Source of the DNA: Brachionus manjavacas
Taxonomy: Eukaryota > Rotifera > Eurotatoria > Ploima > Brachionidae
Assembly: GCA_019054805.1 (NCBI GenBank)
Contig: JAHQIY010000003.1
Span: 2,108,001-2,172,000, forward strand
Direction of reading: 5' to 3'
Length of the DNA stretch: 64,000 bases
Shown here: in pieces, positions 1 to 64,000 of the stretch
Layout: every line of letters begins with the position of its first letter
How positions within the stretch are numbered: the stretch's first letter is position 1
Program-made: the position numbers and the translations under genes
The notes under the pieces: generated by a model
The model's input: only the letters and a program-made list of their open reading frames with translations
What the model was told of the DNA's origin: nothing
The model's database searches: none

Positions 1-727
1 CTTTCATTAAAAATTATTAACGAAAAATATAAAAAAAATTTAAAACTTTTATGAAATTTTCTTGACTTTTATTTACATTAAAAAAAAAAATATATCATTC
101 AGTATTAAACAGTTAATATTGCTGTATTATATCCGTCCACCCGTATCCATCTTTCCGGCTCCGTCTTTAGGAATAAACTTAAAAATTTGGTTTAATTTAT
201 TTAAACTCTTGAGATAATAAATTTTATATTTAATAACAGCGTTATTTTGTTAAAAGTTTAGATTTAAAAAAAATTAACTTATTAAATTTTGAAAAAAATG
301 TTTTGATTATTTTCTAAGGCAGCATAGTCCTATTGAATTTTTATATTGATTCCAGAGAATTGAAATAAATGATTTAAAAATTATCAAGTAATAAAACTAG
401 TTTATATTTTATTTAGATATTTGAAAAAAATAGTTTATATGTAAAAGTTGCAATAGACAGATAATTTATTAAAAATACTTTTTATTGAAATTAAATTTTA
501 ATCATTTATTTTTGTTTAAATTTTTTTTTCGGTTTAGAGATTTGTTTTGATTTTCAAAGTATATTTGACAGAAAACGACTTCTGACTTTGATCGAGTGCT
601 TATGGGACACCTATACAACAAATAAAAACTTGGTCTTGGACCTATTGATCAAAATTGAAAGCCAAATATTTGACCTATATGTAAAAAATTAGTTTATTTC
701 TTCTTAAAATAAACTTTATAATTTTAG
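1..727. other. Intronic sequence upstream of first visible THADA exon
   Basis: AT-rich sequence without a supported gene. It ends in a T-rich tract and an ag acceptor directly before the exon at 728, so at least the right part should be intron of the THADA-like gene whose N-terminal exons lie outside the window. Confidence 0.6.
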
Positions 728-1047
728 GGCTTCTCTATGCAAGATTATTTTAAAATAGCTATTCGCCTTTTGTCGAGCAGAAAACCTATTGATTCCATGA
801 CTTCAGTTTATTTAATGCTTTTTGTTCAAAGCAAAACAAATGCATCCTCAATTGACTCATTGAGCAAAATTTCGCCTAAAGCATACTACTCAAAAACAGT
901 AAATATGTTTTTGGCACGATCAGTACTTGACGAGTTTAAAATTCACTGCGAAACTGCCAGCCGAAATTTGCTTTTGGCCGCGCTTCAGAAACCAGTGTAT
1001 GGACCCCTTGCAGCCATTCGGAATCTTTTGACACAATCGATTAAAGA
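728..1047 (+). CDS. THADA: THADA exon upstream of DUF2428 core
   Basis: Acceptor ttttag before 728 and donor gtaagt at 1048. The exon encodes 106 codons plus 2 nt of helical-repeat-like sequence including KPVYGPLAAIRNLL, and its phase (GA|G) joins exactly to the exon at 3975. It is assigned to THADA by phase, strand and position; similarity is weaker than in the next exon. Confidence 0.8.
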
Positions 1048-4000
1048 GTAAGTTACATAACTACATAACGTTAAGATTAAACCCCAACTCGTTACAAACC
1101 ATTTCGGTGGGATTTAGATCTGGGGATCTAGAAAATTTAAAATTATGAAATTTTTTTACAAATTCTTTCAGGAACTAATAAATTTTTTAATATTACCAAA
1201 AATTACAACAAATATTGTAATTAATTAAAAGGTTTTGTATGAACAAATATTTTTTGTTTAAAAAAAAGGCAGGGAGAGTTAATTAATTTATTGGAAATTA
1301 AAGCTGTTAATAAGGAATATGTCAATTATAAAAAATATTTGTCAATTAAAATAGAATAAATGAAAATTAACTATTTAATAATTGTCAATTATATCTGTTA
1401 ATTTTGAGTCCTAAAAGTAAATGTCTCATTACGACCTCCAAAAAAAATGTTAAGGAAGTAGAAATGAAGTAGATTCATTCAAGCCAATAGATAAAGAACG
1501 CTGTAAGAATTATATTCAGATGCTAAATCAATGTGAGTGCAACAGCTTTCAACATTTCGTCGATACTTTCCAAGAATTACGCATTATTCGCCTAAATGAA
1601 GACAATTGGCGTTTGAGCACATGTACTTGTCCATCGTGGTTTAAACATTATATGTGCAAGCACATATTAGGAATTGCCTTTCGAGATAGATTATTTACAG
1701 AATTTCCAAAGAAGCCTGGACAATAGGACTTGGTCAAGTTGCGAGTGTTGGACGATTTTTGTTATATTTTCTTTCATTTTATTTTTTTTACTTGACAAAT
1801 AATTTTATATTTCACAGAAAAAAATTTTTTTCATTGAAAAATTTGTTTATATTATATTGACAAATATTTTTTTTATTGACAAATATAAAAACTAATTGAC
1901 AAAACATTTATTTAAATGACATTTATTTCTTCAGATTGACACTAGTATAACTGACGAATTATCTAGTTTTAATTGACAAATATTTGTTTTTTAATTGACA
2001 TATATATATATTTAATGTAACATTTAGTCTGCAAATATTGCCAATTTTTTGGCCGAAATCGAATTTACCGTGTCTTACATATATTGGTGTAATTTTACGT
2101 AATCTTACATTAGATTTTGTGTTTGTAAGAAAGTGTAAGATTACGTAAAATTACAAAAATTTCTTTAAAAACCATGTATAATTGTGGCAATTTTATATTG
2201 TGGAAAAATAATGGAAAAAGGAAAAAAATCAACTTTTTTTGCCCTTTTTTGTCGAAGAGCAAAAAAAGTTGTTTTTTCGATTTTTAATGCGAAAATCATA
2301 TTATTTAATTTATAAAAGCTAATCGGAAAATTATGAGGGTGTTTTGTGTTGTTTTTTTATCGAAATTTAAAGGTGATGAGATTTTTTTTTTGAAAATGAT
2401 TGTTCAGTAAAATTCAGATAATTAGGTTCAAATGTATTGAAAATACTTGAACATTTATAAAAAATTTTGTTGATTTAGACCCGATGTTGTTTTTTCGCAA
2501 TCTTGATGAGTGTATGTTTTAGACATAACCCTCTTGCTAGGTACAGAAAATAAATAAATTTTGACCCTTCATAGTATTTTTAAAGTTATCGGGTTATTTT
2601 GATCCGATCAAAGCTGTGAGAAGGTTAATTTTTCAAATTAAAAATTGAGGTTAATGAAACTGGTCTATAATTTGAAACATCAAGTTTTGATCGCCCTTTA
2701 TGCAACTAATCTTTTTGAATTCAAACTAAAATATTAGTTTTAGTTTAAATCCAAGTTTGAATTAAAAATCAATCAATTATTCAATAGAAAATCAAAATGC
2801 TTTTTATTTACAACACTCCTAAAATTTTATAATTTGAAATCTATTTTATCTGGGTCCAACTAAATAAATATGGCCTGGATCTATTTTATCGATGAGAAAA
2901 AAAATGGAATAGCTGAATCTAGAAAACTTTGTTTAAACAAAGAGTACACGGAAGAAAGAAGAAGAAAAATATTAGAGTTACTTACCAAAGCCTTCTGAAG
3001 CAACCACCCATCTCACCCATTTCTACTTCTTTTTTTTTTGCATAATTTTCGATCATTAAAAAAAGACAAAATTTATTTATTTATTTTTATTCACAAAATG
3101 ATATTTTGTCAATTAATATAAATAAATGTCAATAAAAAAAGAAATATTTGTCAATTAAAACTAGATAATTCGTCAGTTATACAATATAAAATGAAAGAAA
3201 ATTTAAAAAAGGTTTTAAAATGGAAAGGTATTAGCTTCTTATTTTTGCAACGCTTTTGACATATTATGTGGTCGGCCAATTCTCGCAACTTGACCAAGTC
3301 TTTTTTTAAGGCTTCATTTGAAAACTCTGTAAGCTAACTTCCTCGATATGCAATTCCTATGATGTGCTTGAACATGTAATTTTTAAACCACGATGGACCA
3401 TCAAACCGAAGAACTTATCCATGTAGTCTCAAAATAGGAAGACAATTATTAAATAATTAATTGTCATTTTTTTTTATTAATAGCTTTAATTTACAATAAA
3501 TTAATTTAATTGACAATTGTTTATTAAGTATTGACGAAAATATAATTGACAAAAAAAACTAATTGACATTTCTCTAAATTAATTGATAGTTTCTCTCCCT
3601 GCCTTAAAAAAATAGAAAAAAAATGAATAATAATTTTGTTAAATTAAAAAAATTGAAATTTTTCTCATTAGTTTATTTAGAAACTATCTAATTTTTTTTC
3701 TTATTTTTTTTATAACTTTACATCGCCTTCAAGGCATTCAATGAAAATAAATATTAAAATATAACATTGGCCCCCACAACTTTTCAAAATTTACTCACCC
3801 ATTTTTTTTACAAAGCAAAAATTTTTAAAAAATTTTTGGCATACCTTTAAGTTTTAAATTTTTCCTCCTTTTTGAAAATTGAATCAATTTTTTTTCAAAG
3901 ATTTTTAATTTTTGCAGAAATTGATTTTTTTTAAATAAACAGAAACAGAAATAAAAAAATTAATTTTTGTTTAGGATAAAAGAAAGTGATTTTTTGTCGG

Positions 4001-7000
4001 AATGGAAAGCTCTTATTGCAGAGCTTATTGAATTGTGTTTCAGTGTGTCAAAAGTGGTCAGTCCAATAGTGAACTCAAAATCACCGGAGGGAATTTTTCC
4101 AACCGAATTGGTGACCATGCAACCAGACATAGTCAATTCAGACCAACTGAAAAATGTGACTCCACAAATGCTGCTAGTGTGCTGCTGGCGATCAATGAAA
4201 GAAATATCTTTATTCTTTGGCGATTTGGTTCGCTTGCTGCCCATTGAGCACGAAACTCTGAGAGAAAACTCTTACCTGCTGTCATCGGCACAAGTTAACC
4301 AAATTGGTGACTACTTTGTCAAGCACTTGTTCGAAACTCGGCATAGAGGCGCATTTGAATTGGCTTATATTGGTTTTACAAGCATGTGCGAGACTTTCTG
4401 GAAATGCCGTAATGGTTTGTATTGCGATCAGACTCTTAAGTGGGCTGACTATGTGCTGAACTTGATTCAGACCGAGGAGTCCAAGACGAAGCTTTGTTCA
4501 ACAAGACGAGGTGGTGGTCTGCCTTATTTTGTCCAAGCAATAGTCAGCACGGAGCTGGTTGAAAATGGAAGAAAAACATTGTCCAAATGCATGAGTGTGC
4601 TGTTGAAGTTGATCGAAAGCAAAAAGAGCAATACAGATGAGGAGAACTTTAGCCAGGTGTTGGCAATGTACATTCTCAGCGCTTTGTTCAAAGATGCTCG
4701 CTTGGGGGAGGACGTTCTGCAGTATGCTGAAGCGGCTTTGGTTGCAGCCATCAACGGATTTGATTCCGTGTTTTGGAATGTGCGCAACGCATCAACTCTT
4801 TTGTTCAGTTCGTTGATTAATCGCATTTTTGGTGTCAACAGGTCAAAGGAGGAAATATCAAAAAAAAACAGGTAGGAATTTTATTTTTTTATACTAATAT
4901 TAGCTTAAAAGTCATAGTAGTCATTCTAAATCACTACTCTATAATCGTATAGCTAAAATAACAAATAAAATAAAGTGCGCCTATCTTTAAGACAAATTTA
5001 CACTTCTTTATTTAAAATTCTATATAAAAGTTATGATTTAAAAAAAATGAATCCAAAATTATTATTTAAACAAATTTAAATAAAAGATACTCAAGTTAAA
5101 AAATATAAATTATTGCTGTTTTTTAAATTATATTTGAATTTTTTTAGCTTTTTTCTTATCAGTTTTTCTTTTGATGCTTCGAAAGATTTTTTTTTGTTTT
5201 TTCTAAAACATTTTATGTGTTACATTTTTTTTTAAATATTTTGATTTAAAGTGTTCTTTTTATTTGTTAATCTGTACCGAACTAGTGCTCCTTCAGAATA
5301 AAAATATATAAAAAATTAAAATTAAATAAGATGAAATAAAGAATGATAAATAATTTAAGAAAAAGTACCTAAATTTTGTAAAGAAATGTTCCACTTTTTG
5401 TTTTATCCATTATTATTTACATTTCAAATACTTTTTTACATAATTGGTCATTGAATTTTTTTTAACAAAAAATAATTTATATCTCCTATCCCGTCTCATC
5501 CTTTCTTTGCTATTGTAAAATCAACATATAAAATTTGTCTATTTTGTTCCCGTAGTGGGTCTATAGACCAAGGAATGACAAACTTTAGTTGGCCTTGAAT
5601 TGAATTCTTCTAATAGTTGATTTTATTAATTAAAGTAACAAAACCATTTAAAATTTTGAACAATTTTATTTAAGAACTTAAAATAGAAACGAGAATAATC
5701 TAATCATTCTTTTTTTTACTAATCAAAGATTGCTTTAAATGGCTCTATCTCAAAATTATAAATTAAATTAAAAAAAAATAATTTAGGAAAAGTTTTTCCA
5801 GGGCAGTTCCGAATGGCAGAGCCTTCTTTTCAGCCCACATGGTTGCAATATGATTAAAATATGTATTTAAATAAATGTGTACAATTGGAGTAGAAAAATT
5901 AATATTTATATTGTAAAAACATTGATAAATTCAATTTTTGCTAAAAGTTTGGTGTGTTTGAGATGGAATCAGAGGGTGTTTTCAAAGGGTCTATATCAAA
6001 ATAGCTACGTTTAAAATAGCTGTAATTAAAAAAGCTAAAATTAATTTTCTCAGGTAAATTTTTTGTTAATTTAATTTAGCTAAAATCAAAATAGCTTTAA
6101 ATAAAAAAAATAAATAAGAATATCTAAGTAATAAAAAAGCGTGTATCAAAAAAGCTAATTTTAATTAGAAGCAATCTGTGAATTTGAAAAAAAATATTTT
6201 ATTTTGAAAAATGTCAGATGTTGATCAACTAACAACTTGTGTTAGAAATCTAAGCTTAAACAAAGCTTTTAGTTCTCTCTCACAAAAAGTTCATTACCAG
6301 TTTCATTTAAATGGTTATTACTATAAACAAAATGTACAACAAAATAAAAAAAACATTTTCAATTGGCGCTGTATTAAGCTTTATAATGAGATATTAGGTC
6401 TTAATTTTATTTTTATTGACACCTTTTTTGAATTATTTAAAAATTTAGACAATTAAGCTATTTTAAAATATTTTTTTCCTAATTTAAAAAAAATTAATCG
6501 AGCAATTTTGATATTTATTCAACCTGTACGCTTTTTTAATTATAGCTATTTTAAACAATGCTATTTTGAGGTATGGACAATATTTTTTTAAATTTAATTA
6601 TTCAACAATTCAAATATTATTAATTTAAACTAATTTTTAAACTGTATGACTATTCGATTATTCGATTATTCAGCTTTTTAGGAAAATAATTCAGAATAAA
6701 TTTATTAAGATCTCTCTTTGCGTCTAATTAACCGGATTCCCTAAACCGGAGCTGCGCCCCAGACCCCATTCAATCCCCAGTAAGCTCAAGACGCCTAGCG
6801 TCGCCTTTCGCTTAGTCAAACTATGGTAAATTTAAGGGTTAATTTTCTTTAACTAAAATTCTACCGGAAATTATTTGAAAACAATCATTTAATAGTTGAA
6901 TAATCGAATAATCGAATAATTGGTAAATATCGAATTTTGTCCATGACTGGAATTTAGGTGCATAACACCGGAGGGGGTATATTTCAGCTTCAAATAGATC

Positions 7001-10000
7001 GAATTGCTGAATTTTGATTTTTTTTTTTTAGTTTTTTTCTCAAATTACAGTTTAGGCAAGAGAATGGACTAGCTGACTCTGTTAAACTTTGCCTAAAAAA
7101 TATTAACGACACCAAGTACTTTACGCTACTTATTAATTTAACTAAGTCATTTGGTAGTTCCAGTGGAACAAATATTGGTGATTAGTTTTTTTTACCTTTT
7201 TAACTTTTTTTTTATATACTCTCTTTCTCCTTCAATGGAGGTTAATTTAACAATAAATAAATAAATTATTCATTTTTTCAAGATTTTCTATCTCTTTGAA
7301 AATAAAAATAAGCAGAAAAATCAAAGAAGTGAATTTTAGCTGTTTGTTTTTTTTGGTATGTCATTTATAAAAATCTTCCTCAACTTTTCCTCAACTCTTC
7401 CCGTATAGCCGAATAGTTTGCGTGTTAGTCATGCAAGCAGAGGATCGAGGGTTCAAAACCTGTTGAGGGTGAAAAAATCTTCAAAATATCTCTGCAATAC
7501 GGGGCGAATGTTTAAACCTCTTTCATCATAAAAATAGGGGCACCAGTTTCGACTGGGTAATAATTGCGGTGTAGATGATCAACTCGATGCAGTAGCCTCT
7601 GTGTCAGATCGTAGCCGTTGCTCAAAAAGCTACATGAAAAGGAGATGAGCGCCTCCCCATTATCCACTAAGATAGAATAGGGTCAATTATTTATTTATAA
7701 AATGCTAAAAAGAAGTAAAAGGATAAAACTTGAAAACATGCTAAACAAAGAAGAAAGCAAAGATGGAATGACGGAGTCAATAAGGTACCTTTTTAGAGAA
7801 TCGAGCGAGAAAAACAGAAAGATCATAGAACTACTCCTAAAATCACATTAAAATAGATACTATTTTATTAAAAAAAAAATTATACCGAGAAAGCACGTCC
7901 ATTATTGAAGTGGTTTCGATTGACTTTGGTTTGAATTGTTTGCTTATTGTTCTCCTAGTTCGATTTGATCGTGAGTCCTTGAGTGGTGAGGTCTAAAAAA
8001 AAAAAAAAAAAAAAAAAAAGAAAACAGAAACTAGAAAATAGAAACTTTACTAACTAAAAACTTGAATAATAATTTAGAAAATTAAAGAAAAAAAAAAATT
8101 ATGTATTTATGAACATTTAAAATTCGATACGGAAAAGTACTCTTCATTTGTCTTACAATTATTTTTGTCCTAATTGTTTGATTACTTTATTTTATTATTT
8201 TTTTTTTTTTTTACATCGCCTACAAGGCGTTCATTGAATAAATCATTCATTAAAAAAAAAAAAAATGCTAAAAAGAAGTGGACCCCTAATTACTGACCCT
8301 TGTGAAACTCTTGCTTTAATATGGTATTGATCACTTAGATGACCATTTACATATACTCTAAAAGATCTTAATTGGAGAAACGATCTTATCTAAAAAATGA
8401 GAAAAGGAGGTAGATTAATTCTAATTAGCTTGTAAATTAGTCCATCGTGCCGAATTTTATCAAAAGCTTTAGAAATGTCAAAATAAAGACAACAGACTTT
8501 AATCTTTCTATTTAAAGATTCTTAGACTTTTTGAATAAGAAATTAAAGATTATTTGCAGTGTGTCTATGTTTTCTAAATCCTCATTGCTCTAGAATCAGT
8601 AATTTATTGTTTTCAAGAAAATTAGAAAATATTCTGGTGTGAATAATAAGTTCAAGTAACTTGCCAAGGCATAATAATTGGAGGATAGTTATCAGGGTTT
8701 TGAGTGAGAGAAGATTTCTTAGGTATCATGGGTATAGTTGCTATTTTCCAGGATTTTTGGACAAGAGTAGACTTATTTCAAATAAAGTCTCTTGAGGTAA
8801 ATTTTTTAACTTTAGGTTGTGAATACGATCTAGACCAGAATTAGCTAGTTCTTTTGTTCTATGGGATTTTTCAAATTTCTATTTAAAATATTTTCTTAAG
8901 GATCCGTTGTTACTCTTTTCAAAATCACATTTTTATCAAAAAAAATTATTTACTTGAAATTTTTAAATAATAATTCTGCATAGAAAAACAAATATGTGAG
9001 ACAACGACTTTCAGAGATGAAAAAATTATCGCGAGTCTTTTCTACATTACAAGAAAAGGTACATTACTTATTTTATAACTAGCTAAAATAACCCGAGAGA
9101 ATGCATACTTTTTTTTTTCTCGACAAGCTTTAATTTTTTTATTTTTTTCATGAACATATTTGCTGTTTTGAACATGTTATTTTGATTGTTTTATTTTGAA
9201 CAATGCTTTTTAAGAGGCATCTATCAAAATCATATCGGACAAACATGTTTTTCTAACAAGTCATTAATGATAATTTATTTAGATTTTAAACAAATGTAGC
9301 AAAACGTAGAACTTAGCAAAATTCATTGATAAATTTCTTGCCAAAAATTCCTCACCTTTTGCTAAAATGAAAGCTTTTTAAATAAACTTTTCAAACTCAA
9401 AAAATTAATCAATAATTTTTCTTCAATAGCTAAATAGTAAACAAAGTAACTATTGAATTTATGTTTAAAAAAATCAATTGTATCGAATGCTTATCTGATT
9501 TTAAAAAATGGTATAAAAAGACTGCTAAAACATTTAAAAAATCATTCAAAAAAATAAAAACTATCAATAATTTTAAAGACTACCATCAAAACAAAAAAAA
9601 AATGTGCTCTCCATGTGGTTCATCGTTTAACTTTTCTTTAGCTGTCCCACTTTCATTGTCTCTCCCAGAGCCATTGCCATTACCTCTCCCAATTAGCACT
9701 TGTGGTTCACCATGCTCAGCTCCAGCTCCACTTCCATTGCCCCTACCTCTCCCAATTAGCACTTGTGGATCACCATGCTCAGCTCCAGCTCCACTTCCAT
9801 TGCCATTACCTCTACCAATTAGCACTTGTGGATCACCATGCTCAGCTCCAGCTCCACTTCCATTGCCACTACCTCTCCCAATTAGCACTTGTGGTTCACC
9901 ATGCTCAGCTCCAGCTCCACTTCCATTGCCACTACCTCTACCAATTAGCACTTGTGGATCACCATGCTCAGCTCCAGCTCCACTTCCATTGCCACTACCT

Positions 10001-13000
10001 CTCCCAATTAGCACTTGTGGTTCATCGTGTGGCTCTTCATATGGTACTTGGTTCTAAAAACAAAATTAAAAAAAATTTTAAATTTTTCTAAGCTAGAATT
10101 TATGTTCTAGGCAAAATTATTATTTTATTTTATTTTATTTAAAATTTTTAAGAGATAAAGTTTATTTTATTTACATTTTAGTTTAATTTAATTTTTTTTA
10201 TTCCTTCAGAATTTTCGTTTGACTCCCAAGATACAAAAGTATAATTTGACAATGTATTATGAAAGTGTTAGATGAATATGACATAGGTGTATGTGAAAAC
10301 TTTTAATAAAAAAAATAAAACTCAAATTCAAATTAATTGATAAAAAATTAAAAAAGATGAAATTTTGTTTTTTTGGTTATTATTTATTATTTTTGTGGTT
10401 TGATAATATTATATCTAAAACAAGTTAATTTTTTCGATCAAATTAAAAAAAATGGTCAAAGCAAATGGCTTCTTGAAGTTGTTGATCAATTCAAAATATC
10501 ATTCAAAGAGTTTGTCTTTAGATATTAAAATTGACCTTAAATTTCATTTAAATAATTTCAATGTAACTTGCTTAACATGTTTTATAGATTTTAAAAAATA
10601 AAATAATTAAAATTTTTTTTTTAAAAAGAAGCTATTTTACTTTGGCATTTTGAAGCTTATGATCGATTTTCGATGTTCAAAATAATCAAATTAAGTTTTA
10701 ATTATTAATTTAAATGATATTAATTAGATTTTATTAAATAAATTAAAAATTAAGCAAAATTAGAATTTTTTTGATCTCTGCCCTAAAAAAATCAAAAGCT
10801 ATTTTTAACTTTAGTTTTGGTAATAAACGCTGACTTTATTTTTAATTTTCTTTTTCTTTCTCTGCATTAGAGCCCAAATGTGGGATCTAAAAAATGGCCG
10901 GTGAATTAGAGTTTACATATCATGGTACGTTAAACTTAAGTTTATTTTTTTGAACTAATAGCATTTTTTAGAAAAAAATGTTTTTTAATAAAATAAATAA
11001 ATTTTCTTAAATTAAAAAATTAATTTTATCTATTTTAGTATGCCGGGACGAATGTTCTTCATAAAGTTTCCTCAGTTGTATCAATTTTTCCACAATGTAA
11101 TAACTAATTCAATTGACACATTAGAGTAAGAAATTTATTGTACTTTATCATTCTAAATTTATTTAAAATAATTTAGTACCAATTTAAATGCAAAGCTCTA
11201 TTTAATTGTGCTGATACTTTGCCACCTGTACACTTTGAGTGACGAAGCTTCGGACCCAGAAGCCCTCCTGCACAACTACGTTCCATTGCTTCTCCACTGT
11301 TCCAAATCACCAGTCATGAAAACAAGGGTATACATTGCCAAATCAGTGTCATCAATTGTCAACTTGCATCGATACCCGAGCTTACTAAATCAACTATTTG
11401 ATGACCACTTTGAAAAAATTCGACCTGGAGACCACAACAAAATTCATGGACTTTTAGCAGTGCTCAATTCTCTAATTGACAAAAACAATATTTTTAAATT
11501 TATGAAAATTGATGATTTTTTCGACAGATTAATTCCTATTATTCAGCTTAAACAGTAAAATTTAAAAGAATTTTTTTTTATTTTTAAAATTTTTATTTTA
11601 ATTAGTTGTCCTGTAAACTATGCCTCTTTATTGAATCTAATGTCAAAAATATTTTATGAATATGAAAGCGAACTAGTAGGTGGTAAACTTGGAAGACTGA
11701 CAGAAATTATGGGCCATTTGGAACAGCAATCAATTGAGTCATTGACTATAAATTTAGGGGATGCACACAATTTTGTCTTACCAGGAACTCATGATTTGTT
11801 GATGGCGATTGGAGAGTCATTTTGTATTCGGATCTTTACTGATTCGGACTCCAAAGCTTATTTTTCAGTCCCAAGAGACCCATTTGTTGGTTATTCAATG
11901 AATTTAGAGAGAGGAGTGGTCCAGTTTTTTAAAAATTGGAATTATTTGGGAAAAAAAGATCGACTTGATGCAATAATGGAGAAAATAAGTCAATTTTTTG
12001 GATCAAGTCTTAAACAAGCAGTGATAAAAAGTCAACAAATCGACAATATCTGGAATTTAAAAACAGTAGCTTTAAAATTTTTTAATTTAAATTTTTGATT
12101 TTTTAATTGTTTAAAGTCGTGTGAATTGATGAGCTTTTATGTTGAAAATAAAAAGAGCAATTTATTGTTTGATAACGATGCAGAATTGGTCGAATTTTGG
12201 TCTAAACTCATTCAAACAACTTCTATCCAAACCGAGTAATTTTTTTTTAATTTAAAATTATTTTAAAAGTTAAAGTAAAATTTTAAATCATTGACAAAAA
12301 TGCATAATTTCAAATCAAAAATTTCTTTTAATTTTATAAATTTATTTTTTATGGCTAATTGGGTATATTTTTTATAAATTTTCCATGAATCGATTTTCAA
12401 TTATTTAATTACACAATATCACAATTTTTTTTTTCACATTCAGAAATAAAATAATGAATTGTACAATTTGAATTATTAATAAAACAAAAAAAAAAGTAAG
12501 TCTCACAGTAATAAAAATTATTGTCACAGTAAATAAATCTAATAAATCTTTATTTGAAGCTGACGTGGCATTTTTAGGTCTACCTCTTTTTTTCAAATTT
12601 AGTTACACCATTATAGTAGCCCAAATCAAGCTCAAGAAAATTACTTAGGTAAACCAAATGAGCACAAGTGGCTCTATCTATATAATCACTGCAATTTTTA
12701 ACTTAAATCAGACAAGCTTACTCTGATTGTCTGATTTAAGTTACCGTTTGGCTGTAATTCGGATTGGGTTGCCATTTGAAATTGTACAATTAATCAAAAT
12801 TATTGTATAAATAATAAAAAATGTTGTTCATTTAATTTTGTGCAATTCAGTTGTGATATTAATTTTTCTATTTGCATAATTCATATTTTTATTGTGCGAT
12901 AAATGCTTACTCATTATTTAATTTAAAAAACTTTAAATTTAACTTCAGCTTCTTGACTATTTTAATCAGATTTTTTAATAGTCACAAGTCATAGATCAAG

Positions 13001-16000
13001 TCATTTTCATGCGGTATAATGGAAGCATTAATTTTTATTTTAAAAACATTAACTTGTGATGAAGTCTCTTTTTTTTTAAATCAACTAAAATTATTTGAAG
13101 TAAAATAAAATAGTCAAGTAAAATTCATAAAGAGAAACTTGGTTCTTTTTAAACTTGGTTTTTTTTGTTAAAAATTCAAAACTTGTTTAGTATAGTGGAC
13201 ATTTATTCAGTGCAAGATCTTAGAGGTTAGCCAGGAGATCAGGTAAATAATCAAAACAGCATTGATCAAAATAAAATTATCATAATAGCAATATTAAAAT
13301 AGCTAAGTTTAGAATAGCAATTAAAGTATTAAAATAACAATGTTTAAATTAGCGAATTCAAAATAACATATTAAGAATATCGACACTTTTATTAAATTCA
13401 AAATAGCATACATCAATTAATCTATCAATTAGAACAAAAATTATATAAGTAATAAAGCTAAATAGTGTTTCTAATTTTTTTGAAGGATCATACTTTTCAG
13501 CTTTGATAATGTATTGACAATTTCCATTTTTATGAAATGCAAACAATTTAATTTTAATTTTAATTTTTTTTATGAAAATTGTAAATTTGTTTTCATTTAA
13601 CATATATAGGAAAATTTAAAAACTAAACTAAAACTAATTTAACTTTTTTCAAAAAATTGTATTATTTTTATTGGTATCAAAAATCTATCATGTGGCTGAA
13701 AGTCTCCATTTCATCCGGAAAAAGACTCGCCTAAATTATTTTTTAAATAAATAAATAAACAAATCAATTTAGCTTCAAACTTGATATTTTGAATAAGCTA
13801 TTGTGAACGTGTTATTTTGAGTATTCAAAAATTATCATGTTAATTTGATAATGTTATTTTGAACTTTAAAACAACATGTAATTTTTGCTATTATGATTTT
13901 GCTGTTTTGATCAATGCTATTTTAATACACAGTCGGAGATCAACCATTAGATATTCAAATTTGGCTGTTTCAATATACTCCAGATGAGATCTCACAAGTA
14001 ATAAATAGAGGAGTCTTAATACTCTCGGGTAAGGTTCTTAAAAGAATTTCTTATCAAACCCAGTATTATAAAGTTCATAATTATTCCATTTTAAAAGCAC
14101 CCAATTCTTTTTCTTCTGTTATCTTTTCTAGGAAAAGAGGTATATTTTGATGAGTATTCGCCTTTACCTTACTCATACAAAGCTTAATATTTGTATTTTG
14201 GTAAATAGTTCGTTATTTTGTCCCTTAGCATTCTCTCAATTATCTTTCCGACTATTGGAGTAAGTGCAGACTTGTTTTTAAGTCACAAGTCTTAAGTCAA
14301 GTCAAGTCAATGACTTATAATTTTAATTTTGCCAAATCAAGAATTAATGAAAATTTTCTAAATTAATCGTCAATTTTTATAATCTTCTAATTAATTGGAG
14401 TTAAAACAAAAATTGCAAAAATTTTTGGAAAACAATTTTTTTTCTGCTGAAATAAACAATTTTTTTTATCTCAATTTTAAATCTATTATATACTTTTTTG
14501 TTTTTTAATTTTGTAATAATTATTTTATAAAATTAAATAAATGAAGAGTTAAAATAATTTTAAGTTAATATTGCAAGCATTTACATATTTGAAATTAAAC
14601 TCTTTAGTGAAATGGAATGAATTTAATTTTTACTGGAAATTTGAAAAAAAATATTGAAAATTCTTTTTTAACTTTTAAAATAACCCAAGTCGGGTTTGTG
14701 ATATGATGATCTTTAAGATAATATTTTTAGTTTAGAAAACTATCTACGCTCTGTTTTCCATATTTTATCAATTGAGGAATTCCATTTTAAAAGTCAAAAT
14801 TTATAAAGAAAAAAATCAATGTTTTCTAGTTACTGGAACAATTCTTGTTCTCAGGTTTTAGTTCTCCTATATTGAGTTTTTTTCATCTATATTGAAAAAA
14901 AGCTAAATATAATATTAAAAATTAAAATTGAAAAAAAAACAATTTGATAAAAATTTAAAGTTGGACGGAGAAGGCAATATTTTGCGATTTTTAGATGAAC
15001 CTTTGTTCCCCAAAGTCAAACATTGATGAAAAATTAATTTTAATTTTCTTTAATTTTTATTATTAAATCAAAGGAAAATGTTTAAGTAGTGAGCGCATTT
15101 GGATATTTGGGTTTGTCGAAAGGTTAATACCAGGTGAACCAGATCAGAGCAAATGCTATTTCTAAAGCTCCTTCAAATTAGAAAACAAAAATTTGAAATT
15201 TGTTCACCTAATTCTATTTTAGTTCATCTTTACGTGAAAAAAAAAATTAGGTGAACTAGTTCACAAACCTGAGAACAAGAATTTTTCGCATAATAGGTAA
15301 ACTATGGTTCACCAAATAGACCAAGTTTTTCAACAATTGAATATAGATTAAATGATATTTTGTCAATTAATATATATATATGTCAATTAAAAAACAAATA
15401 TTTGTCAAATAAAACTAGATAATTCGTCAGTTATACTAGTGTCAATCTAAAAAAGTAAATGTTATTTAACTGAATGTTTTGTCAATTATAAAAAATACTT
15501 GTCAATATAAAATAAAAAAATTTGTCATATAAAAAAATATATTTGTAATATATCATAAGATAATCTGTCAAGTAAAAAAATTTATTATAAAAGAAAATAT
15601 AAAAAAAATGTTAAGCTTTTATTTTTGCAATGCTTTTGACATATTACGTGGTTGTGTTGATGCGCTGAAACGACCAAAATTGAAGAACAGCGTCGTTTAT
15701 ATTCTTAAGAAAGTCAGCTAAAGGCATAGACTTTCTCTCGACCAAATCTTTAATTACTTTGTTGTGGGATTCAAGTGCATTGTTTGTTATTGGATGACTT
15801 TGTGATCTACCATTAAACCAACCACTCACCGAAGAATTTATCCATGTGGTCTCAAAGTATGAAGAAAAATTCTTGTCTAATTCAGTCCATTTTTTGATAA
15901 AAAGTTTAGAAGCGCTTTCAAGCATTGATTCTGTAATTGAAAGTAGGCTGTCTATATCATTTTTGATATGATTATCTTTTCAGTTAGTAACATTTTGTTT

Positions 16001-18078
16001 ATTAAATAAAGATTCTTACAAATGGGTGCTAGATATATGCTAAAATGTTTCTCTTATAAAAACAGATTCATTAAGCAACTTGTTGAGGAATATAGTGGGT
16101 CGTGGTCTGAAAACACAGCTAAATTATCGGTTACCTCTACTCCGGTAGGAGCCTTTTTCTCAATAATTCGAATTGCGTATGCGTGTACTGTCCTAATTAG
16201 TTTATATTTGTTTCTTAGCTTTTTTAAGATCTGAAATGAGAACAGGATTCTCTTATATAGTTATTTAGAATCTATCAATTTTTTGTCTTCTTTCTTTTCT
16301 TCTGTCTTTCTTTTTTCTTTTTTAAAAAAGAAAAAATTTGTTGTTAATTATTTAATTTAAAATATGTTTGTTTGTTTTTATTATTGTTTTATTTTTTTAC
16401 TGGGCAGAAGGAGCTTCACTTCGAATGTGCAGTTTGCGCTCTTTTCGAATGTTAGCTCGAAGCCTTTTTAAATTAATTTTTAAATAAAAATAACTATTAA
16501 AAAAAAAAAATAATATTTATTACGACAAAATCTTGTATGAACATTTCGCTTGACATGAGCCCAACACATTAGCCGTTTTTCAAGTGTAAAAACTTAAGCG
16601 AAACCATTATGTATCGCTTCTGCTCCATCTGCGAGTAAAACTGTTGGTTGAATATGACGCTTAAATAATTTCTTTACTGTCTCTTTCAGAGCTTGAAATA
16701 GAAATTCAAAGTCTTGATTTTTTTTCGCACATTGTTACAGCAATTCCAAAAGGATTAATTTTTTTTTCTCTATCGCTGATGAAATTTTTTTTTTACTTTA
16801 AAAAAAAATTAAATAAAAGTCTTTGGGTCGTTTTTTTTTTAATGACTTGGACTTTAATATGAAAATTTTTAACAACTCATTACTTAGTTTACCACATTTA
16901 GTTTAAAGAAATCCAATATTGAAATTTCTTTTCAATGACTTAATTTTTGAATTTGAATTTTATTTTTGTAATTTTTGAAAGGTTTATATGAAAATTCGAA
17001 TTCCAGTGACAAATGATTTTTAGAATCTTAAAAAATAATTTAATTTTTTTCATTTTTTTCTGTCATTTGTTGTTGTGCTCACAAAACCCTTTTATCTAAT
17101 GAAATTATTTTTTTTTCAACTTTAAAAAATTCTTTTATTTTAGATTAAATTTTTGAAATATCCAAAATATCTTTAACCACTATTTTAATAAATTTAAGAT
17201 CAGAGACAAGAATTACACTACTCTTGCTTATTTCTGGCTTGTTTGAACAAGTTAACTCATTACCTTCAGTTAGCACAGACATAGACCGACTGATTGATTT
17301 ACTAAACACATTTATGGAACGAGATGATGAAGCTTTAATTGTGGCAAATTTTTTGCAGCAAAACAAGAGCTGCATATTTTCATCAAAATGCAAACTTGGA
17401 CTTAAGTGCGTCTATTTCTGGGAACTGTTATTTCAATTACTGATCGAAAATAACAATGACAGCAGTCAAATATGCTCAGATATTGTCTCGAGTTTGACTG
17501 ATTCTGCCGATTCAAAATATGAGCCTATCTCAATGATTTCACATGGTCTAGATCTCTGTATCCAAAGTATAAGCAGTCCTCATGAGGTTTTTAAGTTTTT
17601 GCTGGACCAATATGATTTTGTAAGCGAGTGCGAGCCCCGAAACAATGATAATGAGGTATTAGAATACAATTTAAAAAAAAATAATTTTTTTTTTTTAAAG
17701 GAAGAATTAGAAATTGTTTTTGATAAAGGTTTAGATGCGGTCAATACCAGTTTCCTTCATTATTTGCTTGAATTGGTTAAACGAATTGAAAATTTAATAG
17801 AGAATAATAGTGATGAAACATTTTCAATTTTGTTAAGAGATAAAATTGAGACTGTTTCAAAACGACTTGATGTTGAAATGGAATTTAGTCTGAAATATTT
17901 AAAAACAAATCGAATGAATTATAATGAATTTAGATTCTCTAAGCTGGCTGCACATCTCATGTTTTTGACCAAATTGTCCAATTTTCACCAAGAGTCGGAT
18001 GAATATCGGAAAGTTATGCAAAAAGTTGAGGAAAATCGGCTAAATTTTAATTCTTTTGTTCAGTCTTATATTTTTTAA
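728..18078 (+). CDS. THADA: THADA / Trm732-like protein, C-terminal half (multi-exon, 5' end outside window)
   Basis: THADA family proteins (yeast Trm732) are long alpha-solenoid partners of the Trm7/FTSJ1 methyltransferase that 2'-O-methylates tRNA nucleotide 32; animal THADA is also linked to calcium handling and energy storage. Exons inferred from ORF phase and GT-AG sites: 728-1047, 3975-4871, 11039-11125, 11177-11554, 11606-12065, 12117-12235, 17199-17655 and 17701-18078. All phases are compatible and give about 1030 residues to the stop. The family signature DUF2428 is clear in exon 2: TPQMLLVCCWRSMKE, then RRGGGLPYFVQAIVSTE, then FWNVRNASTLLFSSLINRIFG, continuing across the splice to the SKKN...MPGRMFF motif. 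The first roughly 900 residues expected for the family lie upstream. The introns of 2.9, 6.2 and 5.0 kb are full of transposons while the others are 40-70 bp. The family call is firm; the last exon pair is called from phase and position rather than clear homology. Confidence 0.92.
1520..1726 (+). pseudogene. MULE transposase SWIM-domain fragment
   Basis: Encodes CTCPSWFKHYMCKHILGIA, the CxC...CxH pattern of a SWIM zinc finger as found near the C-terminus of Mutator-like transposases, preceded by LNEDNWRLST and followed by a stop. No transposase catalytic part remains here. It lies in a THADA intron on the same strand and is a fossil rather than a gene. Confidence 0.85.
2089..2154. repeat. Perfect 21-bp inverted repeat (hairpin)
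   Basis: Arms 2089-2109 and 2134-2154 are exact reverse complements, with a 24-nt loop. The arm is gtaattttacgtaatcttaca. A related string cgattacgtaagatta occurs near 31811, which suggests a dispersed MITE family. Confidence 0.75.
2880..3010 (+). mobile_element. LINE ORF2 C-terminal remnant
   Basis: The plus strand encodes NGIAESRKLCLN..., ending ILELLTKAF-stop. Similar endings occur at 7065-7190 (NGLADSVKLCL...LLINLTKSF) and 7740-7850 (GMTESIRYLF...IIELLLKSH), so this is a family-specific LINE C-terminus. Confidence 0.6.
3235..3425 (-). pseudogene. Second SWIM/MULE fragment, inverted relative to 1520-1726
   Basis: The minus strand reads, across frame breaks, TTWI.SSV then PSWFKNYMFKHIIGIA, matching pieces of the MULE remnant at 15644-15925 and the SWIM fragment at 1520. 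Two normally separated parts of the transposase are joined, so this copy is internally deleted. Confidence 0.7.
3700..3765 (+). mobile_element. LINE 3' terminal motif
   Basis: The string tttacatcgccttcaaggc, followed by attcaatgaaaataaat, recurs at 8212-8250 at the 3' end of a LINE that has a target-site duplication. The segment gcct-nca-aggc can form a small hairpin. It marks the 3' end of a second copy here. Confidence 0.65.
3975..4871 (+). CDS. THADA: THADA exon with DUF2428 core
   Basis: An 897-nt exon from acceptor tttag to donor gtagga. It carries the most conserved part of the family: VTPQMLLVCCWRSMKE, RHRGAFELAYIGF, STRRGGGLPYFVQAI and FWNVRNASTLLFSSLI followed by NRIFGVNRSKEE. It ends in phase 2 within the SKKN motif; the remainder of the motif (MPGRMFFIKFPQLYQF) opens the exon at 11039, 6.2 kb away. 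Confidence 0.95.
4872..5985 (+). other. THADA intron, proximal part, with LINE 3' end at about 5262-5345
   Basis: No gene seen. Positions 5270-5345 contain ctgtaccgaactagtgctcc then ttcagaataaaaa and an A/T-rich tail, matching motifs at 42365-42430 and 54605-54660. I read these as 3' ends of one LINE family. The remainder is featureless AT-rich intron. Confidence 0.5.
5994..6572. mobile_element. Foldback element with reiterated aaaatagc motif, FLYWCH-type ORF inside
   Basis: The left 150 bp carries repeated tcaaaatagc/aaaaaagct motifs. The right 120 bp carries the complement (gctattttaaa, gctattttgag). A related element lies at 13250-13930. Between the arms is the small ORF 6211-6456. The structure resembles a MULE-type foldback element with an iterated motif as TIR. 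Confidence 0.65.
6211..6456 (+). pseudogene. FLYWCH-like zinc-finger fragment
   Basis: An 81-codon ORF containing VHYQFHLNGYYYKQN and, after KKNIFN, the tripeptide WRC. This resembles the YxFxxNGxxY...WRC core of FLYWCH domains, which often precede MULE transposases. The expected second Cys and the HxH are not seen, so it is truncated or degenerate. It sits between arms of the aaaatagc foldback element. Confidence 0.5.
6645..6930. mobile_element. Short MITE with attcgatt-repeat inverted ends
   Basis: The left end has attcgattattcgattattc and the right end gaataatcgaataatcgaat, roughly 275 bp apart. The interior includes a less AT-rich segment (ggagctgcgccccagacccc). No coding potential. The superfamily is uncertain, possibly hAT. 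Confidence 0.6.
7040..7270 (+). mobile_element. 5'-truncated LINE C-terminus and 3' tail
   Basis: Encodes NGLADSVKLCLKNIND... to a stop, then ttcaatggaggttaatttaa and an (aata)n tail ending near 7270. Same C-terminal family as the remnants at 2880 and 7740. Confidence 0.55.
7398..7700 (+). mobile_element. tRNA-derived SINE
   Basis: The head resembles tRNA: an A-box-like tagccgaatag at 7406-7416 and a B-box-like ggttcaaaacc at 7450-7460, at the spacing of an internal Pol III promoter. The body includes ggggcaccagtttcgactgg, then gatgatcaactcgatgcagt and ctcaaaaagctac; the end is an attt-type repeat tail. A second copy lies inverted at 25165-25445 with long matching segments, which confirms a dispersed element. 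Confidence 0.8.
7717..8263 (+). mobile_element. 5'-truncated LINE with 16-bp target-site duplication
   Basis: Perfect direct repeats aatgctaaaaagaagt flank the insert at 7701-7716 and 8264-8279. The insert encodes a LINE C-terminus (DGMTESIRYLFRESSEKNRK to ...KSH-stop), a 3' UTR with an internal A25 tract at about 7997-8019, the terminal motif tacatcgcctacaaggcg, and a poly(A) end. It landed next to or within an older minus-strand LINE (8280-8890). Confidence 0.85.
8280..8890 (-). mobile_element. Degenerate LINE reverse-transcriptase region
   Basis: The minus strand reads, with many stops and frame breaks, KNPGKIATIPMIPKK... PDNYPPI..., typical of RT domain 1-2 (P...IPK, NYRPIS), then further RT-like patches down to 8280. 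No intact ORF. An old insertion in the THADA intron. Confidence 0.6.
9085..10340 (+). repeat. Pro-rich gene repeat unit, copy 1
   Basis: Shares long flanks with three other units (26935-28390, 34515-37440, 39656-40770). Common features: cccgagaga near the left edge, catatcggacaaacatg, aattcctcacctttt, the small ORF, and attttttaagagataaagttt after it. Homology with copy 3 ends at about 10340 in caaattcaaattaatt. It lies in a THADA intron, same strand. Confidence 0.8.
9461..10057 (+). CDS. Pro/Leu/Cys/Ser-rich repeat protein, copy 1 (198 aa)
   Basis: Unrecognised protein. Residues 1-48 are strongly basic (MFKKINCIECLSDFKKWYKK...), then MCSPCGSSFNF, then five 21-residue repeats of the type ISTCGSPCSAPAPLPLPLPLP, ending STCGSSCGSSYGTWF. 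Each unit is 63 bp, so several frames and the antisense are open. Differences between units here (cta/tta, ctc/cta, gga/ggt) are all silent in this frame but change residues in the others, so this is the likely coding frame. The ATG at 9461 is conserved in copy 4. No signal peptide is evident. Regular Pro and Cys might suit a structural or cross-linked protein, but that is speculation. It sits inside a THADA intron and may be part of a mobile repeat. Confidence 0.6.
   Translation: MFKKINCIECLSDFKKWYKKTAKTFKKSFKKIKTINNFKDYHQNKKKMCSPCGSSFNFSLAVPLSLSLPEPLPLPLPISTCGSPCSAPAPLPLPLPLPISTCGSPCSAPAPLPLPLPLPISTCGSPCSAPAPLPLPLPLPISTCGSPCSAPAPLPLPLPLPISTCGSPCSAPAPLPLPLPLPISTCGSSCGSSYGTWF
10340..11038 (+). 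other. Distal part of THADA intron
   Basis: AT-rich, no gene or repeat recognised. It ends at the acceptor tattttag before the exon at 11039. Confidence 0.6.
11039..12235 (+). CDS. THADA: THADA exon cluster (11039-11125, 11177-11554, 11606-12065, 12117-12235)
   Basis: Four exons separated by three short introns of about 50 nt, all with matching phases. The second holds the HEAT-like stretch LILCHLYTLSDEASDPE and SPVMKTRVYIAKSVSSIVN, which matches the helical repeats that follow DUF2428 in THADA. The third and fourth are less conserved. The last ends GA|gtaatt in phase 2, which fits the acceptor before 17199 after a 5-kb intron. Confidence 0.88.
12535..12600 (-). pseudogene. MULE transposase C-terminal tail fragment
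   Basis: The minus strand encodes FEKKRGRPKNATSASNKDLL. The KRGRPK basic tail after the SWIM finger is typical of MULE-type transposases. Only this tail is visible. Confidence 0.5.
12700..12742. repeat. Perfect 16-bp inverted repeat (hairpin)
   Basis: Arms 12700-12715 (aacttaaatcagacaa) and 12727-12742 (ttgtctgatttaagtt) with an 11-nt loop, in the 5-kb THADA intron. Confidence 0.8.
13250..13930. mobile_element. Foldback element 2 with reiterated aaaatagc motif
   Basis: The ends are inverted: aatcaaaacagcattgatca at the left and gctgttttgatcaatgctat at the right. Both arms repeat the motif aaaatagc/gctatttt as in the element at 5994-6572. The interior on the minus strand has an 81-codon ORF (13358-13603) with KLFAFHKNGNCQYIIKAEKY, similar in layout to the FLYWCH-like ORF of element 1 but too diverged to call. 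Confidence 0.65.
13945..14270 (-). mobile_element. LINE C-terminal relic
   Basis: The minus strand contains EEKELGAF and, downstream in another frame, LRLLYLLLVRSHLEYIETAK, matching the LYxxLVRxHLEY motif that follows the RT domain in CR1/jockey-type LINEs. Frame breaks throughout. Confidence 0.55.
14270..15360. other. Intronic repeat debris
   Basis: 14290-14325 holds aagtcacaagtcttaagtca, the iterated aagtc motif of the hAT fragment at 57105. 14560-14690 matches 42240-42352 (gttaatattgcaagcattt ...). 15210-15310 matches the inverted sequence at 42510-42610 (aggtgaac motifs around gaacaagaatttttcg). No gene seen. Confidence 0.55.
15360..16760 (-). mobile_element. Degenerate MULE (Mutator-like) element
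   Basis: The left end carries the attgacaaat-type array (15368-15560) shared with 1795-2005 and 3100-3185. On the minus strand, 16740-16540 gives FEFLFQALKETVKKLFK, TVLLADGAEAIHNGF and RLMCWAHVKR, the D-G-A-x-A-I...CxxH core of MULE transposases. 15925-15644 gives the downstream part (TTWINSSVSGWFNGRSQSH, PITNNALESHNKVIK). The middle, 16020-16460, looks like a foreign insert that may be a LINE end. Stops and frame breaks make it non-functional. Confidence 0.8.
15644..15925 (-). pseudogene. MULE transposase fragment (TNNALESHN region)
   Basis: A 93-codon open stretch with FIKKWTELDKNFSSYFETTW and PITNNALESHNKVIKDLVER. The T-N-N-x-x-E-x-x-H/N segment follows the catalytic core in MULE transposases. 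The catalytic part lies upstream on the same strand (16740-16540) in broken frames. Confidence 0.75.
17199..18078 (+). CDS. THADA: Probable C-terminal exons of THADA
   Basis: The acceptor aatttaag before 17199 gives the required one leading base, producing E-S-E-T-R-I-T-L-L. The reading frame then stays open to a TAA at 18076-18078. A 45-nt segment, 17656-17700, looks like a mini-intron (gag|gtatta ... taaag|gaa) but is a multiple of three without a stop, so both spliced and retained forms would be translatable. The sequence is helical (YFWELLFQLLIENN, ELVKRIENLIENN). It could instead be a separate gene without a visible start; phase, strand and position favour THADA. Confidence 0.7.
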
Positions 18079-18224
18079 GGTGAATAAAATGTTTAAATTC
18101 TTTTAACTTTTCATTCTCTTAATTAAATTACCTTAAAAATTCTTTAAAAGAATTCTTACATCCATAGTTATTAATCTGAAATATCGTTGGATCAAGAGTT
18201 ACGTTGTTTTTCTCCATTTAAAAC

Positions 18225-18226
<2 letters not shown>

Positions 18227-18303
<77 letters not shown>
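18227..18303 (-). repeat. (ATT)n microsatellite, the tail of a LINE
   Basis: About 25 uninterrupted att units. It abuts the 3' end of a minus-strand LINE (tttgcctatgaggcctagat at 18308-18328 in reverse). A shorter (att)n run sits at the same place in the related LINE at 45970, so the array is the LINE's own (aat)n tail. Confidence 0.8.
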
Positions 18304-19790
18304 TATTAGATCTAGGCCTCATAGGCAAATAAAAAAAAAATGAAAAAATACAAAAAAAAAGAATTCGAGGCTCACTAAATCATTAAAATTATGAAAAAAT
18401 TATTGGTTTAAAAAGTTAATTATGTAAAAAAAACAAGTTTTTAGAAGATCATTTAAAATTTAAAATAGATGAGAATCATCTATTCTATCTACAATTTTTT
18501 CTTCTATTTTAGATAAAATAAAGGTAATCGAGTCAATAAGTCTGTTTTTTTTACAATAAATATGTTCAATACGCAGTTACTCTAAAACAGGTTTCATTCT
18601 TGCAAATCTCTTTCAAATTCCAAATGTCCGTTTGAGAAGAAGATTTTGTCTTGTCTCTAGTTCTCTAAGCTTCTCATCTCTAATACAGATTAGTTCCAAA
18701 GGATTTCCAAAAAAAGACTCACAAAATTGTTTATATAAGAAAGCAATCAAATAATGACTGCTTTGTCTCGGCTTGCATTCTATTCGGTAAAGAGCGTATA
18801 AACTTTTCCACTTTTCTTCAACAAATCCATTGGCGTAATTTCTATCACCAATGGGTAAGCCTAAATATTCAATGCTTTTTTAACGATCTGAATTTCCTCA
18901 TCATTTATAATGAATTTCTGTTCTTTAATGACATTGTTCCTTTGTACAATTAGAGCCGTCGATTTAGTAGTGTTGAAGTCAATTTTCCATGTTATTGCAT
19001 ATAAATAACAGATTTCTAAGAGTTTCTCACACTGACCAAACGACTGTGAAATTTAAATTATATCATCGCACTAAGCAATCACTTTTTTTTGGATTAATTT
19101 TATTTTATTTAATTTGGCACCAGCGTTAGCCGTTTTAGCTAAAGTCTAAAGAATAAACAAAAAGTCTAATGAACAAAAAGAATTAAATAAAAAAAAAGTA
19201 GAATTTAAGTTATTTAGTCTGAGCTAAAAAATCTGCATAATAAAGTTTCATATTTTTCGGTGCATGTTCATCACTGGAAATGTACTCATCCATTTAAATT
19301 GTTTATAAGAGGGTTGTTGTTTATGATGCAATTGTTGAGGTATGATTTGTTTAAATCTTGAAATCTTGTTTGAATAGTACAAAGACCCGAAATTTCTTGT
19401 AATTTGTTCATTTTCTCATCGTATTTTTGTTTGTAAATAACACTTGCTGTGATGCTTAGTGCGATAATTATATCATCGCACTAAGCAATCACTGGAAGGA
19501 TCATACCATTTATAGAAGCTTCAATATTTAAAGCAGTTAATTCAATTAATAAGTCATTAATGGAATAATTGAAAAAATAGGGAGATTTAACTCCTTCACA
19601 TGCTTCTATCATTTCACTTATTTCATTTTCATATTTTATTTTAATTTTTGAAATACTGTAGTAGCTATAAAGTGTTCGCTCGAACGCGTCAGGTATTTTT
19701 CGTATCCCTCCAATGTTTATCAATAGCCTTACTTGCGTCAAGTCAAACAACATGAAGTTTGGACCCATTTTGTCTATAATAATTTAAAGT
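18304..19790 (-). mobile_element. LINE family X, copy 1 (RT and C-terminus, degenerate)
   Basis: The minus strand from 19768 carries an open stretch ending SINDLLIELTALNIEASINGM..., then after a nested insert a CDD-type RT motif and IDFNTTKSTALIVQRN, then LYKQFCESFFGNP... RQNLLLKR, down to the conserved 3' end gcctatgaggcc. The layout and sequence match the copy at 45970-47130. Stops and frame breaks are frequent. Confidence 0.75.
19084..19465 (-). mobile_element. 5'-truncated LINE nested in LINE X, with 28-bp target-site duplication
   Basis: A 28-bp direct repeat (containing atatcatcgcactaagcaat) flanks the insert at 19056-19083 and 19466-19493. The minus strand encodes a C-terminal piece (KMNKLQEISGLCTIQTRFQD...), a 3' UTR with ggctaacgctgg and a (taaaa)n-type tail adjoining the left repeat. 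The same family is inserted at 51864-52330. Confidence 0.88.
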
Positions 19791-19989
19791 CTCGTTAACC
19801 AAATACGCATGCATGCACGAATTTTTTTTCTAATATCCAAATTGATTAGGATGAGTTTTATCCTTAATTTTAGATTTACTAAGAAGAATGGGCTCAAAAT
19901 TAAAAGCTGAAGATGTGTATACGGATATTGACCGAAAATCGGATGGTTCTTTTTTCATATCTTTTTTGTGAATCAGAGTGAAGATTCAA

Positions 19990-20050
19990 TTAATTAAAAT
20001 TTAGTCGACTAGTTTTTAATTAACTAATTTTTGTTCGACTAAATTTCTTA
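19990..20050. repeat. Inverted repeat with tagtcgacta motif
   Basis: aaatttagtcgac and gttcgactaaattt face each other around an at-rich core with taattaactaatt. Another example of short iterated/palindromic ends; no coding sequence inside. Confidence 0.55.
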
Positions 20051-20309
20051 TTTTATTGAGTATCAAATAATATCAAATGATTTAATGCAACATTAAATTT
20101 CCGGCAATTCAAACAGAACATCTTTTAATTGAAAAAATTAATGGAAGTTTTTGTTCTTCATTTAAATTAGTAGTTAAGTAATAATTTTTTTTCTGATAAA
20201 TATTATTTTTATTTTTTTGTTTACTTAAATTGGAGTTCTGATAAAAAAATAATCAATCTAGAATTTAAATGTTAGAAATTTTAGTATCTAAAATTTTTAT
20301 TTTATTTTT

Positions 20310-21320
20310 ATATGTAGTGCGGGTCAACAAAAAGTTTTTTATAGGAGAGGTTCAAAATCTGTGTTAAATGTTGCTGTAAACAACAAAAAATCAATGTATT
20401 CTGTTATGGTAAGTAAAAATCTTATCTCCTAAGTTAAAAAATAAAATAATTATTTTAAAAACAAACTGCCTAAGTTATCCTTGTTTTATTCCAATAATTT
20501 TTAATACAAATTTTTTTTAAATTAATTTTTTTCAGGCCTGCTGCAACGCATCTGGTGATTTTTTCAAATTTTATTTGCTTTTAAAATCAGTAAACTTTGG
20601 GATACTTGGTGTAAAAAGGACCACTAGATTGCCGTTTTAATTGTTCATCCTCTGACTTGATGGAACCTGAGCTATTTTTAGAATGGTTTAGAAAAAATTT
20701 TGTTATTTAAACAATAGAAATTCCAGTTCCTTAACTCTTAATTATAGATGGTCACGCTTCTCACATTTCCTTAGAAGTAGTTAATCTAGCCCGAGATAAC
20801 AACATTCATTTCCTTTGCTTAACGGCTCATACAAGTCATTGTCTTCAACCACTAGACGTTGGAGTCTTTAAAACTGTTAAACTTGAATGGAAAATGATTT
20901 TGAAAGATTTTTTACTCAAATTTAACAAAGTAACAATAGATAAGCAGATTTTCCCATCACTGTTCAAAGAGATAATAACAAAAGCTTTTAAGCGAGCACA
21001 CGCCGTAGACGGATTAGAGGCTACAGGTTGTTTTTTTATAATAATATATTTCAAATTTATCTTTTCATTTAAAATTTTTAAAATATAATGAATTAACCCA
21101 TCAACCGGAATATTGTTGAAAGAAATTCCGTAGTAAAGAACGTAGTAAAGAAAAAGTTCAAAAATGTGCCTCAGATGCATTGATTGATTTTTGAAAAAAA
21201 AAACTTAAGTTTAGATAAGAGTACTAGGAGAAGAAGCAAACTTAAAAGAACAAATGCTCAATTGCTAACCAAAAACGAAGCGAAAGAGCATTTAGAAGAA
21301 GAAAGAGATAAAAAATAATA
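20310..21320 (+). pseudogene. pogo/Tigger-like DDE_1 transposase with an intron, degenerate
   Basis: The exon ending at 20408 encodes ...SVLNVAVNNKKSMYSVM. A GT-AG intron follows (20409-20535). The next exon opens ACCNASGDFFKFYLLLKS, the usual segment around the first catalytic strand. From about 20740 the frame gives LIIDGHASHISLEVVNLARD, FLCLTAHTSHCLQPLDVGVF and KTVKLEW, the second-Asp block of DDE_1 transposases. 21215-21318 encodes a basic tail with TRRRSKLKRTNAQLL...EAKEHLEEE. A frame break and stops between 20600 and 20740 show decay. Confidence 0.8.
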
Positions 21321-21339
21321 ATAAAAAACCCCAAAAAAA

Positions 21340-21821
21340 AGAGAATAAAAATCCTAAAAAATCTATATTGCAAAAAGGACCAATTTTTTTACTTTTTTTG
21401 TGATCTTAATTTTGATTTAGAGACCTATAGTTCAAAATCATGGTTAACGTGTGAGACTTTCCAAAACTGGACTTGGCCTGAATGTTAAACGTTAAGTTTT
21501 AGTCGAGATCAGTCAAAAGAGTATATATGTCAAGAGTGTCAATAGTTTTTAAGTTCGGATCCATTTAGGTGAAATAACAAATTAAATTATTGAATGCCAA
21601 AGCAAACAAATTTAATTTATTTTATTTTGTTTCGTTTAAATTTTATACTAGCTTAGTAATATTTCTAATTCCTTGAGTGCGTTCTGGTATTCTCTAATGC
21701 GACTGGGGTCATATTATTTGTGTTTAGAATTTTTGTAAAAATTGTATAGCAATGAAAAGCGAACGTTCTGAAACGTTGTTAATAAAGTCATTGGATTGCA
21801 TACTTCAGAATGCTTCGACAT
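21340..21821. other. Intergenic, no gene seen
   Basis: AT-rich sequence between the DDE_1 pseudogene and the inverted duplication. The minus strand has short open stretches but nothing recognised. Confidence 0.5.
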
Positions 21822-23840
21822 GCTCGTGTCAAAAACACGAGCTTATAATTAAGTCAAGATGTGAGCTAAGTGCTTAATGTATCTGTCAGCATTTTGAAGC
21901 GTCTACTCATCTTATTAGCTCGTGTTCAGGTGTTCAGGGTTCATGGGAGGTAAATAAGATAAATAAGCAGGGCTTTTTATTGCGAGTAAAAAGACGTTAA
22001 TTAATTAATAAAAAAAAATGATAGGTTTTAAATGTATAAATATAAAATATTGTGTTCTTTTAAAAATAACATACAATTTTATTTTATTGTGCGTATACTA
22101 ATCCTTGTTTTGTCAAGGATTTTTTTTACGTAGAGTACGTTAAATTCGGTACGCATACTCATGTCTGCTAAATATGCTCATAAGGCGACCGCTCGTTCAT
22201 CGCAAATAATAAAAAACTTTAAAGATAAAAAAAAATCTGTTCTCTTTTTTTAAGTAAAAAAGTATAAAATAAATTATCTTTTTAAAAAAAAATTTATAAC
22301 ATGATATAATTAAAGTAAAATAGTATTAAATGAAGATATTTGTGCATTTTTGGCTTTTATAATTTTAAAAAACAATCGATATGGAGTCTTTCATAGAGGC
22401 AAAAAATCTTAAAATTTTTAGAAAATTAATAAGACGGACAGTAATAGAATGGTCGGCAACACTCGCATTTAGTTATTTTGTTAAGATTAGTTAATTTTTG
22501 TTTAATTTCTAATAATTAATATATATTTATTTTAAATTGTGATTCTTATGACTCTATCAAAACATTTTTCATTTTATTCAATAATACATGCAAAAATCTC
22601 GATATGAATTTAATAAGAATATCAATAAAGAGAAGTCCATATTTTTATTGTTTGATCAGCTGAACCACTTGCCAAATCACCATTTTGTAGTACTGCAAGT
22701 GTCTTTACATATTTTGTGTGACAGTTTAAAGTAATTTTTTCAGTTCCATCATTTGAATTTCAAATTTTAAATGTTGTATCAGCTGAACCACTGTTCAAAT
22801 CACCGTTTTGAAGCACTACTAGTGACTCAACATAATTTAAGTGACCATATAATGTTAATTTTTCATTTCCATCAATTGGATTCCATATTTTAATTATTGC
22901 ATTAGTTGAACCACAGACCAAATCACCGTTTTGTAGAACTGCAAGTGACAAAACATGACCTGATTGACTGTTCAAAGTCATTTTTAAGCTTCCATCTATT
23001 GGATTCCATATTTTAATAGTCTTATCCCATGATCCACTGGCCAAATCACCGTTTTGAAGAACTACTAGAGACTCAACACAATTTGAGTGACCATATAATG
23101 TTAATTTTTAATTCCAACTATTGGATTCAATATTTTAATTGTTTTATCCCAAGATCCACAAGCCAAATCACCATTTTGAAGAACTACTAGTGACTCAACA
23201 TAATTTAAGTGACCATATAATGTTAATTTTTCAGTTCCATCAATTGGATTCCATATTTTAATTATTGCATTACTTGAACCACAGACCAAATCACCGTTTT
23301 GTAGAACTGCAAGTGACAAAACATGACCTGATTGACTGTTCAAAGTCATTTTTAAGCTTCCATCTATTGGATTCCATATTTTAATAGTCTTATCCCATGA
23401 TCCACTAGCCAAATCACCATTTTGAAGAACTGCAAGCGATCTAACCCAACTTGAATGACCACTTAATGTCCATCTGACTTAAAACATATATTCTGTTTAA
23501 ACCTGCTTATTAATTTTTTTAAATGAAATTTACTTGTAACTTTTTTTTCAAAAACAATTGAATTAATTCTATTTTGTCTTTTCTCACTTGTAATGCAGCT
23601 TTTAAAAATGGTACAAACATTTCCTTTTAACATTGCTGTGTTACAATCGTTTATTTTCAAGCATTCAGACACACATAGAAATTGATTTTTTGTTTCAAAC
23701 CTTATCGATTCTTTAAGTTTATCAGCTGTCCCAAGTATTTCTTTATTATTAAATCTATTAAATTTTAGTCCAATTTTCTTCCCTTGTAATTCGAAAATCG
23801 TAATAAGAAATTTTTTAACAATTTTTAAAATCATGTCCAA
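21822..23840. repeat. Left arm of large inverted duplication
   Basis: 21822-22750 matches, inverted, 32555-33449, including ctcgtgtcaaaaacacgag at the outer end, gtacgcatactcatgt/acatgcgtac, and cagggctttttattgcgagt. The remainder (22640-23840) is a minus-strand PAN/WD40 gene copy corresponding to 32100-32683. The outer tip is an 8-bp palindrome, gctcgtgt (21822-21829) and acacgagc (21835-21842). Confidence 0.8.
22625..23840 (-). pseudogene. PAN-like/WD40 protein, decayed copy
   Basis: On the minus strand an open N-terminal part (23840-23463) has MDMILKIVKKFLITIFELQG, then NQFLCVSECLKINDCNTAML and VCTIFKSC. Seven WD40 blades follow in another frame: 23460-23101 (three blades), a frameshift near 23101, 23100-22760 (three blades nearly identical to the first three, suggesting a tandem duplication of about 360 bp), a stop after ADTTFKI at about 22760, and a final blade ending ADQTIKIWTSL. 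It is the homolog of 29204-30413. Confidence 0.8.
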
Positions 23841-24560
23841 AAATTCAAATTAATTTAAAAATAATTAATATGAAGAAATTGTTAATATTTGTTTCACAAT
23901 TCACTTTTAATTAAATATATAATTTATTTAGTTATCGTCCTCGAGGATCACAATTTATTCATTTCCCTTTTTATATTTTGCTTTTATTTACCATTTAATT
24001 TCTTTTGTTAAATTTAATTTTACTTCAAAACTTACACTTGTTTCTTTAAAAAATTCTAAATTCTTTTTGATAGAGAATATGTTGTTTGTTTTTCTTTCGT
24101 ATCCTTTGTTAACGGATTTTAATTTAATATCCTTTTTTTTAACCATTTTTTTTTTAACCATGTTTATAATCCATTGATTTAATTTTTATATTAAAATTCG
24201 CCTAGTGTCAATTTAATCGTTGTTCTGCCGATAGTGTTCGTTCGGGTTCCTATTGCTGTAAACATTTATCTAGATACATGTGATACATGTGTAGTCTAAT
24301 TTTTTGGCTATGGATTAGTTGATGATTGCTCGCTCTACTGTAAAATAGAAAATTAATTGATTTAATTATTTAATCAAAATAATATTTCGTAAATCATTTT
24401 TACGAAATAAAATTTTGGCTTCTTAATTAGTTTCTTAAATTAGATAAGCAAATTCAAAATCAGAAGAAAATTGAAATAAAGAATAGAAAATCTAGAACCC
24501 CAACAAGATTTCATTGAAAATTATATGAACTAATTTAGTAATTGTAGTTGGATTGTTCCT
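23841..24560. other. Intergenic, no gene seen
   Basis: AT-rich sequence upstream of the decayed WD40 copy. No open frame or repeat recognised. Confidence 0.5.
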
Positions 24561-24689
24561 AATAAACGGAGTCGGAATGTTTGATATCTATATTATTCGG
24601 AATATTCCACCCTGGAAAAAGTTCCTGATACTTAGAAATTTGATCTCTAAAAACAAATGGGAGTATGCAATGCTCGTAAATTTTTTGCT

Positions 24690-25065
24690 TTCTTTAAAAC
24701 TATCTTGAATTTACAAATGTTCAAGATCATATTTCCAATAAAGTTTATATGGCTGATACTAGGCACATTAAATTCAACAGAAGTAAATGCTCAGTTATGT
24801 GTTTCTTCTCAAAAACACAGCTTCCATGCTTTTTAATTGAACGTAATTGTCTTACATATATATGAGTTAAATCAGTCTTAAGATGAAATTGATCTGGGCA
24901 TTATGATTACAAGCTATCTCAAATGAAGCGACATTATTAACTAGGCAATTCAGATGGCAAATAGATTTTTACACTTTCGAAACGCTTTCAAATTCAGAAA
25001 AATTATTAACATCGTTTGTAAACCAGTAGGTGTCGGAAAAGATAATGTTGAAAATGGTTAATCTA
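24690..25065 (+). mobile_element. LINE RT C-terminal relic
   Basis: The plus strand gives KFNRSKCSVMCF and, in a second frame, DEIDLGIMITSYLK...QMANRFLHFRNAFK, matching the WxxxFNxxKCxVM...DLGVxxxxxLK segment downstream of the RT active site in CR1-like LINEs. Confidence 0.6.
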
Positions 25066-25164
25066 GTTCTTATTCAAAATCACTTTTTGATAGATATTCA
25101 CGATAGGATTCGAATTGAGAGCAATGCCAGTACAAATGAATCAATTGTTAATAATTAATAATAA

Positions 25165-25445
25165 TTGTCCCTTTTTTATCCTGGTGGATAATTAGGAAGC
25201 GCTCATCTCCTTTTTAAGTACCTTTTTGAGCAACGATTTCGATCTGACACAGAGGATACTGCATCGAGTTGATCATCTACACCGCAATTATTACCCAGTC
25301 GAAACTGGTGCCCCTATTTATATGGTTTAAACTTTGGCGCCGTATGGCAGAGATATTTTGAAGATTTTATTAAACCTCATCGGGTTTTGAACCCTCGATC
25401 CTCTGCTAGCATGACTAACACGCAAGCCATTCTATTATACGTAGT
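25165..25445 (-). mobile_element. tRNA-derived SINE, copy 2 (inverted)
   Basis: The reverse complement of this segment matches 7398-7700 over most of its length: gcgtgttagtcatgc, gaggatcgagggttcaaaac, ggggcaccagtttcgactgg, gatgatcaactcgatgcagt and ggagatgagcgc. The A-box region is more decayed than in copy 1. Confidence 0.8.
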
Positions 25446-25589
25446 CAGTTAGTACCATTAACAGATTTTGACTAATAATCCAATATCGACGATAAATTTT
25501 CATAATATTTATCAAAGTTATCTAACGAATAAGTATTTTGAATCTCTTTAATTCTTTCATTTAAAATAAAATAATCCGGCTTTTGTTTA

Positions 25590-26875
25590 TACAGTATGTA
25601 TAGAAAGTTTAGAACATTACTATAAAATTAAAAAAAATTTTAAGGCTTAAAATTTAAAATTAAAATCGAATAACATGTAATGTTAACTATACCATCTTAA
25701 AGATAATTTTATTAGCTTTCTTTAGATTGTTCAAAAAAAATTCTGTACACTCCAGAACCCATTTAAAAAAATATAGTCTACTAAGTTTAGAACAATCATT
25801 TTATCCTAAAATTTTACCACACCTTGGCAATCGCTGTCCATTTTTTTTTCACAAAATGCTTGAAAAGCTTTTTCATACTGTTTGCTTGCATTTTTTACCA
25901 TTTTGGCGTTTTTTCCAAAAAATTGGGCAAAAAAAAAGTATCTGAGGCTCAAAGGTGGCAAATAATTAGTCTTTTGAAGGATAAGACCATATCTCAACAA
26001 GAAACAGCTGATTTGATAGGAGTTTCGAGAAAATGTGTGATTACAACAAAGCGCAATTACGAGACATCTGTTGTTTAAGAATTACCATGGTATGGTAAAC
26101 CCCGGAAGCTTACCAGTCGAAATGAGTCGTATATTTTTAGAAAGGTCCGAATCAATCCTACAACAAGCTATAGACAGCTAGACTCTGATTTTAGTTCTAA
26201 ATTTCCGAATGTTACTGTTAGTAAAGACACTAAGAAAAGTTCTATTAAACAAAAAAATACAGTCGTAAACTGCAATAAAAAAACCTCTTTTGACTTTATT
26301 GGATCGATCAAAAAGGCTCAAATGGTGCAAAGAACGGCAAAGATGGACTGTTAATGACTGGTCAAAAGTTTTTTTAGTGACGAGTCTAATTTCGAAGTAT
26401 TAAAAAGAAAATCTAGAGTGTTTGTAAAGCGAATTGCAAACGAAAAGTATCAACCCCAATAAAGTTACAAAATGGAGGAGGTTCGGTTTGTATTTGGAGA
26501 TGTATTAATTAAAAACGTACTGGATGCTGCTTCATTTAAACAAGAATTAATTTAATTGTGTACATGGACGTTCTGGGAAATAACTTATTACCATCAGCCG
26601 AGAATTATTACCATCAGTTCTCCCCTTTGCCCTAGATTACCTAACCTCAATCCAATAGAGAATTTATGGTCATATATTGACCACAAAATGGTCAATACAA
26701 AAATTACGTCAGGAGAGCATTTAAAAAGCGTTCTTTTTGGTTAAAAGTTCCTAGTGAATAAATAAAAAACATAACTGAATCTATTCCAAAACGTGTCGCT
26801 GATTGTATTAAAGCTAAAGTTGGGCATTTTAAATGCTAAAAAAAAAATGTTCTAAATTTTGTAGATAATTTTTTG
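25590..26875 (+). mobile_element. Tc1/mariner transposon, degenerate
   Basis: The ends share aaagtttagaacatt (25606-25620) and its complement aatgttctaaattt (26848-26861). The interior encodes, with breaks, VSEAQRWQIISLLKDKTISQ with QQETADLIGVSRKCV (paired-like HTH), a DESN block (FFSDESNFEVLKRKSR) and PRLPNLNPIENLWSYIDHKM, the conserved block before the last catalytic acid. Stops and frameshifts make it non-functional. Confidence 0.85.
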
Positions 26876-26934
26876 GTTACTTAATTCAGATAATTCCTCA
26901 CCTTTTGCTAAAATGAAAGCTTTTTAAATAAACA

Positions 26935-28390
26935 ATATTTATGGAGGATTCAACAACCCTTCTCCGGGTTTAACATTAAATTTTTTATTTAGCATGAAAA
27001 TAAAATTATTTTGTAATCAAAATTAACTATTTAAAATATATTTTTGGTTTTAGTTTTGATGGAAAAAAAAATTTTCAAAAAAGTTTAAATTTTTGGAACA
27101 ACAAGCAAAAGAAGTAACAAAAGGAGTCGAAAAAAACCCTCTGGTAGTTGAGTGTTAAGTAGTTAAAATAACCCGAGAGAAAAAATTAATTAAAAAGCGA
27201 CAAAAAAGTGAATGTTTAAACGGGTTAAACTAGAAAAATGCAATAAAAAACAATAAATTATTTAAAAATTTAAAAAGCGAGTAGATTAGATTCAGTTTTT
27301 CCCGTTTTTGAGCGTTAAAGCGTTTTTTGCTGCTTTATTATTGCTTACTTTTTTTCGAGAAGCTTTGGTTTTACTACTTTCTTTATATGAACATATTAAA
27401 TTTGCCGTTTTTAACATGAAATTTTAATTTTTTTATCTTAGGTAATGCTTTTTAATTGGCATCTATCAAAATCATATCGGACAAACATGTTTTTCTAACA
27501 AATCATTAATGTTAATTTATTTAGATTTTAAACAAATGTAGCAAAACGTAGAACTTTGCAAAATTCATTGATAAATTTCTTTTCAAAAATTCCTCACCTT
27601 TTACTAAAATGAAAGCTTTTTAAATAAACTTTTCAAACTCAAAAAATTAATCAATAAATTTTCTTCAATAGCTAAATAGTAAACAAAGTAACTATTGAAT
27701 TTATATTTAAAAAATCAATTGTATCGAATGCTTATCTGATTTTAAAAAGTGGTATAAAAAGACTGCTAAAACATTTAAAAAATCATTCAAAAAAATAAAA
27801 ACTATCAATAATTTTAAAGACTACCATCAAAACAAAAAAAAAATGTGCTCTCCATGTGGTTCATCGTTTAACTTTTCTTTAGCTGCCCCACTTTCATTGT
27901 CTCTCCCAGAGCCATTGCCATTACCTCTCCCAATTAGCACTTTTGGTTCACCATGCTCAGCTCCAGCTCCACTTCCATTGCCACTACCTCTACCAATTAG
28001 CACTTGTGGATCACCATGCTCAGCTCCAGCTCCACTTCCATTGCCACTACCTCTACCAATTAGCACTTGTGGATCACCATGCTCAGCTCCAGCTCCACTT
28101 CTATTGCCACTACCTCTACCAATTAGCACTTGTGGATCACCATGCTCAGCTCCAGCTCCACTTCCATTGCCACTACCTCTCCCAATTAGCACTTGTGGTT
28201 CATCGTGTGGCTCTTCATTTGGTTCTTGGTTCTAAAAACAAAATAAAAAAACTTTAAATTATTCTTAGCTAGAATTTATGTTCTAGGCAAAATTAATATT
28301 TAATTTTATATTTTTTAAAATTTTTAAGAGATAAAGTTTATTTTATTTACATTTTTGTTTAATTTAATTTTTTTAATTCCTTCAAAATTT
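26935..28390 (+). repeat. Pro-rich gene repeat unit, copy 2
   Basis: Begins with atttatggaggattcaacaa, the same start as copy 3 at 34528, and runs to about 28390 where similarity to the other copies stops. A separate 40-bp scrap of the unit (aattcctcaccttttgctaa...) lies just before it at 26894-26931. Confidence 0.8.
27843..28235 (+). CDS. Pro/Leu/Cys/Ser-rich repeat protein, copy 2 (130 aa from internal Met)
   Basis: Same protein family as 9461-10057, with four 21-residue repeats. The upstream start seen in copies 1 and 4 is lost (atg to ata near 27703, and one A missing in the following A-run), yet the frame from about 27720 to the internal ATG at 27843 is still open and homologous. If expressed, translation would start at MCSPCGSSFNF. 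Replacements ISTFGSP (unit 1) and LLLPLP (unit 3) occur, so constraint may be relaxed. Confidence 0.5.
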   Translation: MCSPCGSSFNFSLAAPLSLSLPEPLPLPLPISTFGSPCSAPAPLPLPLPLPISTCGSPCSAPAPLPLPLPLPISTCGSPCSAPAPLLLPLPLPISTCGSPCSAPAPLPLPLPLPISTCGSSCGSSFGSWF

Positions 28391-29203
28391 TGAACCATTC
28401 AGAACCACCATCTTGAATTTCCATATGCATTAAATATTTATAATTAATAATTTCATATTATAGAAAAATCAGGCCTTCTTTAACATTAACTTGCACCTAA
28501 AATCAAAATTTGAAACTAGTACTATATGACTTTTGTAAGAACTTATCAATTTTATTACTCTACAACTTTGGTAAAGCAATGTAGGAATTTTACCAGACGT
28601 TAAATTAGGAAGTTTATTTGATCAAGGTTATTAAGGAATGTTTTATCTAGAAATTAAATATATATAGTAATTCTACTGATAAAATTAGCAAGATTTAATA
28701 AAAATCAAAAGAAAGCAAAAAAATTTTGCATTTTATCTTTTTTTGAAAGTAGCTTAATTATTTTAATATCATTTTTTTTTGAGAATATTTTTTATTTTTC
28801 GTTAGTGTTTTCTATTGAGCATTGCTCTAATTCAAAAATAATTTCGCTAAATGAACGTCTTTCTCGACTTTGAATTGAGAAGTTATTTAGAGAATTCGAA
28901 AAATTAAAAATAAAAAGTAAATAAAGTAAATCGGTTAATAAAAATAAAAGTTATTTAAGGAAATTCAATTTTATTAAAGAAAATTATATCCATTTTAAGT
29001 GCAAAAGAAAATTGGAAAAACTAAAGGAAATGAAATACTTTTTATTTATCTTTAAAATCCTTTAATAAAGGATATAATGGAAGCTAACAAAGCATTTTTT
29101 TCATTAAAAGGATTAAAAATAGTTTTAAATTGGAATTTTAAAAAAGTTTTTTTTATATTAAATTACAATACAGACACTCATTTTTCTTATTTTTTTTGAA
29201 TTT
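28391..29203. other. Intergenic, no gene seen
   Basis: AT-rich sequence between the Pro-rich unit and the PAN/WD40 gene. It presumably contains the latter's promoter, but no element stands out. Confidence 0.5.
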
Positions 29204-30413
29204 TTGAAAATGATTGTAAAAATTGTAAAAATATTTCTTATTACGATTTTCGGATTACAAGGTAAGAAAATTGGACTAAAATTTCATAGATTTGACGGTA
29301 AAGAAATACTTGACACAGCTGAAGAATCAATAAGGTATGAAACAAAAAATCAATTTCTATGTGTGTCTGAATGCTTGAAAATAAACGATTGTAACACAGC
29401 AATGTTAAAAGGAAATGTTTGTACCATTTTTAAAAGCTGCATTACAAGTGAGAAAAGACAAAATAGAATTAATTCAATTGTTTTTGAAAAAAAGTTACAA
29501 GTAAATTTCATTTAAAAAAATTAATTAACAGGTTTAAACAGAATATATGTTTTAAGTCAGATGGACATTAAGTGGTCATTCAAGTTGGGTTAGATCGCTT
29601 GCAGTTCTTCAAAATGGTGATTTGGCTAGTGGATCATGGGATAAGACTATTAAAATATGGAATCCAATAGATGGAAGCTTAAAAATGACTTTGAACAGTC
29701 AATCAGGTCATGTTTTGTCACTTGCAGTTCTACAAAATGATGATTTGGCAAGTGGTTTAGCTGATCAAACAATAAAAATATGGAATCCAATTAATGGAAC
29801 TGTAAAAATGATACTAAATAATCATACAAGTTCGGTTTTTTCTCTTGAAGTACTTCAAAACGGTGATTTGGCTACTGGTTCAGCTGATTCAACAATTAAA
29901 ATATGGAATTTAATTGATGGAACTGTAAAAATGACGTTAAATGACCACACAAATTATGTTTTTTCACTCGTTTTTCTTCAAAGCGGTGATTTGGCTAGTG
30001 GATCATATGATCATTCAATTAAAATATGGAATTTGGCTAATGGAATTGTAAAAATGACATTAAATGGCCATACAAGCAATGTAATGACACTTGCAGTACT
30101 TCAAAACGGTGATTTGGTCAGTGGTTCAGCTGATACAACAATTAAAATATGGAATTTAATTGATGGAACTGAAAAAATGACATTAAATGGTCATTTAAGT
30201 TGGATTAGATCGCTTGCAGTTCTTCAAAACGGTGATTTGGCTAGTGCATCATGGGATAAAAAAATAAAGATATGGAATTTAGTTGATGGAACTGAAAAAA
30301 TGACTTTAAGCTGCCATTCTGATGCTATTTTGACACTTGCAGTTTTACAAAATGGGGATTTTGCTAGTGGATCAAAAGATGGAACAATCAAAATTTGGAG
30401 TTATTTTTATTGA
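29204..30413 (+). CDS. Putative secreted PAN/Apple-like plus seven-blade WD40 protein
   Basis: The N-terminal part (29204-29515) starts MKMIVKIVKIFLITIFGLQG, a possible signal peptide, followed by a Cys-rich segment (NQFLCVSECLKINDCNTAML, VCTIFKSC) reminiscent of PAN/Apple domains. From about 29573 a second frame encodes seven WD40 repeats ending IKIW (SWDKTIKIW, LADQTIKIW, SADSTIKIW, SYDHSIKIW, SADTTIKIW, SWDKKIKIW, SKDGTIKIW), enough for one closed propeller, with a stop at 30411-30413. The two parts are in different frames, about 60 nt apart. All three copies in the window show this break, so either a very short intron joins them or the family shares an old frameshift. The propeller ORF is fully open, unlike the other copies. 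Function and partner are unknown. Confidence 0.65.
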
Positions 30414-31133
30414 TAAATTTTTGTTAATAAAATTAAATTATTTAATTTTATCTTATTCAAAGCTTTCATTTAATTTAGAAAATTTTTAAATAATCAATTT
30501 TTATCTGATCGTAAAATATTTATTGCTCATTTTTATTAATTGAAAAAAATATATAATTAAGAACAATTTCTTCTTTTTGAATTTTTTCACAGATAAAAAG
30601 GAAATTAATCAACAAAGTTTGTTTTATTAAAGATTTTATTAATGACATTAAAAATTTACCCAAAAATGAAGAAGGCTGTTAAAACTCAAAAAAATGAAAT
30701 TAGAATCTTCTATCAAAAACATTTATCAAAATTTAAGAATCAAAATAATAATGTTTATTAACGCGTATAATATTCTTAAATAACAATAAAATGCAATTTA
30801 AAAACCAAAATACTGAATTAGGAACAAAATTAAAACATTTTAGTTTTTTTTTGTAATTAATGTCAATTACATTTGAATTGATCACTATTTTAATTTAGAA
30901 ATACATTATTGATTGAAATGAAACTCTTATACAATCAAAAAAACCTAAATTATTTATTAATTAATCCTATAATGTTCAAAAAAATTGCCACTTTGAAATT
31001 TTTATCTTTCATTTTTTGTTTATAAAATTAACACTTTTGATTTTATTTTTATATAAACCAATGTAGCCTTATCTCTAGTTCAATATAGTTAATCAAATAA
31101 ATAAATGAATTTTTAAAATAACTCGGGAATTAA
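30414..31133. other. Intergenic, no gene seen
   Basis: AT-rich sequence downstream of the PAN/WD40 gene. No open frame recognised. Confidence 0.5.
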
Positions 31134-31310
31134 AAAAAAAATTCCTGTAATTGAAGAAATTCCTAATAACATAACTCAAGATCAGGCATTTGAAGCTAAT
31201 ACTAAAGGAAAAACTAGAGGAAAAGGTAAAAGTTATTTTCCTTTCTGCAGTTTTCGCTCCTTGGAGGATGCTAAAAAATGCCTCGATAGAGAATTTGATT
31301 TTTTTGTCCT
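31134..31310 (+). pseudogene. Unrecognised short open fragment
   Basis: Encodes KKIPVIEEIPNNITQDQAFE, TKGKTRGKGKSYFPFC and SFRSLEDAKKCLDREFDFF before a stop. The composition looks like real coding sequence rather than AT-rich noise. It could be the N-terminal piece of a transposon protein. No start codon and no family assigned. Confidence 0.35.
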
Positions 31311-31865
31311 TAAAAAATATATTCTGTTTTTATTTTTATTTTTTTGTTCTATTTAGATAATTAGTAATTTATATTTCTAATAAAAAGTAATGAATAAAAA
31401 ATTTTGTTCCAAATTCAGTATTTTAGTTTTTTTTTTGCATAAAATAAACACAGGTAATAATTATATGCGGTTTTTTAATTTTTTAAATATTAATACAAAA
31501 GATTTATTGTTTAAATGCATAAAGTGTTTTGTTGTTTTTAAAATAATCTTTAAGCAAAAAACAAAGGTTACTAATATTTAGATTGTCTACAGAAAATTAC
31601 ATATTTTTACATAATTTATTATATTGAGTAATTTTACTCAAAATGATGTTATAAAAAAAATAATAAAGAGAAATGTTTTTTTCTCAAAAATTGTTTTATA
31701 AAATTCAAATTTTTTATTAATTTTCCATTTTTCCTCTAAAATTCAGTTTTTTTTGTCCGTTAGCTTTTTTGGCCAAACTAACTTAATCTAATGTAATATA
31801 AATAGCGGACGATTACGTAAGATTATGTTATCTAACATTTTCTTAGATATTGAATGTAGTTTTTT
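31310..31865. other. Intergenic, no gene seen
   Basis: AT-rich. Near 31811 it contains cgattacgtaagatta, related to the hairpin arm at 2089. Confidence 0.45.
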
Positions 31866-31879
31866 AAAATGTTTTTACA

Positions 31880-32035
31880 AATTGACAATGAGTGACTATT
31901 CAAAGTCATTTTTAAACTTCAATCTATTAGATTCCATATTTTAATCGTCTTATCCCAAACCGTTCTGAAGAACTACAAGTTATCTTACCCAACTTGAATG
32001 ACCACTTAATGTCCATCTGATTTATAAAACATATA
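31880..32035 (-). pseudogene. WD40 fragment, inverted next to the 32100 copy
   Basis: The minus strand matches the junction and first blade of the PAN/WD40 family (tcaaagtcatttttaaactt, then ccaacttgaatgaccactta). It faces the plus-strand copy that begins at 32100, forming a small inverted pair. Confidence 0.7.
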
Positions 32036-32099
32036 TTTGGAATTTTTTTCGTTTTATTTTTAATTTTTTTCGAAAAATAGTTTTAAATTGGAATTTTGA

Positions 32100-32683
32100 A
32101 TAACAAAAAATCAATTTCTATGTGTGTCTGAATGCTTGAAAATAAACGATTGTAACACAGCAATGTTAAAAGGAAATGTTTGTACCATTTTTAAAAGCTG
32201 CATTACAAGTGAGAAAAGACAAAATAGAATTAATTCAATTGTTTTTGAAAAAAAAGTTACAAGTAAATTTCATTTAAAAAAATTAATTAACAGGTTTAAA
32301 CAGAATATATGTTTTAAGTCAGATGGACATTAAGTGGTCATTCAAGTTGGGTTAGATCGCTTGCAGTTCTTCAAAATGGTGATTTGGCTAGTGGATCATG
32401 GGATAAGACTATTAAAATATGGAATCCAATAGATGGAAGCTTAAAAATGACTTTGAACAGTCAATCAGGTCATGTTTTGTCACTTGCAGTTCTACAAAAT
32501 GATGATTTGGCAAGTGGTTTAGCTGATCAAACAATAAAAATATGAAATTCAAATGATGGAACTGAAAAAAATACTTTGAACTGTCACACAAATTATGTAA
32601 TGAGACTTGCAGTTCTTCAAAATGATGATTTGGCAAGTGGTTTAGCTGATCAAACAATAAAAATATGGACTTCTTTTAAATGA
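32100..32683 (+). pseudogene. PAN-like/WD40 protein, truncated copy
   Basis: Starts within the Cys-rich domain (NQFLCVSECLKINDCNTAML) without the signal-peptide region, then the usual frame break after FKQNICFKSDGH-stop, then three WD40 blades. A stop in place of W after ADQTIKI at about 32544 breaks the propeller; the last blade ends TIKIWTSFK-stop at 32681-32683. It forms part of the right arm of the inverted duplication. Confidence 0.8.
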
Positions 32684-33449
32684 TTTTCTAATTAAATTCA
32701 TATCGAGATTCTTGCATGTATTTTTGAATAAAATGAAAAATGTTTTGGGTCAAAAGAATCATAATTTAAAATATATATTTACCATTAGAAATGTAGGAAT
32801 TTAATAAAATCAACTAATCTTAACCACAAAACTAAAGCCGAGTCTTGCCGAACATTTTATTCTTGCTCGTCTAATTAATAACATAAAAATTTTAAGATTT
32901 TTCCCTCTTAAAAAGTTCGTTTTGAAAGACTCTATATCGATTTTTTTCTATAATTTTTAAAAAGCCAAAAATGCACTTAGATCTCTATTTAATTAATTTT
33001 TTTTTTATATCATATTATAAATCTTTATTATACATTTATAATAAAAAAAAAATTTTTTTTCTAATCTTTAAGTTTTTTATTATTTGCGAGGAATGAGCGG
33101 TCGCGTGACGAGCTTATTAAGCAGACCAGAACATGCGTACCGAATATAACGTACTCTACGTAAAAAAATACTTGACAAAACTTAGATTAGTATACGCATA
33201 ATAAAATAAAATTACATGTTATTTTTAAACGAACACAATATTTTATATTTATGCATTTAAAACCTAATATTTTTTTAAATTAATTAATTTACATCTTGTT
33301 ACTCGCAATAAAAAGCCCTGCTGCTTTATATTATTTGTTACCCTGAACACGAGCTTATAAGATGAGTAGACGCTTCGAAATGCTGACAGATACATTAAGC
33401 ACTTAGCTCACATCTTGATTTTATTATAAGCTCGTGTTTTTGACACGAG
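32555..33449. repeat. Right arm of large inverted duplication
   Basis: Inverted match to 21822-22750: gagcggtcgcgtgacgagct, gaacatgcgtaccgaatata, ttactcgcaataaaaagccc, and the tip ctcgtgtttttgacacgag (33431-33449). Together with the WD40 copies the arms span 21822-33449. No clear target-site duplication flanks the outer tips. Confidence 0.8.
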
Positions 33450-33770
33450 GATATAGCCATAAATAAAGATTTCATTCTTAGATCTTAAAGTTTAAAGTTT
33501 ATAAAGTTTTTAAAAAATTTAAAAAAGTTAAAAAATTAAACATTGTTTTATTATATATCGGTTACATAGTTACTTATTTATTTATTTGTTTTATTTAGTT
33601 GTTTATTTGTGACGAGTTAAAGATCAACTTTTGAGTTTAAGTGTTAATTTTAAATGCAAAAAATCACACTTAACTTTTATACTTGAATTTCTTCGAGTGT
33701 GAAAGAATAGAAGCAATGGTTAGATAGCTCGTCTTAAAAAAAAACGTAAAAAAATAAACAAATGCTCCAA
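33450..33770. other. Intergenic, no gene seen
   Basis: AT-rich spacer between the inverted-duplication arm and a LINE relic. Confidence 0.45.
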
Positions 33771-34090
33771 GGAAATTAGTCTCGAAGACTTCACTAAATA
33801 TTTAGTGAATTATTCTCTCATTATGGTCTCATTATTACATGTTTACATAATGAATTTAAAAATAGAGTAAGAAGAAAATTCGACTGTGTAAAAGAAAAAG
33901 CATTTATTCCACTATTCTTCACTAGCGAGGTGGAAGATACTCTAAAAAACCTTTAACGTATAAAATCACCTGGCTTCGATAACTTGTGCAATGAATTCTA
34001 TATTTTTTTCTCATGGGAAAAACTCATACTTTTAGGTTACAATTGTTACAATTCTATAAAAATTTGTCATGGACAAGTCAAAATGCTGAT
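33770..34090 (+). mobile_element. LINE RT N-terminal relic
   Basis: The plus strand gives FFTSEVEDTLKNL and IKSPGFDNLCNEFYIF, matching the pattern (V...L..LK..KSPGxDxI..E) at the start of LINE RT domains. Several stops. Confidence 0.55.
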
Positions 34091-35124
34091 TGTTTGGTCT
34101 CATTTGTTTATGATAAGCATAGCTTGTTGGCTTAGCTTTCTCATTAGAAATTAATCTTTTCTCTGAGAGTTGTACCATCTCTGTCATTCATTATGATTCA
34201 GATCCTTTTTCGAAGTTTTTTCATTTTTAGTTTCTTTTTATTCATGTTATTTATTATCTGAGTTATATTCAGTATTATTCAAGTTGATTTGATGTTTCCT
34301 TTCTAATTCGAAATTATTATCAAAGTCATCATTTTCCTGATAATCATTATAATTATCATCAGAAACTTCGAGTTAGGTATTATCCGCATTACCAAGAAGT
34401 TCAAGAGCTTTTCATCGAGACATCGGTTCAAAAATAACTATTTATTGTAGGAATCAAGTAGAGTTGGAAATCAAAAGCATAAATAGCCATTTATTTTTGA
34501 TTTATTTTACAAAAAAAGACAAAATTTATGGAGGGTTCAAAAACCCCTCTTCGGGTTTAACGTATACTTTTTTTAGCATGAAAATTCAAAAATTATTTTG
34601 TAATCAAAATTAATTATTTATAATATTTTTTTGGTTTTAGTTTTGATGGAAAAAAAAAATTTTCAAAAAAGTTTAAATTTTTGGAACAACAAGCAAAAGA
34701 AGTCACAAAAAGGGTTGAAAAAACCTCTCTGGTAATTGAGTGTTAAGTAGTTAAAATAACCCGAGAGAAAAAATTAATTAAAAAGCGACAAAAAAAGTGA
34801 ATGTTTAAACGGGTTAAACAAGAAAAATGCAATAAAAAACAATAAATTATTTAAAAATTTAAAAAGCGAGTAGATTAGATTCAGTTTTTCCCGTTTTTGA
34901 GCGTTAAAGCGTTTTTTGCTGCTTTATTATTGCTTATTTTTTTTCGAGAAGCTTTGGTTTTACTACTTTCTTTATATGAACATATTATATTTGCCGTTTT
35001 TAACATGTAATTTTAATTTTTTTATTTTAGATAATGCTTTTTAATTGGTATCTATCAAAATCATATCGGACAAACATGTTTTTCTAACAAATCATTAATG
35101 ATGATTTATTTAGATTTTAAACAA

Positions 35125-36391
35125 GTAATTGGCTGCGTTACACATAAATTTCCAAACACACATTTTTTTTTTGTTGCTGCGTTCAACCTATATTTTTACC
35201 GAACACACATTTTTTAGAATGTGTGCGTTTTATTCCAAAAAAAAGGAGAAAAATAAAAAACAAATTTTCATTGAAAATACTTTTTTTGGACTTTTCAATT
35301 AACCTCTATTTAATGGAAATTGGACTACAAATAAAAATATTGTTAGTAACAATGCAACCTTTTAATAGCGAATAGCGAAAATTCTAATTATTGATACTTG
35401 AAGACCAATTAACTTTGATGCCTAGTACAATGCTGTCTAAATAATTAAAAATAAATGATCAATTTTTGATTTATCTTTTAACTTTTATTTTTATATTGTT
35501 GAAAATGACATTGCATATTGATTTAAAATGCTTAATAATTATTTTGAAACATTAAAATGTACCCAAATTCTTTTTACTATAACGATTGTTTTCAAATTCA
35601 TCCTAATAATTGGCAACCGAATTGTAATAATGGTTACCAATATACCGTTATCTCAATCATCAATCGCTTCAACTACTTCATCGCAATTTTCAATAATTGG
35701 TAAATCTAAAATAAAAGCTCCTAAAATTGGTAGAAAAAAAGATGTTAAGAAAAAAGCGAGTCATGGTCAATTAACAATGTACTGTTCAAATATGCAAAAA
35801 ATAAACGAAGATGAGTCTGAAAATGCTGCGTTAGTACTTGCGCCTGATTGTAAATTTTCGAAAAACGAACAAAGAATCAAAAAGTTTATTTATAATCAAT
35901 AAATCAATAAAAAGTTTATATATATTTTAAATTTTATTTATAATCAATTTCTTAAAAATTTAAAAATTTTACGTCATTATTTTCTGATGATGGTCTAAAA
36001 CAACTTAAAGCTTCTTTATTTTCTTAAAAGATTAATTTAAAATATGAGATTTGTAATGAATACTTTAATATGAAGGAATATGTTAAAATTTGTTCGATTT
36101 GTTATAAAAATTTTCATCTTAAACGTTCTAATAGCCTTAAATCGACTTAATTGTGGACTTGTAATTTTTGTGAAAAATCGCTTACTTTTTATTTTAAATT
36201 AATTTACTAATTTTTTATTTTTTTTTATTTTAAATTAAATTTTACCAGAAACTTTGTTTTTTTACTTTTCACACATTTTTTAGAAAAAAATGCACAAATA
36301 CTAAAAAATGTGTGTTGAGAAAAAAAAGGTTGAACGCAGCAAAAAAAAAGAAATGTGTGTTAGGAAATTTGTGTGTAACGCAGCGACTCTC
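35125..36391. mobile_element. Novel-looking TIR DNA transposon with 9-bp TSD
   Basis: Flanked by tttaaacaa at 35116-35124 and 36392-36400; uninterrupted copies of the host repeat have this string once. The inverted ends are long: gctgcgttacacataaattt from 35132 and its mirror aaatttgtgtgtaacgcagc ending at 36384, extending inward through acacacattttt and tgctgcgttcaacct. The 9-bp TSD suggests a MULE-like mechanism. The interior has one ORF and a Cys-rich remnant. Confidence 0.85.
35528..35902 (+). CDS. Unrecognised ORF inside the 9-bp-TSD transposon (124 aa)
   Basis: Has a hydrophobic start (ILFTITIVFKFILIIGN), then a Ser/Thr-rich part and a lysine-rich segment (KSKIKAPKIGRKKDVKKKAS), ending KNEQRIKKFIYNQ. 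The upstream part may not be coding; the Ser/Lys part could be the N-terminus of a transposase. About 140 nt downstream, 36045-36185 encodes EICNEYFNMKEYVKICSICY ... WTCNFCEK with a stop in the middle, a C-x2-C...C-x2-C zinc-binding-like remnant in another frame. No family assigned. Confidence 0.4.
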   Translation: MLNNYFETLKCTQILFTITIVFKFILIIGNRIVIMVTNIPLSQSSIASTTSSQFSIIGKSKIKAPKIGRKKDVKKKASHGQLTMYCSNMQKINEDESENAALVLAPDCKFSKNEQRIKKFIYNQ

Positions 36392-36707
36392 TTTAAACAA
36401 ATGTAGCAAAACGTAGAACTTTGAGAAATTCATTGATAAATTTCTTTTCAAAAATTCCTCACCTTTTACTAAAATGAAAGCTTTTTAAATAAACTTTTCA
36501 AACTCAAAAAATTAATCAATAAATTTTCTTCAATAGCTAAATAGTAAACAAAGAAACTTTTGAATTTATATTTAAAAAATCAATTGTATCGAATGCTTAT
36601 CTGATTTTAAAAAGTGGTATAAAAAGACGGCTAAAAAATTAAAAAAATCATTCAAAAAAATAAAAACTATCAATAATTTTAAAGACTACCATCAAAACAA
36701 AAAAAAA

Positions 36708-37163
36708 ATGTGCTCTCCATGTGGTTCATCATTTAACTTTTCTTTAGCTGCCCCACTTTCATTGTCTCTCCCAGAGCCATTGCCACTACCTCTACCAATT
36801 AGCACTTGTGGATCACCATGCTCAGCTCCAGCTCCACTTCCATTGCCATTACCTCTCCCAATTAGCACTTGTGGATCACCATGCTCAGCTCCAGCTCCAC
36901 TTCCATTGCCACTACCTCTCCCAATTAGCACTTGCGGATCACCATGCTCAGCTCCAGCTCCACTTCCATTGCCACTACCTCTCCCAATTAGCACTTGTGG
37001 ATCACCATGCTCAGCTCCAGCTCCACTTCCATTGCCACTACCTCTACCAATTAGCACTTGTGGATCACCATGCTCAGCTCCAGCTCCACTTCCATTGCCA
37101 TTACCTCTCCCAATTAGCACTTGTGGTTCATCGTGTGGCTCTTCATATGGTTCTTGGTTCTAA
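36708..37163 (+). CDS. Pro/Leu/Cys/Ser-rich repeat protein, copy 3 (151 aa from internal Met)
   Basis: Five 21-residue repeats and the ending STCGSSCGSSYGSWF. As in copy 2, the ancestral start is lost (ata and a shorter A-run near 36568), and the first in-frame Met is MCSPCGSSFNF at 36708. All unit-to-unit changes here (tta/cta, ctc/cta, tgt/tgc) are silent, so the repeat array is well preserved despite the start loss. Confidence 0.5.
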   Translation: MCSPCGSSFNFSLAAPLSLSLPEPLPLPLPISTCGSPCSAPAPLPLPLPLPISTCGSPCSAPAPLPLPLPLPISTCGSPCSAPAPLPLPLPLPISTCGSPCSAPAPLPLPLPLPISTCGSPCSAPAPLPLPLPLPISTCGSSCGSSYGSWF

Positions 37164-37440
37164 AAACAAAATAAAAAAACTTTAAATTATTCTAAGCTAG
37201 AATTTATGTTCTAGGCAAAATTATTATTTAAATTTATTTTATTTAAAATTTTTAAGAGATAAAGTTTATTTTATTTACATTTTAGTTTGATTTAATTTTA
37301 TTTATTCCTTCAAAATTTTCGTTTGACTCCCATGCTACAAAAGTATAATTAGATAACTTATTATAAAAGTGATAGATGAAAATGACATAGGTGTATGTGA
37401 AAACTTTTACTAAAAAAAACGAAACTCCAATTCAAATTAA

Positions 37441-39655
37441 TTGCTTCTCAGTGATTAGATTATACTTCTCGATATGTTTCACTATGTAGTCCTTGATCAG
37501 TGACTCTAAGACTTTGCATGGAACAGACGTCAGAGAGACCAGGAGATAGTTGCTTACCATGGTTCTGCTTCCCTTCTTATGAATTGGCGACACATTTGCT
37601 ATTTTCCATTCGGCACTTCGGACGAGATCAAGGACTGTTCGAAGATGAACGCGAGAGGCACTGCTAGTGACTCTGCAAACATCTTGAGAGCATGCGTACT
37701 AATCTGGTCGACTCCAGCTGACTTATTGCTGTTCAACTTCTTGAGTTTTGCCAAAACCTTATCCGGAGTCACCACATCCTCAATTAAAAAACTTGGATCA
37801 GGCTCAGCTTTTACCTCGACATTAGCCTCAGCGGTAATTACGGCTGCTCTAGAAGTCGGTGGCTCGAACACTGAGAAGAAGTAAGAATTCAGTCTTTCGC
37901 AGATGCTCACTTTGTCTGTGACGATTTGGTTATCCATGTCCATCAAAGCTGCTATGCTTTCTCTTGACGAGAAATGTCGGTTCATATAAGAGTAAAGAAG
38001 TTTTGGATTTTTCTTTACCGACTGAACAAGTTTCAATTCGTACTCGATGATGCTCCTTTTCCCGACATGTTTGACCAGCTTACATAAGTATCTATGCTTG
38101 CTCACATATTGTTCACTCTGCCTCTCTATACGTCTGCAGATAAAAACTCGTCTTTTTTGACGAACGAGTAAAGCAATTTCGAAGTTCCACCATGGTGGTT
38201 TCGCGTTTAATGACCGGATACGACGTCTTTTGACGTATAAAATGGCGGCCTAACAGAAAGTATAAAGAATGTCGAAGTACAAATCTTGGACGGACCATTT
38301 CTGTGAAACTTTACGAAAAATATTATTTTTTAGGTATTCACTCATTGCACCAAAGTTGCCGCTACGCCAATTGAGTGACCTGCTATCGAAGTTTGCAACC
38401 TCGAAGCTCTTGAATGCAGCTGGAAGATCAAGCTACAATGGTGTTTGGAAGCATTGCCGTCTAGAGGCGGGCCTCTCAGGACATCTGATACCCGGTTCGG
38501 ATCACTCACTAGCACAAGGTCAAGCCGACTGGTCGACTGTTCGTTGCAAAAGAACGTCTCCTCTTTAACCATTTGTACAAGACTTGAATTGCTGATGGCG
38601 TAACCAACATAGTTGCACGTATTTGATACATCCTGTATCAGTGGTGCACCGTACTCATTCCACTCGATATGGGGCAAATTGAAGTCGCCCATAAGTATGA
38701 TGCCTGAATGCTTTCCGTTTCTTAAAAAGTTAGTCGTAGATCTAATTGAATTCGCTATAGCAATGTCCGCATCGGTAGGAGAGCTTGTGGTGTTATGTGA
38801 AGGTGGCCTGTAAATACAGCCCAATAGGAGTGGTTTCTCATTCTCGATTTTTACAGTAACCCATAATTGCTCACACCTTGGGTCAATAAAACTTCCCTGT
38901 AAATTACTGTAGGCTTCATAGTCGGACTTGATATATAAGCAAACACCTCCGCCCCTCTTGTCGCCAGGACGGTCCTTCCTAAATAGCTAATAGCCTTCCA
39001 ACTCTGCAACCGAGCTCTCGTCAAACCAAGTCTCTGAGATACCTATGATGCTCAGTGATGAACTAGCTGCTATTGACTCAAGCAAGTGCAGTTTGTTGTT
39101 TAGACTTATGACATTGCTATACCAAAAGCTGATAACTCCTTCATAAGTTGATTGTCTCTTGGTATTCTGGCTTTGATGCGGTGAGCCGTTTGAGGAAGCA
39201 AGTAATGGCGAGTAACCTGTTCTACTCGATGATGCCGAAAGCGATGACCAAGAGGAGTCCAGAGAACTGAAAACTGACTCATCTGAGCTTCTATTTTGGC
39301 GTGTATTATTGGGAGAGTACTCTATCAGTGATGGTTATATTTCAATTTAATTCGTAGGATCATGAGGAACTTCTTTGAGACCCTTGGGTCGACTGGATTT
39401 GGCTGAATTGGTTAAGATCTTGTTTACCGCTGCTTTGGTTGCTACGGAACGACTGGAGTTGGTTGAGTTGGTCAAAGCTTTGTTGATTGTTTCTTTGGTT
39501 GCTTCGATGCTGTTTTGATCAACTGATTCATTGAGATCAAATGAGGCGATGATCTCTCTTGATTGCAGTTTTTCTTTTTGCTATAAATGTTCAATATTTG
39601 ACAAGACCAGCTTTAATTCACCATTTCTTATTCCCCAAAATCTTTTTTTTCCGTC
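37441..39655 (-). mobile_element. CR1-like LINE, 5' part: endonuclease and start of RT
   Basis: The minus strand encodes, with few breaks, an ORF1-like stretch, ISETWFDESSVAELEGY, RGGGVCLYIKSDYEAYSNL, then LLLGCIYRPPS and ILMGDFNLPHIEWNEYG (APE-type endonuclease; ORF 38824-38342), a linker, and the RT start (38105-37599: LKKLNSNKSAGVDQISTHAL, IFEQSLISSEVP). It stops near 37441 before the RT active site, so the 3' part is missing. The sequence is less AT-rich than its surroundings and relatively well preserved. It lies exactly between Pro-rich units 3 and 4. Confidence 0.85.
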
Positions 39656-40770
39656 CTCGAAATCTTTAGTTTTACTACTTTCTTTATATGAACATATTAT
39701 ATTTGCCGTTTTTAACATGTAATTTTAATTTTTTTATCTTAGATAATGCTTTTTAATTGGTATCTATCAAAATCATATCGGACAAACATGTTTTTCTAAC
39801 AAATCATTAATGTTAATTTATTTAGATTTTAAAATAATGTAGCAAAACGTAGAACTTTGCAAAATTCACTGATAAATTTCTTTTCAAAAATTCCTCACCT
39901 TTTACTAAAATGAAAGCTTTTTAAATAAACTTTTCAAACTCAAAAAATTAATCAATAAATTTTCTTCAATAGCTAAATAGTAAACAAAGTAACTATTGAA
40001 TTTATGTTTAAAAAAATCAATTGTATCGAATGCTTATCTGATTTTAAAAAATGGTATAAAAAGACTGCTAAAACATTTAAAAAATCATTCAAAAAAATAA
40101 AAACTATCAATAATTTTAAAGACTACCATCAAAACAAAAAAAAAATGTGCTCTCCATGTGGTTCATCATTTAACTTTTCTTTAGCTACCCCACTTTCATT
40201 GTCTCTCCCAGAGCCATTGCCATTACCTCTACCAATTAGTACTTGTGGATCACCATGCTCAGCTCAAGCTCCACTTCCATTGCCACTACCTCTATCATTT
40301 AGCACTTGTGGATCACCATGCTCAGCTCCAGCTCCACTTCCATTGCCACTACCTCTATCATTTAGCACTTGTGGATCACCATGCTCAGCTCCAGCTCCAC
40401 TTCCATTGCCACTACCTCTACCAATTAGCACTTGTGGATCACCATGCTCAGCTCCAGCTCCACTTCCATTGCCATTACCTCTCCCAATTAGCACTTGTGG
40501 ATCACCATGCTCATCTCCAGCTCCACTTCCATTGCCATTACCTCTCCCAATTAGCACTTGTGGTTCATCGTGTGGCTCTTCATATGGTTCTTGGTTCTAA
40601 AAACAAAATAAAAAAACTTTAAATTATTCTAAGCTAGAATTTATGTTCTAGGCAAAATTAATATTTAATTTTATTTTATTTAAAATTTTTAAGAGATAAA
40701 GTTTGCTTTCGATTTTTATTTTTAAATAAATTCATTTTATTTTATTCCTTCCAAATTTTCGTTTGACTTA
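39656..40770 (+). repeat. Pro-rich gene repeat unit, copy 4
   Basis: Similarity to the other units begins near 39656 (ctttagttttactactttct; the first 400 bp of copies 2 and 3 are absent) and fades after about 40770. Confidence 0.8.
40004..40600 (+). CDS. Pro/Leu/Cys/Ser-rich repeat protein, copy 4 (198 aa)
   Basis: Full-length like copy 1: ATG at 40004, the same basic N-terminus (MFKKINCIECLSDFKKWYKK), five repeats and the ending STCGSSCGSSYGSWF. Two units carry LSFSTCGSP instead of LPISTCGSP, and one each has AQAP and SPAP, so replacements are more frequent than in copy 1. The 48-residue N-terminus equals that of copy 1. Confidence 0.6.
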   Translation: MFKKINCIECLSDFKKWYKKTAKTFKKSFKKIKTINNFKDYHQNKKKMCSPCGSSFNFSLATPLSLSLPEPLPLPLPISTCGSPCSAQAPLPLPLPLSFSTCGSPCSAPAPLPLPLPLSFSTCGSPCSAPAPLPLPLPLPISTCGSPCSAPAPLPLPLPLPISTCGSPCSSPAPLPLPLPLPISTCGSSCGSSYGSWF

Positions 40771-41365
40771 CAAAATACAAAATTATAATTTATTTTATTT
40801 AAATTTTTTTATTTTTTTTATTTTAGATGTATTGATATTTTTTCATGCTAATTTTTTTTTTTAAATGATTGTACTGGAGAAAAAACTTCGCCATGCTTAT
40901 AAATTTGCATTTGAGGTTAGGCGAAGTTTAAGCTTTGCCTCTAGAAAAAAATTAGTAGACAAAGTAACTTTTATTCTAATTAATCTATTAATTAATTCTA
41001 GCTCATTAATTTAAAAAAAGAGCGGATTAATTTGATTGATTTTTGAATTTTTTTTATGAAAAATCGCACAATATTGAGGCTAATAGAAATTAAACTGAAA
41101 TTTTTTTTGATTTTTTCACAGATATATTTATAAATAGTCAATTGCTTACCCAATATATTTAAGAAACTATGCAGGAAAGTTGCAAAAAACTTCCCTACTC
41201 CGAATGGACCCCTCAAACTAATATTTTTTTTTATAATTTAATTAAAAATTTTATTTGAGAAAAATAATAAAGAAATTTTTAAACAAAGTAAAAAGAAATT
41301 TTTGTGTAAAATTTAGAAGATGACATGAAAAAAACTATATGGCATTTTACTTAGGCCTGTCTCTT
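40771..41365. other. Intergenic, no gene seen
   Basis: AT-rich. A minus-strand open stretch (41216-41100) with RGPFGVGKFFATFLHSFLN is noted but not recognised. Confidence 0.4.
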
Positions 41366-41369
41366 TTTA

Positions 41370-41720
41370 TTTTAATTTGTTATGTGGCTGAATGACTGGC
41401 AGACTGTGAAATTGATTTTAATCGAGTTGTTTGCTTTACTCCTCGATTGTCTTTTTTCATCTTCTACTTTCAATATTTCATCAACATTCTCGATCATTCT
41501 ATTTTTTTGTTTACACTTTCAACAGGAGTAGCTAATCTTTTTTATGAAGTTGATATTGTAGTTAATCATCATTTGGTTGCATTTTTGAAGCCTTTCTAGT
41601 TTTAATTGACCTTCCTCTATTTCTTTTTTTTCCAATTCGAACAGTTTTAGCTTCTATTGGAATCTTTACATATTTTTCTTTTGATGCTATGCCAATCAAG
41701 TGTTTACATTTATTATTTTT
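41370..41720 (-). pseudogene. MULE transposase SWIM/C-terminal fragment
   Basis: The minus strand from 41720 reads NKCKHLIGIASKEKYVKIPI, EAKTVRIGKK, then after a one-base shift RNRGRSIKTRKASKMQPN. CKHxIGIA, the IPxEAKxVxIG segment and the RGR basic tail are the end of SWIM-containing MULE transposases. Confidence 0.7.
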
Positions 41721-42852
41721 TAATTAACCGTTCATTTAGGAAATCAAGGCAAATTGAAGTTCATGATCGAATGTAAATTGTAATAAATAAAAAGGTATTT
41801 TTAATCAATTTTTTAAATAATAACTGACTAAACTTTATTAAACATTATTTGTTTAATCAACAATTAAATAGAAAATTATATGAATTTTTATCAAAAGTAA
41901 ATTGAATACTTAATCAATATTTTGAAATTTTACAATACAAAATTTAACTTTGTTTCGCCGGAATATAATTTAATTGATGTCAAAATATCATTTAAAGCGT
42001 TTAATTGAGCCATAATCTGGAGGTATGTATTTTTTTGATCTACATAAATAATTAATTGAATAATATAAAATAATAAAATTTTTTGAAAATTTAAAAAAAT
42101 AATTGATTTTCATAATTAGTAAACGATTTGGTTTAATTTTTTGTGTTTGAATTACAAAATGTATCCAATGTTGAAATAAAATTGAAAAAGTGCGATGTTA
42201 CGAATATTTTTTTCAGTTAAAAAAAAAAAATAATCTTAAGTTAATATTGCAAGCATTTTCAAATTTGAAATTATTCTCGTTAAATAGAATGAGTTTAATT
42301 TTATTTTGAAATTTGAAAAAAAATATTGAAAATTCTTTTTTAACTTTTAAACTTATTTTTACCGAGCAAATGCTCATTCAGAAAAAAAAATATGAAAAAT
42401 ATAAAAATAAAGTTAAATAATAAAAAAAAAGAGAAAAAATGAATAAAAAGAAAAAAAAGAATAATAATTCATTCAGATTAAAGTTAACATTAAATCGTTA
42501 AATAACTGGGTTTAGTCGGTTAGGTGAACCATATTTCACTTATTATCCGAAAAATTCTTGTTCTAAGATTTTGTGAACTATCGGTTCACCCAATTTTTTT
42601 GTTTAAAATAGACGAACAGTTTTTAGATTATGTATAATAAACAAGAACCTACATTAAAATAGCACACATCAAATGTAATTTGGACAATTATTTGTAATAG
42701 ATATAAATTTTTAAAGTGATTTTTGCACCTGCATTATTAATTTATTGACTTGGTTGAAAATAAAGTCTAATCGGAATTTTTCCATAAAAAAAAGTAAAAA
42801 AAAGTCCGAGCCAAAGACTTTTATTTTATTTGAAAAAAAAAAGTAGGAGCGA
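41721..42852. other. Intergenic repeat debris
   Basis: 42240-42352 repeats the sequence at 14560-14690. 42360-42430 has a LINE 3'-end motif (gagcaaatgctcattcag plus A-rich tail). 42510-42610 matches inverted 15210-15310. Nothing coding recognised. Confidence 0.5.
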
Positions 42853-43073
42853 GGCGTTGCTCTAAAGATGGTGGTTCGTAAGCAAAAAACTTATCAAAAG
42901 GCATAGATAGGACAGCTTACATACCAGGAGAGGGGCATAATTTACAGGAGCATGAAATTGTTCAGCTTAGAGAAGAACCTACTAAAAATCTGCCAGGTTT
43001 GAACTTAAAAGTCCTTCCTAGTACTAACGACTGCTCTCAAGTTAAAAAAAATGTTAAAAAAATAAATTCATAA
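42853..43073 (+). pseudogene. MRPS12: Mitochondrial ribosomal protein S12 (uS12m) pseudogene
   Basis: The first frame gives GVALKMVVRKQKTYQK, the start of the conserved uS12 core. After a frame break and a deletion of the expected PNSANRK...-type segment, a second frame gives TAYIPGEGHNLQEHEIVQLR, EEPTKNLPGLNLKVLPSTND and C-SQVKKN, then a stop at 43071-43073. GEGHNLQEH and NLPGxxxKV are signatures of the decoding-site protein S12. No intron is seen and the 5' part is missing, so a truncated retrocopy is likely. It could also be an exon of a live gene, but the frame break argues against that. Confidence 0.88.
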
Positions 43074-43406
43074 TAAAATTAAAAAATATTTATTAAATGA
43101 ATGTTTATAATTGGCATAGACTCTTCTTTGCGTTTACTAAAAAATTTAAATGATAAAAAATTCAATAAATTAAAATCAATTACAAAACCAGTTTGGAATC
43201 GGTTTTCAAATTTTATTTGTAATAATCGTCTTAAACGACTAAGAACCATTTAAGAAATGTTAAGCCTCTTACTAGATCAGCCAAAGAAATAGATTAAGAT
43301 TCAAAAGGCGATGTAAATTCAATTTTCACAATTCCAAATAAAAAATTATTTTCATTGTTTTTGAAATCTAAATTAAAGATCTAGATTATTTTTACTTAAT
43401 TATAGA

Positions 43407-43478
43407 TCCCGCGTGGTCTAGTGGTTAGGATTTGACGCTCTCACCGTCAAGGCCCGGGTTCAATTCCCGGCACGGGAA
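43407..43478 (+). tRNA. trnE-CTC: tRNA-Glu (anticodon CTC)
   Basis: A 72-nt cloverleaf: acceptor tcccgcg/cacggga, D-arm with ggtctagtggttagga, anticodon arm tgacg-ctctcac-cgtca with anticodon CTC, T-arm ccggg-ttcaatt-cccgg, discriminator A. The A box (tggtctagtgg) and B box (ggttcaattcc) are good. One acceptor pair (position 6-67) is C-A. It lies 216 bp upstream of the GCP4 start codon on the same strand. Confidence 0.95.
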
Positions 43479-43693
43479 AATATTTTATTTTTTCTGAAAA
43501 CAAAAAGAAAATTTTCAATCAGCTGGAATAAATCTAAATCGAATTTTATTGCTAAAATAATTTTAAAATTCTTTTTTAGAATAAATTTCGAAATTTTTTT
43601 TTCTTTATAAGACATCTAATTTTTCAATGCAAATTTACAATATTTAAAATTTTAAATAAAAATATTATTGAATACATTTAATTTTTTTGAAAA

Positions 43694-46600
43694 ATGATTC
43701 ACGAACTTTTAATGTGTCTCTTAGGCAATGCAGGTGGAATTTATCAATTTCTAGTCGAAAACAACAAGACTAAAATAAAGGTAATTTAATTTATTTCTCA
43801 CAAAAAAACTAAATTTCTCTTAATCAATTTAGCTAGTGGAAAATTTAGAGTTCATCCATCCAGCTGAAGTTGAAATATGCAATAAATTGGCCGAACTGGG
43901 CAATTTTTACAAACAAATCTATGACTTCCACGAAACTTATTCATTCGGAAAGTGTCTTGAAAACAAACCGCTAAAAAGTAGAATAAAAAATTTTAAAAAT
44001 CTAAATTTTTTCTTTTTTAATTTTTATCTTAAAAGCCGGATATTATCTATTTGCCTTTTGCAATGGATTAAATTTAGTGGTTCTTGAACCGTATCGATTA
44101 AAGATAAGCTCTCTAGAAATGGACCTTCTCAAAGACCATCATCACAATGTCACATTCTTGCAGTCTCACCTTGAGCATGTAAAATAGACTTTTTTTATTT
44201 CTTAGCATTTTTTTTATTTAAAACATTCAGCACTACACTCTGTTTACCTACATTTGTTCTTTAATTGATGAAATCACCTCTAAAAAACTGCACGGATGTC
44301 AGATAGTTGATCTAGTATACAAATACTCAATATCTGGGGACAGAACAATCAAAGAAACATTCGAAAAGTAAGCAAAAATTTTGGAAATGAATTTTAATTT
44401 TATTTTTAAAATAAAAATTAGGATATTGACTGTGAGCCATGAAGTTTTGTTTAAACAATTGAGAGATTGGCTAATTTTCGGAAATTTAAATGATAAATAT
44501 GAAGAATTTTTTATTTATTTGGATCGAAAAAACTTGGAATCAGCAGAGACTTCAAGTGATAAAAATAGTCAAAATACTTTTGATTGCGCTTCGACTTTAA
44601 ACGAAGCAGAGGAGATGATTTTAGGCAGCAAATTTTCGTCCAAATTCTCCCAATTTTCACTTAACAGTGTCCAGCTGCCTTCTTACATTTCGCTGAAGAT
44701 TGCAAACAAAATTTTGTTCACTGGCGAACTGCTGCAGCTTTTCAAGTCCAAGTCAATTGATGAAATCTATTCAGACGAGAAAAATAGCACTCAATTCTCT
44801 CAAAATTTATCTGTTAATAAAATTCAGATGATAAAAGAAAAAAATAAATGTAAAATAAAAAAAATTTTTATTTTTTTTTAATTTTAAATTTTTAGCTCTA
44901 AATGAAGAATCAAATCTTATGATCACAAAAATGGAGATTTTTTCCAAAAAAATCTGGTCAATTTCGCAGAGTCAATTTTCGATAATTGTTTTTGAGTCGT
45001 TTATCAACGAAATTCGGGACTATATCTCTGAAGTATGAAATTTTTTTTTATTTCTTATTAAAACAAAATTGAAGGAAGTTTGGTCAATTATTGTGGGAAA
45101 ATATAATCTTTTGGGAGAATTTCATAAGCTGAAAGATATGTTTTTGATGGGTCGTGGCGAATTGTTCGCTACATTTTTGGACACTGCCAAAGATTTATTG
45201 AATAAACCAATAGATCAAAATTTTGAATACAGTATTATTAATTTTCTAATTTATTTAGATAAATTTAATTTTTTACTTTTTTTCACTCAAGACATTAATT
45301 ACTATTTCCAAAAATCTCTATCCAGAATGCTGCTGGATGAAGAAGATTGGCCGACAAAATTCAAAGTTATCAGTTTTGAACCAAGTAATTCAAATTTAGC
45401 TTCTATATTTGTTGAAAATAATTAATATTATAGCTGCATATAATTACTTTATTTTTTTACTTATTTAATTAAAGTTTTAGTTCTATGGATAGTTAGATAA
45501 AATATGATCAAATAAAAATAAAAATAAAGTAAAAAAAGTTAAAAAGACATATTTTGAAATAGGTTATTACATGTGACACATAAAATGTTTCTAATGTTTT
45601 CATAGTTGAAGCTTCAGGAAGAAAAGAGGAAATAGTAAGGTAGAAATTACACAATGAAATTGAGTGTTCAATATATCTTGATTCGAAACCTTCTTTGTAT
45701 TCCTCCACCAGTCTGACAATCAATGGAATAGAATGGCTCAGTCCTGTCCCAACATATCTCTCACTCAACTCAAAAAGCCGATTTGAGACTGCTAATAATT
45801 TAAGTTTATTAAAAGCTTCATGATGCACGATTTTGGAGTGACTATCATATTTTGACTTAAGGATAGATCTTACTGTTATATTCTGAATTGCTTGTAGTTT
45901 TTTGATTTTTTTTCTGGAAATGAATTCAAGCAAGGAAACGAATAGTCTAAAATTTATCTGACTAAAGATTTATTATTATTATAATTATTAGTTTAAAGCC
46001 CCATAGGCAAAATTACAAAAAATTACATTAAATTCGAGTTAAATTTAAAAAAAGAAAGAAAATTGCACTAATGTTACTAAGTAAAAAAGTTTACTCTCAA
46101 AAGATCATTTAAAATTTTATAAAAATAAAAGTAATCCAATTTTAGTTTCATATTGATTTTTATTTGCGAGTACATAAACTTAACCGAGTCAACCAAGCCA
46201 CGATTTTCATCTGAAAATATATGATCAATTATGACTATTGAAGTCTTTGTATTAAATTCCATCGGATCAAAGTGTATCTTTTTCTCTAGGTTCTTAAGCT
46301 GTTTGCAATATGAGGTATTTATTTGTTCAAAAGTCGAGTAATCCGAATGTAAAAATAGGAGTAACTCCCAACAGATTTTACTGTTTTTAAGCTATTTCAG
46401 AAAAAATATCTTGTGTTTCATATAAATTTGTTCTACCGTTTCAAGACGTAGAGCCTCTAACATCGGTCTGAACCTGGCATATTTCTTTATGTCAAACATT
46501 CTCTTAATTAGTAAATTTTGCCTGATATCAAGTTCACCAAGTTTAGTTTCGCCTACAAATACCAGGTCTAAGTGGTATCGAAAAATCGATTGACAAAATT

Positions 46601-49600
46601 GCTTGTAAAGTAAACCAACTAATCCCGGTGGTGCAGATTTTGGTTTACAGCCGAGGCCATAAAGGGAGTAGAAGCTCTTTTCCACTTTCTTCCATTTCTC
46701 TTCGACAAAATTCCAAACAAATTCACTATTGCTTATTGGAAGGCATAAATATTCTACATTCTCAGTTTGAGGTATTTCATAACCATTTAAGGTGAAATTT
46801 TTCATCATTATAGCTTTACCTTTTTGAAAGACTAAAGCCGCTTATTTCAAAGGATTGAAGTCAATTTTCCACCGCTGAGCATACTTGGAGCATTTATCAA
46901 GAATAGTTTGACAATGACTAAAGGAGGGTGCTTGGATCACAAGATCATCACAATAACCAATTACGGACAAGTTAGTCCCATTAATTGAGGCACCAAGATT
47001 TAGCTCAGTACACTCGGTCAATAATTCTTTGATGAAAAAAATTAAACAAATAAGGAGAAAGAATGCCTCCTTGTTTTACAACTTCAGTTGAGTCCAATAT
47101 ATCATCAAGTTCTTTATCATATTTGACAAAAAGTTTAAAGATTTATATAAATTTCCTAGTTTGTTTTAAGTAAGACCTCATTTTTTATTTTAATATTTAG
47201 CCTTTTATTGAAACGTTCTTAAATTTCGTCTACTAATATTTTAAAATTCAACTTGGAATCAAATTTAATACTAAGAAACTTGATTTCTTTTTGGCTCAGT
47301 ATTCTGTTTCCATAAATTTTTAAGTTTTTAAGTTTTGTACCTAGAGAAGACTACTGAACACGACTTTTCAACTGATATCTTCATTTTCCATTAAATAAGC
47401 CATTGTTCTAGTTCGGGGTTGTGAAGTTCATTTCAATTCGATTTTTTAAATTCAGAAAAAGTTAAATAGCTTTTTAACTAAAAGAGATAGTTTAGTTCTG
47501 TAAATTGCTTAATGGTTAAGCAACTTTGCTTAATCCAAAAATATATGTCTGCAAAAACTCTCCAATGTAATTGCACACTTGATTGGAATACTTTTTAATG
47601 GGCTGCAAAATTCAGAAAATTGCAGAGTATTTTGCAGACTTTTTTTACAGCATTAAGCAAATTTGCTTATAAATAAGCATTTTACAGGACTAAAATATCT
47701 CCTTTAGTAAAAAAGTTATTTAATTTTTTCTGAATTGAAATGATCGAATTGAAACGAACTTCACAATCCCTTCTAGTTCGTTGGTGTACTTATTTATCTT
47801 ATTTTCTAGGTTTCCCTTTTTGTTATAAATGAAGAATGTAACTAGATCATCTGCGAAAAGCAGAAAGTAATCGTTATTTGTTTTGATTCTTTTGAGGATG
47901 TCATTAATATATATACTAAATAAAAGAGGACTAATTACTTTGAGGAACACCTGCGGTTATTTGGCATCCTCCGCTCAGGTGGTCATTCACGTTTGCTTTA
48001 AATGTCCTAAAGTCTAGAAAGGATCTAATCCAGTTAGTCAAGTAATTTGGTGGAAATAATAATTTTCTTAAGTAATCAAAAACATTTTTACATAATTGGT
48101 TGAAGAATTTTTGAAAAATCATTTAATCGCCTGACAAGGTCTGATTATTTACAAAATTTTTAATTTTTTGCATTCGGATTGAAAATCGACAACTTTTCAA
48201 GATGTATTTATAATTTCTCGTTGCAGTTACCTTTTCCGCGTATTGAAAAAAGATAATTTTCCGCGCATAAAAAATAATGCTTTTTCCGTGAATGGAATTT
48301 AAAAATTATTATTAAAAAATAATTAATATTTCAATACATACACTCAATCTAAGAATTATATATTAAATACTGAAAAAAATATCAAAATTGAAAATTGAAA
48401 ATATTTTTGTCTTTAGGTTCAAAAAGAGTTATCTGAAAGCAATATGGTGCAGCGTAGATGGTTCCATCAATTGTCAAAGTCTGCTAAACTCTGCAAATTA
48501 AGCAGAAATTAAATTCCTAATATTCGAGCGTGGTGCATTTTGCAGAGATTTTGTACATCACTAGTAGACTTTGATAGTAGATGGAACCATGTACGATGCA
48601 TCATGTTGCATCCATTTAACTATTCTTGAACTCAAAGACAAGAAATATTTTATTTTTTATCGTTTTGTTCATTTGTACTTAATTTCACAAAACCTCGTGT
48701 TGGCGTATAAAGAATTGAGTTGAAAATAAACAAAAATGTTATTTAACTAATAATTTTTTTAATTTTATAAGCAGGTATTATAATAGACCGATAGTGAGTC
48801 AAATTACGCAGCAATTCCCTCAAGATTTAATAGATCATAGCTCAAATTCGAGTAGAATTAGCAGTGATAATTTGCCGCCTGTTTCGAACTTTTAAATAAG
48901 TTCTGGTGAATTATTTCCTGATTCATCTTCATCTGAAGCGTCATCATAAATTTCTTTTTCTTCTGAATCTGAGAAGAAGAATATGAAGTCTATTATTTTT
49001 TATTTGGCTATAAAAAATATAGGATTAAAAATTAACAATTAAATAAGAATTCATCAATAATTAGTCTTCTTAATTTTATTTGATCAATTGTTTTTTTGAC
49101 TTTGAAATATTCTATGGTTGTTTGATAATTTCTACAGACCTAAAGTAAAGTATTAAATAGGTATTAAAAAAATTGATAATTTCAGATAATTTATGATAAA
49201 AATTCAGATAATTTTTCCGCGCATCAAAAATTACTTTGATAGGTTTAATTGTTTAATTGAATTTAATAGAAACTTTCAAAGACAAAAAATTTAATGTTTT
49301 AAAATTATTAATTTTTTAAGTGGAAAAACAATTTTTTTTTATAAGTGCCACATAGTCTATTTTAGATATTAAGATTTTAAAAATTTTTTATTCAAATAAG
49401 AAAACAAAAAATTATAAAATTATTTTTTTAATACTTTTAATTCAAGAAGCACGAAGCATCTCTTCCGAGCTTTTTTATTCAAAATATTTTTAAAAGCATT
49501 GTGTAAAGCAAATAGGGTAACTTCATAAGGGCGAAAGGAACGAGAGAAAAAAATAGAATTATGTAGAAATTTAAAAATCAAAAGACACTTATGCTCCAGT

Positions 49601-51106
49601 TAATACAGGATATTTAAATTAAATTTTTCAAAAAAAATTTTTTTAACAAATTTTCATTTTTTATCATTTTCTTTCTCTTCTTGAAAACGTGTAAACGAAA
49701 ATTTAATTTTTTTAGGAAACTAAATTTTTTAATTTTAAACTTTCACAGTTAAAGATTTATTTAAAATAAATAAATAATTTAAGTAAATAGTTCAAAAAAA
49801 ACTGAGTCTACGGGTTGGAATAAAATTGGCCTAAGCTATAGAGTTGAATGGCCTTTTCATACTTTATTGACTTCTAAAGTCCTGAAAAAGTAATTTTATT
49901 CTTCAAACTTTTCTTTTTTTTTATTATTTTTTCAAGATATAACGAGACTTTTAATTATCTTTTGATGATTCGTCGTGTTCAAAATGAACTAAATCAATGT
50001 TTTAAATTACAAATGCGCTTGGGAAACAAGCCAAATAGCATAAACCCCAAAATTTGGATCACCAGAAATCACATGTCATTTTTGATAGACAATCTTCAAT
50101 TTTACCTTCAAGTAATTTATTGTGATAAATTTTTTCCAAACTGATTTTATGCTTAAGGCTGACGTTCTGGAAACACAATTTGAAGAGCTTGGTAACAAAA
50201 TTAAGAATAGCAAGGATTTTGAGCAAATTCGGTACGCTCATGACACATTCTTGACCAAAATTCAGGCCCAATCTTTCATCCTAAATAATCTAGTAATTTA
50301 GTTTAAATCAAACAAAAAAATTAGCTAAATTTTTAAAAGGTTTCTAGTTGTCTAAACGACATTATGGAGTCTTGTCTAAACTTTTGTTCTATTCTAACTA
50401 GTGTTGAGGACAAATTGATAAATAAAGAATTTCCAAATGAAAAAATTGAAAATATCATTAAAGTTTTTTTTTATCTTGGTTTTTTTAAATGGCTCTGTGA
50501 AGTTGATTTTTATTCATTTATTTCTGAAAGCAAAAATTAATTACATTTTTAGATAAAAAAGCTTTTATTATTCATAGCTGATTTGATAAATACCTTAAAA
50601 TAAGAAAAGTAGAAATTTTTTTCCAATCTTGTGACCAAATTACAATTAAAATATTTTTACTATTTTTTTTTTAATTAAAAAAGTTAAGGCTTCTCCAGCG
50701 TTTTTTAACCTTCATTTAAAACCCTCATATCATGATACAATCCAAAATAATAAAATTAAAATTTTTTAAATAATATTGATTTAAATTAAAGTTTTCAATT
50801 TAAGCATAATCAAAATAACACTAATTTCTACTCAAAGAAAAACTAATTTTTATTTTTGATTTCAAAAATCATTTCTTTCTAAAAGGTAATCTAAATTTTA
50901 ATTCATATCATATCAACTTCGAAAAGCCAAGAAATTAAGCAATACTAACTAATTATATTCTAATAAAGGTATTTCAGCTTCAATCTAGTACACTGTATCA
51001 GACATTTCGAAGTTTGGAAAAAAGACAATTTGGTTCACATTTAGAGCAACTATTAACTCGTATTAATTTTAATAACTATATGGCTGAACACAATGGACTT
51101 TTATAA
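43694..51106 (+). CDS. TUBGCP4: Gamma-tubulin complex component 4 (GCP4), 12 exons
   Basis: GCP4 is a subunit of the gamma-tubulin ring complex that nucleates microtubules. Exons by homology and phase: 43694-43780, 43833-43977, 44036-44178, 44231-44367, 44422-44849, 44896-45032, 45075-about 45365, 49807-49889, 49937-50111, 50158-50292, 50340-50462, 50969-51106; about 678 residues, close to the family length. The start MIHELLMCLLGNAGG and FIHPAEVEICNKLAELG match the GCP4 N-terminus. Further matches: YYLFAFCNGLN, KKLHGCQIVDLVYKY, LPSYISLKIANKILFTGELL, KDMFLMGRGELFATFLDTA, IGLSYRVEWPFHTLL, RNHMSFLIDNLQFYLQ and FILNNLVSSCLNDIMESCLN (GRIP1 and GRIP2 domains in order). Introns are 45-75 bp except a 4.4-kb one after exon 7 and a 0.5-kb one before the last exon. 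The exon 7 donor is uncertain. Confidence 0.95.
45500..45965 (-). mobile_element. LINE ORF2 C-terminal fragment in GCP4 intron
   Basis: A 141-codon open stretch (45933-45508) with KIKKLQAIQNITVRSILKSK and KLLAVSNRLFELSERYV, as found after the RT domain in jockey/CR1-type LINEs. Opposite in strand to the host gene. Confidence 0.7.
45970..47130 (-). mobile_element. LINE family X, copy 2 (RT and C-terminus)
   Basis: The minus strand: VKQGGILSPYLFN, then (one frame break) IKELLTECTELNLGASINGT, GYCDDLVIQAPSFSHCQTIL, WKIDFNPLK-stop, then ORF 46808-46392 (LYKQFCQSIFRYHLDLVFVG, RQNLLIKRMFDIKKYARFRP). The 3' end ttgcctatggggctttaaac plus an (aat)n tail corresponds to that at 18304. YCDD is the RT active site. 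Degenerate. Confidence 0.8.
47150..48125 (-). mobile_element. LINE family Y RT fragment, split by a MITE
   Basis: The minus strand: LPPNYLTNWIRSFLDF-like thumb of RT with KANVNDHLSGGCQITAGVPQ, SPLLFSIYINDILKRIKTNN and LLFADDLVTFFIYNKKGNLE (FADD active site), interrupted at 47406-47780 by a MITE, then continuing with ISVEKSCSVVFSRYKT. Distinct from family X. Confidence 0.78.
47416..47770. mobile_element. MITE with ~110-bp TIRs and 10-bp TSD
   Basis: Flanked by ttctagttcg at 47406-47415 and 47771-47780. Ends gggttgtgaagttcatttca and tgaaacgaacttcacaatccc are inverted repeats continuing inward for about 110 bp to aagcaa(a)ttgctt. No ORF. The 10-bp TSD and long TIRs suggest a non-autonomous MULE. 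It is inserted in LINE Y. Confidence 0.88.
48391..48660. mobile_element. MITE-like inverted repeat
   Basis: The left arm (tttgtctttaggttcaaaaa ... gatggttccatcaattgtca) and the right arm (tgatagtagatggaaccatg ... ttgaactcaaagacaagaaa) are inverted over about 100 bp each. No coding sequence. It sits in the GCP4 intron. Confidence 0.7.
48661..49806 (+). other. Distal GCP4 intron, no gene seen
   Basis: AT-rich. The string ttttccgcgcat occurs at 48259 and again at about 49214 in direct orientation. A short remnant near 48810-48960 is not recognised. Confidence 0.45.
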
Positions 51107-51850
51107 TTCTTATTAAAGATTTTGTAAATCATTTAAAAAAATAAAGCGATTTTTTTATTCTTTTTAAAATCAAAATATAATTAAATTAACTATTACCTTT
51201 AAATATTTTTTTATTTATTATTATTCTATATAAAGTAAGCAATAAGCTTTGAATTAATGCAGGATGACAAAATTTAAAAATGTATGATTTATACTGCACT
51301 AAAAAAATTAAATTTATTGTAAAGTAGCTCGAAAAATTCAAACTTTTTTAAACCAGAGTTGTTTTAAATCAAAAACCAAAAATCGAGGAAAAATAAATTT
51401 AATTTAATGAATTTTAATAAAAAAGTAACGGACAATGGCTTTTATTTGTCAAATATTGATAACTGATATTATTATTTTTTTCAACATAAAGTGTTTTAAA
51501 AATTATTTAGCAAATGATGGTAATTATCAAGCAATATTCTATTTTAGATTATTATGATAATTAAAAATTAAAACTGTAAAAATTTTAAATGCTACCTACA
51601 GTGATGCTCTGTTTTTGTATTTTACCTTAATTATTTGGTAAATTTAGAAAGCTAAAAAAATCATAAATTTTTCATATTATAGATAAAATAAGATAAAATT
51701 TCAATATTTTAAATTGTTGTAAAAGTGAAATGTCCAAAATATTGAAGTATTTTAACATGATTTAAACAAAAAAACAAAGATTTTATTAAATTAGAAAATT
51801 ATTCTAATGAGAAATTAATTTTTTTTTTCTATGTTAAAACAAACTTGATT
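51107..51850. other. Region downstream of GCP4, no gene seen
   Basis: AT-rich sequence directly after the GCP4 stop; the poly(A) site is probably in the first few hundred bases but several aataaa-like strings make it undecidable. Confidence 0.45.
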
Positions 51851-51863
51851 ATGTTTGAACCAT

Positions 51864-52330
51864 TATGCTTTTTTTCCACTATGTTGCTCAACGCAAAAAA
51901 TATCATCAGATCTTCAAAAACTGCAAAACAAAATTTTTAGACACATCAAATTCTTCCCAATCAAAACAAGAATCACTGACATGCATAATCAACTCAAATT
52001 GGACTTAATCGAAACACGCTCTAAAGTTCTGATCAAAAATTATTTTATCAAAAAATCAAACCACCAACAATTAAGATCAGACCTATATGAATTTAACTTG
52101 TTAGATGAAACTTTAAACCCTAAGTTTACTTCGCTCTACTTAGACTTCAAATCAATAGTTTCTACATAAAAATCTATTAACTAAAAACCATAAACTTATT
52201 TTATTTTATTAGAAAAATTTTCATTTAACTCATTTTATTTACTAACGCTGGGCTAAAAAGAAGGACTAAGTTCCATTCTGAGCAGCCTGAGGTCCTCCTC
52301 GAATTTATTTAGAAAATAAAATAAAATAAA
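51864..52330 (+). mobile_element. 5'-truncated LINE with 13-bp TSD
   Basis: atgtttgaaccat occurs at 51851-51863 and 52331-52343. The insert encodes a LINE ORF2 C-terminus (ISSDLQKLQNKIFRHIKFFP, RSKVLIKNYFIKKSN), a stop at 52167-52169, a 3' UTR with actaacgctgggctaaaaag, and an (aaaat)n tail. Same family as the nested insert at 19084-19465. Confidence 0.88.
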
Positions 52331-52473
52331 ATGTTTGAACCATGAAAAAAATGTTCTATTGAGTTGTTCATTTAGCTTGCATCAATAGCTTATTCTATAC
52401 AAAAATATTATATACATTAAAAAAGATTCTATACAAAAATGTGAATAAATGCAACATATAAAGGCGAGATTTT

Positions 52474-52740
52474 TTGATCAAACTTGTCGAAGAAATCAAA
52501 AGTAATTACAAAAAAACTTGGTTTTTATCCTCATCTGGAACCCTTAAAGGCGCTCGTAAAAAGGCTGTGAATCAAGAAAATCAAGAAAATTTATCTACTA
52601 AACGTGTGTCTTATCGAATTGTTTATGTGTTAATTATAAAGCGACAAATTTTTGTTCAAAATGTAAAAAGCATTGTTTGGATATTGTACAAAATAAATAG
52701 AGAGTATTTGTAAAAAGTGTGATTGACCATGGATATTTTA
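52474..52740 (+). pseudogene. Possible piggyBac C-terminal Cys-rich remnant
   Basis: One frame is open (KKTWFLSSSGTLKGARKKAV); an alternative frame at 52594-52680 gives CLCVNYKATNFCSKCKKHCL, a Cys-rich pattern like the zinc-binding C-terminus of piggyBac transposases. Short and broken, so only tentative. Confidence 0.35.
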
Positions 52741-52899
52741 TAAAGCATAAAAAAGACTAATATTTAATAATTTTTTATTTTTATTCAATTAATATAGTAA
52801 TTCAAATAAATTCGAACATTAAATATATGATTTATTCTTTATTTTTCACAACGATTCAAAATGACTCGTTTTGGTGCTTCTAGTAGTCTAAAATTTTGG

Positions 52900-53215
52900 T
52901 TCTTCTAGTGTTAAACACGATGACGTTTCGGCACATACTCCTCACCTAGTAAGCGACTGGTTCAAAGAACAGTTTATTGAGATTCTTTCATAGCGTGCAC
53001 GTTCACCAGATTTCAACCTTATCCAGAACTTATTGTCATATATGGATGCTAATTTGGTAGACACTATAGTAACCTCTATTGAGCATTTAAATAAGGATTA
53101 ACACAAAGATTGGTAAAAATTCCGAATGAGTACGTACAAAAATTGACTGAATCTATTTCAAAAAGTCTTGGCTTGTTATAACTCCAAATCGGTCATTTTA
53201 AATATTAAATTGTAA
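52900..53215 (+). mobile_element. Tc1/mariner transposase relic
   Basis: Reads PHLVSDWFKEQFIEILS, then ARSPDFNLIQNLLSYMDANL, TSIEHLNK and LTESISKS-like sequence, corresponding to the W/SPDLNPIENLW block and C-terminus of Tc1 transposases. Stops present; no TIRs recognised. Confidence 0.75.
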
Positions 53216-53261
53216 TGATAGCCTTTGCCGTGAGTGATTTAATAAAATTTCTTTAAAATTT

Positions 53262-53400
53262 CAAACCGTTTTTTTTCTTTAATTAATTAATTAATTAATT
53301 AATTACATTTCTTTTTGTGTATATTTGGGATTTTTTTTCACTAAATTTTTTTTGGTTTTATAATTTTGGATTGATGACAAATAAAAATTTTTAGAATATT
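53262..53400 (-). repeat. Repeat matching 54455-54610, with (ttaa)n run
   Basis: The stretch from ccgttttttttctttaatta to gatgacaaataaaaattttt is repeated at 54455-54600. Includes a (ttaa)n microsatellite at about 53281-53305. The pair brackets the LINE at 53430-54400. Confidence 0.65.
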
Positions 53401-53429
53401 TTCCCGCATAATTTACTCAATACAATTAA

Positions 53430-54400
53430 TAATAATAATAATAAAGAGTAACTACTGTAAATGACCCACGTTTGGTCTTTTACGAAGCTTAGAGACAATA
53501 GACTGCTAGCTATGGTAGTTTATATTGTTTTCGCTTTGCCGAACCTTGTTTTTAAAACCATTTCCTGTTCTGGATTCATAAGTTTGTGTTGGCAGTTTGT
53601 TCCATTCTTTCATCACTCTATTTGTGAAAAAGTTCTCTCTTTTCCCACAATTTGTTCGTTGTTGGCTTAAACGATGTGGACTACCTCTAATGGACCCGGC
53701 CGGTCCAGTCTGCGTGAGTGAGTTAGCAGGCATGTTTGGATGAAACCAGTTTACTTTATTGTAGCCCCTGACAAATTTAGACATCTATCATGTCTCCTCT
53801 TTCTCTCCTCTCAGTCAATTTTGCAGCCTTAATTTTCTTAATCTCTCCTCATATGTCATATGCCTGAGATGATGGATTGACTTCGTAGCCCTTCTTTGTA
53901 TCATTTCAAGACACTTGATATCCTTGCTATTGTAAGGAGACCACATTTGAACAGCATTTTCAAAATGTGTTCTTACATAAGTCTTGTACAATGAGTTGAG
54001 AATTTCAACATCCATTGATTTAAATGTTTTGTGAAGTGTAGCAAGTGCGGTGTTGCCCCTCATAGCTGCTAGCCTACATTGATCGTCCCAATTGAGATTA
54101 GACTTCATTTGGGCTCCTAGATCTCTTTTCGAAAATGATTCATCAAGAATATGCACAATTTCAGATACTAGGTCGCTCATCTTGTATGACTCGACTTGAT
54201 CATCATTTTTTTAAAGATTTTCGCATGATCTTGCATTTATTAAAATTGAAGACCATTCGCCACTCACCTGCCCATTCGACCAATTTATTCAAGTCATCTT
54301 GCAGCATCTTTCTATCAGGATAATTGTATAATTGCTATTAGTTTGCTATCATCGGGGAACAATTTACAAAAGTAATGTAGCTTTTCTGTCATATCATTAA
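53430..54400 (-). mobile_element. CR1-like LINE, 5'-truncated (post-RT region)
   Basis: The minus strand: LFPDDSKLIAII (RT active-site remnant), ORF 54180-53815 (ESFSKRDLGAQMKSNLNWDD, LYKTYVRTHFENAVQMWSPY, CLEMIQRRATKSIHHLRHMT) and ORF 53784-53506 (RENFFTNRVMKEWNKLPTQT), then an (att)n tail at about 53430-53445. A typical CR1/L2 C-terminal layout. Confidence 0.85.
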
Positions 54401-54665
54401 TATATATTTAGACAATTCATCATTCGGTCATTTAAAAAATTTAAACCTAAACGTTTGAATCGTTTTTTTTCTTTAATTAAATAATTAATTATCCATTCAT
54501 TAAATCCATTTTTTCTTTTTGTGTATTTTTGGAATTTTTTTTCACTAAATTTTTTTTTGGTTTTATGATTTTGGATTGTTGACAAATAAAAAATTTTAAA
54601 ATTTATTTTCTGTTCGAGCATACGCTCCTTCAGATAAAAAAAATAAATAAAATAAAATAAGATAA
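54400..54665 (+). mobile_element. LINE 3' terminal segment
   Basis: Ends with ctgttcgagcatacgctcct, tcagat and a run of aaaataaaat units. gagcatacgctc can form a small stem. Related ends at 5270 and 42365. Confidence 0.5.
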
Positions 54666-54924
54666 AATAAAATAATTAAAACAGTTTAAAAAATTTTAAA
54701 TTTAAAGTAGATTATTTTTCATTTATCAATGAAAGGATGAGATCCAAAAATAATAATTAAAGATGGAGTTGAAAGAAAAAAAAAATATAGAAAAGATCTT
54801 AAGAGTCAGAAAATTTTTTTTTAATTAGGTAGCATTACGAAGGTAATTTTCTAAGAGATTGCTTAGAATATAGAATATTTTCCCATCTTATTTATACTCC
54901 AAACAATTCTTTTGTGAATTAAAT

Positions 54925-55200
54925 TCTTTAATCCGGACTAACTCTTAGTTCACAACATTTATGTCCGGACCAACCCAATTTTTCTGACATTTAAAACAAT
55001 TTAATAAAATTATTATATAGCTTATTATTATTAACTATTATATAGCTTAAACCTGTGTGGGTCGCAGCATACAACTACTACTCCTACTATATTATAATCG
55101 TTTTAAATGTTTTTTAAATGAATATCGGTGGTCCGAAAATTACGTGTCCGAATGGAAATTGCGGATTTAGCAGAATCGGGATTAACCAGGTTTGACTGTA
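54925..55200. mobile_element. pogo/Tigger-type MITE fragment
   Basis: The right end reads gggattaaccaggtttgact-gta, the complement of a typical tacagtcaaacctggttaat pogo/Tigger terminus. Inside are repeated tccggac/gtccg motifs. The matching left end is decayed (ctttaatccggactaact near 54930). It lies 0.3 kb upstream of the coiled-coil gene start. Confidence 0.55.
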
Positions 55201-55487
55201 AATGGTAAGTTTCTTTGACAGCTGACTAGTTTCGTAAAATATGAATAAACTGTGTGTGTTTTTAAATAAAATTTTTATTTATATTTTTTTTATTGACACA
55301 AAAATAAAAATCTCAAGTCAATTTTTTTTCCAATTGCAAATCTATTTTTTGTTTTGTGCGCATATTTTTTCTGCATTGCAACGAGTACACTCGTACATAG
55401 ATACCAAATATTTCAAAAATTTAAAATCAAAAACATAAATAGATAAGAAAACTATTACACGTTAGCAATAAGGCAAGTTTTTTTTTA

Positions 55488-58400
55488 ATGTCAAACGGAA
55501 CAGTGGAACAAAAAACGGCCAATCATTCAGATGTCAGTCTATCTGATTTAAAGATATCCAACTTTGCCAGTTTAAACTCGTTTCTAATAGACGAGCTCGA
55601 AGTCAACCTTAGCATAAACCTGAGCGATGATCTGAAAAACATCATCAAAACATACCTGTCCGAATACGAGTCGTTGAATCAGCGCAAACTTGAAGAAAAA
55701 GAATCGGTCATTTCTCAGCTAAAACAAAGCCTGCTTGACCTAACCGAAAAGCGGTTCCGAGCCTCCATTCAAAACGGCTCCAGCACTCTGCCTAACGAGA
55801 ACATCGAATTCCTGATCAACCAAAAAGAGGCCAGAATTAACCAACTTTCGGATCAGTTGAGCGAAAGTGAACGCGACATAAACAAATTAAAGCAGACCAT
55901 CAACTCTCAGGATGACGTCATCTTATCTCTCAACAACAACATTTATGTAAGTTCTATTTTTGTACTAACGAGGCTTCTCTAATTTTAATTAATGGACTAT
56001 TGACATAAAAATAAAAGAATAAAAGTCAGTACATGCCTAAAAATATTAAATAAATTTTTTAATTAATTTATTGCTACCTTACTATTTTTTTTTCTTTCTT
56101 GATCTGCTCAATACTTAAGCATTTTGTCCTGTAAAGAAGTCTTGAATTGACTTTAAATTAAAAATGAAGTTGAGTGCCAAAAAGAAATTAAATTCTTAGG
56201 AATTAAATACATAAAAACGAAATTTAAGCTATTTTTAAATTTAAAAAGTATTTTCTTTCAATTAATTTTTTATTTTAATTATAAGTATTTATTCAATAAA
56301 AGCCACAGGAAATGTGTTATAAATTAAAATAAAATTAAAAATAAAATTAGATTAAAAAATAAATTAAAATTAATAATATTTATGTTTTAATTTTGAATTT
56401 TTTTTGCTAATTGTGGTGTAAGATGAAATGGTCATTTGTAATTTTTCTCTTTTGAAATTTGGATTTTTTTCCCATTTTTTTTTATATTCCCTGTGCCTCA
56501 GCAGTTTTTTCACTTTTAATTTTCCCTTTTTTAGCCTAAAAAAAAATAATTATTAATATAATTTTTTAATTTCTAAATATAACAAGCACCAGATAAGTAA
56601 CGAGTATCAAATAAAAATAGATGCCAAGAATCACCAAACGTAAAAGTTACTTTTTTTTCAAATCTTTAGCTGTAAGGATATTGGCCAGCACATGGGCGTA
56701 AGAATCTTCTTGTTCTGTTGTTCCACTTGAACCATCATTAATTTTGAAAATTTTGTCAAAATACAGAGCTTCAATTTAATTATAGTTTCAGGTTTTCTGG
56801 AGACTTTTTTTGCTAAGGAGTAAGCAATATCATGTTTTTTAGATGTTTTTTTATTGATAAATGATATTTTGTCAATTAAAATTAGATAATTCGTCAGTTA
56901 TACAAGAGTCAATTTTAAAAAATAACATTAATAAAATAAAATGTTTTGTCTTTTGTTTAAAAAACTAATTTTTATTTTTTTTCTAAAATTATTGATGGTT
57001 TCTCCCACTGTCTTTTTTATTTAGCTTCAGAGATTATTTTATTTTTATATTTGAATTAATATTCTGAAAAATTGCAAAAATTCTTTCTTTTTCACAGATT
57101 TTTTTTTAAGTCACAAGTCTTAAGTCAAGTCAACTCAATGACTTAAAATTTTTTTTTTAAGTCAATTTAATGATTTTATAGATTCATATTTGATACCAAT
57201 AAAGTAGTTGCATCCAAATTCCTGGCCGTTAACCTTTGTACTCTGTAAATGTAACCAGATTTAGAAAATAATTCTTTCAACTGGCCCAGATGAAGCAGGT
57301 ATTGATAAAAATTTTTGTGCAAGTCATAACTTTGACTTAAATTTTTGTGACTTAGACTTAAAACTGTGACTTATAAACAAGTCTGCTCTTTCAATGGATC
57401 AATAGTAGTAGTAGTAGTAGTAGTAATAGTAGTAGTAGTAGTGTGAACTGCTGTACAGCGAAAATGATCGTTATACCAACGCCAATATGGTGCCTGGCCC
57501 ATTAAGAGCCTTAGCAGTCTTTGCTTTTATCCATACCAAAAACTTCTCTGTCGATTATTGCCTTGAAACTATTGAGTGAAACAGCATTTACAGCTCTTGT
57601 TAACAAACCATTCAATATGTCCACCACCGTGGAGGATCCTTCTTGGTCTGTTCTCTCACTACTCTTTTGTCATGTCTTCTTAAATTACCAGCTGGTCCTG
57701 TTGTTGTTTTTGCATAATTAATTCTGATTATTAAATTTATATTTTCCATACCTTTGACTAGTTTGTATATTTGGATTAAATTTGCAGATGCTGCTGAGCA
57801 TTTTTTTTTCCATTTCAGATCATTTGTTATGTAAACACCTAGATCTTTTTCTTCTGCCGTTTCTTTTAGAGTATGATCTAAACCATTTGTTTGGTTGAAC
57901 ATTTGATATAGAAAGTTGGGATTTTTTTTCCAATTTGCAATCATTATACATATCTCTAAATTTAGATCGGTAGATCATACATCTGCCCAACTAGTTAGGC
58001 TGTTTAAATCATTTTGAAGAGAGAGTGATAAAGTTAGGTCTTGACTTATGGGTCCGATTATTTTCAAATCATCTGCGTAAGATAAATTAAATTCCTTTAA
58101 AACTTCAACCAAGTCGTTTATGTAAATTACAAATAAAATAGAGCCAAGAACTGACCCTTGTGGTAATCCACTCGATACATCTTCCCAGTCTGACTTAGTT
58201 TCGCCCATGACTACACGTTGCTTTCTTCCTAATAATAATGACCTGAGCCATGAGTGCATTTGGTTATTGATTCCATATGCAATTAATTTTGCGAGAAGTT
58301 TCTTGTGCGGTACTTTATCAAACGCTTTTGGAAAATCTGTGTAAATTACGTCAACTGAATTACCTTTTTCTTCTTCGTTAGTTAGTTTGTCTAAAAAATA

Positions 58401-61400
58401 AACTTAGAAAAATTAAATTTTAAGCCTGAATCCTACTAAAAAAATATTTTAATGTTTTTTTTATGATTAGGAGTTGAAGAACAACAACCAAACAGTGCTG
58501 AAAGCTAAGCAGGATTCTTTTAAATTGATGACGGAGGATTTGAATAGTAAGCAGAAGTTAATTGAGGAGCAAAGCGAAACAATTCGAGAGTTGAATGAAA
58601 AAACGAATAGATTAGAAGACGAGTTGAAAAAAGCGCACACTGACTTGGAAAAGCGTCTGAATGAGAAGCAAACAGACCTGCAGATAAAGATAGCTCAGTT
58701 TGAAGCGAATTTGCGCGAAGGAAAAATTTACTTTGAGGATGTTTTAGCTGAGAAAAGCAAAGAAATAAACAGATTGAAGCTAAAATTGGAAAGCTTGGGA
58801 CAAAGTGGAGACGATGAGGCCCAAAATGGCGAAGAATCGAACATGCTTAATATATTAAATATTAACAGGTTCGATTCGGATAATATCACAAATATCAAAG
58901 CGCTTTACGAACATCAAATTGATATTTTGAAGGTTAAAATTGAAATGCTGGAAAAGACTTGTACCAACTATCAACAAGGTATGTACTGATTCCTATTTTT
59001 TAAATTTCAAGTATAAATGTGAATCATGAAAAAAAATTTCGAGAGTTGATACATATTTTTGTTTGTAAATTTGAGTTTAATAAATGACCGATTTAAAAAT
59101 TAATCAGTTGAAAGTTTTTAAAAAAAATTAATTTTTTTTAGAGAAAAATAAATATGAACTTGAATCTTATAATGAATAAGAAATTTTTAATTTTCTACTT
59201 TTTAATTTTGAGAACTAAAATTTGATAAATTAAAATTTAAAAGTAAATTCGTTTGTCTCAGTAATTTCAGGTAACAATGAGTAATTTTACACATCATTTC
59301 GCAAATCAACGTTTTATTAAGTAAAAATGAACAAATCATAAAATTAAAAAAAAACACAATTTTTAGTAATATTTTACTTTTTTTTGAAATTTGTTTTTTC
59401 GAAATTTTTCCTAAAAAAACTAGTTTTTAAGGTAATATAAACTAAAATTAAAGATACTAATTTTGAAAAGAATTTACTTAAAAATTAATAATTTTACGTC
59501 TTTTTTTTTCTTACTGTTAATGGCAAAAATAAAACCCTCAATAACAATAATATTAATATTAATAATTAAAAATTAACTTGCGGAATTTTGCATAAAATTG
59601 TGCATTGCTACCAGAAATTACCAATTAAGTCATGCGGGTCATGTCCAATTTGTGATCATATGTTCAATTTATCTGTGATCAGCCAAATCATGCTGGGTTG
59701 GTGAACATAGATTTTTTTTTGATCACATTTTAGATGATCAAAATCTGATCACAAAAATTGAAAAATGATCACTTAAAAATTTTATGAAATTAGTAGTAAG
59801 GGGTAGGCTACAAGTTGCGAATTGCATACAGGATGATGCAAAACGCGATGGGTGACGACACCCTGTGTGGTAGCCACTTGCCGTAATTAAGTTGCTGTTT
59901 TGTCAAGCTTGCTTTTGAAGTCGTTGGTACTTTTGGCGGTGATGATGAAGTCGTAAAGATCGTTCCATTCATTGACGATTCGGTTGCAGAAAAAGTTATG
60001 TCGTTGATTACAGTTCTTCACCAATTCTCGTCTCAATCTCGCTCTTCTATTGCCTCTTGGCGCAGAAATGGAAGTCGGTGCGGCAAATTCAACAAATCAA
60101 TTAATTTTGCAAAACTTTTCTTTTAGCTTTAAGATTAAGAATAAAAAGATTAAGCTATTTATTTATTTAAACAAATAGCTTAATTTGAATAATTTAATGA
60201 AAATGGAAATTGATGATGATTTTAAAATTTTTGAGAAATTGTCAAAAATGTGAAAGAAAAAGCTGATCAAAATAAAAAAATGGCAATGGCTACTCCAGTT
60301 GTTTCTTTAACCACTCAGAATGTTGTAAACAAAGCTTTGAGCAAACATTTGAATCCAGTTCCATGTCCAATATGTAATCAATTAATGAAAAATGACTGAG
60401 GTGTAAAATTGAACATGGCTAACAAGCATTAGCTAATTTATTATAAGTATTTTTTTTTCAAATTCAAAGAAAGCAAGATTTTTATTTATATTGTATTTTT
60501 AAGTAAAAATTATATTTTTTTTTGAAATATCAATAATACTTTTAATCTTTTCATTCACTTAAATTCTTATGAATTTATTAACTATTATTCGTCTATTATT
60601 CATTAATAACCTGTAAATAATCAAAATACAAAATAAGCATAATTTTTCAAAGAAAAAATAAATCTAAATATTAAAAAATATATTCAAACTTTGTATTTTG
60701 ATTATTTAAAGATTATTAATAAATAAATACCATTTAAATTTAAGGTAAAAAATGTATTCATGAAATAAAATTCTTACCAGTTATTTAATGATCACAAAGA
60801 AATGAATTTGTTCGCAAAATTTTTTTTTACAATGAATTTTGATCGCAAATTTTGTGACCATCAAAAAAAATCTATGTTCACCACCCGAGCATGATTTGAT
60901 TGATCACAGATTAAGTGAAGAAATGATCACAAATTTGAAATGACCCATCTAGCTAATGAAGCAATAGATTTTATTTAAACTTATATCATTTTTTGAAAAG
61001 AACCTAGCCGGTTTTCCATTGAATTAGTGCCCCCTTTTTTAAGTTCCAAAATCAATAAAAAATGCGACAAAAATGGTATCATTTAAGAGCTTTTTTATTC
61101 ACTTTTGTCTTCTTTAATTATTTCAAGAACAAGTTACTTCTATTTTTGACCGAATTGAAAACAATTCAGTTAGGAGCTTAGAGAGACAAATCCTATAAAA
61201 ACAGAAAGTCTTTAGCCAAATGCGTAGATGTGCGTTGTAAAGCCAATTCTCTCAAAATCTTAAATGCATTAAGATAATAAAACTAATCAGACTATATTTT
61301 AAAAAAGTCAGAAAAAGCTAAAAGAAAAATTTTTTTTGAGAATAAGATAAAATATAAAGTAAAATTTTTCTTAGAAAAACATATTAAAGAAAAAAAGTTG

Positions 61401-64000
61401 TGTTTGATTTTTAAATATTCTGTTCCAATTTTGTCGTAATGGAAGTAACTTCTTCTTAAAATAATTAAAGAAGACAAAAGTGAATAAAAGAGCTATTTAA
61501 TGATACCATTTTTGTCGCATTTTTTATTGATTTTGGAACTCAAAAAAGGGAACACAAATTCAATGAAAAACCGTAGATTTCCTTGAAAAATAGTTAATTC
61601 CAACGATATTGTCCAGATCAGAATGTAAAAATATTTTCTTTTATATTTTTTAAAGGAATTAAAGAAATGAATAAAAACTTTGGCATCCAGCAGCTGAGCG
61701 ATGAGGTAAACTCGATCCAAACATTCAAAGACTTGATGCAAGACCTTCAAAAAACCAATGTTAATCTAGAAACAGAAAAGATAGATCTCCAAGTAATCAA
61801 TTCAAAGATTCAATCGCAGCTAGACCAGACCAGAATCGAAAAAGAAAACTTGAACAAAAAATTCCACACTGCCGACCAACTAAACCAGCGACTGAGCCAA
61901 GAAAAACATGACTTGGACTCTCATTACCGCTCCCTGCTAAACTCCAAGGAATCCGAATTGGCCGAAATTAATCAAAAATTTCTCCATCTAACCATTGAAT
62001 ACGAACAGCTTAGCCAAGACAACACACGCCTGGCCCAAATTAGCCTTGAATACGAACAGCTGAAAACAACTAACCAAGAACTGGCTGATCACTATGAACA
62101 ACTTTGTCACCAAGCTACTGATATTGTCAACGGCAATCAAATGCTCAATGAACAGGTTGAATCAAGTCATGCCCAGATTGAGCATCTGAACTCTCAAGTG
62201 AATGATCTTCAGCTTCAGGTTGACCACTTGTCCAACTGCAATTCAGAGCTAAACACCCAAAAGGTCAACTATGAACTCAAGGTCGAAGATCTCGAGATAA
62301 AGATCCAGGAAATTCAGCCTGAGCTGGACGAGCTGGCCGCTCTGAGGCGCCTCAATCTCGACATCAACTCCTTGAATGACCAGCTAAACGACTTAAGGCT
62401 CGAGCTGGAAGACAAAAATGAGCTCATTGAACAATTGAATCAGGCAAAGGAATTTTTGGCAGAAAACAATTGTAAACTCTTGACCAACAATATCAAAATT
62501 CAACTTTTTGTTGAGTCGTTGGGACTGGACCAGTCTGAAATAGAGAACAGTCAACGAGTCAAAGAATATGACGATTTGATGGACAAAGTGTCAAGGTATG
62601 AAAGTGAAATTTTGAGTCTGAGAATTCAGTTGGAAGAATTTAGGCTTCCGGCCAAGACTGGAATGGATCAGGAAAGTCAGTTTGATAGTTTGGCTGAGGA
62701 AATGGATCAATTAAGAGATAGGCTTGCTTCTAATGAGAAATTGACTCTTAAGCTAAAGGCCAAATTGAAGCAAATGTTGAAAAACTCGGCTAAGTGTCAG
62801 GAAAATGAGGCTCAGACCGAAGATGGAGAATATGTGCAGTTTTTGGTGGAATTTGGCGCCAAAATGGCTCAGGAGAAGATAGAAAAAGATGTGGAAGATA
62901 GTTTGAATGCGTTGAAATGGGATGTGCAGCGTTTGCTTTTGTCCAAAGAGCTAAAATCAGACAAATCTTTGAACACGTCCCAAGACTTCGACTACAGGGA
63001 TCAAATATTTAGTTTAGAGGCCCAGTTGAACCAGAAAATGAATCAAATGGGGGAATTAGCAGCCAAATGCGAGCACCAACAGCAAATAATTGATTCCATA
63101 GACACTTCGGTTGTAACAGAACTCGAAAATAGAATAGAACTGATGCAGAATCAATTGAGAATAAAAGATGATCAAATTGATGCTTTGTCTGACTGGGGCT
63201 CGAGTCTGCCCGAACCATCTCAAACAAATAAAGATCAAATTGAGGCTTTGAAGAAGGAAAAAGAATTGCTTGTTACTGATTTGGAAAAATACAAAGAACA
63301 ACTTGACCAAGAAACTAAGAATGCTTTCAATTTAAAAGAAATTCTTGAATCAAGAATTAAAGAGCTAGAAAATGAAGCAAAGATAAAAGATGATCAAATT
63401 GATGCTTTGTCTGACTGGGGAAGCAGTTTTGTTAATAAATCTGAAGACCCAAAAAATAGTGGATCCCAAATTGAGTCCCTTGAAACCAAGATAAATGGTC
63501 TGAATGAAGAAATTGCTGTTTTGAGAAGAGAAAAAGAAGTTGTTTTGTTGGATTTGGAAAAAAATAGAGAAGAATTTGAGCATGAGATAAAAAATTTAAA
63601 TTATTTAAAAGAAAAACAGTTGTTTATGATCGGAGAGCTTGAGCTAAAGATTAAAGAGCTAGAAAGTGAAGTAAAGATAAAGGATGAACAACTTGAGGCT
63701 GTGTCCGATTGGGCCCACGGCTCCCAAAACAAATCGGAAAACGAAGACCAAGTCGAAGGTCTAAAGCATCAAATTTTGGACCTTCAAGTCGACTTGAAGG
63801 CCAAACAAGAACTTATCGAGTCTCTAGAAGTACAAATGAAAACTGTTGACGAGCAGTTAGAGACGATCAAGTGTAACAACAAGTATTTGGAAAGCGAATT
63901 GGCTCAGAGTCAACCATCCAAGCAAGAGACTAAATTGGAAAATGTTCAATTAGTGGGCAATAGTGCATCTAGCGACGAAACAATTGAGCTTAAGGCTCAC
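55488..64000 (+). CDS. Large coiled-coil protein, golgin-like (3' end outside window)
   Basis: Exons 55488-55946 (153 codons from MSNGTVEQKTANHSDVSL), 58471-58978 and 61656-64000 (open at the window edge); phases 0 and 1 match at both splices. More than 1100 residues, nearly all heptad-rich coiled coil (e.g. LEEKESVISQLKQSLLDL, LRLELEDKNELIEQLNQAKE), with acidic breaks. Three copies of a local motif occur in exon 3: RIKDDQIDALSDWGSS (about 63160), KIKDDQIDALSDWGSS (about 63385) and KIKDEQLEAVSDWA (about 63675). The segment LKLKAKLKQMLKN is basic. Length and composition fit a golgin or similar tether or centrosomal scaffold; the C-terminus that would tell (GRIP, TM or other domain) is not in the window. 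Both introns (2.5 and 2.7 kb) contain transposons. Confidence 0.85.
56863..57022. mobile_element. Short MULE-derived fragment (attgacaaat family)
   Basis: Contains gatattttgtcaattaaaat, tagataattcgtcagttata and, 120 bp on, tttctcccactgtc, matching inner and outer parts of the MULE arms at 1265-3610. Probably a non-autonomous derivative in the coiled-coil gene's first intron. Confidence 0.6.
57105..57392 (-). mobile_element. hAT C-terminal fragment with aagtc-repeat ends
   Basis: The left end carries aagtcacaagtcttaagtca and the right end gacttaaatttttgtgactt plus further agtc motifs, inverted. The minus strand encodes ASSGPVERLFSKSGYIYRVQ-like sequence and RLTARNLDATTLLVSN, across one frame break, matching the hAT dimerisation domain (P.S..ERLFS..G....R.RL...NLD). 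Confidence 0.7.
57400..58400 (-). mobile_element. CR1-like LINE, RT and post-RT, internally deleted
   Basis: The minus strand: VDVIYTDFPKAFDKVPHKKL, ORF 58259-57975 (SSGLPQGSVLGSILFVIYIN, LSYADDLKIIG), ORF 57944-57612 (TAEEKDLGVYITNDLKWKKK), then an abrupt join to TTGPAGNLRRHDKRVVREQ, then the C-terminus, with a (tac)n tail at 57405-57440. The YADD active site is present. Stops interrupt the frame. Confidence 0.85.
59636..60946. mobile_element. Foldback element with tgatcac-rich ~130-bp TIRs
   Basis: Ends gggtcatgtccaatttgtga and aaatttgaaatgaccc are inverted and extend inward through repeated tgatca/gatcac motifs and ggtgaacatagatttttttt. The interior at 60250-60430 has an open remnant ending PVPCPICNQLMKND-stop. 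A LINE 3' end (59790-60095) is inserted in the left part. Confidence 0.75.
59790..60095 (-). mobile_element. LINE 3'-end fragment
   Basis: The minus strand encodes ISAPRGNRRARLRRELVKNC, NQRHNFFCNRIVNEWNDLYD and TNDFKSKLDKTAT-stop, the usual CR1-type C-terminus (R..FF.NRVV..WN.L). Its 3' UTR contains gcgttttgcatcatcctgta. Confidence 0.8.
61009..61573. mobile_element. MITE with ~145-bp TIRs
   Basis: cggttttccattgaattagt at the left mirrors caaattcaatgaaaaaccg at the right; the arms (61009-61155, 61430-61573) also share aatcaataaaaaatgcgaca and aaatggtatcatt. tag lies beside both ends. No ORF. It sits 80 bp before the third exon of the coiled-coil gene. Confidence 0.85.

Follow-up and report, generated by a model that had tools for sequence, protein, structure and literature searches.

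The vertebrate KRTAP and small proline-rich (SPRR) or cornified-envelope proteins are built of short repeats rich in proline, cysteine and serine, are encoded in tandem clusters, and are cytoplasmic and cross-linked by disulfides. In the spidroins of spider silk, conserved termini surround fast-changing repeats. Within the genus Brachionus, the mate recognition protein is a surface glycoprotein with tandem repeats much longer than those described here, and the lorica reportedly contains keratin-like, disulfide-linked proteins, as characterised biochemically by Kleinow and colleagues.

Four copies of a gene with proline- and cysteine-bearing repeats were analysed in a window of 64,000 nucleotides of Brachionus manjavacas DNA. 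At three published vasa oligos the genome agrees with B. manjavacas without a mismatch. The repeats originally reported in all four copies are real, with 5, 4, 5 and 5 full units in copies 1 to 4 (19 in total), two Cys per repeat, and CGSPC motifs and dense Pro-x runs within the repeats. Peptide stretches occurring in the family include TGWEFSAPLSLPAP and CGSPCSAPAP. The segment shared by the four copies takes in the promoter and the 3' flank, its ends vary by copy, and in copy 3 it is interrupted by an insertion. Copy 1 lies within a gene whose joined exons match PF25151 without a break (85.8 bits). The features are as follows.

4872..11038, + strand: inferred GT-AG intron of a THADA/TRM732 gene, from in-frame splices and exon domains, with copy 1 nested inside on the same strand
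9108..10339, + strand: segment common to copy 1 and the other three copies, 92-95% identity over 1.1-1.2 kb each
9461..9601, + strand: 'basic head' of the original prediction, reinterpreted as core promoter plus 5' leader
9512..9520, + strand: TATAAAAAG, the TATA box of copy 1, which lies within the 'basic head' and 90 nt 5' of the Met48 ATG
9602..10057, + strand: proposed true coding region of copy 1, 151 aa from Met48 of the long ORF to the stop, 14 Cys, no Lys or Arg, same start in BLAST relatives
9671..10024, + strand: array of tandem 63-bp units in copy 1 (95% matches), comprising 5 full units and a partial one
27843..28235, + strand: coding region of copy 2, with 4 full units in 130 aa and a TATA box at 27753
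27912-28202: sister array of copy 2, 63-bp units, 96% matches
36708..37163, + strand: coding region of copy 3, with 5 full units in 151 aa and a TATA box at 36618
36777-37130: sister array of copy 3, 63-bp units, 96% matches
40145..40600, + strand: coding region of copy 4, with 5 full units in 151 aa and a TATA box at 40055
40214-40567: sister array of copy 4, 63-bp units, 96% matches

Judged by sequence, the four genes of the window are one subfamily of a Brachionus gene family of at least 21 genes in the genome, comprising 19 core genes and two looser members (L081 and L032); genome searches returned no fifth copy of the window subfamily. New here are 15 more intact core genes beyond the window (two in subfamily C1, one in C4, two in C6 and ten in C9) and the two looser members. 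The family, its common start and end motifs, its TATA position, its composition and the purifying selection on it are matters of observation. Each of the four window genes consists of one short open frame preceded by a TATA box; across the family the repeats are of 21, 22 or 27 residues. The start motif M-[CST]-(SP)C is present in 19/19 core genes by construction, because it served as the selection rule of the scan that picked them. All 19 core proteins end in Phe and carry a Cys near the start; another Cys falls within the final 15 residues of 17, the two C1 members being without one. The total ranges from 2 to 14 Cys, with only two in C4, C6 and C9 members. A strict promoter-plus-start pattern, applied genome-wide, gave 12 matches, every one a core gene (reversed control 0). 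A looser pattern gave 16 (control 1), of which 13 were core genes and one a new member; known members had served as the template for both patterns. Two of the three new places picked up by the looser pattern were rejected as their frames close within 10 codons (L079 and L080), as was a PVPV-repeat frame with many Arg (L008); L028/L029, present as a 3' end only, were not counted, and L011_2998, cut by the locus end, was left out since the same gene is whole as L016_1501. Between the most divergent subfamilies the case for homology is made by promoter layout and short motifs at the ends, and BLAST scores are inflated between low-complexity repeats. Repeat number and sequence turn over fast, with composition, end motifs and cysteines retained.

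The 19 core proteins consist of 20.2% Pro, 17.6% Ser and 15.4% Leu, with no Lys, no His and a single Arg, i.e. one Lys or Arg in 2296 residues, where five open frames taken from the window would lead one to expect 227; L081 and L032 likewise have no Lys, with some Arg. A structure model had a mean pLDDT of 35 and no confident structure, which, from a 4-row alignment, is weak evidence for disorder. No Pfam match above the cut-off was obtained for four core proteins, the long ORF originally proposed or the two looser members; the weaker matches were to DUF6927 (12 residues, 22.2 bits against 27), Spidroin_MaSp (16.5 against 25, one C1 member) and DUF7697 (14.4 against 27). The best E-value in the PDB was 0.13, obtained twice. 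The earlier remark that no family of this architecture is known agrees with Pfam and PDB, but the genome itself contains the family above. Nothing on this family was found in the literature searched. In the available text of an EST study (PMC1925144), abundant unmatched transcripts with repeats are described, including 68-nt units and Ser-Thr repeats, and 63-nt Pro/Cys units are not among the repeat transcripts given there.

Small, proline-rich, lysine-free, Cys-bearing proteins of this kind are probably cross-linked building material. The reading that we favour, and consider reasonably likely, is that the genes encode intracellular, disulfide-linked, proline-rich structural proteins, perhaps of the lamina of the rotifer lorica; both 'structural' and 'lorica' are readings of the composition. 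Translation would begin at Met48 and yield unfolded proteins, predicted from the lack of a visible signal peptide to remain in the cytoplasm. Their Pro-x repeats would act as extended, flexible spacers, and the cysteines would link chains through disulfides, the product being a tough intracellular sheet or filler. Two Cys, as in C4, C6 and C9 members, suffice for chains and not by themselves for a net. As the proteins have no Lys, they cannot act as the lysine partner in cross-links made by transglutaminase or through other amines. An intracytoplasmic lamina is described for the rotifer epidermis in PMC13403294, although a passage of PMC5333405 calls the lorica chitin-containing, which fits poorly with a purely protein lamina. 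A bolder version, of which we are doubtful, is that these genes encode the lorica protein, a polymer of Lys- and Arg-free, Cys-bearing proline repeats forming an intracellular skeletal lamina, in effect a 'keratin' without keratin or intermediate-filament ancestry. Such a putative lorica protein would have evaded proteomics, because trypsin finds nothing to cut. No molecular account of the rotifer lorica was found in the open-licence literature.

The same composition could also serve a structural role outside the cell, in eggshell, trophi (jaw) matrix or pedal-gland glue, by non-classical export or an unrecognised signal peptide. Extracellular materials of this kind are typically Pro/Cys/Ser-rich low-complexity repeats, and in copies 1 to 3 the residues just after the start are mildly hydrophobic (1.33-1.53), within an overall range of 0.66-1.53 for the best 12-residue hydropathy in the first 40 residues, a crude count for a signal peptide. 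However, there is no basic n-region, prolines lie in the would-be core, and the near-start Cys sits where a signal peptide would be cleaved off, such that an extracellular product appears unlikely. An unusual secretion route would be compatible with the crude hydropathy count.

A regulatory or signalling role, for example as SH3/WW-binding Pro-rich adaptors or metal-binding Cys proteins, would draw on the dense Pro-x runs and CGSPC motifs of the repeats. SH3 ligands need a basic residue beside the Pro-rich run, though, and none adjoins the runs here; together with the two-Cys complement of C4, C6 and C9 members and the many near-identical tandem genes, this makes such a role improbable.

Translation most likely begins at the internal Met48, with the 'basic head' being promoter plus 5' leader. 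All four window copies have a TATA box at -90 from the Met48-equivalent ATG, and TATAWA lies at -75 to -91 in 18/19 core genes, L006 having TATAAG instead, compared with 2 of 174 background ATGs in the range -70 to -95. AAAA directly precedes the ATG in 19/19 core genes and in 12/174 background ATGs, the background being the other ATGs of the window with at least 40 codons, four family genes excluded. Among the looser members the TATA box is at -71 in L032 and at -80 in L081, although L081 was itself found via the TATA pattern. BLAST relatives from other subfamilies start M-[ST]-C at the Met48-equivalent point. A spliced upstream exon carrying a signal peptide was rejected by inference, because of the TATA box 75-91 nt before the ATG in 18/19 genes.

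The original prediction had instead treated the conserved basic N-terminus as the head of a protein starting at 9461, which would leave copies 2 and 3 broken. That ORF is indeed open in copies 1 and 4, and its head varies in only 9/141 columns between copies. Since the head (6% variable columns) is about as conserved as the coding ends (4%; upstream 9%, downstream 24%), leader and coding sequence are not separable by conservation alone. Copies 2 and 3 nevertheless have an in-frame TAA and no ATG in the head region, the TATA box of copy 1 lies 51 nt downstream of the ATG at 9461, an in-frame upstream ATG is absent from 16/19 core genes and present in only 3, and the head is Lys-rich against the near absence of Lys and Arg from the core proteins. 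A true protein from 9461 is thus highly improbable, and the proposed architecture, a basic head followed by repeats, is most likely incorrect, the protein running from Met48 with no Lys or Arg thereafter. The case illustrates that, in AT-rich genomes, promoter and leader may be mistaken for the lysine-rich 'head' of a protein.

Purifying selection on a protein in the + frame had first been argued from the arrays. The units of copies 1 and 3 differ by 5 distinct changes, every one of them synonymous in that frame, and the amino acid differences given for the alternative frames (N/S, S/Y, V/D) are present, as claimed. Over all four copies the silent excess was not significant: 6/12 distinct changes were synonymous, where a fraction of 0.32 is expected (P=0.15). 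Copies 2 and 4 together had 4/10; the others were P>L, P>S, I>F, C>F, A>S and P>Q, one of which removes a repeat Cys. The 'silent' pattern depends on the choice of copies, and a silent excess within arrays was rejected as proof of selection.

Selection on the protein is instead indicated by comparisons between genes. Pooled pN/pS between the four window copies was 0.27 (single pairs 0.09 to 0.66), and dN/dS was 0.15-0.27 within and between C4, C6 and C9 genes, including 0.21 between C9 and the C6/C4 subfamilies, i.e. about 0.2 between subfamilies rather than the value near 1 that had been named as evidence against the claim. One gene pair had 31 synonymous and 19 nonsynonymous differences (P ~2e-9 by Fisher's test, assuming independent sites); the C1 pair had only 8 differences, too few to discriminate between frames. 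In the 19 genes the five alternative frames contain 31-304 stops, and the coding frame none, by selection of the genes. A satellite-like array with an ORF open by chance, consistent as it is with the non-significant within-array excess, can hardly be credited given these dN/dS values, the stops in the other frames, and the ends and promoters common to the family.

If the lorica reading is right, candidate genes have been named for an animal hard part. On a practical level, proteins free of Lys and Arg give no internal tryptic cuts and may escape standard proteomics. The family may also be a test case for selection on composition and not sequence, as repeats turn over between subfamilies, and the layout of the promoter, the motifs at both ends and a composition poor in charge are retained.

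Compared with known systems, the family resembles KRTAP and SPRR proteins in its Pro/Cys/Ser-rich low-complexity repeats and tandem gene clusters, the cytoplasmic and disulfide traits being predicted for the rotifer proteins. It differs from KRTAP, SPRR and loricrin in having no Pfam model above the cut-off, different end motifs and a distant phylum, and from SPRR and loricrin in that the 0 Lys of its 19 core proteins leave no transglutaminase Gln-Lys pair within the family. Like the spidroins, it keeps its termini while the repeats change; in contrast to them, it shows no visible folded terminal domain or signal peptide, and Spidroin_MaSp stayed below the cut-off. With the Brachionus mate recognition protein gene it shares tandem repeats and the genus. 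The Cys that proteins of a lorica lamina would need are present (2-14 per core protein, with disulfides predicted), and the family would match the lorica proteins reportedly described by Kleinow and colleagues as intracellular, Cys-bonded, insoluble material of the same genus, a likeness by description.

The gene family to which the four 63-bp repeat genes of the window belong is real and under selection. A tandem-repeat search of the window bore out the four copies of the original prediction as four arrays of 63-bp units (95–96% matching), with five, four, five and five full units in copies 1, 2, 3 and 4 and a partial unit closing each array and continuing into the C-terminus. The copies share a segment of 1.1–1.2 kb that includes the promoter and 3' flank. 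They are placed among the other features of the window as follows.

4872–11038, same strand as copy 1: inferred 6.2-kb GT-AG intron of THADA/TRM732, holding copy 1
9602–10057, 27843–28235, 36708–37163 and 40145–40600, + strand: proposed coding sequences of copies 1 to 4
22636–23469, 29564–30413 and 32360–32667: arrays of 123-bp units (tandem-repeat search)
35116–36400: DNA transposon-like insertion of about 1.27 kb, splitting the upstream region of copy 3
43407–43478: tRNA-Glu (CTC) gene

Searches of the genome (114 Mb, 61 contigs) with the protein, its repeat-poor ends and the upstream-flank DNA returned, among the matches listed, no fifth copy of the 63-bp subfamily, the sole extra match being a 42-bp fragment of the upstream flank at C3:2134892, on the contig of the window (C3, 2108001–2172000). 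All three vasa oligos published for Brachionus manjavacas, the guide target and both HRM primers (PMC10395877), had exact matches at a single site and in the correct order, consistent with a genome of this rotifer or of a near-identical sister. Around copy 1, PF10350 and the start of PF25151 lie on one side of the intron and more of PF25151 on the other, and in-frame exon joins at 4871/11039 and 11125/11177 raised PF25151 from 43.7 to 85.8 bits, unbroken. The insertion upstream of copy 3 carries 13-bp inverted repeats (GCTGCGTTACACA) near its ends, the first beginning at 35132 and the last ending at 36384; a 9-bp target repeat (TTTAAACAA) flanks the element at either end, 7 bp beyond the inverted repeats. 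The frame 29622–30413 in one 123-bp array encodes WD40 repeats (Pfam); the arrays at 22636–23469 and 32360–32667 resemble this array in their unit consensus. G+C content was 0.385 at 38001–40000 and 0.390 at 62001–64000, versus 0.22–0.34 in the remaining 2-kb blocks.

The protein of copy 1 most likely starts at an internal methionine, Met48, rather than at the predicted start, which lies too far upstream. The basic N-terminal head proposed for the protein could not be sustained: its ATG is ATA in copies 2 and 3, where one A is also absent and an in-frame TAA stands immediately ahead of KINC, and only 3 of 19 core family genes have any in-frame ATG upstream of the proposed start. The Met48 ATG, the next in frame and 141 nt 3' of the predicted start, is common to all four copies, each with a TATA box (TATAAAAAG) 90 nt upstream. 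Against the Met48 start, the head varies little between copies (9/141 columns), so that conservation alone would not decide the matter. Across the core family, TATAWA was found at −75 to −91 from the ATG in 18/19 genes, versus 2 of 174 window ATGs at −70 to −95 with family genes left out, and AAAA directly ahead of the ATG in 19/19 versus 12/174. Transcription from the TATA box would give a leader of roughly 45–60 nt, similar to the 52-nt average reported for B. plicatilis, a species in which no trans-spliced leader was detected (PMC1925144). AATAAA occurred within 120 nt past the stop in 17/19 core genes, a count that stands without a background comparison.

Searches with distant members, followed by translation, gathered 19 distinct intact core proteins (four on C3, all in the window, two on C1, two on C6, one on C4, and ten on C9 spanning about 80 kb), these counts being lower bounds. 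The open-frame scan was restricted to frames that have the start motif and >10% Pro, and both traits are thus partly present by selection. Genome-wide, a promoter-plus-start pattern matched 12 places, all core genes, with none in the reversed control. A looser pattern gave 16 matches versus one in the reversed control, comprising 13 core genes, one new looser member (L081, C9:1643230-1643544) and two places rejected because their frames close within 10 codons. L081 (MSCGFSP...CSPCARPAIQT repeats...CGNPYAGFF) is Cys/Pro/Arg-rich and resembles the family in its MSCG start, its AGFF end and its TATA box; BLAST matched it only to itself. A second looser member, L032 (C9:1934524), reads MTC...CCAGSFGGFF. 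Two further C9 places, with the 3' end alone, were not counted as family members, and a PVPV/PVRVP-repeat frame (L008, C3:308298-308687) is separate from the family. Repeats differ in sequence and length between contigs (21 residues on C3, 22 on C1, 27 on C9), while the Cys near the start, the composition and the promoter layout are kept. All 19 core proteins end in Phe, and 17 have Cys among the last 15 residues, the exceptions being both C1 members.

The core proteins are composed of 20.2% P, 17.6% S, 15.4% L, 11.1% A and 4.1% C, with no K or H and a single R; at the rate seen in five open window frames, 2296 residues would be expected to contain 227 K+R. Between C9 and C6/C4 genes, pS was 0.345, pN 0.091 and dN/dS 0.21 (30 non-independent pairs), with dN/dS of 0.27 within C9 and 0.15 within C6/C4. 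Loci L011 and L007 differ by 31 synonymous changes (79 sites) and 19 nonsynonymous ones (227 sites); Fisher's test gives a P of about 2e-9 if sites are treated as independent, which the repeats are not. The C1 pair differs by eight changes, which did not separate the frames. One antisense frame likewise has a low ratio (0.23), an effect of silent positions that lie in register; however, 31 stops interrupt this frame across the 19 genes, and the remaining four frames contain 38–304. Between copies 1–4, pooled pN/pS was 0.27 (over 390 nt), with pairwise extremes of 0.09 (copies 1 and 3) and 0.66 (copies 1 and 2). The silent pattern described for copies 1 and 3 was borne out there (5/5) but did not extend to all four copies, in which 6 of 12 distinct changes from the unit consensus across 19 units were synonymous (expected fraction 0.32, P=0.15; 4/10 in copies 2 and 4).

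The core family plausibly forms cross-linked structural material, in which extended, nearly uncharged Pro-rich spacers would be joined through cysteines. Hydropathy indicated no clear signal core in the proteins, and cross-linking would be placed in the cytoplasm. The intracytoplasmic lamina of Brachionus is reported to be a disulfide-bonded keratin-like protein. An electron-dense lamina within the epidermal cytoplasm of rotifers is described in PMC13403294. The lorica is described as chitin-containing in PMC5333405, an argument against a lamina made purely of protein, and the step from Cys-bearing structural proteins to lorica proteins is the least certain. For the family proteins searched, Pfam gave no relative above cut-off and PDB no match better than E 0.13; a predicted model, from only four aligned rows, was without confident structure (mean pLDDT 35). 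Cys/Pro-rich low-complexity structural proteins are already known as a kind, while a Lys-free family with exchangeable repeats in a rotifer, unmatched in the libraries searched, seems to be new.
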